Of a stretch of DNA of 64,000 nucleotides, positions 1 to 64,000 are shown one piece after another. Under the pieces are notes generated by a model. That model was given only the letters and a program-made list of their open reading frames with translations. It searched no databases and was not told the DNA's origin. Every line of letters begins with the position of its first letter. Position 1 is the stretch's first letter. Source of the DNA: Mayamaea pseudoterrestris. Taxonomy: Eukaryota > Bacillariophyta > Bacillariophyceae > Sellaphorales > Sellaphoraceae. The translations under genes were made by a program, and so were the position numbers. The stretch covers positions 496,001 through 560,000 of the forward strand of contig BROI01000007.1 in assembly GCA_027923505.1 (NCBI GenBank). The letters are read 5' to 3'.

Positions 1-231
1 GCTTTGTGAAAAGCCGCCATTGGGAACGGTCAACAACTCCATCGCGAGTGACGAGCAGCCAAGCATTCAATTTCTTCCTTGACTGCGCTTTGCTACGAAC
101 GAAAGAGTGCAGCTTGATTGTAATAGGATTCAATTTGCCCTTTACAGCAGCAAGCAAGCAATTACAATCTCGTCGACTCGCTGCAGCCACGAATTTTTCT
201 CTCTTCGGTTGCAATCTTGTAAACATATACC

Positions 232-2547
232 ATGCGCATCCTCAACACGTTTACCAGTGCGGTTCTGCTTTGCCTCCTCCCCGCTGTCAGCGCAGTTGGC
301 GGCAAGGTTGCTGCAACTGTTGCTGCTGCAGCAGCAAATAACAACAACAAACCCGCCGTCAAGGGTACCGTCTTGAAAGCCGAGACGGAGCAAAAGCTCA
401 AGCAAGGCCAGCGCCTTTCACGGCGTGAACGCAAGGAGGTTGTTCAGGCTGAAAAGACAAAGTACATTGAGCTCCGTCAAGCCGGCCAAGATGAGGTCTC
501 CAACACGGAGGAAGCTGCCGCCCTCCGCAACTACCGTCTTCGTAACAAGAAGCGCAAGGGCCTTATTCGCAGGCGACAAGCCTCCTTGGCGGATGTATTA
601 TTTCCTGGAGTTGCTCCAGTCGAGTACAGACAAGGCGAGCCGATTTGGATTTACGCTGATTTGGTGGAAAGTCGCAAGACGCCCATTCCCTACGAGTTTT
701 ATGACTTGCCAGGATGTGGAGTTCCGCCCGAGAATGAAGCCTTGAAGCGCATGCGAAAGCGCAAGAATCTTGGCATGCGTCTGCAGGGACACGATCCAAA
801 GGTTGCGCCATTTTCAAGCATTCGCGTGTTGGAGGACCGTGGGTGTACTCCCATTTGCAAGGTGGAGCTTGACAACAAGAAGCTTCGCTGGATGCGGCGG
901 CTCGTCCAGAGACAGTATCGCGTTCAAATGACGTTGGATACGCTTCCGGTGCTTATGCGAAGTAAGGCTTACAATTATGCTGTTCGCGGATATCCAATTG
1001 GTTTTCAAGCGCCGGCGTCTTTTGAAGAACTCAAGAGCGGAGAGCTTTACGTTTTTAACCACTTGAAGTTTATCATTACATACAACAGGGAGCAAAGTGC
1101 CGAGGGCGTTCGCATTACTGGATTTGACGTTCATCCCATTTCGGTCCGCCACGAGTTTGAGGCTGGAGCTCAAATTAACGAAAAATCATCTATTGCTTCA
1201 TGTGGCGGTTTGGACGTTGAGAACGACCCGAGCAAGTATCTGCTGTTGAAGAGCGAGGGTGCCGCACCGCTCTCCATTGTTTACAGTTACGAGGTGGAAT
1301 GGGAGGAATCTCAGTTGCCTTGGAGCGATCGTTGGGATGTGTACTTGGTTGGTAAGCGAATAACTCGTACGCTTTTGTCTCAGAAGGTTGTCTTTGCTCA
1401 TTGAATTTCTTTCGCCATTCTTTTCGCAGGAGCACCGGACGATGACTTGCACTACTTTAGCATTGTCAACAGTCTCATGATTGTGCTGTTTCTGACAGGA
1501 GCGATTAGTACCATTATGATTCGCACGCTGCGCAAGGATATCGCCGTCTACAATGAAATGGATGCCTTTGATGACGGAGCCGAGGAAAGTGGTTGGAAGC
1601 TTGTTCATGGAGATGTCTTTCGTCCGCCGCAGCATGGTGTCATGGTCTTGTCCATTTTGGTAGGAACGGGATGCCAGCTTGGTGTCTCCTTTGGACTTGC
1701 AATGCTTGCCGCCATGTTGCATTTGGTCAACCCCATTCAAAAGGGACAAACTTTGACGGCACTTCTCATTCTTTACGTTCTCTGCGGATCTGTTGCCGGT
1801 TATGTCAGCAGCCGTCTGTACAAGTTCATGGACGGATCGGCTTGGAAGCTCAACGCCATTTTGACGGCTGCTGGTTTGCCTGGATCCATGGTCGCTGTCT
1901 TTTGCGTCTTAAACATGTTTTTGGGCTTTGCAAACGCCGCGACACATGTCAGTGTCTTGACGGTTATTGCCTTGTTCCTTCTTTGGGTCTGCGTTTCGTC
2001 TCCATTGGTGTTTGTTGGTGCGTTCTTTGGTATTAAGGCAGAAAAGCTGGATGTTCCGACCAAGACAAAGCAGATTGCTCGCGTGGTTCCTCCGACACCC
2101 TGGCATGTGCAAGCGCCATACACATTCCTGATGGGAGGAATCTTGCCGTTTGGATCTGTCTGTATCGAGCTCGCTTTCATCATGAGCGCTCTCTGGTTGC
2201 ATCAGATTTACTATGTCATGAGCTTTTTGTTCGCCGTGTTGCTTATTTTGGCGGCCACTTGCGCTCAAGTCAGCATTGTGCTCACGTACTTGCAGTTGTG
2301 CTGTGAGGATCACCGCTGGTGGTGGTCTTCATTCTGGAATTGTGCGTCGGCTGGTGCCTACTTGTTCCTCTACAGTGTCTGGTTTTTGAGTAGTCGATTG
2401 GAGCTCGTTGGTGTCTTGCCAGTCGTGGTGTACTTGACCTATATGACGATGATAAGCATTCTGTTCGGATTGGTGTGCGGTTCCATAAGCTTCATGTCGA
2501 GCTTGTGGTTCAATCGCATGATTTACGGTGCCGTCAAGGTGGATTAA
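232..2547 (+). CDS. TM9 superfamily (nonaspanin) membrane protein
   Basis: Two exons (232-1351 and 1430-2547) joined across a 78-bp GT-AG intron give 745 residues. A signal peptide (MRILNTFTSAVLLCLL... to about residue 21) leads into a lumenal domain with the family features GEPIWIYADLVESRKTPIPY and YSYEVEWEES. Nine hydrophobic segments follow from SIVNSLMIVLFLTG onward. The end carries the nonaspanin block CCEDHRWWW and a C-terminal KVD, matching the KxD/E Golgi-retention signal known for TM9SF proteins. The family works in endosome/Golgi membranes in cargo sorting and adhesion. The protein is longer than the usual 600-660 residues, mainly because of a Lys/Arg/Glu-rich stretch after the signal peptide (about residues 45-110). 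The family call is firm; the exact paralogue is not resolved. Confidence 0.95.
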
Positions 2548-2874
2548 AGAAATATATCTGTGGAGAGTTGATGCAATTTTGCGCGGAACTGCAGTCGGCG
2601 GCTGTTGCTTGCAAACAATCACTAATTCAAGACCATTGGTATAAACAGATTAGGTTACATTATCTTCTATTAGTACTGTAGAAGTAGACAATATAAAGCT
2701 CTCAATGTCATCACAGCCGATGCATGGTAATTATGTTTGGTAACGATACCGATACGACATTGAGGCAAATTGCTTCGCTCATTCATCGCGCAAATGCTCA
2801 TTACTCTTCGTGTCGCTATTGCACCTCACAAGTATCATAGACGTGTTCATTTGCATGCGGCTTCATGCAGAAGG

Positions 2875-3732
2875 ATGAACACAATGATGAGTGTGAACGG
2901 TGCTCTTTGTTTGCTCCTGCTGCTTGGTTTCTGTCAAGGTTTTTCAGTCGTACTCGAACCCTCTCTTACAAAGAACATTGAGTTTCAAAAAGCCAGAGAC
3001 GCAGACATTTTTAGTCATGATATGGGCTCGAGATGGACATCATCTATTGTTACATTGCCAGATAGGCGAGCTTCCCCTGCACTGTGGAATCGCCTTGTCC
3101 CAAAACTATGGGAGGATGCAAGAAGTTTCGATTCGACGCGAGTTTGGACAAGCTGCTCCTGTCGGCATGATAGTGAATTGACAGCGACGCGACAAGCAAT
3201 GCACGAATGGATAAATGCGGCGTTTCCAATCACAGACGAATCAGTCAAGCTGCAATGCGCTGCAGAACTAGCATCATTTGCAGAAGCATTTGTCAATGCC
3301 GTCCGTAGACAGCAACTTGAACCACAAGCCCCGCGATTGACATTCAAGGCCCGCATCGTTGCCAGCAGAGGTTCCGTCGCCACCAAGTGTCCTCGGTGGC
3401 ACGTGGATCATGTGTTTGTTCGTCATATTCAGTCGCTCGTTGGGCCCGGTTGCGCGTTTATGGAGTCGACAGATGAGGATTGGAGTGGTATGCAGGCTCG
3501 GTTCGACGCCAACGATGACAGCTTGACGACGGAGGAATGGAACCGACAATTGATCGGTTCAAAAGCATGTACTCGACAAGTTTCAGAAGGTCAAGCCGCC
3601 TTTTTGGTTGGAAACCGGTGGAAGGAGTTTGCTGGCTACGAGCTTGCCCCATGTGTGCATCGGTCGCCGCAGGGCTTGAAGCCATGGGAGGGACGCGTCC
3701 TTTTCACCATTGATATAGTAGACGATGCATGA
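2875..3732 (+). CDS. DUF1826-family protein with signal-like N-terminus
   Basis: One exon of 285 residues. I use the ATG at 2875 because the frame upstream opens at a non-ATG codon, and this ATG puts a hydrophobic leader (GALCLLLLLGFCQG) first, followed by Phe-Ser. Signal plus Phe resembles the two-part plastid leader of diatoms, so plastid or secretory targeting is likely but unproven. The core matches DUF1826: CPRWHVDHVFVRHIQ, then VGPGCAFM, and near the end CVHRSP and GRVLFTID. The family has no assigned reaction as far as I know. The spacing H-x-D (residues 176-178), a later His (about 262) and a following Arg imitates the metal and 2-oxoglutarate residues of Fe(II) dioxygenases, which is inference only. 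An ATG at 2794 in the same frame would lengthen the N-terminus and bury the leader. Confidence 0.82.
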   Translation: MNTMMSVNGALCLLLLLGFCQGFSVVLEPSLTKNIEFQKARDADIFSHDMGSRWTSSIVTLPDRRASPALWNRLVPKLWEDARSFDSTRVWTSCSCRHDSELTATRQAMHEWINAAFPITDESVKLQCAAELASFAEAFVNAVRRQQLEPQAPRLTFKARIVASRGSVATKCPRWHVDHVFVRHIQSLVGPGCAFMESTDEDWSGMQARFDANDDSLTTEEWNRQLIGSKACTRQVSEGQAAFLVGNRWKEFAGYELAPCVHRSPQGLKPWEGRVLFTIDIVDDA

Positions 3733-3952
3733 TCATATCTTATATAACATATAGACATTTTATATTCGATAAGTCTATGTAAGCAATTGACTCGGTTAGC
3801 CGAGTAATGCACGAGACCATACATTAGTTGGAGTACGTGACATTTTGCTGTCGTCGAATGCGCGTCGTGATAACTTTTAAATGCCCACGCAAATAAGGCT
3901 CGCCGGTCAGCCCAAGCTAGTAGAATAAAGGCAACTTCATGCCAAGCATTTT

Positions 3953-4837
3953 CTATTCTCCTTGCGTCCGTTCTTCGTCCAGCAAGCCTTCTGGACTACT
4001 ATTCACACCAAAGTGGAAAATCGGGCCTTGCGCAATTTGCGACGGCGCATTAACCACGTCAAGCTCATCAATCGCTTCCACATTGTGATCCGCCCACAGC
4101 AACAGCTTGGAAACTTGATTCTTGTGAAGCAGACTCATGAATTCCTCCGCCACGGCATTGCATCCTTCGTTCCATAACCAGTTATTGTCCTTCATGGCGT
4201 GCAGACTCGTCTTGACCGTCTGCAATGCATCCCATTCATCTTGCCATCCCGCTGACGCGCTGGCCAATTGCTCAACTTGATCATCTGTTAGTCCCAAGAC
4301 GGCGCGAAGCTCCTGTTCGAGCGCTGCATCGTGACCCATGCGATGCAACACATATTGCTCCTGCATCATTTCCTCAAGCATGCCAATGTATTCCAATTGT
4401 TGCTCCAAAATGTCAGTGGCCGTTTGCTGACGCTCCGCCGTGCTCAACACTTGTTGGCCGCGATCCATGGAAAGCGCTTCCACCAAGGCCCGAGGATTGT
4501 CCTGGGTGCCCCACTCATGCACTTGCAGTTGCTCGAGCGTCTTTTCCAATATACCAACTTCTGTTTCATACGCGTCAACCTGAGTAAATTTGCATAGGTT
4601 GAAAAGACATGAGAGAGTGTGACGCTGAGCTACGTTAAAACAACATGCAAAGACTTTAAAGTCTAAACATCATGTAGTACGCACCAAATTCTTTTTGCGA
4701 AGCCGCCGCAACCGTGCACTCGCTCGGTTCCGCGCCAATCGCTTTTGCCGCTTCTCCTCCTCCTGCTTGGCGCCGTACGAAGTCATGTCCGGAAGGCTCA
4801 TGCTACGTTGCTGGGCGGGTTGCTGAAAGGGTATTAA

Positions 4838-4868
<31 letters not shown>

Positions 4869-5476
4869 ATAGTAGAGGATGCTACTGTGGCACCTGTTCC
4901 AATTGGCAGCGGCGAAGGATTCATGGAAGCCCTTGTCGCTGCATTTGCATGCGCAATATTGTGTGCCGCCATGGAAGGTGGCAATGTACTAGGCGGCGGC
5001 ATGCTTGCATTGGATGCAATATTTCCCAAGGACGCGCTGCTTGCCATTGTATTTGCTGACTGCTCGGGCGGAAGTAGCTGCTGCTGCATCGATGATGGGT
5101 CGACCAATAGATCATGCTGCTGTTCCTGCTGAAAGTCTGGACAAGAGGCAGCCGTTGGTAGAAAGCTGTTTGGAGTCACGCCCTGTGCCAGAGCCATGGC
5201 TGTTGCTTCGGCTCCACGACGATAGGCCTCCTGCAAGGCTTTTTGGTAGTCCTCCGTAGACAACGGAACCTCTGATGCTAAATTGGTGGATGTCTTGTTA
5301 TTATTGTTCGAATTAACTGACGAGTCTCCGGCGTGTTCCGACGAAAGTATTGAAGTAGACGTGGGAAAGACGGGGAGCGGAGGAGTACGCCATTGTCCGG
5401 CAAAAGCGGCGCGTTTCTTAGGCTCGTCAATTTCCGCGTCGGAAGCTTTGCGACCACAGTCGGGTGGAGCATCCAT
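3953..5476 (-). CDS. bZIP transcription factor with C-terminal stramenopile-type domain
   Basis: Exon 1 (5476-4685) and exon 2 (4579-3953) flank a 105-bp intron that cuts the bZIP at the basic-region/zipper border, giving about 472 residues. The basic region RNRASARLRRLRKKN has the invariant N-x7-R; the zipper continues VDAYETEVGILEKTLEQL. Before it lies a low-complexity Gln/Ser/Pro region with a nine-Gln run, probably an activation domain. After it comes about 190 residues (EQQLEYIGMLEEMM, LRAVLGLTDDQVEQL, NQVSKLLLWADHN) like the region that follows the zipper in other stramenopile bZIPs. It should bind DNA in the nucleus as a dimer. The start is uncertain: the first in-frame ATG is 5476, but another ATG at 5571 (MSDDDDLSNERA) opens a 97-codon overlapping frame that could be an upstream ORF or be joined by a very short intron. 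Confidence 0.88.
4841..4868. repeat. CTG/CAG trinucleotide run coding polyQ
   Basis: Nine uninterrupted CTG units plus one base. On the minus strand they code nine glutamines in the N-terminal part of the bZIP factor. Likely length-variable between alleles. Confidence 0.95.
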
Positions 5477-5571
5477 AATGTCTTTTTGACTGGGTAACAG
5501 CTGCCTGCTTGGATTGCCGGATCGCAATAAGAAACAGCGCGCTCATTGCTGAGATCATCGTCGTCGCTCAT

Positions 5572-5965
5572 CGTCGAGTTGACGATCGTCGACGCAAAAA
5601 TATCGCAGAGGAATCCGACTGCTCATCTGCGATCCCTGAAAACCGCTACGACGGTTGAGGTCCAGTGAGCTACGTACAAGTACAAGTACTTGCACCGTCC
5701 CATTGCCATATCCGCAATGTCTACTGCATCCATACAATGATACATGCAGCTTGTTAAAAGAGTCTGTGGAGGTTAATGATACACGCGCATCTGTAGAGCG
5801 ACTTTTTAGGAAAAGGTTTGTTTCAACGACTCGCGTTAACCGCAACAAACTGGCGAGCTCTCGCAAGTACTATTAAATTTACGGCTAGTTAACGTAAACA
5901 ACTCTTCCTATACTAAGAAGGACAGTGGTTTATCTAAAAATGAAACGGACATAGAAAACTCTTTC
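5572..5965. other. Intergenic, upstream of the bZIP gene
   Basis: No coding frame with support. It lies between the 5' end of the bZIP gene and the 3' end of the next minus-strand gene. A GTAC-rich patch near 5670-5690 contains overlapping CAAGTAC and AAGTACTTG palindromic words that could be a regulatory site. Confidence 0.5.
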
Positions 5966-6819
5966 TCAAAACCATCCTTCATCGTCATCAGCCACCGTGC
6001 CTAGAGCTAAAGCTTCCGTCTTGCGCTTGCGGAGAGCAAAGACGTTGGCAAAGCGCACCTGCAGCGACGGCTTTGGACCATCCATGGATTTTTCAAAGCT
6101 ATCCCACCGCTTCGATTGAGTGCGCTGGGCTTGGCGCTCGGCGACGCTGATTTCGCTTCGTTTGTGGCCAGCGGCGAGCAACCAGCGTTCGCGAACATGG
6201 CGCGGAATTGGCTGGTCACTCGGATACCTTGAAGGTTGCTTGGTCTCTTCGAATTCGTCAATTGATGTTGTAAATGTGTCAAAGCTAGTCCATGTAATTG
6301 TGAGTGGTGCGCCCGTGCTGTGGAAAGGAGACGACGCGCGATGGGTGAGATATTATTTATGCTGACATGTTCTGACCCCGTTAAAAAATCTCTACCGTAC
6401 CTCACAGCAGGATTGTCGCCCAGCAAACGTCCATGCGAGTGCACATCCACACATCCAAAGGAAACGTTCTTCAAAGTTTGAGCAGCATCATCTGGAGCCG
6501 CTCGATACCTATGAGAAAGCGATTCGTCTTGGGTCGCAATTTTGAGGCAGGGGGAGGAAACAAAGACATCGCTCGCATTGCTCACGGAACGACTCGAGTC
6601 AGTCAAGCTTTCACAGCAAGTAGTAGCGTCCCAGCTAGGTGCTGACCGCAAGGAGGAAAAGACGGACTGCTTCCACGACACTCGGCCTGGTCGCTTGGAG
6701 GTTCCCATGTTCTTTTCCATTCGAATCTTCGATTGTGATGACTCTGATAGTCGTGTGTTTGCGTTGTCGTCAAAAGGAGCGACCGATGAGTGACCATGAG
6801 AGTAGCAAGTTGAATTCAT
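5966..6819 (-). CDS. Orphan diatom-type protein with LGDNPAVS motif
   Basis: Exon 1 (6819-6401) and exon 2 (6317-5966) are in different frames and join over an 83-bp intron to give 256 residues. The junction rebuilds a motif, VSFGCVDVHSHGRLLGDNP then AVSTGAPLTI, followed by an acidic segment (IDEFEETKQPSRYP) and a Lys/Arg-rich end (HKRSEISVAERQAQRTQSKRW, ALRKRKTEAL). I recall many diatom proteins with the same layout: V-x-F-x-x-V-x-V, then a short stretch, L-G-D-N-P-S-V-S-x-G-P-P, then an acid/aromatic block and a basic tail. No function is known to me. The first half is Ser-rich and looks unstructured. The splice is supported by the motif falling exactly at the join. Confidence 0.82.
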
Positions 6820-7958
6820 CTTGGTGCTGCCGTTTCGAAAGAATTTTTGTGCGCATGGTGATTCTTTCCGTCAGTGAGGAAGATGAGCGAGTGTCTGCAG
6901 CGGTTACAAGAGCGACCAGCATGGGATTGCACGATCTGCCGGCAGAACGGTCCGCAAGCTCATTTATCGAGTGTTCGGAGAGGTTCGTGTCCATTGACAC
7001 TTTGAAGAAGTGACCATTCCCTATGAAAAGTAACAATTGACACTTTCATGAGTCATTTATGGAAATGAACGATTGGTTCAAATCAGAACCGGTAAGACGG
7101 TCCTGCCGCTCCAGTTCTGCATCATATACTCGAAGTACTGTACTTGTACCTCCCTACCGAAACACTGTTAAAATGATCGTTTGCGGGGAGTTATAAGACC
7201 TGCTACTTGTACTACTCGTATTACGCTGTATCGAACAGCTCTGACATCCGTGAGCGTGCCGCCTCCTCTAAGAGTCCTATGCTCCAGCAGCTCTTTCTTG
7301 ACGGTGGTTGTGTTGTTAGAGAAGCTGGCTGGATCAGTCTACCGGTAGATAATATGTAAACATCGTAGACAGGTTTAAGCCTCCGAAGCAATATTATGTA
7401 TGATCAAAGTTAATCCGCAGGTGGCCATTCCGTACTGTAACAAAGCATGGCTCCAGGCGGTTGCCATTCGTCATCACCGCCGCATCTGCATCACTCTTCA
7501 ATGCTTATTGATCTTTTGGTCAATATCAAAATCCCGCGCGACACTTATATAGGCCGCTTCCAGCGACGTCGTGAGGCGCGTATGGAGATTCACATATCGA
7601 CAACTCCCACTCGACGAACGAATGGAAGCCTTCCATTGCCAAGGGCCGAAGCGTCATGTCTTGCTTTGTTGGTCACGGGCGACGAGTTTGCGCTTCATCA
7701 TGACATTTTATTGAGAAGCCTTCTATTGCCTCATCTTTTTTCTACTATTGCTCTGTCTCGAGCTATTTGAGGCATAAGCATTTGATGAGTCATATACAGA
7801 TGATACGTCAGTAATGCTTGTCATCGACCCTTCGTTCGTGACCTTCGACGGAGGATCCTCGTCAGTCTCCGTTCCGCCTTCGCCATCAACTCCGGTGTCT
7901 CCGGCTCACTCGTTTCAGTAGTCAATCTTGTCTTGTTCAGACAAGGCAACCATTGACC
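6820..7958. other. Long intergenic region
   Basis: About 1.1 kb without a convincing gene. It holds a 107-codon ATG frame (7447-7770) with no recognisable domain and a composition unlike its neighbours, GTACTTGTAC-like words near 7130-7210, and one TACCGGTA palindrome at 7340-7347. The last 200 bp are probably the promoter and 5' leader of the following membrane-protein gene. Confidence 0.5.
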
Positions 7959-8489
7959 ATGAATGTTGTCGAACTAGAGCTCACCGTCGCTTCGACTGGT
8001 AATCATACGAGTATTGATACAATGGCGCCGACGAAGGACAACAACAGGCCTTCAGGTGCTGGTTTGAAATTTGCCGAAGATTATGGGCGGCTCGACCAGG
8101 TTTACATGGATGCTCCTAGGTCGTCATCGTCGGAATTGCCCGACTGGCTAGACACCAGCAGTCGACACTCACGCGACTTGGTTGATATGGAGGGAGGTGG
8201 AAGGAGTGGCTATGGCGCTTTTGCCAAGAGCGAGCGACAGCCGCGACGGACGAGCAAAAAAATAATCGGCCCAGCGCATGTCTTTGAAGATGACGAAAAG
8301 CCAGAACGCATGAGCATCACTTACGATGACGATGATCTCACGCGCAGGATTCGAATGAGTTTAATTGTTTGCCTAGTGTTGGTGCTGTTGGGAATATTGG
8401 TCAGTGTCATCTGGGCCATTGTTTCATGCCAGCCTGTGGGAGAGAATGTTTTTGATGATGTCGAGATTTTTGATGACCAGCTCAATTGA
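7959..8489 (+). CDS. Single-pass membrane protein, unknown function
   Basis: One exon of 176 residues from the ATG at 7959; the codon two positions earlier is not ATG. The first 130 residues are polar, with acidic and serine-rich patches (RSSSSELPDWLDTSSRHSRD, ITYDDDDLTRRIR). One strong membrane segment follows (MSLIVCLVLVLLGILVSVIWAIV), then only about 25 acidic residues (VFDDVEIFDD). Positive charge just before the membrane segment suggests the N-terminus is cytoplasmic. The layout resembles the N-terminal half of the larger PT/LRR membrane protein at 9351-11902, so it could be a shortened relative; sequence similarity outside the membrane region is weak. Confidence 0.65.
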   Translation: MNVVELELTVASTGNHTSIDTMAPTKDNNRPSGAGLKFAEDYGRLDQVYMDAPRSSSSELPDWLDTSSRHSRDLVDMEGGGRSGYGAFAKSERQPRRTSKKIIGPAHVFEDDEKPERMSITYDDDDLTRRIRMSLIVCLVLVLLGILVSVIWAIVSCQPVGENVFDDVEIFDDQLN

Positions 8490-9350
8490 ATACAGTAGCT
8501 ACTGTAGTTTATGTATAACCTTTTGAAGCCATGCATGTGATTACAAATTCTGTCTATGCCAAATTATAAGCATTATCGCGCAGCCCAATTGTGGATTCGG
8601 CACTATCGCAGCTCGCTCATCCATGCCTACCGGTAAAAGTTTCTTAGTGAGACTCTTGACAAGATTGACAAGCGTTTGGGCTCATTTCTACTTGCCAAAT
8701 AGTAGTTCTATGCCCTCTTGTCCGCTGGTGATCGAGCAAAGTCAGAGAGCATTAGCTGAGCAGCAGCTATCGGCTGCGCATGCTCAGCTCAAGTGAAGAT
8801 TAGGCACGCGCTACTAACAAATTCCGGTATTCAACAGTCTATCCATTTGGAGTAAACTAGAGCTGCCTTTGCTTTGGCATTGGCGACCGACTGCCTAAAA
8901 TAATGAGGCAACGGATGGTTTGGCCAAAATCTGACCGCACTATGCTTCTAGCAACGGAAGGTATGTCAGAGCGCATTGGCGATCGCTAAATGTGAACATA
9001 GCAACAAATGAAGTCGATGCAACCCATGGGTAAAGAATTTTAACTCGTCGATGTACTGTTAGAGTAGTGCAATAGCTTGTTTCGCGTTGTCCCGCCGAGT
9101 TGAAGATTGATCATGATCGGCCCACTCGCAAGAGCCGGGCGGACAGTTTTCAACGTAACTGAACGATTTTGTGTTGCGCGCCGGCCGAGCAGATCGGTCA
9201 CGCTTTCTATCGCAAGATTGGCAACCGCATCGAAATTATGTGCACCCCATTCCTTCCAAAATTGTCGGCAAATCCGTACGCGTTAGCCTTGCTCCTCATT
9301 CGCAGCAGCATAATCAGAAACGATTCTGGTGAAGCTGCGAAACCACAAGA
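8490..9350. other. Intergenic region
   Basis: About 860 bp with no supported frame on either strand. It contains a TACCGGTA palindrome at 8628-8635. Presumably 3' flank of the preceding gene and promoter of the PT/LRR gene. Confidence 0.5.
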
Positions 9351-11902
9351 ATGGATCAACGAAACAATAGCAACAACATTGTAGATGATTCATCCGTCTC
9401 GGATATTTACACGACGGATGGAGCGAACAAAGATGAGTTCCGAATCGACCAGGAGGACACGATGAAGCAGATGAAGTATTTGCTCGATAGCACTTTGTTA
9501 GTACGCCGTAACGACGACGAGGATCTTGGCGAAGTATCTGACATGAACGACATTGACAACGACAGCAACGCGAGTGTTCTGAGTGACAATGCGCTTTTCC
9601 GAGCCGAGGTGGAGGTACGCACTCACTGCTTTGTCGCGTCGATCAAGTTTCGATCAGTCTTCGTTTAACTTACTTCGTGCCATCATTCCTCTCATTTATA
9701 CAAATCCAGGCTGAAGAGCGAAAGATCATGGCCGAGTACAACTTGGGACCCGACTTCGAACGGGCCGTCAGCAAGGCAGCGCCAGCTTCACCCCCAGCTG
9801 CCAGACCAATCCATCGGATCCGACCAAGCGCATCGGAGGAAGAAAAGAGCATGCGAGCAGTTAGTGAAAGCAGTTCCGTTGAGGTGGAAGATTTGTTAGC
9901 TGGAGGAGGAGCCGAAGCAAGTGAAGCCGGGTCGTCCTTTGTCGCGACGCCCGCACCATCCGTTCGAGCCCAGCGCTATAATGAAGAAAATATGCACACG
10001 CCAGTCAAAATGAGTCTAGCGCGAAAGGCTTCAAAAGAGGATGACGAGGTATTAGGGCCAGAAGACGAACAATCGCTGCCGAGTCAGCTGCTCGATGCAG
10101 GATTAGCGAAACGACTGCAGGTGCTGTCGCAGGAACCACTATTAGCGTCAAAGGCAGTCTCGCCTGATCGTACGGAAAAAACGTTCGTCGAGCAATCGCC
10201 GGAACGCACATTTAAAGACCCAGAAAGTCAACAATACATTCATGAGGGCAATCGGCCGCCATCAATGATTATCATCGGAGGTCCTTCTGGAAACAACGAG
10301 GAAAAGGCGGCGAAGCCATTGGGAGACGAAGAAGAACGTCCTAAAAGTTGTTTTCGCAGAATGACAGAAGACAAATTGGGTCGGCTGGTTCTTGTGTTAC
10401 TGTTTATATTGCTCGTTGCCGTTGCAGTTGCTGTATTTTCTCTAGTCAAGTACGGGAAGAATGGACAATTAATGAGCTCTACTAGTAAGGAAGATACGGC
10501 GCCAAACTTAAATTCGACGAACAATGTTACGGAATTTCCCGCATTTGCTGATGAGAGCCTGCAGCCTACAATTTACGTGACGGAATCTCCGACGAAGTCT
10601 CCGATTGAAGAGCAGAAGAAACCTGCTGCACAAAGGACGGATTCGCCTACTTCACTTCCTAAATTGGCGAGGACGGACTCACCGACAGATCAACCCACAG
10701 ATCAACCGACAGCTGAATCGACAGACCAACCGACGGACGCGCCAACTTACTCTCCTAGCCTACTGGCAACCAATGAACCAACAGTGCCGCCAGTGGCAGC
10801 AGCTCGAACTGATAGCCCCACTGTTTCGGAATGTGTGGATGATGCATCTGCTACAATTTATGTGAATGACAGATTTGGGGATCAGTCATGTTCGTGGCTC
10901 TCGGACAAGCCAGGGCAGACGAAACGTCTTTGTGCTGGACGGGCCAAGGATGTATGTTGCGCTACGTGCTCCGGTGCGGCAGAAACTACCTCGGTGCAAG
11001 CTCCGACGACGAGTTCTCCGACCAAGGCGCCCGTGCAAGCTCCGCATACTTCCGCTCCAACTGCGCTTCAAGCGCCCATGCCAAAACCCACACGGAAGCC
11101 CTCTCCTGCTCCTGCGGTGCCAGTAACACAGGAACCAATGCTCGAGACGGGAGAACCTACAGCAGCGTTTCCTTCCGTCCTTGATAGTCCCACTCAGGCC
11201 AATGCTGGAGACGCTGGTGGAGCTGCGGAAGTGCAAAATTCAGCAAGTGGAATGATTACTGGCATAGCGAATGATAAGACGCGGGCGGCGATTGCGACGC
11301 CGGGGTCGCCGCAGGCGAAATCTCTGCAATGGGTGGAAGATAATTTGTCATCCCAGGAAGAACACAAAATTAAGCAAGCATTTGGTTTGGCGACGTTGGC
11401 GTACATGACGAACCATCAGAATTGGAAAGATAATGAAGGGTGGCTCAACGGTGGCACAGACATCTGCAGTTGGGCTGGGGTCAATTGCGACAGCGGCGCC
11501 GTTACTAAAATTGACTTGAGTGGAAACGGTGTAGAGGGAAAGCTACCAGGTGAACTATCATATGTGGGTTTCCTTACTCATTTAAATTTAAGCGACAATT
11601 CGCTCAAAGGCAGACTTCCCAAGCCCCTTGGCTCGCTATCGAGCCTGCAGTCGCTTCAACTTCAGAACAACAACTTCTCTGGCCCAATCCCTCCTGGCTA
11701 TTCCAAATTGTCACAATTATCAGAGTTGTATCTGTGGCACAATAATCTGACCGGTACCTTGTCAAGCGAGATATGTGAGCTCCCTAACCTAACCGACGTC
11801 AACGTCGATTGTCGCGAAGTTGAAGCTGAATGCTGGACCACATGTTATTACTTGTGCGGAGAAGACAGTGGCGTCACATGCGACGACAACTTTGAACCGT
11901 AA
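9351..11902 (+). CDS. Membrane protein with PT-rich stalk and leucine-rich repeats
   Basis: Exon 1 (9351-9614) and exon 2 (9710-11902), 95-bp intron, 818 residues. Order: acidic cytoplasmic N-terminus of about 300 residues; one membrane segment near residues 310-333 (LVLVLLFILLVAVAVAVF); an outer stalk of Pro/Thr/Asp repeats (TDQPTDQPTAESTDQPTDAP); a small Cys module (CVDDASATIYVND ... CSW ... RLCAGRAKDVCCATC); a second PT stretch; then an LRR domain with cap WLNGGTDICSWAGVNCD and repeats such as LTHLNLSDNSLKGRLP and LQLQNNNFSGPIPPG. This is a known diatom architecture; the LRRs are of plant type and probably bind a ligand or partner outside the cell. There is no kinase domain, so any signalling must use partners or the acidic tail. 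Confidence 0.88.
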
Positions 11903-12182
11903 GCCGAGGTGTTCGACAGTTGCATGTAGTGAAAATGAATGTTTTAGCCTTTTTAGCAGATAGAAACCACAGAAAATGAGTAAACAATGATTGTTTTGCA
12001 TGTAACAGCTCGCATCAGTCCAGCGGTACAGAGGTAACACGCTTGGAGCTAGATTTGAGTCGTCTTTCGTTTTTTGTCGCGCACTATGGAAGGCACCGGC
12101 AGTGAATTGTATTCCGCTGGAGCCAAATGAGTAATGCGCCAGTACTCCCTGTGTTTGCCAGTAGCTTACGTACCTGTTATAT

Positions 12183-13550
12183 CTACTGTATGTCTATTCT
12201 TCGATCCTTGTTTGTCTCATGGTAATTCGTCCAGGCTCCACTATCATTTGCGTAATAATCCATTGGATAGACTTGTCTCCACTGCTCCTCTCCCATGGCG
12301 ACGAAGAATTCGTATGGATTCAATACAGGCTTATGTGAAAGAAACTGACCCCAGTCGACCGACAATCTCGGACACGCCACTTGTACAAAGGCATCAATGC
12401 TGGGCAGCAACTTTAGCTTGGCCGGTGTAATTTCCGATACGAGCATAATCATGAATGATTTATTGCGCTGGCGAAGCACTTGTCGAATCTTTTGCAGAAT
12501 GGCTGGATTGCCTTGGCGTCCCAGCGTTCCCAATATAATGCCAAACTTGAGCGCACTAGCCGCCTTGTCGATCATGTCGCGTCGAACGTCATGCATGTCG
12601 GAATGCGCGTATGACTCGAGCGTCATGTGTTTACCGTATGGGTCGTAGCGAAAGAAGGCTTCGATGTGAGGATTGCTAATCATGGTGCTTTCCAAATGGA
12701 AGCGGCCATCGGCAACAAAGCAAACCAAACCGTCATCCAGTTTCGGCGATGTGCATCCCAACACTTCACCCGGCGATAGTGGCTTGACTTGCGGAATTTT
12801 CACAATGTAGTTTTTTGATTCAAGTAACTCTTGTGCGAGCGGTAGAGCATGTCGAAACTGGATCGTTCCGAGCAAATAAATGGTAGTCTTGCTTGGAGCT
12901 GAAATTGAACTTTCATTCGCACTCCTTCTCGCCTCTAGCGTCGCTTCAAGACACTCCACTAGATGCTGCGTATCAATCTGAATTTGCACAAAAACGTAGA
13001 GACAAGGTAGTACCGTATGCTGAATGGGAACCAAGCAGGAATGTCCATAGTGAACAAGTAGCTCCGCGCCGAGCGCTTGGGCCGTCAAATCATCGACGCA
13101 GCAGGCTCCGTAGCAAACGTCTCCAAGAATTACCACTTGTGTCAATGTAGGACAAAGGCGACGCAAGGCATCGCCGAGGACTGTTGCGTACATTAACAAT
13201 CCTTCTGGTAGCTGCAAGGCAATGCAGGAGGCTTGGAGCGTGTGAATCTTTTGCGCCGTTTTCACAATCTCCCAGCTGTAGGCATCAGGCAAGTGACTCT
13301 CTTGGAGAACCTTGGCGAGGAGAACTGGATCAATTGTGAAATTATCTTCTGACGATGCAACTGGACGGTGACGACGAATGATGCGAGTTGCAGGACGTTG
13401 CATTGTTGCTGTTGCTTCTTCTGCTGTTGCTTGTGATGTCACGCCCTGCACTTTGGCGTCGTTCGAGTCGTCAGTGATGTTCATTGAGGGCTGTTCTACC
13501 GTATCTGCATCCGCCTTCGATTGCTCTGCTACAGCATCAAAAGCCGGCAT
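12183..13550 (-). CDS. DPH1: Diphthamide biosynthesis protein 1
   Basis: Single exon, 455 residues from the ATG at 13550. An in-frame ATG at 13724 adds 58 residues that look like untranslated sequence. Dph1 pairs with Dph2 to hold a 4Fe-4S cluster that splits S-adenosylmethionine and moves 3-amino-3-carboxypropyl onto a histidine of elongation factor 2. All three Dph1 cluster cysteines are visible in their motifs: ILGDVCYGACCVDD (residues about 141-154), LGCTSPKLDD, and VACPRLSVDWG. The leading segment RHRPVASSEDNFTIDPVLL is also typical. The length agrees with the human protein. It lies 285 bp from the divergent Derlin gene, and its partner DPH2 is also in this window on the same strand. Confidence 0.95.
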   Translation of the reverse strand: MPAFDAVAEQSKADADTVEQPSMNITDDSNDAKVQGVTSQATAEEATATMQRPATRIIRRHRPVASSEDNFTIDPVLLAKVLQESHLPDAYSWEIVKTAQKIHTLQASCIALQLPEGLLMYATVLGDALRRLCPTLTQVVILGDVCYGACCVDDLTAQALGAELLVHYGHSCLVPIQHTVLPCLYVFVQIQIDTQHLVECLEATLEARRSANESSISAPSKTTIYLLGTIQFRHALPLAQELLESKNYIVKIPQVKPLSPGEVLGCTSPKLDDGLVCFVADGRFHLESTMISNPHIEAFFRYDPYGKHMTLESYAHSDMHDVRRDMIDKAASALKFGIILGTLGRQGNPAILQKIRQVLRQRNKSFMIMLVSEITPAKLKLLPSIDAFVQVACPRLSVDWGQFLSHKPVLNPYEFFVAMGEEQWRQVYPMDYYANDSGAWTNYHETNKDRRIDIQ

Positions 13551-13835
13551 TGTTGTGTTTTCATGCAATACTAAAACGGTGTAAAGGCAACTGCTGATGA
13601 TTCGCCATGGTGAGATGAAACCATTGCATTTCTTGTGGTTCGCAAGCCGTGTCACGCTTAAAGTATTAGCGGTACTCATTTTAGCGGTACTCATCGCGTG
13701 CGTTTCGCACTTGGTTCGTTCCATCGAACCTGCTTTGCTTCCACGGGTCCAAATCTTTGGCTGCTTTTATTCCATCGCCTGTCTCTGTCATTGCAGCAGT
13801 AAAGTCAAGTTACCGTACGTTTATCAGTTTATAGA

Positions 13836-14888
13836 ATGATACGGACAAAAACCTCATTTTCGTGGCTCGTCTGTCTCGTCTGCATTTTCGTCGGCCAGGC
13901 TGCAGCTCGATCTTTTTACATCGCAACTGCTCGAAACAAAATCAACTCGCAAGATCGAACAAGATTACCGCAAGCTTATCATACAAATAGATCATCTCGT
14001 GATGACTACCTTACTCCAGCATCATCATTTGCATCAAGTATAGCGATTAGAGGAGGCGCCTTGGCGGATGACTCGGACGACGATGACGAGGAAGCAGAAT
14101 TTGACGTCGACGACGACGAAGACGATGAAGCATTGTTTGGTTTCGAACAAGATGATGGCGCTGACATTTCGGAGCGTCAGTTTGCTGAAGATACAACCGT
14201 TGATCGCATGAAGCTGGCCTGGGATCGAACGCCGCCTCTGACGAAAGCCTATATCAGTGCCACCTTTGGCACCACACTCTATGGCTACTTGATGAATTCC
14301 AACAAGTTTCCCGAAATACTGACACTAGACTGGAGCAAGGTTCTCAAGCAACTGCAAGTATGGCGGTTGTTGACTAGCTTTTTAAACTTTGGACCCTTTG
14401 GAATTGGCTGGTTCATGACGGCGCATTTTGTGTGGACGTACATGGCGACGCTTGAGCGACTTTGCCACAATCGGCCATATGACTTTTGGATCATGATACT
14501 GTTTGGACAAATGAGCATGGTCTTTGGTTATCCGCTGTTGAAGCTCAGTCCGCAATTTCTGGGACATAACTTGTCGACGTATTTGGTGTATATCTGGGCC
14601 CGTCAACATGAAGGACTGCAAGTGAGCATGTTTGATCTATTCACGGCTCGAGCGGAGCTTTTGCCATGGATCTTTTTGGGACAAACCTTTCTACTGGAGG
14701 GTGAAATTCCGTTTCTGGACGCTTTGGGGATTGCCTTTGGACATTTGTACTATCATTTGCAGACAACGGGAGCATTAAAAGCACCGGATGCACTAGTGAA
14801 GTGGTACCAAGACTCCCAGACTGAGTTGGCAGTGAAGCTACGAAAGCTTTATCAGCCAATTTCGTCCGACTTTGAAATCTTGCAGTAG
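13836..14888 (+). CDS. Derlin (Der1-like) with leader and acidic spacer
   Basis: Single exon, 350 residues. The N-terminus is a signal peptide (SWLVCLVCIFVGQAAA) followed by Arg-Ser-Phe-Tyr, then a Ser/Thr-rich stretch and an acidic run (DDSDDDDEEAEFDVDDDEDDE). The Derlin core begins at about residue 125: PPLTKAYISATFGTTLYGYL, LQVWRLLTSFLNFGPFGIGWFM, YPLLKLSPQFLGHNLSTYLVY, and a last segment with FGHLYYHLQT. Derlins form the membrane channel of ER-associated degradation. In algae with complex red plastids a second, symbiont-derived set (SELMA) moves preproteins across the plastid membrane; the leader here suggests that role, but a plain ER Derlin normally has no such leader or spacer. SELMA assignment is inference. 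Confidence 0.88.
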   Translation: MIRTKTSFSWLVCLVCIFVGQAAARSFYIATARNKINSQDRTRLPQAYHTNRSSRDDYLTPASSFASSIAIRGGALADDSDDDDEEAEFDVDDDEDDEALFGFEQDDGADISERQFAEDTTVDRMKLAWDRTPPLTKAYISATFGTTLYGYLMNSNKFPEILTLDWSKVLKQLQVWRLLTSFLNFGPFGIGWFMTAHFVWTYMATLERLCHNRPYDFWIMILFGQMSMVFGYPLLKLSPQFLGHNLSTYLVYIWARQHEGLQVSMFDLFTARAELLPWIFLGQTFLLEGEIPFLDALGIAFGHLYYHLQTTGALKAPDALVKWYQDSQTELAVKLRKLYQPISSDFEILQ

Positions 14889-15290
14889 TTGAAATAGTGC
14901 TTTGACTTGCAACGCAATTAAGCTTTGTTGTGTTCCAATTCCAAAATGACTTGAATAAATAAAATTTCTTCTACACCATGAATAAGTAATGTAGTGGTGC
15001 TGGCCTTTTGCTAGTAGTTTTGAAACTTGGTTTGCCCCCGCTTTTGATTCAGAGAGGGGAATTGGTAGTAGCAATTGGAAGTATGATGTACGTCGTAGAT
15101 GAAAGTGCCAAAGTGGAGAGCATCTATTATCTGATCATACTTACGAGAAAGTAGAGCAAAATCATATATTGTATTACATGCAGCGATAGTAATAACCATC
15201 AATGACTGTTTTACGTGCGCCTATCAGATACTGTCATTTAAATCCTCTCCGCAAACTCAAAGCGACCCTTTCCAAAGCTAATTATTAACC
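14889..15290. other. Intergenic region before the repeat island
   Basis: About 400 bp, AT-rich, with no supported gene. It ends where sequence related to the repeat at 21.5-22.1 kb begins. Confidence 0.5.
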
Positions 15291-15860
15291 TTTGCCAGCG
15301 CTGGAACCACAAACTTGTACGGAACATTGGCAATCTTCACGGCTCGTACTGCAATCAGTGGACTGCTGTAGCCATTGTGCTGCTTGATGGGATAGCCACT
15401 GTCAATTTGGATTGGCTCATTTGTCTTCTCTTTCAAAAAGCAATAAGCCACGTCTCCGTCGGGTGCTTGATACTCAACTCATTCCACTTGACCTGCCATG
15501 AGTGTGTTCTCATCTGGTATGCCACAATGAGACACAGCACATTCAACAACTTGTTAGCAGTTCACCTCAACTGGCAGTCCAGTATGGCCTGCAGACCCCA
15601 GAATATTTATAACATAGATACATCTTATGCATTTGGACCAATAGTCTTGTCAGTTACTGTGTGGAACCAAAATTTGTGCAAAGAAAGGAATGTGCTAGCA
15701 GTGCACCATGCTTTGGCTACAAAATCATCAGCCTTGCCTGCTAAGCCATCCAACCCCTTTGTATGGTGTTTGTATGTTGACATTTTGAGCCAATGATGGG
15801 GAGACTATCTTCCCAATATCCAATCAGCTTGTCTGCCATGGTGAGCCTTGGCAGTTGTAA
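15290..15860. repeat. Repeat copy A, unclassified family
   Basis: Diverged match to the stretch at about 21490-22135, in the same orientation. Shared landmarks are CATTGTGCTGCTTGATG, CCACAATGAGA, CCTGCAGACCCCAGAAT and ATGCTTTGGCTACAAAATC. The last 300 bp also match the 347-bp tandem units at 22.1-22.7 kb. The first half reads on the minus strand like the end of a protein (AYCFLKEKTNEPIQ, PYKFVVPALAKV). Family and origin are unknown to me. Confidence 0.75.
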
Positions 15861-15920
15861 CTTGTAAATCAAATCGTTGCACCTTTCGCTTGTAGCTGTC
15901 CTTGGATGGCCAATCCAAGC

Positions 15921-16167
15921 TTGCAGTTGCTACAATACGAGAGACGAATAAATCGCTTTCTTAACTCTTCAAGCTTAGTAAGTCTGCTTGTTTCTACTCT
16001 ATATCGCACTAGTTTTAGCAATATACTCGTTGAATCGCTTCGAAGCCGTCGCTGCCACGCATCACGCGATCGTGAGGCTGTGGTGAGCCGCGAGTGCCGC
16101 TGTGTCACCCTATCGGACATTCGGTGTGACTTGCCCGATTTTCGCTGTTTTCGTTCGCATCCTGCAA
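15921..16167 (-). repeat. Long terminal repeat of the Copia element (3' side)
   Basis: 247 bp bounded by inverted ends TTGCAG and CTGCAA and directly followed, on the element side, by a GAGGGGAG-type purine tract. A hairpin (CTTGGAT / ATCCAAG) abuts its outer end at 15901-15919. A 27-bp piece of this LTR (16099-16125) recurs at 22087-22113. Confidence 0.75.
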
Positions 16168-19100
16168 CTCCCCTCAAGTCATACCTAATAGTTCGATTCC
16201 TTGAAGAGCAGGTTCTTTAAGTGCTTGCTTGCCGTAGCCCGCGGAAGAAACTTGGTAAGTACATCCGCCGGGTTTGTCGTTCCCATGATGTGGTTGAAAT
16301 TAATAATTCCCGCCGCAATCGCTTCGCGTACACGGTGAAATGCCAGTGCATTGTGTCGCTTCGTTAGACTAGAGTGCGGTAAGTTGCTGCTTTGCGTCAC
16401 CGACTTGTTGTCTCCAAACATCCATGAAGGTCCGTCGAGCGGAACTCCCAACATGCGTAGCGTGAAGCGGAGATCCATGATCTGCTCCGTGCTCACTCTC
16501 GCTGCTACAAACTCCGAGCCGTACGTCGCCGTCTCGACCGTCGCTTGGCGTTTCGAAAACCAATCGACGACTGTTCCATTCAACATGTGTAGCATGCCCA
16601 TCGCTGCCCGTCCCGTCGTGTAATCGTGGTACAGGTTTGCATCTTCAAACGTTGACATTCGCACCGCCTTGCCGCGCGGCGTGGGCATGTTCCACGGAAG
16701 CTCTTCGCAGATCTTGCCGTACACACTGTAATCCCAATCCATCTTGTCAACTGTCGCGTATCGCTCGTCCGTTGGAATCGAAACGTTGAATCGAATCGCT
16801 CCATCTGGGTATCGTCGTAAGTATCCGCAAATATGCTTCAACCGTTCCAAGTGCCCCGCTCGTGGCGCAGCTCGGAATCTCCCCATAGTCATGACAGCAC
16901 AGTGAATGTCGAATCGACATAAACTTACTGCCCATTGCAACGCACCAATGATCGATTGATACTTCGCAATTCCGTCGTCGTCAAGTTCCTTCGTTTCGTC
17001 GAGTTCCGGATGATCGCCGTCCCGCAGTGGACTTGTCTGCGGTCGCGGTTCCTCGCCGAACATTTCTTTGTAGTTCGCTAGTAGTCTTGTGACGTACTTC
17101 TTCGCTCCGAAGCAGAGTACGCCATCGTCGTCTCGCCAAACGTCTGCGCCCAAATGATATGCCAATGGACCGACGCCCTTCAACTTGTAGTTGTAGTTCT
17201 CAATTAAAAGATCCGTTAGTTCCTTCGGATTCTTCATCGCTATCGCTAAATCGTCGACATATACACAAACGTATTCGTAGTGCGTGCCCTTATCGCGCAT
17301 CCACACGTCCGATTCTGCGATACACGGCGTGAAGCCAATGTCGCGGAGCGTGTCTGCAAAGTGTTCGTGCCAGCGTGCGCCTGACGTGCGAAGACCGTAT
17401 AGTGCCTTCACGATCGTGAGCGTGTGACCCTCGAGCTCCCCGAACTCCGGACCTGCCACGATATAAACCTTCTCTTTCGTTTTCGCTTCCAAGTATGCGT
17501 TGCCGACGTCAGCTGCCCACAGTTCCAGACCGTTGAGTTCCGCTAACATCGCTACCATTCGTAGACTTCGCAATGACACAACGCCCGAGTAAACTGAATC
17601 CTTCGGCGGCTCTGTCATATGTCCTCCTGCGACGAGTCGTGCTTTCCGTCGCAAATCGTGCTTGACATCGAATATCATGTGCACGTTTATTCGTTTCCAT
17701 GGCGCCGGCATAACCTTACCGACTCCTTGATCTGCGAACGTGTCGTAATCATTTATCTGATTTAATTCCGTTCGAATCGCATCCGTCCACAGCGTGTTGC
17801 CGTTGATCTCGTCGAGAGCTTTCGCATCTTTATAATTGCGCGGCAACCTTACGCCGAATTTGTAGCGTACGCCGTTTGCTTTCGATTTTCGTTTCGCTGC
17901 TGTCACCATCTGTCGAAACTTCTTTCGCTTCCGAGTGTAATGTTCCAGCTGCTTCCATCCTGGCTTGTCGAGTAAGCCGTGCTTGAGTCCATACTCTGCG
18001 ATTGTTATCGGATCGTCCTTCTTCATGATCGCGAGAGGCTCCCACGTCGTCGTTCCGTCAGTCCATTCGACGAGAACGTTACTTGAACTTCCTTTGTATG
18101 TCGGATCGTTCGGTTTCAAATTAAGCTCGTGTCCGATTACCTTCGTGAATACCCACTGAGTCACCGGATCGTTTCGTATATCTTCGTCCATCTGTCGTTC
18201 GATTAAATCCGACAGTTCGTTGTAACTTATTAAGTCTTTCGCTGGCTCCTCTCCCATCTGGATCAGGAAACCTTTCGTCGTTTCGAGTAGCTCGTTATCG
18301 CGTACTTCGATATATTCGCATACAGTCGCTCGCATTTTCTGACCGTTTTCGTGTTCCCTTACGAACGTGCGTCCGAATTCGCATACAGTCGCTCGCATTT
18401 TCTGACCGTTTTCGTGTTCCCTTACGAACGTGCGTCCAATGAGTTCGCTTGGAGAGAACAGAGGGCATTTATTCCCTGATTCTTGCTCAGCCCTTCTGAA
18501 GAACTTCGCTGGTACGTTGGCGTGGTTCGCCATCGGAATCGTTTCGTCGTCGTTTCCTTCGTAGTTGTCGTGACTACTTTCTGTCGCATTCGTGCTATGG
18601 TAGCGTCCTGTCGTTTCAAAATTTCGCTCGCTTGCGCGTGTAGCTTCTTCAGAAATCTCCCCTCCAGACTCAGGGAAGGAAGGCAACTCTCGTGGTAACA
18701 AGTAGCTGCGCGAGACCACGTTGGAGCGCGGAATCGCCTGAAGCGTGTCGTCCGTCAGAACGAGAAAAGTCATGTGCGGACCGCTATTCTCTGCGATGCC
18801 CACGAATCGGCCGTTGCCAGATCGTACCGCCGAGGGAAAACTCCCCTGCGCCTCAAACGTGACCGGTTCCCACCACTTGAAATGTAACAAAGGCGAAATA
18901 TCCGGCAAATTTCCGAACGCAACTTCCGTTGGAGTGCGCCATCCCAGCGATTTCGTCGCGAGGACGTTCAGAATCATGATTACGAATTTAATCAGCAAAA
19001 TCCAGCAATGCCCTGGCGAACCCGAATCTCGTTGGAGGTTCTCCATCATTGGCTTAATGTGCGACGTGTGACGTTCGCATGGATTTTGTTCTGGGTGACC

Positions 19101-21480
19101 CGGTTCTGTGGTCACTTGAGGAATATTGTACATCCGACAGAGATCCCTCACAGCCTTGCCAGTCTCCGATTTGGCATTGTCGCTGAGCAGTCCGTTAGGA
19201 GCGCCCACTTCGCGGATAAAATCCTCTAACGCATTGGACATTTCACTTTCCGACTTCATCGGGTAGCCGCGCGTGTAAAAACTTTCTCGTCCAACAAAGA
19301 GCTGCATCTTAGTAGCTCCCCCATGCCCGAGAATTCCATCATCCAAAGCTGGCGTGTCAGAGTGTATCGTGTCCGTGGCGAATAGTTCGCGCAACCGCTG
19401 AACGTTCGCGGCCGGAAATCGTGACTTCGTGAGGTGTCGAAATGGTAATCGCGGATGTTCGCTGAGATGATACCATGCTTCCGTGTGACGTAAAGTCTGT
19501 TGAACTCGCTCAGTCGGGACCCATCCGAGGTACGGCCGAAGAGCATTATAGTCCGGTTCCTTGCTGCGTAGCTTCCGCAAATTAACGCGTGAAAACTGAG
19601 CGTGTCGCACGCACCGATTGATCAGTACGTCAAGTTCGTCGCCAGTGCGTGTCGGCGTGTGACGATTGCGGTGCGTGATACCGTCATCGTCGAATCGTTC
19701 GTCGAAAGATCCATAATCGCGATCGCGTTCGCCGAAATCGCCGATGCGCGTGCGTTCGACATCGTAAACAGTCGGGTCCGCACGCCGTCCGACGTCATGA
19801 TGACAGTCGGATACTTATCCAAATCATCGAACGTGGGTTTCGTCACGTCCAAGTACACCAGGCCATCGCGAATTGCCAATGGCAAAACGTAGCCTCCAAT
19901 GTTCGTCGTAATTCGTTGCGTTCCGCCAAACATGGTCGGAATATCGTCGACACGATGTCCCATTGCGCGCAATTGATTCGGGCAATGAATCGTCGGTCCG
20001 TCTCGCTTTAAAGCATACTGGTGACACAAAAGCAGAATGGTTTCCCCACTAAGGGTCTTTGCTAGTCCAGCTGCTGTGCCAATCTTGAGAGCTGGGACAA
20101 TATGATCGTCAATACCAGTCACATCCACCTCGGCGTTCGTTTCCGAAACGACGAGCATGTCTCCTCCGCATAAGCCTCCGTTCGCGCCGCTGTCGATGAG
20201 CGCCTGTTGATCCGCTCGTAGTGTGCGCGATTGACGCGCATACGACGATGCATGTTGAAGCTGAATGTACCTCGTCCGGTGTTATCAGTCGTCAACGATC
20301 CTGTCACTTGCTGAGTTGTAGTACTCGCATTATTCGCTTGCAGAACCGATCGTGCAGCCGTTTGGACTGACATTCCACTATTGCCTGGCTGGATATTAAT
20401 CGTGCCAGGAACGCTTGCGTGATCGTTCGCTACAGATTCCGTCGCGTGACGCTCTTGATGCGCCGCGTTGACTTGCGTCTGCGTCGTAGCCGTGCCTCGT
20501 TGGTTGCGCGGTCGCCATCCGTTTTCGGGTGTCTTGGGCGCCGTCGCACGCTTGTCCTTCAACTGCTTCCGCTGATCGAACTTCATCTCCAACCAGACTT
20601 CATCCTTCACGCTCGCGTGAGGTTTCTTCATGATCGCTGCAAATCGTTCCGCCGATAAGCCGCTTGGAGTCGCGCCGCCATTGCCGCCGCCGCCTCCTTT
20701 CGTTCCACTAGACTGCGCTTGATTGATTGTGCGCTTAGTCTTCGTCGTCGATGGATGTTTCTTGTCATACTTGATGCAGCACTCTTCTAAGTGCGCGTAC
20801 AACTGCGCGAAATTGTCTTCCGAGTCGTGTTGCCCCATGTGTTTCTTGATGGCAATCATTCCGTCAAAACCTGCTAGCGAGGCGCTGAATCCAGTGTGCT
20901 CAGAGAAAGCGTCGCGTAGCATGTCGTATCGTTGTAAACCTGTCAGAGCTTCTGCGTCCATTTCGAGCAGCCAGATGACTTTCTTGTAGAACAGTGCAAG
21001 AAATTCGATCGTCGGCCTTGACCACTTCTCGGTCAGCCGCATTCCCTGCAGTTCCGTTCGCGCGCGTTCCTTCTCGATGTGAGCAGTAGCGCCTTCTTCG
21101 TATCGCGTTCGCAATCGTTGGTAGACTTCGCGTCCGTCCATCGTCTTCTTGAACTGCTGTACTGCGAGTGATGCAGACGGAGTTCGACAGTGCGTGAGAA
21201 AGATTCTGTATACAAACACATTCTTCTTTGCATACGCCTTCTGTTCTTTCGGTCCCTTTTCCTTCGGGTCATAATCGTCGTCAAAGACTTCGTGGAAGTC
21301 GTGCAATGTAGCGATGACTTTCAACTCGGAAATCCACTGTTTCCACGAGGAATCCAGCTTCATTTCTTTACAATCCTTCGCCGAGAACTTGATAGACTTC
21401 GTAAATTGGTCTGAATACATCTCGTCGTCTTCGCCGTCACCGAGGTCCAGTACGGATGTCGGTGACTGCTTCGCTGTCCC
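15921..21480 (-). mobile_element. Copia-type LTR retrotransposon (diatom CoDi-like), degraded
   Basis: A minus-strand Copia element. One terminal repeat (15921-16167) is clear; next to it lies a purine-rich tract, then the pol region (about 16.2-19.6 kb: integrase, reverse transcriptase with YVDD, RNase H in the Copia order integrase before RT), a protease-side region (about 19.6-20.2 kb) and gag (about 20.1-21.4 kb). The coding region is spread over three long frames, so it looks broken in about two places. A short in-frame tandem duplication sits inside pol. I could not find the other terminal repeat; the 5' side runs directly into an older repeat copy. Few breaks suggest a fairly young element, but with one LTR it cannot be dated by LTR divergence. 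The 5' boundary is approximate. Confidence 0.9.
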
Positions 21481-21489
21481 ACGTCCACG

Positions 21490-22135
21490 CTCGTCGGTGG
21501 CACCTTGTTGAACCTTGTGCCTCGTTTTAGCGTGGAACCTTGTACGGCATTCGCTTCTTCCGGCTCGTCCGCAATGTTGCAGCTGTGGACTGCTGAGCGC
21601 ATTGTGCTGCTTGATGCGACTAGCCAACTGCCATTGGATCGGCGTCCTTGTCTTGATGTCCACTCTTTCACATGCAATACGCCACGTCTCGTGTCGTCGT
21701 AGGTGCTTGAAGTACTCAACTCGTTCCTGCGTGACCTTGTCGCCATCGTCAGTCGTACGTTGACTCATCTGGTACGCCACAATGAGAACACAGCCATTCG
21801 AACAATGTTCTTGGTAGCAGTCACCTCAACTGGCAGTCACGTATGTCCTGCAGACCCCAGAATCTTTATAACATATATACAATGATACAATGATCCAATA
21901 GTCTTGTCACTTGTGGGAATGCAGCAATGTGCCATGAGGCCCCGTCACATTCAACAAAAGCTTGAATGTGCTAGCAGTGTAACCATGCTTTGGCTACAAA
22001 ATCATCAGCCTTGCCAGCATAAGCCTGCTGATCAACTCTTTGTATGGTAGTTTGCATAATTTGAAGCGCCAGATGTGGGAGACTATGCTGTGTCACCCTA
22101 TCGGACATTCGGTCTTGTCTGCCATGGTGATCCTG
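21490..22135. repeat. Repeat copy B, flanking the Copia element
   Basis: Diverged counterpart of copy A on the other side of the Copia element and in the same orientation. It also carries the landmarks of the 347-bp units, including a hairpin (CACATTCAA / TTGAATGTG at 21946-21970). Near its end, 27 bp identical to part of the Copia LTR replace the sequence seen in the other copies. Confidence 0.75.
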
Positions 22136-22140
22136 CAAGC

Positions 22141-22720
22141 AGATCCAATAACTAGTTGGATCTGCTAGCGGTGCACCTCAACTGGCACACAGACTGCCAG
22201 AATGGCCTGCAGACCCCAGAATATAAGAAACATATATACATATGATACAATTGGACCAATAGTCTTGTCACTTGTGGTGTGGAATGCAGCAATGTGCCAT
22301 GAGGCACTGCACATTCAACAAAAGGTTGAATGTGCTAGCAGTGTACCATGCTTTGGCTACAAAATCATCAGCCTTGCCAGCTAAGCCATCCAACCCCTTT
22401 GTATGGTGTTTGTTGACATTTTGAGCCAATGATGGGGAGACTATCTTCCCAATATCCTTCAGCCATTCTGCCATGGTGAGACTTGGCAGATCCAATAACT
22501 TGTTGGATCTGCTAGCGGTGCACCTCAACTGGCACACACACTGCCAGAATGTCCTGCAGACCCCAGAATATTAGAAACATAAATACATATGATACAACTG
22601 GACCAATAGTCTTGTCACTTGTGGTGTGGAACACAGCATTATGCCATGAGACCCCGCACATTCAACAAAAGGTTGAATGTGCTAGCAGTGCACTATGCTT
22701 TGGCTACAGGATCATCAATG
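22141..22720. repeat. Tandem 347-bp repeat, units C and D
   Basis: Unit C starts at 22141 and unit D at 22488; D is cut short near 22720. The period is exactly 347 bp at several landmarks. Each unit opens with an inverted repeat AGATCCAA/TTGGATCT and contains a second, GCACATTCAAC/GTTGAATGTGC (22309-22335 and 22656-22682). On the minus strand one unit consists of a 282-nt open stretch (22553-22272) bounded by AG and GT, and a 65-bp GT-AG segment of normal intron size for this window. The open part codes MAEWLKDIGKIVSPSLAQNV and ADDFVAKAWYTAS. This could be a decaying gene with duplicated exons or an unclassified transposable element. Confidence 0.8.
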
Positions 22721-23088
22721 TGCTAGCATTACTCCATTTGGCCATAGTTATCATCAGCCTTATTGCATCTGGCTGCTTCTAGAAAGTCCTTTTCTTGCTG
22801 TGAGGATGTTTTACCATGAATTGGAATGCCTTGGAGGTTCATCGTATTGTTGCCTGTGGTTTGGGAATGAGGTCATCAGAGTTCTCCCTCTGGTAATTCC
22901 ATACTTCCCTGCTAGGTTTTTTTGTCAAAGTGAGTCTGCTAGGCTGCAGTATAATATTATATGCTGATCATTGCACGTCGCACTGTATATACACCTGTAC
23001 GACGTACGTACGTCGTACGAGTAGAATCAAATACCGTAGCGACACGATCTACCGTAGACGCGACAGCCGCGTGTGACAAAAAACGACC
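22720..23088. promoter_or_regulatory. Intergenic with a 22-bp perfect palindrome
   Basis: Non-coding stretch between the repeat island and the SWIM-RING gene. At 22997-23018 lies a perfect 22-bp palindrome with arm GTACGACGTAC, 71 bp before the start codon of the next gene. It could be a dimeric transcription-factor site in the promoter or 5' leader. Confidence 0.5.
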
Positions 23089-24059
23089 ATGGCGCAAAGA
23101 AGCTTTCGAGCAAATATCTCTCCAGCTACAAACTCTTTTAAAGCTTCTACAACCATGCCAAAAACTTCTTCTAAATCGAATTCCCGTCCACGAGAGGAGA
23201 AACGACTTCGTCGCTATCGGCTGGCGTGTCCCGGCAAGCTCTACGACAGAATTCATCGAGGAGTCACTCAACGACTCTACTTGATTGAACGTACCGAGGA
23301 AGGTCCTGATGAAATGGTCTTTTCGGTGCTTGGTTCCACTGGAAATGTTTATCAAGTGACTCTGACGCATATTCCAACTTGCACTTGTCCTGACTTTATG
23401 AGAAAGCAAGGTGAGTGCGACGAGCGATGCATTATGCATTGTTGCTAGAAGAAGTAATATGACTTTTGTGATGACTTCTACATGGTAACACTTGTCTGAC
23501 AACGTTCCACTTGTCATGAGCAGATGTTTGCAAACACATGATATTCGTCTTGACCAAGGTGGTTGGTCTCGGCGTGGAAAATCGACTTGTCTATCAGCGA
23601 GCGTTTGTTACGACCGAGCTGGAGGAATTGTTTGACATGGCCAAGCGTCGAAGAGTTGGAGGAAGCGTGCTTGCAAATCAGCGCGTCCGCGAATCATTTA
23701 AAAATGGAGCAAGTTCGTGTGGAGGAGCTGTTTGCGGCAAGGACGATAGCGCTTCCGGGGAACCTGTTCCTCGCTCCCTTTTGGTTGATTGTCCCATATG
23801 CTTTGATCGTTTGCAAACCTTGGAGGAATGCACGACATGCCTTGTCTGCAACGCTGGATTCCATAAAGATTGCATTCGTCGCTGGACTGGGCAACAACAA
23901 CGAAGCGGCTCTCCTTCTTGTCCAAACTGTCGATCCGCGTGGCCGATCGAGGGCAAGTCGTCGCAGGTCAGTGACGAAGGCTATGTCAACCTTGGTTCCT
24001 TGCAAGGACAGTCTCCAGTTCGGGATGCGAGTACATATAGACGTCGTCGATATGGTTAA
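23089..24059 (+). CDS. SWIM + RING zinc-finger protein, probable E3 ubiquitin ligase
   Basis: Exon 1 (23089-23410) and exon 2 (23524-24059), 113-bp intron, 285 residues. Splicing joins the two halves of a SWIM finger: CTCPDFMRKQ from exon 1 and DVCKHM from exon 2, giving C-x-C-x9-C-x-H. Downstream is a RING-type finger, CPICFDRLQTLEECTTCLVC then GFHKDCIRRW and CPNC. A SWIM finger followed by a RING is the arrangement of ZSWIM2-type E3 ligases, where SWIM binds partners and RING binds the E2. The N-terminus is basic (PREEKRLRRYRL). The substrate is unknown. The intron in the middle of the finger is the main support for the gene model. Confidence 0.88.
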
Positions 24060-24129
24060 ATGTATGATAGCAAATTTTAACAAGAATACTGGTGTAAATA
24101 TATATCTTTTCTACGCAAACACTGCATGC

Positions 24130-27100
24130 TCACAACGCGATCGGCCTCGTGGGCGTATACAAACCAATGAATGTATCGGTCGATCCAGCCGCCAGCAATG
24201 GCTTATACCTGTGAAAGGCCAGACAACTAACTGGGCCGATGCGATGTGATGCCATTTTTTCGTGGTATCGCAATACCTGCATTGTGTCGCCATCTAAAGT
24301 CAACAGCTTGATAAATTGTGCATGCGATCCGGTTGCGACCATGGGGATTTTTGAATGAACAGCAAGGGCTGTCATTGTGCTTCGCTGCACTTCCATTGTC
24401 CGGAGGCTCGACGACATGCGCAAGTCCCAGCTATGATTTTGAAAGAAAAAAATCCAGTCAATAAACTCATAAATTTCGACCCGTCGTCAGTTTAAAAGAC
24501 TTACGCTTTGATTTCTCCGTCTACTGTTCCCGATATCAACTCGTATCGATTTGCATATCCAGTGAAGGCGGTAGCCACCACCCAGCCTTTATGTTCTTTG
24601 AATAGGGTAGAACGTCGTCGTGGATTTGTACCTGACGCACTCGGACTATTCAATTCCTGAACAGGACGATGAACACGAAGATCGAAAATCCTCATTGTCC
24701 CGTCGCTGAATCCACCTACAAGAGTGTCTGGGCCGAATCCATTTGTTGAGGCGAACTGACCGGTCATGTCTGTATCCCAAGCAGTCGTCAGCGTTGTGAT
24801 GTTGGCTTCGCTGTTGGTTTCCAATTTACCAAGAAGAGTTTCCGAGTCGAGATCCCAGCAATTGATGTGAGCTGCATTGCCTCCGGCAAGTAAGCAGCCA
24901 CTCCATTGCTGCCACTCGCAGACCAGGCCGCTGCCCCGTTGACCGGCTTTCATTGGTAAAGCATGAAACGCAGAGATCATACATGGCACAGTGGGGTCCG
25001 CGCCATCTATCGCGTACAGATCGCCCCAAAATCGCACCGATCCGTCATCGCAGCCAACATAGAATAAACTTGACGATGTTTCGTTGACCCAGCCAGATGT
25101 GGTCATTCTCGTACCTTCTGGATTACCGTTCTGTTGTGACACTACCTTTGATCCGTTGTCAGTGTCCCAAACAACGACTGATCCAGTGCCTCCACATGAC
25201 ACGAGAATATTGTCAAATGGATGAAAGCGCAACATTGTAGTCATTGCTACACCATCATTTCGGAAAACTTTGGTCTCCGTTAGCTCGAGCTCCTTCCTCT
25301 TCACAGCTGCTAGCTCCTCTGCAGCTTCAAGAGCATCCTCCTCCTGCTCAAGCAGCATCTCGATGCTTTGCCGCGGGGGCTGGGGAGGTTTCGGCGCTAA
25401 ACTTGCATAATGTTGTCCGAGCTGTTCAGCCTGTCTGCGGGTGGACATTATCCTCGTCGCGTGATGAATCTTGGCGGCACCGGCTGGACTGAGAGGATCA
25501 AGCTTTATGTCGTTTTCGTCAAGCAAATATTCGAAGTTTGTGTCAAAAGTATCCTTCTTCCATGAATAAAATGTCGACTCTGGTATAGAATAGGTAAGCA
25601 CCTCGAATTCAGGTCTGACATGGTGAAGTGATGCAGTTCCTAGCGACGCTTGATGTTCCATTGAACCACCGGCTTCGTCCACTCCATCGGAGAGAACCCG
25701 TCGCAGACCGGGTTTTCTTATCTTCGCGCCTGTTGTTTTTGCTCGCTCAGAATCCCGCAGTCGCATCGGAGGTGGTGGAGTCATCATCGCTCGTGGTTCT
25801 TCGTCGATGTCGGTCAACACAGAAGGCTCTTGAACTATAGCCGAGGTATCAGCATCGCGTTCGCGTTCCGCCTGCATGCGAAACTGAAGCAAATTTTCGT
25901 GTACAAAACTAACGATCTTGCTGGCCGCCTGAGCAATGTTGGGGCAAGGATCCTCCTGCCGAATTATTCGAAGCGCCTCCCATATTTTCCGAAACCTCTC
26001 CAAGCTGTTACTTTCAAGTCCTGAAGGAATGGGGTAACTTCCATTTCTGTCAGCTTGCTTATGAGGATTCACAGGGGAATTGCTTGCAGACCGCTCTTCG
26101 GCCATTGCCACGAAAGCTTCCTGGTATTTTCTGACGACGTATCCCAGCGATATGACAGCTTCGTAGCGAACCAAAACACTCACATCTTTCGTCGCCTGCA
26201 AAATATATGCCGCGGCGTTAAGATCTAATATCATTCTCTGAGTATCGTCATAAACGGACGGCTGCAAAGGTCGTAAGTCTGTGTGGCTCTTTTGCATCTG
26301 AGGCGTCGATAAATGAGGCTGACTTATACCAACACCGTGACTTCCTCCGACCAAAAAGCCAGCTGGGCTGACGGAGCTTAGCGTCGGTTGTAAAGATTGC
26401 CCATGCATGGCATATGCAGGCTGAAGCGGCTGACCTTGAGGAGTGCGAAACTGTGCCGATTGGTGAAAAAACTGCTGAGCAGGTATAGGGTGCCGCAGTT
26501 GAGGTTGGCTATGCAGTGCATCAATATTCTGTGGACGCCACTGAAGACTCGGTACTTCCGACGAAGGTTGAAAAGCCGGTTGTAGCTGTATTCCGGGTCG
26601 AGTATGACCTTGCATGGGTCCAGGAATAGCTAAAAATGTTGCAGAGGGGGCTGCCAAGCCGGAAGTTGGCGTCTGCTGCCCATGCTTTAGATCTTGATAG
26701 GATGACGCACGACTCGTCGGTTTTGGAGGTCGAATCAAACAACCAATCGCGTAACAAGCAGCGGCGCGAACATCGGGATCTTTATCGTCGATACGATTAA
26801 ATAAGCATGTGTGTACACCACCTCTGAAACTTTCATTTTGAGCCGGCGAGTATTCTTTGGACATGTGGCCGAGAGACATGACAAGCCATAATCGGAAATG
26901 CGGGGGAAAATGCCACTCAACTATCTTATCGTGAGCTTTGTTGCCCTGATCGTACGAAGACAGTAAAGCACAGCAGGTGCCGTGCAGATTCAAGCGCATA
27001 CACTCCGCCTGTCCAGCCGAATAATCATCGCAGCAAATCGACAAAACGTAAGCTGCCATTGTACGTTCCTTTGCCGCTTCAACAATCTCAGCCCCTCCGC

Positions 27101-29115
27101 TTGTAAGTCCATACATCAAGTGCTGAGCAAAATGGTGAAACGCTCCATCTTTCAACAGATCGACACGACAGGATGGGTCAAAAGCAAGAACCGACGCCCA
27201 AATACTGACAAGAAGACTTTTGTATTCTGGAGACTGCAACAGTTTCATGACGTACGGGAAAATGCCTAAACTCAAAGCAAGATTGACAGCCCATGGACCT
27301 AAATCCAAAAATCTCCGCAGCAGCAAAAGTGCCCGAATTCGGTGGACCTGGCTGAGCAAGACCTGGAGTACAACCGGTAATTGCTCTGGCGATTCCAATT
27401 TCCCTCGCGCCAATTGCATCTTGTGAATTGCTGCAAATTCAAGCCAGATTTCAAACGCTGTCAGCTGCTCCGAGAAGAAAGGGGATGACGCCGCGTAGCT
27501 TGAGTCAGAGTCTGGTGATGAGCTTGGTTTCGCAGCTCGCATACCCGATTTTGAAGTATCGTCGGGAGTATTATCCTCGTCTCCCGGAGTTTTGACAGGT
27601 TTTACTATGACATGACTACCAAGAACTCCGTCCTTTATCAACTGAAAAAGTAGAGTCTCGCAAACTAGATCCCATGCTCTCCAAAGTGGGTGCTCAGCCA
27701 TGCCTGGCGGAAGCGGAGGATGTGAAACTGGCGTACAACCAAGACTCCGTAAAATCCGATCCGCCAAGAGAAAATTTCTGAACATGCTCGCGACTAGTAG
27801 GTCCTGGCGAAATAGTCGCTGAAATATAGGCTTGGGCAGCATGTTCCATGCGATCGAGTCTGTCACTGCCGTAAATATCCAGTTGAGCTCGCCGAGTGGC
27901 GTCTTACGATCGTTCGCTTGCCCAGGGATGCCATCGACAGCGTCTGGAATTAAAAACAAGTTAGGAAACAAAGAAATCATACAAGTGATCACATGACAAT
28001 GCCCGCGTACCAGGATCTAATCCTCCCATACTATTCGGGTGGTTACGAACAAACCACCTCAGGGCAATGGGTATCGGAGTGGTAAGGCAACTGGTAAAAA
28101 TGTCGGCAGGATAGTCTGGACCCATTGGAAGCCACTCGTTTTCGCTACATCCACATAGCACAATTGTATCATTCACCCATTGGCTTGACAATGCATCTAA
28201 CTCATCGGCCGAAATCCCATTTGCAGCATTGACGCTGGTCAAAGGGTCAGCCAGTGGCGACGAGTGGTTCGTTGGTTGCAGAGGCGCCTTGAAGAATGGA
28301 ATCAAAATACCAGCTGCGGAACAATCAAGGACAACAATCGACGGTTTCTCCATCCAGGAACGCATTTCTAATACACTTAATGGAATATACTCGGTATGAT
28401 TCTTGTCAAAAACCCAAATTTCGCCATTCGCCGTGGGCCTAGGTACACCATGTCCATTGTAATGCAGCAGAATTCGTTCATTTCTCGCCTGACGACGAAG
28501 TTGCACGCAAAGTGATCGTACATCTTCAATCGTCGGATCTAGAGCGCGCCGATGCTTGAGTGGCCGCGCAGTCCTTACTAATTGCCATTTTGCGTACTGC
28601 GATTCCAACCGCTCCCCAATAATTTCCTTGGCCTTTGAGCGAGAAACGGAGCGTGGATCAATCCAGCACTCCAAAACGGCGCAAGGATGCGGCTTGGTAA
28701 TGTCTGGTGGGTCCGTACCAATGTTTAGCGCCAAAATCAAGCCAACGCCAATTGTTTTCATGCGATCTCTGAGACGCCAGTCGGGCTCAATGGTTTCATC
28801 TTGCTTCTTCTTTGGTTGCTGCTCCTTGCCGTTGATGTTATCCTTTCTTTTATCATTTGCATTGATTTGTCGTATCTGCTGTTTCGACATTGTCCCCGTC
28901 GATTGAACGCGTGGCAGCAAGGAAAACGAGCTAACGCGCTTGGTAAAGGACGCATTTGCACCGCCTGCGGCTGCATCGGCTTCCTGCTGCTGCGTCGACT
29001 GTTTCCCATTGACTTTTCCGGAATCCGGGCACGTTAAAGCATCCACCCCTTTTGGGCGGTCCCGCAGGTATGGAGCCTGCATACGCTTGACGAAATATTC
29101 CTTTCGATTCGTCAT
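24130..29115 (-). CDS. RPTOR: Raptor, TORC1 scaffold subunit
   Basis: Three exons (29115-28011, 27943-24505, 24430-24130) with introns of 67 and 74 bp give 1614 residues; the human protein has 1335. The N-terminal caspase-like RNC domain is clear: PCAVLECWIDPRSVSR, RNERILLHYNGHGVPRPT, GEIWVFDKNHTEYIPL, IVVLDCSAAG, then NPNSMGGLDP. Helical HEAT repeats follow (MLPKPIFQRLFRQDLLVASM, DPDVRAAACYAIGCLI), then a long Pro/Gln-rich linker and seven-bladed WD40 repeats at the C-terminus (FHPFDNILVSCGGTGSVVVWD, GGFSDGTMRIFDLRVHRP). Raptor presents substrates to the TOR kinase in nutrient-dependent growth control. The extra length is mostly linker. The gene is divergent from the condensin gene with 229 bp between them. 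Confidence 0.97.
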
Positions 29116-29344
29116 CCTTTGTAGCTTTTATGAATTTGGCAATGAGGGACCAACAAGTCAGTAGTAGTGGATCGTCGATTCGATTTTCTGTGTGGGAAAT
29201 GTCTTTTCAGTCCCGCATACTCATTGAGTCTTTTCAAAACTGCTGAAGTCTCATCTATAGCTAAATATCTCGCAAAGATACCAACCATCGGGCAACGACG
29301 AACGAGACTCTGCACACAAACCAAGATGGAAAGCAATCTTTACC
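29116..29344. promoter_or_regulatory. Divergent promoter, Raptor / condensin CAP-D2
   Basis: 229 bp between two start codons pointing away from each other. It must hold both 5' leaders and both promoters, so shared regulation is possible. I see no TATA box I would stand by. Confidence 0.6.
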
Positions 29345-32300
29345 ATGGCGCCCTCTGCAAGCTGCTTTCCAATTCCATCCACTCTTCAGGATCTGGAGCG
29401 TGAACCATACAATCTACTGCCATACCCGGACGACTTTAATGACGACGATGACGAAGCTCGCGACGATTCTTTCAGCGCCTTGGTTCGCAAGGTGGAGCAT
29501 GGCAACCGATACTTGACCATGCAGTATGATCAGCAAAACAACAGCGGGGACGATGAAGACGAAGAGGAAGATGAACAGTGGATGGAGGAAGGTCGTCTCC
29601 AAGCAATCTATACGCTGGTTCGGTAAGTGAAATGTATATGATACAACCGAAGCATTTTGCAATCATTGCCGGCTGTTGCTTTCGCAGTCTTGTCACTCAC
29701 CTCTGCTATCATAATTTGTCTGCGATTAGTAAATCTGCCTCTTTAAAAGACGAAACTCGCGACGCTCTCGTTTCACTTCTTTGCCAAGCAGTCAAGCTGA
29801 TTGCTTCGTCACTCAACACGATCTCGGCCAAGGAAGGCGGAGAGGCAGTCCCTCAATCGTTTCGCGATGTATTCAGCTGCCACATGTACATGCTATACTC
29901 GCTCATGTTCCTCCTCGAGACAAACCAAGGAGATGCCAAGGTTCAAGAATCGAACGAGCGTGACATGTACGTTCAAGCCATGCTTTACGCTGCGCAAGCC
30001 ATGTCGGAATGCCGCCAAACGCTATGGCAGCGCGGCGTTGCCGACGAGGCCGTCATTCTTCTTCCCTGCCGCATGGTATATCCATTGTTGGAACGAGCTA
30101 CTGGAGTACAAGCTCGCAAGGCGATCGGCGCCGATGACGCGCTCCAGATTCTCGCAGTGACGCTATATTCGACTGACTCGGCACTGAGCACAATCACGGC
30201 GGCATTGATGGATCTTATGCACTCGTTCGAGCACATGGCGCCCATGGTGGCAGAACTTTGCACAATGGTCACGGAGCAGCCCATTAATCGATTGGCAGTC
30301 GAGTTGCTTCGAGAGATGGGACGTTTAGACGGAAATGATACCAAAGGGAACGGAGTCAAATTCGTCGCTCCTTTTTTGCCGGCTCTCGCACAAGTCCGTC
30401 CTCGGCTTGTGCTGCAGCATTTGACTGTTATTTTGCCGCATCTGCAAGCAGAGACTTATTATTTGCGATCTGCGCTGGTCCAGGCGATCGCTCACGTATT
30501 GGAATATCTTGGCAAGAATGAAATGAGCGCCGAGCACGTTGCAGAATCACCAGATGGTGCAGAGGTTTCATTCATTCACAATTCATCGAATAGCACCAAG
30601 TCTCGCGATGCTCTTTTACAGATTTTGGCCGAGCGCGTCTATGATGTGACATCCTTTACTCGCGGAGCTACGCTCAAGGCTTGGGCGAACTTGGTCATGT
30701 CGAATACGCTTCCCAAGGAAATGCTCTTGCCTGTCACCAAGCTCGCCATCGATCGATTGCAGGACAAGACTGTCGTTGCACGTAAACAGGCCATGGTACT
30801 TTTGACGATGGTGCTTGAAAACAATCCGTTCATGGGAAGTCTAGATCCAAAGCCGTATAATGAGAAGATGCGGGAGCTGTACGACTATGTCAAGGAAAAT
30901 ATGCCGGCTGACGTCAAGGAGGCATACAAAGGCAGCTTGGAAGCAGCTGGAGACGACCCTCGCTCCATTTTTGAAGCAGAACAGGCAGCGCTCGCAGCCG
31001 CTTTGGAAGAAGCTGAAATTATGCTCCGCGACACACCTGATGAGCTAACTGAAGCTCAACAAACATATTGCACCAAGGTCCAGGCATTGAAGTACACTCA
31101 ATCAGCCATTGAGTTTATCGAGCTATTCGAAGAAGCGACTGTTGCATTAGAAGGCATGCTGTTGTCCGTGAACAATAGCGATGTCACCGAAGCTCTTCAC
31201 TTTTTCGTTCAAGCGCGTCACTTCCAGCTTCCTTGTGCTGTAACTGGAATGAAGCGGGCGCTTGCTCTGATGTGGTCCACGGAGACTGCTATCCGCGATG
31301 AGGTATTGAAAGCTTTTATTGAGGTGTTTCTCGCTCAACCGGGCTCCGAGGGGTCAACGCTGCTGCCTCCTCGTCAGATTGCGAAGAATCTTTTGATTCT
31401 TACAAACGAGGCGACCGTCAGCGAGCTTGCATCAATCGAAGAGGCAATTCAGCGGCTTGTGAAAGACAGCCGCATCCCAGAGCAAGTGTTTTTGATACTC
31501 TGGTCGATCGCCAAGGATGGATCGGGTGATTTCCGAGCTGCTGCTTTGCATCTTCTTGCCATGGCGGCTAGTGCTGATCGTAGCTTGATCGACAGCAAGA
31601 GTCGTCTGAAACTACTTCTTGACGCAGGTCTGGGTGAATACACACGAGAGCGCAAGGATTGGAAACTAGCCAAAGCTGCTGCCATCGTGCTTCAGCGTGT
31701 TGGTCGAGCCAAAGTTGATCCGACCGACGCAAAATACCTCGTGCTTGAGCATATCATAGAGGAGCTCTGCGAGGTTGCTCGAGGTGAATGGTGTGACGAT
31801 AAGAAGACGAAAGATACTTTGGCTTGGTTTTCGACAGCAGAAGAGACAATCAAGGCATTATTTGTCATTTCTCCGGAACCCGAGACGATTTGCCGTGAAA
31901 TTATTATTGGCATGTCCGCTGTTACATTTCAGGATGGCTACACAGACTGCAACCCACTTCGCCTTGCTCGCTTCTTTCATGTTCTTGGGCATGTCGCTCT
32001 CCATTTGCTCGTGTACACCGAAGGGTTAAGCAGCGTTGTTCGACGTGCGAATGCTTTGAAGTCGTTGAAAAAACAAGAAGATGTTGGTAAAAAGAAGTCA
32101 CGCAATCAACAGCGTTCTGTTAATGACAGCAGTGGTTCCGAAGAGGACGCGATGGAAGCTGAGCTTGGTATGGATGCTGCGATCGAAGCTGATAATGAAC
32201 GGCAGCTGACTGACATAACTGAGCAAGAAATCATTGGTCGCGGCATTATCGGTGTATACGGTCCTTTGCTCGTTCGCGTTGTGGGGAACGAGGGAGGAGC

Positions 32301-33534
32301 TTTTGCTAGTTCGAACATCTTGATGCAAGCATCGATGCTCACGTTGTGTAAATTTATGTGCGTCTCCGGCAGTTTCTGCGAAAAGCATCTCCCTCTTTTG
32401 TTCACTGGTCTTGCCAACGCTCCTCCAGAAGATACGACCACTCGCGCCAATACTGTCGTCGCATTGGGTGATTTGGCTTTTCGCTTCCCCAACGAAGTTG
32501 AACCGTACACCCCGCGCTTCTACGCATGTCTTCGCGATTCCTCGACTAAAGTCCGCCGCCACACGCTGATGGTACTGACGCACCTCATTCTCAATGACAT
32601 GGTGAAGGTCAAGGGACAGGTGTGCGAGATTGCTATTTGTCTGCAGGACAACGACCTGCGAATCCGTGATATGGCTCGCCTGCTGTTTCACGAGCTCAGC
32701 AAGCGCAGCAACAACCCAATCTACAATCTTCTTCCCGATATAATTAGCCAGTTGAGTCAACTTTCCATGAAAAAAGAAGACTTCCGTGGCATCATGTCTT
32801 TTTTGCTTGGCTACATCAAGAAGGAGCGTCAATGCGAAATGCTTTGCGAGAAGTTGTGCCAGCGCTACCCAAATTGCAAGTCAACGGAACAGAAAGGCGA
32901 TCTAACGTACTGCATTGCCCAATTAAAGATGACCGAGCGGATGATCAAGTATCTTGCAGAAAACTTCAAGCTTTACAAGGATGCTCTTCACGACACTGAG
33001 GTGAATAAGCACATGTTTTCAATCTTGTCCAAGGCCAGAAAGCTTGGCAAACCAGAGCTACGTCAACATTTGGACAGCTGGGAAGCCCACTTGAATGAGG
33101 TAGCTAAGATTGGCGCCGAGAATGAAGCTGCCGACAAAAAGGCAAGTAGCGCTCGTACCCGAGCAAAGAAGAAGGCGTCCAAGAAATCTAAGCTTTTACA
33201 AGTCGTCGAGGAGGACGAGCTTGATATTCAATCAGACAACGAAGCTATGGATGACGAGGAAGCGATCATGCTGCCGCGATCTAGCAAGAAGCCGAGTCGA
33301 ATGGGAAAGAAGACGGCCAAAGTCATTGACGACGAAGATGATGAGCTCGAATTTGCGTCTGGAGAATCATCACCCATGCCACATTCCAACAACAAAGCCA
33401 GTCGCAAGGGAAAGAAGAAAGTCAAAGTCATTGACGACGACGAGGATGATGATGAGAATGAATTCATCGACAAGGAAAATGATCGCCAAATCCTGTCCTC
33501 CAGTCGAAGCTCACGACGTACTCGATTGTCATAA
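29345..33534 (+). CDS. NCAPD2: Condensin complex subunit 1 (CAP-D2)
   Basis: Exon 1 (29345-29622) and exon 2 (29688-33534) with a 65-bp intron give 1374 residues, the usual length for this subunit. It is a HEAT-repeat protein throughout. The Cnd1 core is easy to see: RANTVVALGDLAFRFPNEVE, THLILNDMVKVKGQVCEIAI, LLFHELSKRSNNPIYNLLPD, LCQRYPNCKSTEQKGDLTYC, AQLKMTERMIKYLAENF. These match CAP-D2 of condensin I better than CAP-D3 of condensin II. The C-terminus is acidic and Lys-rich with repeated blocks (KKTAKVIDDEDDELEF and KKKVKVIDDDEDDDENEF), as expected for a chromatin-binding tail that is phosphorylated at mitosis. Condensin I compacts chromosomes in cell division. Confidence 0.97.
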
Positions 33535-33931
33535 GTTTCCGACTTTACATTTTACTATGATTTAAGCAACTAAGTTTTAGTTCACAGGTTGACCAGGATG
33601 TATCGGTCGATCGCCTCATGGGCTGGGGAGATGGAAAATAATAGACGCCACGGGAACTGCTTTGTCTGTCGCAGCGTGTTAGACAGGTAACGATGCGACG
33701 TAAAATGCTTGGACTACTCGTCCGCCCACGGTCAGATCCAGTTCGACCGACTGATGTTCGACTGATGAGACCTCGAGCATGAGCCTTACCATGACCCTCA
33801 GTTTATAGATAAGAATGGCAAACAATGTCATTCGATTGGAATTGATACATTGTTCATCTTGGTGATTCTCTCGTGCTTCGTCGAACAGCTTTGCCCGCAG
33901 TGTGCCAACATAGCAGCCATCACTTTTGAAC
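33535..33931. other. Intergenic, upstream of the Kir cluster
   Basis: About 400 bp without a supported gene; 3' flank of the condensin gene and promoter of the first channel gene. Confidence 0.5.
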
Positions 33932-35480
33932 ATGGAGAAACCGCTTGACTGTGAATCCATGTCGCATCCTATTGTTCGCACTCGCTTGGTGGGACGCAAT
34001 CTTCCTTTCAATCAATCCAAGAATGTAATTCAGGTCATTCATAACTACGGAATGAAAATCATTCGCCTGACGATACATGATTCCTTTCATGTTTTGCTTC
34101 GACTTTCGGCGCTTCAAACGATTCTCTTGATGGTAACACTATTGACAATGAATGTGCTGTTCTTTGCCAGTCTCTACCTTGCGGTTGACCGCAACTACGA
34201 TCCCAAGGGTGTTTGCAATCTGGGAGTAAGTGGAAAGCCGCTAGAGTTTCATACTGCTTTTGCCATTTCGGTTCAAACGAGCGTCAGTGGCGGATATTGG
34301 TGAGTCCTTTCTTGGTGCCTCTATGAACGATCAATCATGGCAATAATCTAAAGATACCAACGCTCTGCAATGACAGCTTCCCGATAGGCAGCAACGCATT
34401 ATTTGAGGATTGCCCGGCCCTGCAATCCGTCTTTTACTTTCAAATTGGCTTTTCTTTACTGACTAACGGTAAGCGATGCATACGACAGTGAGCTCTGCGC
34501 TGAGCTGCTAGCTACTGTTGTTTATTTGTGCTTTGTAAATGTCGATTGGCCGGCTTTTTACGTGGACATGCGCCATTATTTTGTCCATCGAGTCAGTCTA
34601 ACTTTTGCTCCGTCGACTCGCAGCTGTTTGGATCGCTCTCATGATTGCTGCACTTGGCGACAACTCCCAACGAGCCGTACAAGTCCTGTTTTCGGAGAAA
34701 GCTATTGTTTCTGTGCACGGTAGCCAAACGAGGTTTCAAGTACGAATATTTGACGTTAATGCAAAACATCCTGTTGTCAATGCACACGTTCGTCTATACG
34801 CCATGATGAAGGACAAACCTGGCCCTCGTTCTCTGCGACTGGTGCAGCCCGATGATGAACTAGGGGGCGGCATGTTTCTTTCGCTACCTCAAGTCATTAG
34901 CCATCATATTGATTTGTACAGCATCTTGCATCCTCCTAAGGCAGACAATCCTTTACTCGAAAACAAGAATGGCTTGGATATGCGCGAAGCAGATTCCTCC
35001 ATTGGAAAGCGCGGAGAAGTCTCTTGTCCTGTCTGCAGCGAAAATTTTGGTACACATAATCAATGGGTCAGACATGTGAAGTATATGCAAATTGCCGAAA
35101 GTGTCGGCAAGACTCCTCGTCCAGGTGCTCATGGAAAGATTCGAGAATTGGAGCTTGACTTGGATCGGTACAAGCCAACCTCCAATCTTGAGGTTTTACA
35201 CTCTCACTTTGATCAAGAGATTAGCGAAGTTGTCTGTGTGGTGGAAGGCACTGATCCGTTGACGTCGGGAGCCTTTTGTGCAATGCAAAGCTACCAGTCA
35301 TCCGACATTGTTTGGGACCATGGAAGTGCCTTTCATCCCTGCATTAGCGTCGACTCTGACATTTATCGAGTTGACATTGATCGTTTCCATGATATTACAA
35401 AAAAGACATCTGGTGGCAGGCAGCACCAAGTATCAACAAGAGTACATGATTCATTCTTTGCTGTTGGCGGGACATTCTAG
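33932..35480 (+). CDS. Inward-rectifier-type potassium channel, copy 1
   Basis: Three exons (33932-34299, 34377-34468, 34624-35480), introns of 77 and 155 bp, 438 residues. Two membrane segments surround a pore loop with the pair of extracellular cysteines found in Kir channels (VCNLGVSG and FEDCPALQ). The selectivity filter reads QTSVSGGYC in place of the usual TIGYG. The TM2 position that sets rectification in Kir2.1 appears to be Asn. The large cytoplasmic domain is typical: VLFSEKAIVSVHGSQTRFQVRIFD, ISHHIDLYSILHPP, EVVCVVEGTDPLTSGAF, FHPCISVDSDIYRVDIDRFHDI. Between its strands lies an insert with CPVCSENFGTHNQWVRH, like a partial C2H2 finger. First of three tandem paralogues; its filter is the most divergent, so conduction is uncertain. 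Confidence 0.9.
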
Positions 35481-35956
35481 CTTTTCTAACAATAAAAGTT
35501 GGGCGCAGAACATCGTATACTTGGTAGATGCTCTGGTAGTTATGATAGAGGAGCAGCTAACGTTTTGCATGGACTCTAGTATGTCAGAGTTGAATCTGAG
35601 ACAAGTTCTCTCCAATCACATACCGGTAGCAGCTGTAAGAGGCACCAGCCATGCATTCCATCTAGTAAACCAACCTAAATAATGATGCTGGCAGCATTCT
35701 AGTGTCTGTCTATTGGTCGTGGACACAGCCCTCTCGTGTGGGTCCAAAAGAGTGGTTAGTAAACTGTATTGCGCTGCGACACACAACATTCGACTCCTCG
35801 CGATGATGAGAGCTCGAGTTGATGTGAGCTGTGCGTGCTTCTGCTTTGCCATATAGGAGGCTGGGGATGTAGCGCGACCTTCTTACGGACTTTAGTTGCG
35901 GACGGGCAGATAGCGAGACGCAGCGAATAGAGAAGACAGTTAATTACTCGTAGAAA
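35481..35956. other. Intergenic between Kir copies 1 and 2
   Basis: About 475 bp, no supported gene. A TACCGGTAGC motif is at 35621-35630. Confidence 0.5.
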
Positions 35957-37393
35957 ATGTCTACAAGGATCATGACGAGAACGAAAAGCAAGTCGTCGCT
36001 CCAAGATCCTCCTCGCATAGTTTTGCGGAATCTCCCCTTTAATCAGTCAAGAAATATTCTTCAGGTGGAGCACGATGAAGGTTTTCGAATGTCGCGTTTA
36101 TTGCGGCACGATCTGTTTCACGTGTTGCTTGGTCTGCCGACCGTCACGACAATGGTGTTGCTTGCATGCCTCTGGACGGCAAATTGTTTGTTCTTTGCTG
36201 CCATCATTTACGCAGTCGACCCCGACGAGGCTGGAACGGACTGCAGACTTCGATCATACGACAAACCGATTCTTTATGCGACGGCTTTTGCTCAGTCAAT
36301 TCAGACAGCGTCTGGCGTTGGATACACGTAAGTGCCATCTGGCTCACCTTCGCTGTGTATTCAATGTATCGGTATGAAGATCTCACAAGTATATATTCAA
36401 ACCTTGCTTCATTTCAGCCTTCCCGTCGCTGTTAATTCCTACTATGCGCATTGTCCCAAGCTTCAAATAGCTACTTATTTTGAAATGTCAGTCTCCATGC
36501 TGATCGTTGCCTTTATCATTTCCATTCTCATTGCCCGCATGAAGAACGCGGCTCGCCGCGCAGTGCAACTCGTCTTTGCCAAAAAAGCCGTTGTCTCCGT
36601 TGTGAATGGACAGACTCGCCTCCAAATTCGAGCCTTTGACATTAATGCCCGGCACCCCATCGTTGGTGCTCATGTGCGGCTGTATGCCGTCACCAAGGAT
36701 CGACCAGTACCTCGCCGCCTTCGGCTTCTACAGCCAAACGATGTCACGGGCGGTCATCTTTTTCTATCGCTTCCTCTAGTTGTGAGCCACCATATTGATC
36801 TATACAGCATTTTGCATTCACCGCGACCAGATAATCCTCTCTTGAGACACAGCCATGGAATGGATTTGAGACAGGCTGACTCAGCCACTTGCAATCGGGA
36901 CGACGTTGTCTGCCGCATTTGCAGCGAGACGTTTGGTACGCACGAAATATGGGTCCGACATGTGCAGTACAAAAAGATTGCCGAAAGCGTGGCCGGTGTT
37001 TCGACCAAGAGGAGTCACCTTGGCGTTGGACAAGTTGAGCTTGATTTAAACAGCTACAAGCCCACTACGAACTTAAGCATTTTGAAGACTCATTTTGAGC
37101 AAGAAATCAGTGAAATCATTTGCGTGGTGGAAGGCATTGATCCATTGACATCGGGTGCGTTTAGCGCCATGCACACTTATCGAGCGTCAGATATTGTCTG
37201 GGAAGAGCATGCTGCGTTCCACCCTTGCATCAGTGCTGATTCTGGTACCTATAAAGTTGATTTGGACCGCTTTCATGAGATTGTCAACGTGCCCTCTGCT
37301 AGTCGCCAGCATCAAGTTTCGACGCGAGTGCACGACTCATTCTTTTTCAATGAGAACCGAGAGTTGAAAGCAGTTTCCATGTTGCCTCAGTAA
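35957..37393 (+). CDS. Inward-rectifier-type potassium channel, copy 2
   Basis: Two exons (35957-36327, 36418-37393), 90-bp intron, 448 residues. The intron interrupts the codon just after the Tyr of the selectivity filter, the same place and phase as the first intron of copy 1. The filter is QTASGVGYT, so the final Gly of GYG is Thr. The Kir cysteine pair is present (DCRLRSYD and AHCPKLQ). The TM2 rectification position appears to be Val. The cytoplasmic domain is as in copy 1 (LVFAKKAVVSVVNGQTRLQI, EISEIICVVEGIDPLTSGAF, FHPCISADSGTYKVDLDRFH). The zinc-finger-like insert reads CRICSETFGTHEIWVRH. Likely a potassium channel of plasma or internal membrane regulated through the cytoplasmic domain. 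Confidence 0.9.
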
Positions 37394-37655
37394 CTAACAT
37401 GGCTCGTCTCTTGTTTCATTTAATTTTTGACCTGAAATGTTGTGTATTATGTCGGCATTCGCATTATATGAATACGATGCTCCTTAAAAGCAGGCGTTCG
37501 TTTTGTTAGGAAGTATAACCATAGCTAAAAGATACACACTGCGACACTTGTTCGGAGTGTTGATTCGCGACGATGGCGCGCCAATCGACCTCGAGGCGTT
37601 TTGGCCGTCCCTCGTCAAAACCATGGGAATCTGTCGCCACAAGCATTAAGTTTCG

Positions 37656-39068
37656 ATGATTCCAATGAGATGGAGAGCGAATGACATACAGACTGATAAG
37701 GTGGATGATCTGCCTCGTCTTGTACGGCGAAATCTTCCCTTCAATCAGTCTGACAATGCGATCCAAGTTCTTCACAACCAAGGAATCAAGATACTGCGGC
37801 TGACGTCCTACGATTATTTCCACGTTTTGCTTCGCTATTCCTTGGCACAGATTTTAATCTTGCTTATTTTTCTGTGGACAATCAACATTTTGTTTTTCGC
37901 TGGCGTTTACGTTTCCATCGATCCCCATGAAAGCGGAAGCTGTGGACTCGGATTGAATGGGCAGCCCATCACTTGGGCGACAGCGTGGGGATTTTCTCTA
38001 CAAACCGCCACAACTGTAGGTTACACATTGCCTAATTCTGTTAATGGATATTTTGAGAATTGTCCATCGCTACAAACTGCAGTCTTTTTCCAAACGACCT
38101 TTTCGCTATTGTTCAACGCCTGCCTCATCGCCATTGTCACTGGACGCATTGCCAACAGCAGTCTCCGAGCAATCCAAGTGATCTTTTCTGATAAAGCCAT
38201 CGTATCCGTCATGGCTGGCCAAGTGCGATTGCAGATTCGAGTCTTTGACGCCGACGCTCGCCATCCAGTGGTCGAAGCGCATGTTCGATTGTACGCCGTC
38301 ATGAAGGACAAGCCAGTGCCACGTCCATTGCGTCTCATTCAACCGAACGATGATCAAGGTGCCAAAATGTTACTCTCTCTGCCACAAGTGATTTGCCATC
38401 ACATTGACTTGTACAGCTTGCTGCATCCACCCAAGCCTGATAATCCTACGAACGCTGTTCGAAATGGATTGGATTTGCGCCAAGCCGATTCCTTGACATG
38501 TACTCGGGAGGAAGTTGTATGTCCAGTCTGCAGTGAAACATATGGAACGTTTGAGCGCTGGGTTCGGCACGTTCAGTTTAATCAAATTGTGGAACGTGAG
38601 GATGAAATTCCAGTCAAGGGATCTCACCTTGAAGTTAAACCAGAGGAGCTCAATTTGAACAGGTACAAGCCGAGCAGCAATTTGCATGCCATGCAAACTC
38701 ATTTTGAACAAGAAGTGAGCGAGGTTATTTGCGTTGTGGAAGGGATTGATCCATTGACTTCGGGCTCTTTTGCTGCAGTTCACAGCTACCGAAAGGAAGA
38801 CATTTTCTGGCAAAATGGCGCAGTCTTCCATCCATGTATCAGTGCCGAAGCAGACAGCTACACGGTCGACCTTGATCGGTTTCACGAAATCATAACAAAA
38901 TCTGGTGGCAGGCAGCAGCAACTTTCTATCCGCCCTCACGACATGTTCTTTGCAATTGAACGGCGTCCCAACCTTAGCAGCCTGCTTCGCCAGGGCCACG
39001 CAATGACGAGAAACGTTCCTTCAATCCGTCGCCCTTTTGCACCGAACATGATGAGCCCCAGGCGGTAG
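37656..39068 (+). CDS. Inward-rectifier-type potassium channel, copy 3
   Basis: Single exon, 470 residues; no introns, unlike the two copies before it. The filter is QTATTVGYT (38010-38027 for TTVGYT), the closest of the three to the Kir TTIGYG. The Kir cysteine pair is present (SCGLGLNG, ENCPSLQ). TM2 FNACLIAIVTGRIANSSLRA has Asn at the position of Kir2.1 Asp172. Cytoplasmic domain: VIFSDKAIVSVMAGQVRLQI, ICHHIDLYSLLHPPKPDNP, EVSEVICVVEGIDPLTSGSF, YTVDLDRFHEII. Insert CPVCSETYGTFERWVRH lacks the His in the loop seen in copies 1 and 2. A basic tail (SIRRPFAPNMMSPRR) extends beyond the other copies. Confidence 0.92.
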   Translation: MIPMRWRANDIQTDKVDDLPRLVRRNLPFNQSDNAIQVLHNQGIKILRLTSYDYFHVLLRYSLAQILILLIFLWTINILFFAGVYVSIDPHESGSCGLGLNGQPITWATAWGFSLQTATTVGYTLPNSVNGYFENCPSLQTAVFFQTTFSLLFNACLIAIVTGRIANSSLRAIQVIFSDKAIVSVMAGQVRLQIRVFDADARHPVVEAHVRLYAVMKDKPVPRPLRLIQPNDDQGAKMLLSLPQVICHHIDLYSLLHPPKPDNPTNAVRNGLDLRQADSLTCTREEVVCPVCSETYGTFERWVRHVQFNQIVEREDEIPVKGSHLEVKPEELNLNRYKPSSNLHAMQTHFEQEVSEVICVVEGIDPLTSGSFAAVHSYRKEDIFWQNGAVFHPCISAEADSYTVDLDRFHEIITKSGGRQQQLSIRPHDMFFAIERRPNLSSLLRQGHAMTRNVPSIRRPFAPNMMSPRR

Positions 39069-39874
39069 TGGGTCACAAATTTAGATGATAGAATTAAGAT
39101 AAACTAACTCGTTGCAACTGTGTGGGTTGTGGCCTCTATGGCATTGACTTACTGTTAATGAGTCATGCACGGCATCCTATTCAGCTATTGTATCCTATAC
39201 TATCTATATGATGATCTTCCAATTGAGCTTGTGGAATAGAGTCTCTCGTTAACTGTAAAGTAGCTATCTCAATGACACTGAATTGCGTGCTACGGTAGCT
39301 GTCTCGACGACCAATGCCGAAAGGTCCATCCGTCACCCGTCGAAGAAACGAGTCACGGTGGTCCGGGTTCTTTTTGCGCGCGCGGCGGCTATGGGTCAGC
39401 CATGTTGTGAGCGCGCTGCTCGCGGAGGACACAATTCGGCGCTCTCGCAACTTGATCCAACTCACTTTGTTTGGATCAATTGGAATTTTGGAAAACGTAT
39501 TCATACGACTCCTTCAATAGATCGACAAGGCGTGGTATGTGAATTGAGTATAATGAGTGAAACATCGTGGAAGGAGTGGAGGAGTTAATCGAGAACGAGA
39601 GGATTTTGCTGAACGCAGGGCCTCGTAGGAATTGTACGGGTGCCACGCTCGCAGTCCATCATGCATGTTTTGGAATCCCAACAGTCAAGAATGCTTGGAT
39701 ATGTTTTAGTCCTTGCGCTACTGATAGTTTTGCTGATATTGTAATCTACATACGTAGACTGTTTCTTGACACTGAAATCGTACTTTGTGATTACAAGTTC
39801 CACTCACGAAATAGTTTGGGATTTCATTGCCTCACATTTTGCTCTCACTCTTTTTTCACAACAGAACATTAGAC
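39069..39874. other. Intergenic region
   Basis: About 800 bp. The only frame that drew attention is a 68-codon ATG frame at 39314-39520 with a basic start and an amphipathic second half; no family is recognisable and I do not call it a gene. The last 100 bp are probably the promoter and leader of the next gene. Confidence 0.45.
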
Positions 39875-42800
39875 ATGTCTGGCTTTGCTGCTAGCTTATC
39901 CGGGTATGGCGAGGACTCCGAGCTTCAGCGCCAGTTTGATGAGTATCAGCGCGGAAACCCAGGCATTAGCATGGGGATGCCTCCAGGGCCTCCTCTTCCA
40001 GACTACTACCATCAGCAGCAGCACCATCATCTTTCTCGCGTTCCTTCGGGCGCAAGCGGAAGCTCTCCACCTACGCATTCTACTCCCTACGTGCCGCAGA
40101 ATTATGGTCCTCCCATGGGCCATACATCTTCGCCAACCATGTCTTCAAGTCCCCTTATGATGGCGCAAGGAATGCCGCCGTACGCTACACATCACCAACC
40201 TCCTACCATGCTCGCTTACGCTAACATGCAGCCAAATTATTCACCTTCACACATGCATTATCAAGTTGCAGCTCCGCCTGGCGTGGTGGTTAGTAATTAT
40301 TCTTATCCGCCACCTCCAATGCCGCCTGGTGGCTCACCGATTACAGAGGAGGATTTGATTGATAGGCAAAACATTGATTCGCCGGAAGGAATTGCTGCCC
40401 TGTATTCGCAGCCCGAACCATTGACTCATCCGCGCGCTCCCAAAGCTACAACAACCATGGAGCAGATTCAAATTATGCAGGAAGCCTTCAAGCGCGAGCA
40501 AGATTCATCGCGTCGCCGGCACCAGTCAGCCTATGCCGAAGCGGCAGCCCGTCGGGCAGTGCGCATGGGAAACAAACCAGAGTATGGCGGAGGTGGTAAT
40601 TCAATGGGAAGTTTACAGTCATCGGCATCCGCCTCGCCCACGTCATCGGCGGGGAGTTTGCAAAGCTCTGGCGCAGCAGGGCAGTATGGGTTTGGCGCAG
40701 CAACACTAAGTAGTCAGCATCCACCTCAAGCTGCGACCACGACTACCAACAGTGTCAATGACCCCAAGGCGCGCCTCCCAACTATTGTTACCAAGCGCAG
40801 AGACGCAGCCGTTTTGGATCAGGATGAGCATGGCCGAATGATTGTTAGATACACGGACAGTGACGCAGTTTTCTACATTGGCAGCGCCCCACTCGGCGTG
40901 GAAGATGACAAGTATTGGTTGTCCGAGCTTCAAGTCTACTTGCGATCCAACTTTGCGGAAGCATTTTCGGCCAGCGAGGACGACATTGCTGTATTGATGC
41001 ATGGAAGAAACAAGCCAATTTCACTTGGACAGATTGGAATTCGTTGTCGATGGTGCAAGCACGACAGTCCGGCCGAACGCGGTCAGCAGGCGACGAGTTA
41101 TCCGTCACTTATTAGTGGAATTTACAATTCGGTACAGCAAATGCTTCGCTTGCATCTGGATAGTTGTTTATCCATGCCTCACGATGTTCGCGACAAGATT
41201 GAGTATCTCAAGCTATCCTGCAGCAGCCGAGGCGGTCGCAAGCAGTACTGGATTGACTCGGCCAGGCGCATTGGGTTGACTGATACTCCAACTGGCATTC
41301 ATTTTGTTCGAGACCCAGATGAACCGCTGCCTCCTCTTTCAGGGCCAAGTGTGGCGGCGAGGGATGCGACGGCTCTGCGCAAGAAGCGTCCTCCGGTGGC
41401 ATCGTATACAACAAACAATGTGCCACGGCTCAAGACGGCCCCAAGCAAGGCGAGACCTTTTATCCAGGATGAAAACTATGAAGACGAATATTCTGGTCGT
41501 ATAATGGATATTAACATGCCGTCTCAGCCGCCCAAGGATGCAGCTCCACTTGTTTTCCCTGAGGACAAACCGCTGATCTCCGACTATTTGTATCTGACTA
41601 TGGAGCAAATGGCGCTTTGCAATTTAATGGAAGCCGATCGCGTAGGCTGCTACAAGACTCGGAAGGTTGGTTTTCCAGGAATTGCGTGTCGTCATTGTGT
41701 TGGACAGGCTGGTTGTGGACGCTATTTTCCAGCTTCGGAAGCGTCTTTGTCGCAGACGACCACGTCGCAGACTATTTTAAATCATGTACGGAACTGTCGA
41801 CGCTGCCCTGCCCATATTCGAGACGAGTTAGAGATTATGAAGCGTGAACGCACCGGTCCAGATGGAAAGCGGCATGAAAAGCCGAAGCATGGAGGCCGCA
41901 AGGTCTTCTTCCATCGCCTGTGGTGTCGCATTCAAGGTTTGGACATTGATGACGAGGAGGAGGGCGAAGGAAGCTGTGAGGATGAGCCTGAACCCAGAAG
42001 CAGCATGAAAAAGGGACGACGCAAGAATGACGAGGACTACAGCTTCGATGAACTGTCGTGTAATGTGGAAACATCACATAGCGACTCGATTGATTATGGC
42101 TTATCGTCGGAAAAGGCGAAAGGCAAGCGCAGCAGCCCACGCAGCACGAGGAATTCGAGCAGCGCAAGTAAGGCAAGCAGCACAGATACTGAATCATGGG
42201 TACACGGATGTGTTCGCTTAACAAAAGCTGACGACAGTCATTGGTTGTCAGAGATGGAATGTTTTGCTCGCACTGAACTTGTTGAAGTATTCAGCTACAC
42301 GAGAGACGACTCTCTTCAAGGTTATTCTGGTCGAAAGCTACCAAGCGAGGGCCAGGTCGGGGTCAGATGCGTTTATTGCAAGGATCTCGATCCGAACCAG
42401 CGAATGAACGGCTGCGTCATTTTTCCAGACTCGCTTGAATCACTCCATTCAAAAGTGGCGGACATGATACGTTTGCATTTCCCGAGCTGCGGTTCTCTTC
42501 CTGACAATGTTCGTCAGACTTTTAAGTCGCTTCGTGGATTCGACGCGAAGGTATCGACGGAAGATTCCCATCATTACTGGATTGACGCTGCTGTTGATAT
42601 TGGGCTTTCGGGCGAGTCTACTGGCGGCACTGGTACATGGGGCATTTCCTTCCGCAGGAATCCACTTGAACCTAGTCCCGCCGATGAACTTGATATGGAA
42701 CCGACCAATGGTCGATGGGCAGGGTCGGCGAGGAACTTTCTAGTTATGAACGACGATCGTGGTACTTGCACCGATCAAGTCATCTTGCTAATGCGGCAGG

Positions 42801-43554
42801 TCCAGCCTTGTCGGTTCGGAGGCGCGGACAAGCGCGGCTCAGCGTCACGCGGGCGTGCTCGTGTCATGTAAGTTATTCTACTCGTCTCAGCCTGTAATTG
42901 TGTTTTGCATTTCCTCACTCTTGTCCACTCATTTATATCATCAAAGTGGCTTCCCTGGAATCTGTTGCAAGCATTGCAATGGACACAGCAGTCAAGGTAA
43001 GTTCCAACTCCAATTGAGTTCTAGAAATAAAAGTTGCTGCCACAGTTTCTCACTTTCGTTTTACAGGTCGTTACTTTCCACCTTCGGCCAAGAATTTAAC
43101 TGATAGCACGGTGAATTCGATGTTGACGCATGTAATGTCCTGCATCCACTGCCCCTTCCCAGTTCGAGCTTCGCTGGCATATCTGGGACATCGGGCTATT
43201 CAGCAAAAAGCTGATTTGGGTGGTGGCTGGAAGAAGAATTTCTTCCAACGAGTATGGGATCGTTTGCATGTCAGCATGGAGTGGACCGCGGCCGAGGGAA
43301 ATTTCGGATTGCCTGCGAGTCACAATAAAGTCAGCGAGTATGGCGAAGATGACGGACCGCTCGACCCCCATGATGATGGCGGCGAAGCGCAGGGTGAATC
43401 AGGCGACCAAATGAATGCGTTAATTAAGGCTGCCGCCATCTGGTTGACGGAGCAAGACGGTAGCAAACCCCGCAGTAAGCGAATCAACCCTGGCTCACCG
43501 GATTCTGCGGATGATAATGAAGGCTCTGGTAATAAGAGGCGCAGAGCTGTTTGA
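39875..43554 (+). CDS. Large nuclear-type protein with duplicated Cys/His modules (X-Y-X-Y)
   Basis: Three exons (39875-42867, 42947-42996, 43067-43554), introns of 79 and 70 bp, 1176 residues. A Pro/Gln/Ser-rich N-terminus of about 320 residues precedes four modules. Module X (about 40.86-41.30 kb and 42.20-42.66 kb): YWLSELQVYLR, GQIGIRCRWCKH, MLRLHLDSC, YWIDSARRIGL; the second copy keeps HWLSEMECFAR, GQVGVRCVYCKD, MIRLHFPSC, YWIDAAVDIGL. Module Y (about 41.57-41.86 and 42.76-43.16 kb): YLTMEQMALC, GFPGIACRHC, GRYFP, HVRNCRRCP; the second copy keeps GFPGICCKHC, GRYFPPS, HVMSCIHCP. Conserved Cys and His suggest each module binds zinc. I recall many diatom proteins with such modules but know no function. 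The exon 2-3 splice sites fall inside the second module Y and restore it exactly. Confidence 0.9.
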
Positions 43555-43903
43555 GTGCGTTTATATCAACATGCATGTACTGTATATAAAAAATTGGATG
43601 CCAGCTTACAATCTTCGTTTGTCATAAGGCAGTAGACTTGCTACCTAGCTTCAAACTCCGGACAGTTTTCCATTGTAAAAGCTAGACTATTAAAGTTAAC
43701 CTTTTGTTTCTTCTAAAAGAGTTACTTGACTACCGGTAGCTTTAACTACCGGTCGTCGAGAAGTACTATTGTTCACCAACTTAAATCTTCTTCTCAGGAG
43801 CAAGTCCATCAACAGTTAAACCCTTCTTCTTCATGCCCCATCCCTTTTCGCCTCCGTATTGTCCTTGCTTGACAACATCAGGGACAGGCCAGATGCTTCC
43901 AGA
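43555..43903. other. Convergent intergenic region
   Basis: About 350 bp between two 3' ends. It contains TACCGGTAGC at 43731-43740 and a near copy 15 bp later (TACCGGTC). Confidence 0.5.
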
Positions 43904-44626
43904 TTAGCCCATGTTGAAACCGCCCATGGGAACTTCGTCCGTCGAGAGCTGATCGGCGTAAAAGATGCCGCCACTGCCAACCAATCGTGGGTAGCCGTAC
44001 TTTTTGAGCCAGTCTCCTCGAATTTCAGCTCCCTTTCCACCAAGCACTCCCTTTTTGGAGACTCGCGCGGCTTCAATCGCCTTGAGCTTTTCCTTTTGAC
44101 GAGCTGCGTTGTTAGACGTAGCGGTGAAGCCAAGAGCTTCCCAGATGGATGCAACCTTGGGAGGTCCCAAGTATGTCTTTCCAATGAGTGGCAAATTGAT
44201 CGTGAAGGATGGAAGGTTGAAGAGCGGACCAACCTCGTCGGCTTCCTTATTGGTGCGGTTCAATCTGTAGCGAAGACCATCCTTGTTCAAACGCTTCTCG
44301 AGGCCAGCCTCACTGATGCATTCGTTACCTGCCCATTCGTCGTCGAACGAAAATTTGGTGCCCTTTAGGAAACCAAAGTCTGCGGTTATCAAATTAAACA
44401 TGTATAATTAGTATGGTATATGGAAAATAATGAATAAGAATAAAATTTGAATCATATTCTAATGCAACTCACCTTCCATCTTCATCACAGATCCAGCATT
44501 GTGTTGCGAGCTAGCAGCTTGCACCTGCTTGGGTTGTGACAGCTGTCTTAGAGAGCTGCGGCTGACCGAGTAGGCATCCGCCGAGCCAGCGGCAAGAAAG
44601 AGAGCAGCAGCGGCCGTAACCTTCAT
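43904..44626 (-). CDS. Probable plastid protein of unknown function
   Basis: Exon 1 (44626-44473) and exon 2 (44379-43904), 93-bp intron, 209 residues. The start MKVTAAAALFLAAGSADAYS is a signal peptide; the following stretch is rich in Ser, Gln and Ala without acidic residues (VSRSSLRQLSQPKQVQAASS), as in plastid transit peptides, and ends near VMKMEDFGF. The mature part has no membrane segment: FSFDDEWAGNE, FNLPSFTINLPLIGKTYLGP, KLKAIEAARVSKKGVLGGKG, YGYPRLVGSGGIFYADQLS. It looks like a conserved diatom plastid protein and reminds me of nuclear-coded photosystem accessory subunits, but I cannot name it. Its promoter is shared with the MGDG synthase gene, which fits a plastid role. Confidence 0.82.
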
Positions 44627-44994
44627 GGTGGAGTAGTGTGAATGGAAGGGTTGCTGACCAAGGGAGCAGTACCGGTAGCAGCAACCACCGCGATCCTGCC
44701 TCGCACGTCAGTCTTCCTGCGAAGGAGCACAGGCGCCTTCATCTAATATCGGACCGGTACTCATCGTTCAAAATTTCGAGAAAACGGATCTCCTAGAAGT
44801 TGAAGTAACGCCATCGTCGTGAGCATCAATTTGCGTTCGGTTTGGAACCTTAAACTGACAGTCTGCTGAAGCATTTCAGACTGTACAAAGGGTACTTTGG
44901 CTTATTGTAGCCTATAAGTGTTTGAATCTGTGAACAATCTACCGTGTGACTGGCCTACTAAGATTCAGAAGATTCAACTCAACGCCAAGGCATC
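44627..44994. promoter_or_regulatory. Divergent promoter of two plastid-targeted genes
   Basis: 368 bp between the start codons of the plastid protein and MGDG synthase. It holds TACCGGTAGC at 44670-44679, 44 bp before the minus-strand start, and a related GACCGGTAC at about 44752. Confidence 0.55.
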
Positions 44995-46672
44995 ATGTTT
45001 TCACGCGTCGGCATTTTGTTTCTTTTACTCACTTCGACATGCACAAACTTTGGAATAGCATTCACTCAAGCACGACTAATAAACAGACTATCACTGGTTC
45101 ATCGAGGGGGTAGTACAGAGACAATATCGCAAGAAACGCGGACGAATCGAGAGGAAACGGAATACTACGATGCGGGTCAAGTAACTCTACAAGATCCAGC
45201 GCAAGTAAGTTAATAATAATTGGATTTATGATTGAAAGTGGAGACTTGAATTCAATGTATACTAAATGTCATTTTACTTTCGACTCCAGAGTCGAGGACC
45301 TCTTCGTATACTTTTTCTCAGTTCGGACACGGGCGGTGGCCATCGAGCATCAGCAGAATCGCTGGCTAAACAATTTCAAACTCATTACCCTGGTTCGACT
45401 TACAATTTGCTCGATGTATGGAGCGAGGACGGCGTTTGGCCTTACAAAACACTCGTCGAGTCCTACAAACACTTGTCGGCACATCCTCGTCAATGGCAGT
45501 TTTTATATCATCTGTCCAACACACTGCCATGGGAGATACTGACGGATCTACACTCGCGCATTACTTGTGAACGAAGGATCCGAAAACGAATTGCAACCTA
45601 CAATCCTGATGTCATTGTTTCCGTGCATCCAGCCATGCAATACACTCCTCTTGTGGCAGCGCGAAAATTAAGCAAGGCCACTGGGAAAAAGATTCCATTC
45701 TTCACCGTCGTGACCGATTTGGGTGCTGCACACTGCACGTGGTTTCAAAAGAAACCGGACAAAATGTACGTGGCGTCGGAGCGGATTCGAAAACTAGCCA
45801 AGCGACGTGGACGGACCCCTGACGAAAGAATTGTCATGACTGGGTTGCCGATTCGACCAGAGTTCGCAATACAGGCTGAAAAAATGGGAGATCGCACCTG
45901 TGTGGAGGGCCAAGCATATCGTAAAAAGATCAAAGAGATGCTGAATTTGGATCCAGATCGTCCCGTCGTCCTTCTCATGGGAGGGGGTGAAGGGGTTGGC
46001 AACTTGGACAAGCTTGTCGATGAATTGTACTATGATTTTGTAAAGCAAGGCGTCGATGCTACTGTTTGCGTCATTTGTGGACGTAATATTAAACTCGAGC
46101 AGGGTCTAACCGAGAGAAACTGGGACGCTGTATTGAAAGGCGATCATAAGAAGCTAAAGAAGCGACACTTTCTTAAACGCTTGTTTCGGCGGAACCGCAG
46201 CAAGCGCATGGAGGAAGCAATGGATCGTAGTCTTGATCAGCAGGACGAACCCCGTCCAAAGGGAAAAGTCGCAGTTGTTGGTTTGGGCTTTGTTTCAAAT
46301 ATCGCCGACTACATGGTCGCTGCTGATATACTTGTGTCGAAGGCTGGACCCGGGACGATCGCCGAGGCAGCGGCGGTGGGACTTCCGGTAATGCTCACGA
46401 GCTTTCTACCCGGCCAGGAAGCTGGCAACGTCGACTTTGTGATCGAGCACCGCTTTGGTGATTTTATCTCAGCAAAGGAGCCGGAAGAAATGGCCCAGGA
46501 AGTGACTAGTTGGCTGCAAGACCAAGAGCTCATGGTGAACATGAGCAAGGCAGCTCAGCGAACTGGACAACCTACGGCCGCCGCAGATATTGTTCACGAC
46601 ATTGGAGCTATTACTCATACATGGATGGCTTTGAATGGTGCGGTGGAGTTGGACATGTCAAAGGTAAACTAA
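44995..46672 (+). CDS. MGD: Monogalactosyldiacylglycerol synthase, plastid-targeted
   Basis: Exon 1 (44995-45204) and exon 2 (45290-46672), 85-bp intron, 530 residues. It transfers galactose from UDP-galactose to diacylglycerol to make the main thylakoid lipid. Exon 1 is a leader: signal core VGILFLLLTST, then GIAFTQARLINRL, where A-F fits the diatom plastid cleavage motif. The enzyme starts in exon 2 with RILFLSSDTGGGHRASAESL, the MGDG signature, followed by YKHLSAHPRQWQFLYHL, NPDVIVSVHPAMQYTPL, TVVTDLGAAHCTWF, LMGGGEGVG and the nucleotide-sugar site VSKAGPGTIAEAAAVGLPVM with LPGQEAGNVDFV. A basic insert of about 50 residues (KKLKKRHFLKRLFRRNRSKR) sits before the last block; I take it as a lineage-specific loop. 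Confidence 0.96.
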
Positions 46673-46898
46673 GATACCGCGTCGAGAATCGCCCGACAAA
46701 CGAGCGCGCGCCAGCGTTTTTTGCACATCATATTGCTCAAGGTTGTTAACTCTAGTAATGCATATATGATTCTTTAGCTGGCTTGTACCGTTCCCTTTGC
46801 CGTATGCACTGGCGTGGCGAGCTACTCAACAGTTATAAAATGTGACATAAAAGCAAACTATCCCCTTAAATCGCGTCACATACATTTTTTACTAACAG

Positions 46899-49800
46899 TT
46901 AGACGGCAATTGGGCCACTTGGGTCTTTGGGATTCTCTTTTCCTCGGTTCACTTGCATTCGCAGATGGCTCAACGTGTCAAGGCAGCCGCTGTCGACACT
47001 ACTGTTGTCAACAACTGATGGCACATGTGGACTAACAGGGCCAGCTGAATAAAGATACGGACCTCCATCCCACTCTTCAGATAACGTGTAGGTGCTTGGA
47101 CAGCTCGAAAGATCGGTCGACTTGGTGTGGGTCTGTAGGAGACCGTCAGTTTGCTCCTTTGAAGGCGCATGTTTCTGTTGATCGCCATTGTTGCGACCAA
47201 ACAAACCGGTAATAAGCTTTGTACCTTTAAATATCTTCCTCTTACCTGGACTGGCTAAATTTTCGTCGTAATCGTCAGTAAAAGCTTGCTCCGTTCGTCC
47301 GCCAAAACTGACGCGTCGATTGTTGACGCTAGGGTGCTTCGAGGCGCCAGACTGTGTTTGCTGAGACATCATCATCTGTGGCATGACCATGTTATTCGGC
47401 GTTTGCAGTGGAGGGCTGCCAGGTAGCACTGGAAGAGACATGGAATGATAAGGTGCCTGCATTGGTATCTGGGTCCAAGGAGGGTAGTGTTGCGACTGAC
47501 CTGGCGGCAACTGGTAGGCGTACATTGGCATTGTCGACGGATATGACGGCAGCTGCATCGAATGGTATTGCTGCATGACTGGCGGTGGGCTTCCTTGCAG
47601 TGGCATTACCTTATGAGATGCTTCGGCCACCTGATCTTGCACTTCATTTGTCTCCTCTTTCCCTGGTGCGCTCGTAAGCATTGCCAAGGCCGATTGAAAC
47701 AGACTAGGCTGCTCATCTTTGATTGCAGTTTCTGCTTTCTCCTCTTTCTTCACCTCTGGCTCTTTAATAATTGCTGGCAAGCTAGACTTATAAATTTGAT
47801 TGTTCACTTCGGATGCATCTTCGGCTTTTGCAGATTCAAACGTCAGTCCAGTGCGCAATCGCTCCCAGGCCTGCTTTGTGCGCTCCTCCCACGTAATTTC
47901 CTTTTCATCCACAGTTGGCTGCTCTGCATCGGCAACCTTAACTGTAGCATCATGGCTGGCTTGCTGAAGCGCCAAGGCTTGCTGTCGGTGCTGCGTCTGA
48001 ATGTGATGCTGCTGCTGCTGTTGCTGCTGCATAGCTAGCTGCTGTTGCTGCTGCATCTGATAGAAAAAAAGCTGCTCATTCGTTGGCGGCGGGTTTGGAT
48101 ACGGATATGACCCACCGTTCCAACTCTGGGGCATTGGCAAAGCTCTTACCGGACCCGCTTGGGCGCGAGCTCCAACATCAGTCCTGTCAAGGCTTCGAGT
48201 TCTTTGCTGTGGATTTTTCGATCTTGAAGGCGATCGAGAGCGTGATTGAGATCGCGATAACTCGGGCTTTTTCGATCTTGAAGGCGATCGAGAGCGTGAT
48301 TGAGATCGCGACAACACGGGCGATCTGGATCGAGAACGTCGGAAAAATGGAAGGGAGAACGCAGATTTCTGTCGTCGTCCTGGTGCCTTTGCCTTTGCGC
48401 TACCAGTGAAGGTACGGCTCGCCTGTTGCTTTTGCACTCTTTCATAATACTGGCGCTGAAGCTGCGCCTGCTGCTGCGCTTGAAGTCGACGATCAACGGC
48501 CGGACTGCGCTGCATATGTATCTGAGGGTTATGCACCGAAGGCCCGTCACTAAAATGATTTACCTGAGGGATCGCTTCCCCAGGCGTACGGTACTGCATG
48601 CTGCAGCAACTGCCTTCGTCTTGCTGTGGTCTCGACGTTGCTTGCGGAAGAAGGTACTGCGCAGGTGTAGATTGCTGACTCGGTGTTCTTTTATAACCGG
48701 CTTCTGGAAGAGCGTCCAGGGATGTGCGAATACGTTCGCGAAGCCTTATATCACTTATATCATCCTGTCGAGCTTGTCCACGCGTTTGGCCCGTTGAAGG
48801 CCGGCTTGCTGCATTTGTTGGTGCTGCAATACGGATTGGATCCTGCATTAAGCTTTTTTCTTCCTCGACCGTGTTCATGAGCCCGCATGCACGCGTCTGT
48901 GGCATCTTGTCGAAATCCTGACGACTTGCCGTTATAAAACTTTGTCGTTCTAACATATCGTCGTAACTGTAGTAGCCTGGTCGCGACATCATTGGGTGAA
49001 TAGCGCCATTTTTAAGTTCCCGCGAAGCCGCGCCACTGCCGAACCCACTTAAGTGCGGCGGTTCCCAGTATGAAGTGTCAATAAATCCCTCTCGATGAGC
49101 GGTGATGTAACTCTGACGTTCCATCTGATCGCTGTTCGCAGACAGCGTGCCATCCATGCCATGGCGGTGGGCCATGATCATGCTATCGCGTTCCATTGCA
49201 TCATCAGGATTTCGGATCAGAGGATGCGTTGGATGCATATAGTTAAAGTTCTCCATTGCCCTCCGCGTTAAAGACCCTTGACGCCCGTTCAAGACCACAA
49301 CTCGCAGCGGATCATCTTGCTCAGCATGTCGACTAGGAGAGTTTGACCGAGCCCGACTTGGTGACTTTGAACGGCTGCCTCTGTTCTTACTACCACCCAT
49401 CGAAGGTAGACTCCAGCGATTTGTCTTATTCACTTCCTTATCGTCCGCGCTTCGGCTTCTCGTGCGATTAATACCCGGTGACGGATCACGTATCTTGTTT
49501 CTGGTAGCAGGAGAAGCAGGGGCATTTGGCATGATTGGCTGGCGATAGTTCCGCGTGACGCATTCATCCGGCATGGCTCGCCGCATAATCTTTTGCTGTC
49601 GGACAGGAATGATCGGAAGACTTTCGTCCCAATCATCAGCCGCACGGATGCTGCGACTCATCTGGTTTGGCTTGCCTTCAGCGCGTATCATTTGGATCGG
49701 ATCCAATGCTTCGTCCTCGTCAAACGAAACCGAAGCGCTTGTACGACGCCCCGGAGACGGAGAGCGCGACTTAGATGCCGTACGCCCACGGCTTGCTGTT

Positions 49801-50747
49801 TGGTTATCGTCCTTAGCACTGTCTTTTTTAGAAAAGACGCGGCGGAAGAAGGATGAACTAACTGAAACGTTCGATGCTCGATCGTCATCCCAGTCTGCGT
49901 CTTGCTCCACTTTCTGGCCCGATTCCTTGGCCTTCTTGCGACGTTGCTTCTCCTGCTTCTCACGAAGCTTTTTCATGCGTTTCTTCAATATGGCTTGATG
50001 CTGCTGTTTATGTCGTTCTTCAATAGCGGCAGTATCCTCATTTTCCTCATCCTCCTCTTCCTCATCGACGAGGGAATTGTCCAAATCGTCATCATAGTCG
50101 TACGACTGCTTGGGACGGTGATACGTCTTGGAAGGACCGTCCCGGTTGGACTTGGCCAACTCCTCCATATGATCCTCATCGTCATTGCAGTTAATCTTGA
50201 CACCACATAGCTGAGGCACGAAAGATTCCTTAGTTCGAGGAGGCGGTGGGGATGGCGGAGCAACCACTTTGCCACTTAGGAGGCTCTTTGGGTTGCCTTC
50301 CTCGTCAAACACAATCTCTTCCGTAAGCTTATTGTTGCGCTTCGACTTGCTCTTCTTCTTCTTGCGGTCGATCTCCTGCTTAGCAATCTTGTTGGATGGC
50401 GAGAAGCATCCTGCTTCAATACCAGCATCCATGCAGACTTGCGTAATGTTGCAGTGAAAGGTCGATGACGCATGATCTTCGTCTTTGACTGGCTCGGCAT
50501 CGTCTTCGTTCTCTTCGGCTGTATCGCTCCATCGCACCGACTTTGACGACTGATCACTTCGATTGCGTCGAAACATTTTAGGTGCGCGAAGGATGCCTCG
50601 CTTCTTTGGCTTGCGAGTCGGCGGAGGAGGCTCATACGTGCAAAACATGCCATTTAAGATCTCTTCCGCCACATCCTCAAGCGTATGGTTGGGCGCTCGA
50701 TCGGCATGGCCGTCCGTCACTCCCTGTGTCAATGTCACTGGAATCAT
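46899..50747 (-). CDS. Large disordered protein with RS and polyQ tracts, unknown function
   Basis: Single exon, 1282 residues, no recognised domain. N-terminus: EDVAEEILNGMFCTYEPPPP, then basic and acidic blocks, FDEEGNPKSLLSGKV, and a Lys-rich coil (KKRMKKLREKQEKQRRKKAK). The middle has Ser/Arg stretches (SRSPSPGRRTS, SRSKSPSRARSNSPSR). A motif of about 17 residues occurs three times: MERDSMIMAHRHG, MERQSYITAHREG, LERQSFITASRQD. Further on are tandem RS repeats, polyQ runs and a Pro-rich tail. RS tracts suggest an RNA-processing or phospho-regulated nuclear scaffold, but this is composition only. The ATG at 50747 is the first in a frame that stays open to 46899. Confidence 0.85.
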   Translation of the reverse strand: MIPVTLTQGVTDGHADRAPNHTLEDVAEEILNGMFCTYEPPPPTRKPKKRGILRAPKMFRRNRSDQSSKSVRWSDTAEENEDDAEPVKDEDHASSTFHCNITQVCMDAGIEAGCFSPSNKIAKQEIDRKKKKSKSKRNNKLTEEIVFDEEGNPKSLLSGKVVAPPSPPPPRTKESFVPQLCGVKINCNDDEDHMEELAKSNRDGPSKTYHRPKQSYDYDDDLDNSLVDEEEEDEENEDTAAIEERHKQQHQAILKKRMKKLREKQEKQRRKKAKESGQKVEQDADWDDDRASNVSVSSSFFRRVFSKKDSAKDDNQTASRGRTASKSRSPSPGRRTSASVSFDEDEALDPIQMIRAEGKPNQMSRSIRAADDWDESLPIIPVRQQKIMRRAMPDECVTRNYRQPIMPNAPASPATRNKIRDPSPGINRTRSRSADDKEVNKTNRWSLPSMGGSKNRGSRSKSPSRARSNSPSRHAEQDDPLRVVVLNGRQGSLTRRAMENFNYMHPTHPLIRNPDDAMERDSMIMAHRHGMDGTLSANSDQMERQSYITAHREGFIDTSYWEPPHLSGFGSGAASRELKNGAIHPMMSRPGYYSYDDMLERQSFITASRQDFDKMPQTRACGLMNTVEEEKSLMQDPIRIAAPTNAASRPSTGQTRGQARQDDISDIRLRERIRTSLDALPEAGYKRTPSQQSTPAQYLLPQATSRPQQDEGSCCSMQYRTPGEAIPQVNHFSDGPSVHNPQIHMQRSPAVDRRLQAQQQAQLQRQYYERVQKQQASRTFTGSAKAKAPGRRQKSAFSLPFFRRSRSRSPVLSRSQSRSRSPSRSKKPELSRSQSRSRSPSRSKNPQQRTRSLDRTDVGARAQAGPVRALPMPQSWNGGSYPYPNPPPTNEQLFFYQMQQQQQLAMQQQQQQQHHIQTQHRQQALALQQASHDATVKVADAEQPTVDEKEITWEERTKQAWERLRTGLTFESAKAEDASEVNNQIYKSSLPAIIKEPEVKKEEKAETAIKDEQPSLFQSALAMLTSAPGKEETNEVQDQVAEASHKVMPLQGSPPPVMQQYHSMQLPSYPSTMPMYAYQLPPGQSQHYPPWTQIPMQAPYHSMSLPVLPGSPPLQTPNNMVMPQMMMSQQTQSGASKHPSVNNRRVSFGGRTEQAFTDDYDENLASPGKRKIFKGTKLITGLFGRNNGDQQKHAPSKEQTDGLLQTHTKSTDLSSCPSTYTLSEEWDGGPYLYSAGPVSPHVPSVVDNSSVDSGCLDTLSHLRMQVNRGKENPKDPSGPIAV
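48214..48320. repeat. 54-bp tandem duplication coding RS repeats
   Basis: Two near-identical 54-bp units begin at 48214 and 48268. On the minus strand each codes 18 residues of the type LSRSQSRSRSPSRSKKPE. They differ at few positions, so the duplication is recent. Confidence 0.9.
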
Positions 50748-51298
50748 GCTCCTGTCGATTGGTTCGAGGAGGTGCGGACAAAGTTGCTCTCGTAGCGTGG
50801 TACCGCTGCTTCTTTGACTCTAGACGTTGTCGACTTTGCCGCTGGATGCGATCGAATGAAGGCTAAAGATAGCACTTGGAGCACCTTGTTTCGTAAGCTT
50901 GTCGTCGCTGATCAAGTTCTCGCCAATGATGTCGTCTCCAGCTTTGTGGAATGGGCGATGCGGTTGGAAGGTGCGAGCGATTCCGTTTGGCGAAATTGTG
51001 AGGTTGGCGGGAGGTGCGGCTGGCTCGCGCACAAAATTCCGGGTTGCCTGTGTCGCATCACCAATCATCCGGCTTGCGTGCCTCCGCCATCGACAATGAC
51101 GAAACGAGCCGTTCGTCGCATCATTCATCTTTGCATCTATCGTACTCTACCAGCAATTCGCTTAATTTGCCATCAACATTGAGAATTCGATCATTAACTC
51201 AATCATCCAATCCTCACGTGCAGATACTTTACGCTGGCATTGAATATAATAGGAGCAATTAGAGCGTTGAGCAAGCATTCATTTTCACCTACCTCGTC
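50748..51298. promoter_or_regulatory. Divergent intergenic region
   Basis: About 550 bp between two start codons facing apart. Frames present on both strands start at non-ATG codons or show no domain. Probably two promoters and leaders. Confidence 0.5.
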
Positions 51299-54200
51299 AT
51301 GACAGCAAATGGCGAAGCAGTGGCTCCGGAGCAACCAAGGACTCGAACAATACAGCAGTGGAGATGCGATTACTGTCAGCAAAAGGCATTTACTTGTTAT
51401 GAAGCAGCCTGCGCGCATGAAAAAGAATGCCAGAAGCTTCAAGACTCGAAATCAACTGAAGCAAAGTCAAGTAAAAGTAGTAAACAATCATCCGACGAAG
51501 GTGACGATTCACAAGCGCAGCCGCTCAAGCAGCCCGAGAGAGCGATTCAAGTTATTGATATTTTCTCCTCACCCGAAGAAGTTGTTGAAGTTGCAAAAAC
51601 TGATCAGCCGGCACGACGCAGACCTGCAAGACAAGCGACCCTTTTTGCACCCATGGCAGCTCCAGCAGCACCAGTTGCTGACTCCAAAACGACTGCAGCG
51701 ACAAGGATTACAAACAAACAAGTTACCAAAAGGTCGACTGCGAAAGGTAAAGCAGCGAAAGTGCCGCTCATTTTCCAAGGGGTTGACCAGAATCAGCTCA
51801 TGGCGGAGCAAGCCGCAGTGGAGTTTCGAGCCAAGCGTCTCTTGCAGCAGCAAAAAGATCGAGAACGAGCCGAGAAGCGACAAAAGCAGCAGGAAGAACA
51901 AATCATTGCAGCGCCAGTGTCCACGAAAGTGACTTTACGAACGAATGGTCGACCAAAAGCGAAGAGTCAATTTAGTCCGGCACCTCGATTCCCAGTTCCC
52001 TCGCATGTCATTCCGAAGGAACATTCCATGCAATTGAATGCCAAACAGTCCCTCAAGCTGTCATTTATGCAGTCATCTGAGACACAGCCATGGTGGCGTC
52101 GCAAACTATCGTTGGTACCAAAACAGAACCAAATTGTAGAAAAAATATTCTCGCAATCAACCTTATCGCTCTTGCCGCCGAAGGACAGCATATATGCGAA
52201 GCAACCACCGGTAGTCGATTGTCTACAGCTCACACTCAAGTCCACACTCATTCCTCCTACAAGCGTCAAAACCAAGAGCAGAACATGGGCAGACGTTTAC
52301 TTAAATGACAAACTTCTCGTTAATGGCTTTGTTCCTGCTCATTTGAAGGAAATTTCTGACGAAATGATTGCCTTTGTCCAGGGCTGGATGGTGGAACGGC
52401 GTAATGCTCATGATCGCGCGGCAGAGAAGCAACGTAGACTAACGCGAAAGCTGCAATCAACAAAGCAACATCGACTCGCAAAAAAGACCAAGTCATCAAA
52501 ATTGTTCGACGACGACGATTGGTTAGGTTCAGACTGCAGCGACGATGAAGGGGACGGCCTCAAGAATATTTGCCATTTGACGGGGCCTAGTGGGCTCGGC
52601 AAATCAGCACTGGTGTATGCGGTTGCTCGACATTGCGGCTGTCGTGTAATTGAGCTTAATCCGTCGGACAAGCGCAACGCTGCTGCTGTCCGCAAAGTGA
52701 TTGAGGAAGCTACGCAGAGTCATTCGTCAATTGCCTTGCTGCAGAAGCAAGAGAAAGCTGCGCATCAAAGTTCGATATTGGAAGACAGCGACCAGGAAGA
52801 GAATGATGAAGGGAAGGGTTCTGTTCTACCAGTGATTCTGATTGATGAAATCGACAATCTTGACTCGAGTGATGGTGGATTCTGGTCGGCATTGAGCGAC
52901 GTGACGAAGCGAGCCAAGTGTCCAGTCTTCCTTACCAGTAATGTCCAACCAGGAGAGATCAAGATTCTCAACGGCCGATGTGGGGTCTTGCCGTTGCGAC
53001 GTGCCAAGCCAAGCGAGTGTATCGGCTTCATCCGGTCCATTGTTGACGGCGAAGGCTTTGTTTTGCGAAGCGACAATCCACTGGATAGTGAGGAGGCAAT
53101 TTCGCTCATTGCTGACTTATGCAATTCTGATTTGCGTCGTATTGCCCATGAGTTGCAGCTTTTTGCAACACAACCATTATTGCCAACACTTACTAAGGAA
53201 ATGATGCCGAGATTAGCAGAGACTTCACAAACGGCAACCTATGTGACACCGCACCCGCAGATTTTGGCAATCGAACCGCGTGGCGTTCGATTCGATCGCT
53301 ATGAGCTTTTGACAATCACAGGCACAGGCTTCTTGGGCTTGGCGGTGCCACCTAATCATGAGGGCGGCGGATATAAGGTGGACGTTTACATTGGCGATTG
53401 TCCTTGTCCAGTCGCGCGTATCATGAACGATTCTACAATTCTTGCAGTCTCTGCGCCAATCCCTTTGCCGCGGAACTTTCGTCATACCAGCCGCTTCCAT
53501 GACGAAGAATACCAGGCAATCACCATTTCCTCCACCACAAGGCTGGGCGTTGTGTCTAGTACATCACAATGTCCTGCGACGGTCACTCTACCGAATGGAT
53601 TGGCGATTTTGCAATGTAGCGCACCTGTTCTGCTCCATCGACACTTTTCGGACGTCCGGCAATTGGCTAAATGTGACGGTAGCTGCACGTCAGACGGGGA
53701 AATGGAGTTTGACGAGCCAAAACCAACTGCATCGACAACAGTATGCGTTCGGCCAAAGTTTGTTGACATGAGCGAGGCCTCCCGGATATTGACACAGGGA
53801 ATAACGGGATGGGAAGGTCATAAAGCCGACGTTAGTTGCCGTAGTTCTGGTAAATGTTCGCTACCATTTGTGACGGATATGTCACGTTCTGCTGATCTGA
53901 TAAGCGATGCTGCTTTACTTGATGACGTTGCCTTTCTGGGCCAACCTTACCTTTCCGGAGCATGTCGTGGCTTCAGCTACGACCTGACCAACGCCTATCC
54001 AGCCACAGCAAACGAAAGGACGAAACCGTAGGTGTCATTTGATAGTCAATCGATAAAATTCTACGCGTATTCTCACATTTAATGTTGTTTCCTGACAGTC
54101 CCAATTTTGAACGAATGTTGACCTCGGGCTGGAACGATGAGTGCTTCTTTTTTGGATCCAGCGACTGTTACATGGCCTCTACACTAACTACCAGAGACAA

Positions 54201-54864
54201 ACATCTTCTCAAGCTAACAGAATCCGCACTTCGTGGCCAGTCATGTCATACACTCACAGCAAATACTTCAGCATCAGAGGACGACCAATCTGATGACAAA
54301 TTGAAAGAGGAAGATACACTTCATACTCCTTCGGTCGAAGACAGTTTACTCGCAGCTTCGCTACCAGGTAGCTTGTTAGCGCTATCCTTTTATCTGCGAA
54401 ATGCTAGTGAGCTACCATATGACAACCTTACCACTCTCTCGCGCAATGTTCTATTCGACCGCAAAATAGCACACAAGGTCGAGCACGAGGTGGACCTGTT
54501 GGATGAGTTTGTCTTTCCCAGCACCCATCCTGTTACCAATTCACTCTTCTACCGGGGGCTCAGTCGCGAACTTGATTCGCTTCTTTTGTCGAGAGAGCTA
54601 GCCGACCCTCAACTCTTCCAAGTGACTTTACCAATGCTTCGAGTCATGTGTGTTCACGAGACGATCAATAAAATTGTGGCTGACAGCCTCAGATCCGAGG
54701 ATACGCTAGCACACGTGAGTAAACGAAGAACACGCAACTCCAGAGGTGCACAACACTGCTTAGAGCGAATCTCGCCCATGTTTAATAATAACGACGGCGA
54801 TGGCATGACCAGCTGGGACGTTGGAAAGCTACTATCCGACGCATCCCTGTTGCACGTTAGCTAG
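51299..54864 (+). CDS. ELG1/ATAD5-like AAA+ protein with IPT/TIG-like insert
   Basis: Exon 1 (51299-54027) and exon 2 (54099-54864), 71-bp intron, 1164 residues. N-terminus: one possible zinc finger (WRCDYCQQKAFTCYEAACAH) and a long basic disordered part. The AAA+ ATPase has Walker A TGPSGLGKSALVYAVARHCG, then RKVIEEATQSH (a match to ATAD5), Walker B VILIDEID and sensor VFLTSN. ELG1/ATAD5 replaces RFC1 in a clamp-loader complex and unloads PCNA from DNA. After the lid domain comes an unexpected stretch (about 53245-53640): PQILAIEPRGVRFDRYELL, TITGTGFL, VDVYIGDCPCPVARI, DSTILAVSAP, which reads as an IPT/TIG immunoglobulin-like fold. The C-terminus then resumes with helical clamp-loader-type sequence (WNDECFFFGSSDCYMAS). 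RFC1 itself is less likely because no BRCT domain is present. Confidence 0.85.
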
Positions 54865-54924
54865 AATTTAAAACGGAATACATATTAACAGGACCAGATA
54901 GATTATGTAAATTTCCAGCTACAA

Positions 54925-56610
54925 TTATCGATCGCCATAATTTGATGGAATGCCCTGCTGGCCTAGTATCGCTGCCTGGACTTCAGATTCGCCATGCTTG
55001 ACCTGTAAGCCTTTATATTCTCGTTGCTTGAGAAATTGTGCAGCAACGCTTTTATATGCGGTAATTTGGCCTTGTCCGGGTAGCGCTTGTAAATTAATCA
55101 TTTCATCTCCTGTCGATGGCGCTGACTCAAACTTGCCTGTCGCAACATTAAAATAAGGCTCGTCCCTGTCATCATCACGCGACGAGCCCCCAGCGCTGTC
55201 AAGCTTCAAATAATCGTCAACGATTGACAAACAGTCTTCGACACGCATAGAATATGGCTGATCGCCCCAGTTGACAATACCCAATGACATGAGCAGCTCA
55301 AATGGCGTCAAGACAATCGTCGAGAAATCACTCTCATCATCCAACAATGCATGCTCCGGACATGCCAGCAGGACGTAACATTCAATTTCAGCAAAGTTGG
55401 CCAACTTGGCTGGATTAATCTTCCCAACGCAAACCGTGTAAGAGCTTCTCCCACACGCATCAATCACACGCTGCAAACGAGACACGGCCTTTTGCATGCG
55501 AGGATCGGCTAGACTCGCGACGAGCAGACCAAATACAGATACTTGTCGCGCCTTGTTGACCAAGTAGAAACGGCGATTCAATTTGCGGGCAAATGATGGA
55601 TCCAGCGATGTCTCTAGTTGTTTGCGGCTGGGATGGTACGACCAAAACTGCAGTGGCTGAGGAGTACTGGATAACAATTGCATCGCGATGTTAAGAAACT
55701 GTCGACTGTTGGGATCTCCAATGTACAAGACTGTAAATGTGCTCAAGTCCAGTCGAGGTGGAAGCTCCAAGCCTCCCACAAGTAGTACGTCATGATTACA
55801 GTGATCAATTTCACTATCATGCTTTCCCGACATAAGTGGCTCACTCATTGGTTGTTCTTCAATCTTTTCATTTATGTTACTACACGCAGCTCCAGATGAC
55901 GGAGGTGACGTCGAACAACATTCCGCTCTGGAGCAAGCGTCACCCGTCGCTGCTACATGTAGATGCTCTGGTAATTTTGCGTCTCCGGCAATCACCAGCA
56001 GATCTCCTTGCTCCCCTAATCTCGTCTGTAAGTCTTCCATGACATGATGATACGAAGTGTCGTAAAGAAGCAATAATCTTCGAGGAGTGTTCATTTCGGC
56101 TATGAAAGACGTCACCTGCTCCACGCAGTCCTGGACATCAATCTCATAGTTTCCAAAGCAGTAAATTATCTTAGTTTCATCACTTGCTGAGCTTGTCTTT
56201 GTGATTGCCTGGCGACTCAAGCAGGCATGTCCAAAATGAACTAAAAGGCTAGCCTGCAAATGCTGGGCAGCAATGGTATCGGGGCAGCATGGCGCAAAAG
56301 TTGTATCTCCCAAGACAAAGACGAGCGAGTCTGGCAGCGCGTCTTGCAGAAACTGACACACATCGGGTGCGTCCTGCAGTAGTTCATCGGGAAACTGAAG
56401 AGCAATGGATGTGTAGCTCTCTTTGCTTTTGTTTGAAGCCGAGGGTGCAAGACTTGCCACGAGCGAGTCGAGTTGATAAAAATCCAGTAGCGAAGCCTCG
56501 CCTCGTGGACATTCTGGAAGATCATCAGTCTCGCCCGCTTGTTCGCGAATCACACGAGACCCATCATCAAAAATGAGCTGCGGAGCCGATGATCGATTGG
56601 ACGAAGACAT
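54925..56610 (-). CDS. DPH2: Diphthamide biosynthesis protein 2
   Basis: Single exon, 561 residues. Partner of Dph1 in the first step of diphthamide formation on elongation factor 2. Family features: SIALQFPDELLQDAPDVCQF, VLGDTTFAPCCPDTIAAQHL, LLVHFGHACLSRQ, IIYCFGNYEIDVQDCVEQ, KINPAKLANFAEIECYVLLA, LTPFELLMSLGIVNWGD. The sites correspond to those in Dph1 that hold the iron-sulphur cluster; Dph2 of eukaryotes keeps only some of the cysteines. A Ser/Cys-rich loop of about 70 residues in the middle is an insertion of low conservation. The C-terminus EYKGLQVKHGESEVQAAILG is the usual DPH2 end. Confidence 0.95.
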   Translation of the reverse strand: MSSSNRSSAPQLIFDDGSRVIREQAGETDDLPECPRGEASLLDFYQLDSLVASLAPSASNKSKESYTSIALQFPDELLQDAPDVCQFLQDALPDSLVFVLGDTTFAPCCPDTIAAQHLQASLLVHFGHACLSRQAITKTSSASDETKIIYCFGNYEIDVQDCVEQVTSFIAEMNTPRRLLLLYDTSYHHVMEDLQTRLGEQGDLLVIAGDAKLPEHLHVAATGDACSRAECCSTSPPSSGAACSNINEKIEEQPMSEPLMSGKHDSEIDHCNHDVLLVGGLELPPRLDLSTFTVLYIGDPNSRQFLNIAMQLLSSTPQPLQFWSYHPSRKQLETSLDPSFARKLNRRFYLVNKARQVSVFGLLVASLADPRMQKAVSRLQRVIDACGRSSYTVCVGKINPAKLANFAEIECYVLLACPEHALLDDESDFSTIVLTPFELLMSLGIVNWGDQPYSMRVEDCLSIVDDYLKLDSAGGSSRDDDRDEPYFNVATGKFESAPSTGDEMINLQALPGQGQITAYKSVAAQFLKQREYKGLQVKHGESEVQAAILGQQGIPSNYGDR

Positions 56611-56867
56611 GGTCGTCGACGAGGAATTTGTGACGAGATGGATGGAGCCGCCCGAAGAATATAGAGTCGCACCGGTTCAGCTGTAGTGCCGGTCCGACTC
56701 ACGAGTTGTTTTGGCGGCATGTTATATCATACGTAGTACTCGAGTACAGCAGAGCCGATAAGTAGCATCTCATGTTATTGCAAACGAAGGTTAATGTTTT
56801 TAAAGATGTATAGTAATACATACTATCGGTGCAGGTGCAGGATCATATCATAGGCAGCTACAATTTA

Positions 56868-57532
56868 CTACTCAGCGTCAAGTCGATGGATCGTACTCTC
56901 CGCATCCTTGAGGTTTGTGTCAGATGGTGCAGCGTCAACTTTATTTCCATTTATCAATGCAGCACCATCACTAGTTACATTCAGCTGCATGGGAGTATAC
57001 TCAAATTCGTCCTGCTGTTCATTATCCGAGTCATCTCCGCTCGCTACACTTCCAGTTGCAATACCAAGTTTTGTCAAGTTTTGCTTACGCTTCTTGGCTT
57101 CCTTTTGTTTCTGTCGCTTCTTTCGTCGCTTATTGGTTCGTTCCTCGGCTTGCGCTTGGTTCAATTCGAGCTGACGTTGAAACTCTAAATCGGCCTGCTG
57201 CTCAGCGTCTTGCTCGTCCAGCTGCTTTAAACGATCCATCTCTCGAGCCCGTGCATGGCGATAAGTATGAAACTCACCAGATCCTGCGCCGGCAGTAGAA
57301 CCATAAGGATTGATAATCTTCTCTGGGCGGACTGTCGCGGAGATTGCGAACGCAGCAATGTGAGCGATTGATGGGAGACGGGATGACACAAACATTTTGC
57401 TGTCTACACTTCGTTTAACTCACCTGTACCACCCTTGGCAGCATCGGAAGATCCTTTCGCTTGATCATAGCTTACAGTTCGTACGTTGGACTGGTTGTCC
57501 GCATATGCTTGGACGGAGGAATAGCGGCCCAT
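56868..57532 (-). CDS. PRKRIP1: PRKRIP1-like splicing factor (DUF1168)
   Basis: Exon 1 (57532-57424) and exon 2 (57331-56868), 92-bp intron, 190 residues. The splice joins TV to RPEKIINPYGSTAGAGSGEF. The signature AGAGSGEFHTYRHARAREMDR is the heart of the family, followed by a long charged helix (FQRQLELNQAQAEERTNKRR, KKRQKQKEAKKRKQ). In humans this protein bridges parts of the catalytic spliceosome. The acidic C-terminal third is variable. Length agrees with the human protein (184). Confidence 0.92.
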
Positions 57533-57908
57533 GGTGACTTCTGTGAGAAAAGTGTGCGTCGTTCTGTGGGAATTTGTTGATTGTCGCACCACGATCGTTG
57601 CGACACGTTGCTGCCGCGCCGACGCGCCATTCGTCGACACTAGCCAAAAGTGTACACTGAGAATGACTCTTGAGTACCACTCGAAACTTTAGTCTTTAAG
57701 TAACGTTGTCGAAAGGAAGACCCCGTTTCCGTTGGCGCTTGAAATGAATGTCGAGGCACGTCCGAAAATCTCGAATACAAAAAGGCCGGTGAATGAGCAA
57801 GCACATCATGACCCCTCCGGCTTGGTTTTGGAACGATTGCGTCCTTCCGAGAGCGAACAAAAGCGACCAACCAGCAACAGGAGCCTAACACGTAGCAATC
57901 AATTATTT
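57533..57908. promoter_or_regulatory. Divergent intergenic region
   Basis: 376 bp between the PRKRIP1 start and the signal-peptide ATG of the next gene. The frame of the next gene stays open upstream to an ATG at 57744, so part of this may be coded if that start is used. Confidence 0.5.
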
Positions 57909-60315
57909 ATGCGGAACATGAAAGGGATGGTATCGATTCTGCTGCTCGCCCTCGTCGCAAGCTGTTCCGCAGAGCGTGACTCTTTCACGGAACAACAGTC
58001 CAGGCATCGACGACAAAAGTCATCTTACCTGCGACGAGCCATAAGACAGATCGATACGGCCCATAGACAGCTGTCGTACAGCGACGAATATGCTGCTGCT
58101 AGTGTGGGATACGCTCACGGAAGCAAGTATGCCGATCCAAGCAGTAGACACAATGGCTTTGTACCTCCGCCGCCACCGCCGAGACCCAACGACAGCTACT
58201 ACTCCTACTACACATCCAAAGGTACAAAAGCGACAAAAGGATCAAAATCTGTCAAGGGGACCATTTTAAGCAAGTCGAGTAAAGGAACCATACCAAGTTT
58301 TTCGGATGGCGAAGGCTATTTCACACCGCCGCCCAGCCATTCGACGACTTCTGCACCACAAACCTCGCATCCGACGACAAATGCTCCGTCTACTTCGTCA
58401 CCTTCTACAATGCCGTCGCTCCCAGCAAAAAAGGGCGTCGGTCGGCCACAAAAGTTGCCCGACATTCTTCCAGACTACAGTCTGGATCGATACTCTGACG
58501 ATGAAGCTACCGGTGACGAAGACCCGACAGGAGGCGATGTCAATGTCACCAATGCGACGAGCACCTCTGCTGCATTGGACGAGTTCACAGCTGCCAGTGA
58601 TCCCCATGCATGGCAGCAAGACTTTCAGCTAAGTAACGTGGAGCTTCAAATGTTGCAGAATGCCGAAGAATATCCAGCATCGACAGCGACGACTGCGCAA
58701 GTGACAATCCAAAGCAATACCTGTGAGCTTGGTTCCACTGGCTTCTACGGTGAACCAATTGGAACAGTCTACGACATTACATTTATATATCAGGCTTTAC
58801 TGACGAGCAATGCAACGGACACGATACTGCAGACCGAAGTTGCACCGGCACTTGACATTGGCATTCCGGAAGCGTTGTTGCCATCATTCTTTTCCGAGTG
58901 CAGCAACAGCCGTCGTCGATTACAAATGGCGGCAGCAACTATTGAGGGAGTGAGCCGCATGCAGACGGACTATGTCGTCATGGATCCGAATTGTAAGTAA
59001 TGAAGGAGTTGTTTTGTTTGCGATACATGCAGGATTCTCACTCACTGCTACTACCCTTTTTTAACTCTCTGCTACTACCCTTCTTCGACAGTATGCGTGG
59101 GAGGAGCTTCCGAAGGCAACTGCTACGTGTTTTCTGGATCCATCAATGTGTTTGGTGATAACTTTTACACTCAGAATGACGTTGAAAACACTGTAATGCC
59201 AGTGATTCAAAAAGTAATACAGAGTGGCCAGCTAACGTCCTTGAGCCCGTATTTAGAGAAAGTCACATACTTGGAAAGTGGTCTAGTAACAAGCAATCCA
59301 GTGCCTACGACTGCCCCAAAACCGACTGCCGCACCAGTGCCGACTCGACCGGGAGCTTCCCCAACGATTGCGCCCGTTCCAGTGACGCCTACGGTGAGTG
59401 CACCCACATTCTTCCCACCGACACCATCTGCACAGGTGCCATCGATACCGACCGCTCCGTCAGCACCGTCGACAAGCGGAACTGCCGCGCCCACTCCAAC
59501 TACTGGATCTCTTGCTCCGACGCCCGGAGTGCCAAGCCAACCGACACAGTCGCCTATGGCAGTTTCTGCAGCACCAAACGCATCGCCATCGTCAAAGTCG
59601 AAGCGAGGTGTCGACAGGGTTCCATGGTGGGGCTGGCTACTTATCGCGTTGTTCGGATTCGCTGTTCTTGCCGTTATTTGTTACCTCGCTCTAGCGGAAG
59701 ATGATGGACCTCGATCCAAGCCAAGTAGCAGTGATGTGCCTGATAAAGACGGCGATGCTTCCTACGAGCCTCCCGGAGGCGACGGGTATGTTCCGCCGGG
59801 TGGTGTAGACTCTTACGCAGACACAATGGATACGAGCGCGTTTCGAATACAGCCACCAAGTGGAAGCCTAGGAGTTGTACAAGAAGTGGGCGAGAACCAG
59901 GACGGCTTTCAATACGGAGATGAAGGTGAAGACGATGAAGGCGAAACATATGAGGACGATGAAGACGCTGAGGGAGACGAAGAATACGAAGAGGGAGACG
60001 AAGGGGAAGAAGACGGAGATGATGACGAGGAAGGAGAGTATGAGGACGGAGAAGAGTATGAAGAAGGTGATGAAGAATATGATGATGGCGATGAAGAAGG
60101 TGAAGAATATGATGACGAGTATGAAGAAGGTGAAGAAGAGCCGTAAGTACAGTAGCGTGACTCGATGTGCATATGTTTTGTGCATCACATGTGTACCTTA
60201 CTCATGCTCCTTCAATACCAGCGTTAGCGGAGACGAAGAAGATGAAGGTTCATACTACGAGGAGGAAACCATGGAAACACCCGATGAGAGCGACGGCCAA
60301 AGGCAGTGGAGGTAA
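57909..60315 (+). CDS. PT-rich type I membrane protein with acidic tail
   Basis: Three exons (57909-58992, 59092-60142, 60222-60315), introns of 99 and 79 bp, 742 residues. I chose the ATG at 57909 because it begins a signal peptide (MKGMVSILLLALVASCSA); an ATG at 57744 would add 55 polar residues before it. The outer part has Ser/Lys repeats (KGTKATKGSKSVKGTILSKS), Pro/Thr repeats (TTSAPQTSHPTTNAPSTSSP), a Cys-containing globular domain of about 200 residues that spans the first intron (TCELGSTGFYGEPIGTVYDI, SECSNSRRRL, LCVGGASEGNCYVFSG), and a second PT stalk. One membrane segment (WWGWLLIALFGFAVLAVICYLAL) leads to a cytoplasmic tail that is nearly all Glu, Asp, Gly and Tyr. Similar secreted/membrane proteins are common in diatoms and may serve in the cell wall or in adhesion. 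Confidence 0.85.
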
Positions 60316-60907
60316 TGGTGGCTTTTGTTAAAGCGCAGGTATACCAATATTTTTTCATAAAGCTCAAAGACACTTCGTACCCATGTCGATTCCTTTATTT
60401 TGTGGGGTTGTATCGGAAATAGACTACATGGGGTAGTGCTTGGATGCCACACCTAAGTATAACGAAGCTGGTTACTGTTTGGATGTCTGCCCTCCCATAT
60501 ATTCCAGGCTACATCAGTGCTAGAAATGAGGTAACTGCACCAATCTCACCACTTACTGGCTGGTCTTTGGCAAATGCTGCCTATACCCATTCCAAGCACC
60601 AGAAGGTGATGTAGAAAGTACGACTGATTCATATCTAGCCCCTCAAGGGTCCAAAGTCTGCCACCGGGACGGCGTATAATGGTGCGGCCACCATCACCCA
60701 TTGCAGTTGGTCGACAGCTCTCTGATATTAATGATGTAAAACAGCCCAGCAAGTTCAAAAATCCTGTAGCAAACGTGAAAAGTTAAAGCCTTTTTCGTCG
60801 GAGCGGTACTCGTACTTTGGAAGAAACCGCCCGCCCCATTCGATCTTCTGCACTTCTACACACAAAGCAAATGAACAGTAAAGCAAGTCTTTTCTAGCCT
60901 TACAGTA
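60316..60907. other. Intergenic region
   Basis: About 590 bp. Frames exist on both strands at 60540-60770 (for example IIRRPGGRLWTLEGLDMNQS on the minus strand) but without start context or a recognised family; this could be a repeat fragment. The last 130 bp include the promoter of CCDC25. Confidence 0.45.
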
Positions 60908-61638
60908 ATGGTGCTTTACTTTAAAAGCAGATGCGGCGAGTACACACTCTACATGGGAAAAGACAAGTATGAGAATGAGGACTTGATTAAATATGGACAT
61001 CCAGAAGACGTATGGTTTCACGTGGACGACCTCTCATCGGCTCATGTATACTTGAGAATGAAGCCTGAAATGTCATTGGATGACGTACCTGAGGACCTTT
61101 TGATTGACTGTGCTTCTCTGGTGAAGGCAAACTCTATACAAGGCTGCAAAGTGAGTCGCTTTTAAGAGCCCGGCGGAGTGCGATGAGATCGGTCGCACCT
61201 CACTATTTCTCTCTATTACTTTTCTCTTTCATCAAGAAATCTTCAGTATACGTAGTCTATACGCGATGGAAGAATCTCAAAAAGACGTCTGACATGGTCG
61301 AAGGCCAAGTCTCATATCATAGACCAGACAATGTGCGGCGAATAGCGGTCGAGAAGAATAATACGATTGTTCGCCAAATAGAAAAGACGAGGAAGGAACT
61401 TTATCCAGATCTCGCCAAGGAACAGAGTGATCGACTCCATGAGATTCAGCGAGGAAAGAAACAAGAGTACAAACGTGCAGCAAAAGAAAAGCAGGTTGCA
61501 GTCATGCAGGCGAGGCAGGAGAAGGAAGCAAGGTCGTACGACCGAATTCAAGGGACTGAAGAGAGCCTATTAGCAAATCAAGTAGAAGCAACTGCGGACG
61601 CTACTGCGGCAGAGGAATATGAAGATGACTTCTTTTAA
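60908..61638 (+). CDS. CCDC25: CCDC25-like protein (NFACT-R domain)
   Basis: Exon 1 (60908-61150) and exon 2 (61237-61638), 86-bp intron, 214 residues (human 208). The NFACT-R domain is plain: [52 protein letters not shown], then across the splice [19 protein letters not shown] and [19 protein letters not shown] charged helix ([33 protein letters not shown]) and an acidic end (EEYEDDFF) follow. Related domains in NEMF/Rqc2 act in ribosome-associated quality control; the precise role of CCDC25 in algae is unknown. Confidence 0.95.
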
Positions 61639-61668
61639 ACCTGTAAAAATTGTAACTTATATTATCGC

Positions 61669-63612
61669 CTAGTATCGTTTGATCTTTTTACTTTGCTTGC
61701 TCGTCAGATTGTCATAGTCCAACTCCAGGTAGTAAGTTTCCTTGCGATCTGGATCAGAAAGGCGTTCCTCATGTAGTTTCAGCTTGACCGAACCAGTCGG
61801 TCGTTGCTCATGACTAAATGTGCGCTGAAAGAACTGCTCGATGATAAGGCGGTCGTCTATCGAAAGGCGATTCGATCGCTCCTGAAGCAATTGCCGCCAG
61901 TCTTGCTGGCGATGATGAGCATGAATTGCGTCATGTTGCGACTCTGCTTGACGTGTAACAGATTCGTCGTGTGTATGGGAAGCTGTGTGTCCAGTGTCCT
62001 CGGTCGTTGCAGAAACAGAACCCGTCTTGGTTTGCTGATATGCCGAGAGAGCTGCAGCCGCAGCTGCTGCGGCCGCAGACGAACCCGCTTGTAAGGTCGT
62101 TTCATTATTCGTAGAACCTGCAGCAGGAGCTTCGGCGCCATTGGCTGTCTTGACAACCTTTGCTTTGTCTTGCTCAACCGCGAGTGCCGCAGCATCCGCC
62201 TTGCGCTTCTTCTTCATTTGCGTACCAGCTGCGGACAAGTCAGCCGCTTGCTGCTTCCGAAACTGATCCTGAACTTCTGTAACATCCATCATTTTCATCT
62301 TGGATCGCTGATGTGAATTTCGCTCAGCAGCCAGCTGTGACCTTGATGCAGAAGCTGCCGCAACCATCGACGCAGATAAACTAGCTGCTGCTGATCCACT
62401 ATTGCCGCTACTCGCAGTTTGATTGCGTTGAAGGCCGCTCTTCTTGTTACGGAGCAAGGCTTGCGCCGCACCAGCCTTGCGCGCCTTGAGAATGGGCTGC
62501 GTTCGCACATTTCCAGCGGTTGGCCCTCGACTCGTCGCAGACGACATGCCTGGTCGCGCCAGTGGTTTGGTTGGCATGAGAAACATGGATGACTTCTTCT
62601 TGACGGGTTGTTTCGTGGTTGTGCGACTAGCTGCTGCGCCTGCTGGAGCCGTGGAGTCTGCTGATGCAGCCATGGCTGCTTCGGAGGAGGGTCGTGCTGA
62701 TCCATTGTTTGCTTGGGGGCTGGCCATGCTAGCGTTTGCCTTGACCGATGCCATGCCGGCGGCAGTGACAGTGTCGTGTGTTTGCTCCTCCATTGCCTTG
62801 AGTTCCTCCATTTTGGCATCCATGTGCAAAATCTCGGCTGATTCATTGACTTTAAAATGCTGATGCGGCGCAGTAACTTCTGGAAGTACTTGTTGTAGTA
62901 CAGATGGAGACAAGAGGGCGTAGTAGAAGGGAGCTAGCGTAGGATCAGCATCCGCAGTTGCTGCCATGAATCTTTGCGGATTGTTGGCATCTTCTTCGTC
63001 GTCGGAATCAAATTCGTACTGCTCAGTCTGTTTGATGCGCGCATTGACTCTTTGTAATATCTTTTTGCATGTTTTATCCAACACCTTTTTTGCTTCGGTG
63101 CCCATATTTGCTGTCTCTTGAGGCAAGTCTGGTGAAGCATCACTGTCCCTGCTGGCAATTTTGTATTGCACGAGTCCAGCAATGACTCGAACCCACTCGT
63201 CGTAGGTTTTCGTCGTCTGAGCCTCCTGGAGTATCTTGGACACTTCTGCATCCATCTCTTCAATTTCATCCTCGTTACTAATGCTGCGTGCATTGTCGTT
63301 TTCTCCTGCAGAATCGAGCCCAAGCAAGGCAATGAGTATTCGCAACTGCGTCGACTTGTTTGTTTTGACAAGAATTTTTCGGATGCGTCGCAGGTACTGT
63401 CGAGCTGAGTAAGGCTGATTACTGCTAGAACTAGTCGTCGCGCTCACAACGACGCGCAAGGCTGGCGTGACAATCGCCTTGGTCAATTCCAAGCTGGAGA
63501 AGGGCGATCGTAGTTTGCTTTCAATACTTGTCAAAAAAGCATCCAAGTCCCCGACGATATCATCGTCATCATCCGAATCAGAATTGGCATTATTTCCTTC
63601 AGCGTCTGACAT
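61669..63612 (-). CDS. NELF-A-like protein (tentative)
   Basis: Single exon, 647 residues. N-terminus: acidic start (NSDSDDDDDIVGDLDAFL), then a helical domain (SSLELTKAIVTPALRVVV, YLRRIRKILVKTNKSTQL, RILIALLGLD, DEWVRVIAGLVQYKIA) that resembles the folded N-terminal part of negative elongation factor A. A long Ala/Ser/Lys-rich linker follows. The last 90 residues (NRLSIDDRLIIEQFF, PTGSVKLKLHEERLSD, YYLELDYDNLTSKQSKKIKR) match the order of the NELF-A C-terminal block: a helix ending in F, then I-K-L-S-E, then E-M-N-Y and a W/R-K-K-Y end. NELF pauses RNA polymerase II. The match is by eye and moderate; another nuclear factor is possible. Confidence 0.88.
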   Translation of the reverse strand: MSDAEGNNANSDSDDDDDIVGDLDAFLTSIESKLRSPFSSLELTKAIVTPALRVVVSATTSSSSNQPYSARQYLRRIRKILVKTNKSTQLRILIALLGLDSAGENDNARSISNEDEIEEMDAEVSKILQEAQTTKTYDEWVRVIAGLVQYKIASRDSDASPDLPQETANMGTEAKKVLDKTCKKILQRVNARIKQTEQYEFDSDDEEDANNPQRFMAATADADPTLAPFYYALLSPSVLQQVLPEVTAPHQHFKVNESAEILHMDAKMEELKAMEEQTHDTVTAAGMASVKANASMASPQANNGSARPSSEAAMAASADSTAPAGAAASRTTTKQPVKKKSSMFLMPTKPLARPGMSSATSRGPTAGNVRTQPILKARKAGAAQALLRNKKSGLQRNQTASSGNSGSAAASLSASMVAAASASRSQLAAERNSHQRSKMKMMDVTEVQDQFRKQQAADLSAAGTQMKKKRKADAAALAVEQDKAKVVKTANGAEAPAAGSTNNETTLQAGSSAAAAAAAAALSAYQQTKTGSVSATTEDTGHTASHTHDESVTRQAESQHDAIHAHHRQQDWRQLLQERSNRLSIDDRLIIEQFFQRTFSHEQRPTGSVKLKLHEERLSDPDRKETYYLELDYDNLTSKQSKKIKRY

Positions 63613-64000
63613 TTTTATGCAATCAATGAAGCAGCAGGATATGAGTAAGAATATTTGTCATCGAACGCGAGCTTGTTCTCATGGTCGAGAGAAACGCAAC
63701 CGCGCGATGATGACGTCACGACACCGGTCCGACTTGATGACGTTTTGTCCCACTTTTCGATTTGAACGCCATGGAGATTGATGCGACTCCGACCTGCGAC
63801 GAGCTCTCGCGACATCATACTGCACCAACAATTAAACCAAAGGCATGGCTTGGATATACCGGTAGCAATACGCTTCTCTTGAATAAGATCGTCGCATTGG
63901 CTGCTTTCGTTTTAGGGTGAACGACCCATAGCAAAGCTCACAGTCTGTCGTTGAAAGAGCAGTTCAGCAGCACGCGAAACGAAGGCGCGACGACGGGCGA
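63613..64000. other. Intergenic to the window edge
   Basis: About 390 bp, promoter side of the NELF-A-like gene. A TACCGGTAGC motif is at 63857-63866. No gene seen. Confidence 0.5.

Follow-up and report, generated by a model that had tools for sequence, protein, structure and literature searches.

The defining feature of potassium channels is a GYG-type selectivity filter, and naturally occurring Kir channels that lack one directly test which parts of the filter selectivity needs. In the cited literature, each paper being available to us in part, mutation of the second filter glycine is described as eliminating both K+ selectivity and function (PMC3283738). A Glu-Arg pair behind the Kir filter is described as stabilising it (PMC2766643, PMC6920955), and Kir3.1/3.4 channels in which this pair is disrupted have a wider pore and reduced selectivity (PMC2766643). 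Filters of the ‘GYX’ type are found in kinetoplastids, Trichomonas and some prokaryotes; the homologues in Leishmania, Trypanosoma and Trichomonas are thought to be duplicates and have been suggested to be non-selective or non-functional, while the Kir-related parasite proteins described there carry GYGS, not GYX (PMC3283738). TcCat of Trypanosoma cruzi has been measured, and is weakly inward-rectifying with low selectivity for K+ over Na+ (PMC3369953).

Among algae, a comparison of diatom genomes lists families annotated as KCNJ2/4/6/9, by KEGG labels only (PMC13149256), and Kir-annotated diatom genes are therefore not new; the terms GYG and tandem are absent from the main text of that paper in the form available. 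A survey of K+ channels in the stramenopile Ectocarpus and in Chlorella, with Kirs among its queries, combined BLAST with a screen for the motifs GYG, GFG and GLG, and all of the host channels kept are reported to have a consensus filter (PMC3369850, available in part). Genes with GYX filters would be missed by such a motif screen. In the literature that we searched, mostly non-subscription papers, none of the titles and abstract openings listed dealt with the filters of diatom Kirs.

Here we describe three complete predicted genes for Kir-homologous two-transmembrane (2-TM) proteins, which lie head to tail at positions 33932-39068 on the forward strand of a 64-kb stretch of DNA, the whole of which we call the window.

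Gene models and Kir homology

Copy 1 (33932-35480, +) is modelled with three exons (33932-34299, 34377-34468 and 34624-35480) and encodes 438 amino acids. Its first intron (34300-34376; GT-AG, 77 bases, phase 2, stops in all three frames) interrupts the codon directly after the filter tyrosine, and its second (34469-34623; GT-AG, 155 bases) falls within the second membrane helix, where the alignment with the other copies is recovered once the intron is removed. Copy 2 (35957-37393, +; exons 35957-36327 and 36418-37393; 448 amino acids) has a single GT-AG intron of 90 bases (36328-36417) that shares position and phase with the first intron of copy 1; read without splicing, it runs immediately into a stop codon. 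Copy 3 (37656-39068, +) is an intronless gene of one exon that encodes 470 amino acids.

The copies align over nearly their full length; identity to copy 3 is 55% for copy 1 and 54% for copy 2. Codons differ between copies at 25-27% of second positions and 61-64% of third positions, and dS is saturated. This excess of third-position differences, together with the saturated synonymous change, indicates old duplicates that have been maintained as proteins. Reading frames are open in all three, and on these grounds we rejected a pseudogene reading, in agreement with the preliminary description of this DNA, which had held that the genes were not decayed.

Directly downstream of copy 3 lies a 1018-aa open frame (39815-42871, +) with no Pfam match at 1e-5. 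Elsewhere in the window, a single open frame at 45266-46672 (+) matches MGDG synthase (3.9e-26), which suggests a photosynthetic host, probably an alga and plausibly a diatom. The 1209-aa open frame at 16185-19814 (-) carries an RVT_2 reverse transcriptase domain (4.1e-26) and probably belongs to an element of the Copia type, whose gag part may be the neighbouring 568-aa open frame (20119-21825, -). Two Diphthamide_syn matches about 41 kb apart, at 12183-13766 (-; 1.7e-99) and 54925-56676 (-; 7.7e-63), are probably a Dph1 and Dph2 pair. Two overlapping open frames at 24501-29127 (-), of which the first matches HEAT and WD40, have what we take to be a resemblance to the TOR partner Raptor.

Homology of the three copies to animal Kirs is clear from sequence comparison, and the Kir-like character proposed in the preliminary description is borne out. 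The Pfam domain IRK_C, which is the Kir cytoplasmic domain, scored above its cut-off in all three (47.3-49.5 against 22.5 bits; E=2.3e-12, 1.2e-12 and 5.2e-13 for copies 1, 2 and 3), and the transmembrane domain IRK scored below its cut-off in all three (14.2-19.4 against 22.7 bits). When a profile of the three copies was searched against the PDB, GIRK2 was matched at E=1.7e-21 and KirBac3.1 at 6.6e-5, with the match to Kirs covering both helices and the filter, and phmmer with copy 3 retrieved Kir6.1 at 2.9e-13; the copies thus score nearer to eukaryotic Kirs. In each copy, strong hydrophobic stretches lie on either side of the pore, with one extra marginal stretch in the cytoplasmic part of copies 2 and 3, and the extracellular cysteine pair that flanks the pore is present in all three.

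An AlphaFold prediction of copy 3 plus exon pieces of the other copies had a pLDDT of 42.3. Among the best 50 of 258 Foldseek matches to this model, all were Kir, KirBac, KATP or potassium-channel structures except for two titled ‘transmembrane protein’ (9ma5; chains named Kir); with a TM of about 0.2, this match is weak support for homology. An NCBIfam search of the copies gave two weak and uninformative matches. There was no confirmed relative in the viral-contig and genome-contig collections scanned, and nothing was found at E 0.1 when copy 3 was compared with plasmids by tblastn. Since none of these collections is a eukaryote genome set, the absence of relatives from them says little about distribution.

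The selectivity filter and its surroundings

The filters read S-G-G-Y-C in copy 1, G-V-G-Y-T in copy 2 and T-V-G-Y-T in copy 3 (ACT GTA GGT TAC ACA; 38013-38027, +), and Gly-Tyr are the sole residues common to all three. In place of the second glycine there is a cysteine in copy 1 and a threonine in copies 2 and 3, as expected from the preliminary description, in which the final glycine of GYG was missing from every copy; neither GYG nor GFG occurs in any of them (0/3). The filter threonine has also gone from copies 1 (Ser) and 2 (Gly), and copy 1 additionally has glycine instead of the filter valine.

In the HMMER alignment, the filter of copy 3 is matched to the Kir6.1 sequence TIGFG and to TIGYG, the filter of both GIRK2 and Kir2.2. 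The alignment of the other two copies to copy 3 has no gaps at the filter, so the filter does not lie elsewhere. An alternative alignment opens a four-residue gap right after the tyrosine and sets Gly, Ala and Ser (copies 1, 2 and 3) opposite the second glycine of Kirs. These residues are five positions past the tyrosine, and there is consequently no contiguous GYG either way.

Could the unusual filters be an artefact, arising from pseudogenes, from an error in the assembly or from incorrect splicing in the models? In favour of this, the predicted models of copies 1 and 2 each place an intron precisely at the filter codon. We enumerated junctions between GT or GC donors up to 10 bases after the tyrosine codon and AG acceptors at 34320-34429 (copy 1) and 36345-36469 (copy 2). 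None of the 22 resulting combinations (2 x 5 = 10 in copy 1 and 3 x 4 = 12 in copy 2) places a glycine after the tyrosine; the following residue is Cys, Trp or a stop in copy 1 and always Thr in copy 2. Splicing is thus not the explanation, because copy 3 also lacks the glycine and is intronless at this place, and we rejected splice rescue for the enumerated GT/GC-AG junctions. Against an artefact there are also the agreement among three diverged copies, their open frames and the visible constraint, and we consider this account very improbable.

The changes extend beyond the filter itself. The pore-helix glutamate (position E138 of Kir2.1) is glutamine in all three copies. The loop from the filter tyrosine to the second cysteine comprises 12 residues, four more than the 8 in Kir2.1, and contains no Arg or Lys in any copy, whereas the Kir2.1 loop has an arginine. 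The filter-stabilising Glu-Arg pair (E138-R148 of Kir2.1) is therefore missing from all three. At the position of Kir2.1 Asp172, which has a role in strong rectification (PMC3283738, available in part), copies 1, 2 and 3 have Asn, Val and Asn, which argues against strong rectification.

These features bear on whether the pores might still be potassium-selective. If so, the threonine or cysteine and the longer loop would hold the last carbonyl, and the four-residue extension would offset the loss of the glycine and of the ion pair. K+ selectivity does tolerate some filter variation (PMC3283738, available in part), and the gapped alignment above offers a Gly, Ala or Ser opposite the second glycine. 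However, the published effect of mutating that glycine runs counter to this account, as does the absence of the supporting glutamate and loop basic residues from all three copies, and we regard retained selectivity as improbable. The preliminary description had tied such filter changes to lost selectivity, which agrees with published work on other channels in the parts available to us (PMC3283738, PMC2766643).

Conservation among the copies also differs from that among animal Kirs. Of the 16 residues that make up the pore helix and filter segment, 9, 7 and 10 are identical in the three pairs of copies (44-62%), compared with 30, 32 and 32 of 47 (64-68%) where the cytoplasmic domain begins, so that the pore segment is the less conserved in all three pairs. 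The reverse is seen in six of six pairs from four animal Kirs (pore 12-16 of 16, or 75-100%; cytoplasmic start 28-39 of 45, or 62-87%), in a comparison that covers 16 pore residues and four channels, of which two are close to each other. Among the animal Kirs, 12-32 of 39 residues are identical in the outer loop plus second helix; the second helix is thus weakly conserved in both sets, and a difference in kind is confined to the pore helix and filter. The pore-helix Gln-Thr, the filter Gly-Tyr and both cysteines are invariant in the three copies, so some pore role may persist. The reduced pore conservation would also be compatible with a non-conducting sensor.

The cytoplasmic insert and possible functions

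Relative to Kir2.1 or GIRK2, all three copies have about 86 extra residues between the halves of the cytoplasmic domain. The insert-bearing pieces, each of 101 amino acids and inside the Kir cytoplasmic domain, lie at 34917-35219 (copy 1), 36803-37105 (copy 2) and 38412-38714 (copy 3), all on the forward strand. Classical C2H2 zinc fingers have the spacing C-x2-C-x12-H-x3-5-H. The motif C-x2-C-x12-H-x18-H is invariant in the three inserts, and thus the first three ligands have the usual spacing in every copy and the next invariant histidine follows 19 residues on. Pfam C2H2 models gave weak matches to all three inserts, each under its cut-off. A structural model of the insert piece of copy 3 (pLDDT 50.8) has two single-residue strand or bridge positions followed by a helix. 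With an incomplete, zinc-finger-like motif, zinc binding by the insert is a lead only. The low pLDDT of this model and of the one described above puts both the filter geometry and a zinc site beyond them.

The earlier claim that the rest of the Kir fold is conserved can now be narrowed: it stands for the extracellular cysteine pair and the cytoplasmic domain, but the ion pair has gone, the outer loop is longer, IRK falls below cut-off throughout and a large insert has been added.

A serious rival to any conducting role is that the proteins are pseudo-channels, which would act as membrane-anchored sensors or as dominant-negative partners of a GYG Kir encoded elsewhere, the cytoplasmic domain and insert being the functional parts. 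The conservation of the cytoplasmic domain above that of the pore in every pair of copies is consistent with this, as are the insert common to all three and the loss of two or more filter residues from copies 1 and 2. On the other side stand the invariant Gly-Tyr, Gln-Thr and cysteine pair, and the outcome of a tblastn search in which the three proteins were run against the window and which, below E=0.5, found only the three copies and no neighbouring GYG or GFG homologue. We consider the pseudo-channel account possible, though on the whole unlikely.

We best read the locus, on the evidence of its predicted proteins, as a subfamily that has the Kir fold but a remodelled filter, and whose members may be weakly selective cation channels or partly non-conducting subunits. 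The two membrane helices, cysteine pair and cytoplasmic domain would be retained and the filter and outer mouth remodelled, with assembly most likely into Kir-type tetramers. Loss of the second glycine would act on the outer end of the filter. Copy 3, which keeps the threonine, valine and first glycine and lacks the second glycine and the ion pair, would probably keep the inner ion sites only, which we place by assumption from the general structure of K+ channels. As the copy with most filter elements, it is the likeliest conductor, and would pass cations with weak or no K+ selectivity. Copies 2 and 1, without the filter threonine, would probably be partners that conduct less or not at all. 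The preliminary description likewise put forward altered selectivity or mixed tetramers, with copy 1 as a putative non-conducting partner. The cytoplasmic domain, including the added insert and its zinc-finger-like motif, would presumably control gating.

Old tandem duplicates that form Kir-fold tetramers with a remodelled filter, with copy 3 weakly selective and copies 1 and 2 as lesser partners, are our best explanation overall, which we hold tentatively and at a little short of an even chance. A more far-reaching version appears rather unlikely to us. In this version, the copies would belong to a subfamily with the Kir fold that occurs in photosynthetic protists and has not been described before; its filter, ion pair and outer loop would have changed together to give a pore that is non-selective or passes sodium, with gating through a zinc-binding insert in the cytoplasmic domain. 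If the proteins conduct, algae would have a further type of cation channel for electrical signalling and for the balance of ions; if they do not, the Kir fold would have gained another use, as a sensor or as a silent partner.

Comparison with known channels

In the literature searched, mostly non-subscription papers, we found no Kir-type trio without any GYG member. The ‘GYX’ homologues resemble the three copies in that the second filter glycine is replaced, and differ from them in their filters (GYSD/E or TIGYRD) and, for those of Leishmania, in being KCa2/3-like, whereas the copies described here are Kir-like (PMC3283738, available in part). The ‘GYX’ genes of Leishmania and T. cruzi also lie near a GYG or GFG homologue (PMC3283738), in contrast to the copies in our 64-kb window.

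TcCat is likewise a relative of K+ channels without the signature (PMC3369953). It differs in that its pore reads TFGADG and in that good conservation is confined to a tetramerisation domain of the voltage-gated type; a Kir cytoplasmic domain goes unmentioned in the part of that paper available to us (PMC3369953).

The eukaryotic Kirs (GIRK2, Kir2.1 and Kir6.1) share with the copies the two helices and P-loop, the cysteine pair, IRK_C, and the first glycine and aromatic residue of the filter. The copies depart from them in lacking the second glycine, the pore-helix glutamate and a basic residue in the loop, and in having a loop that is four residues longer and a cytoplasmic domain enlarged by the insert of about 86 residues.
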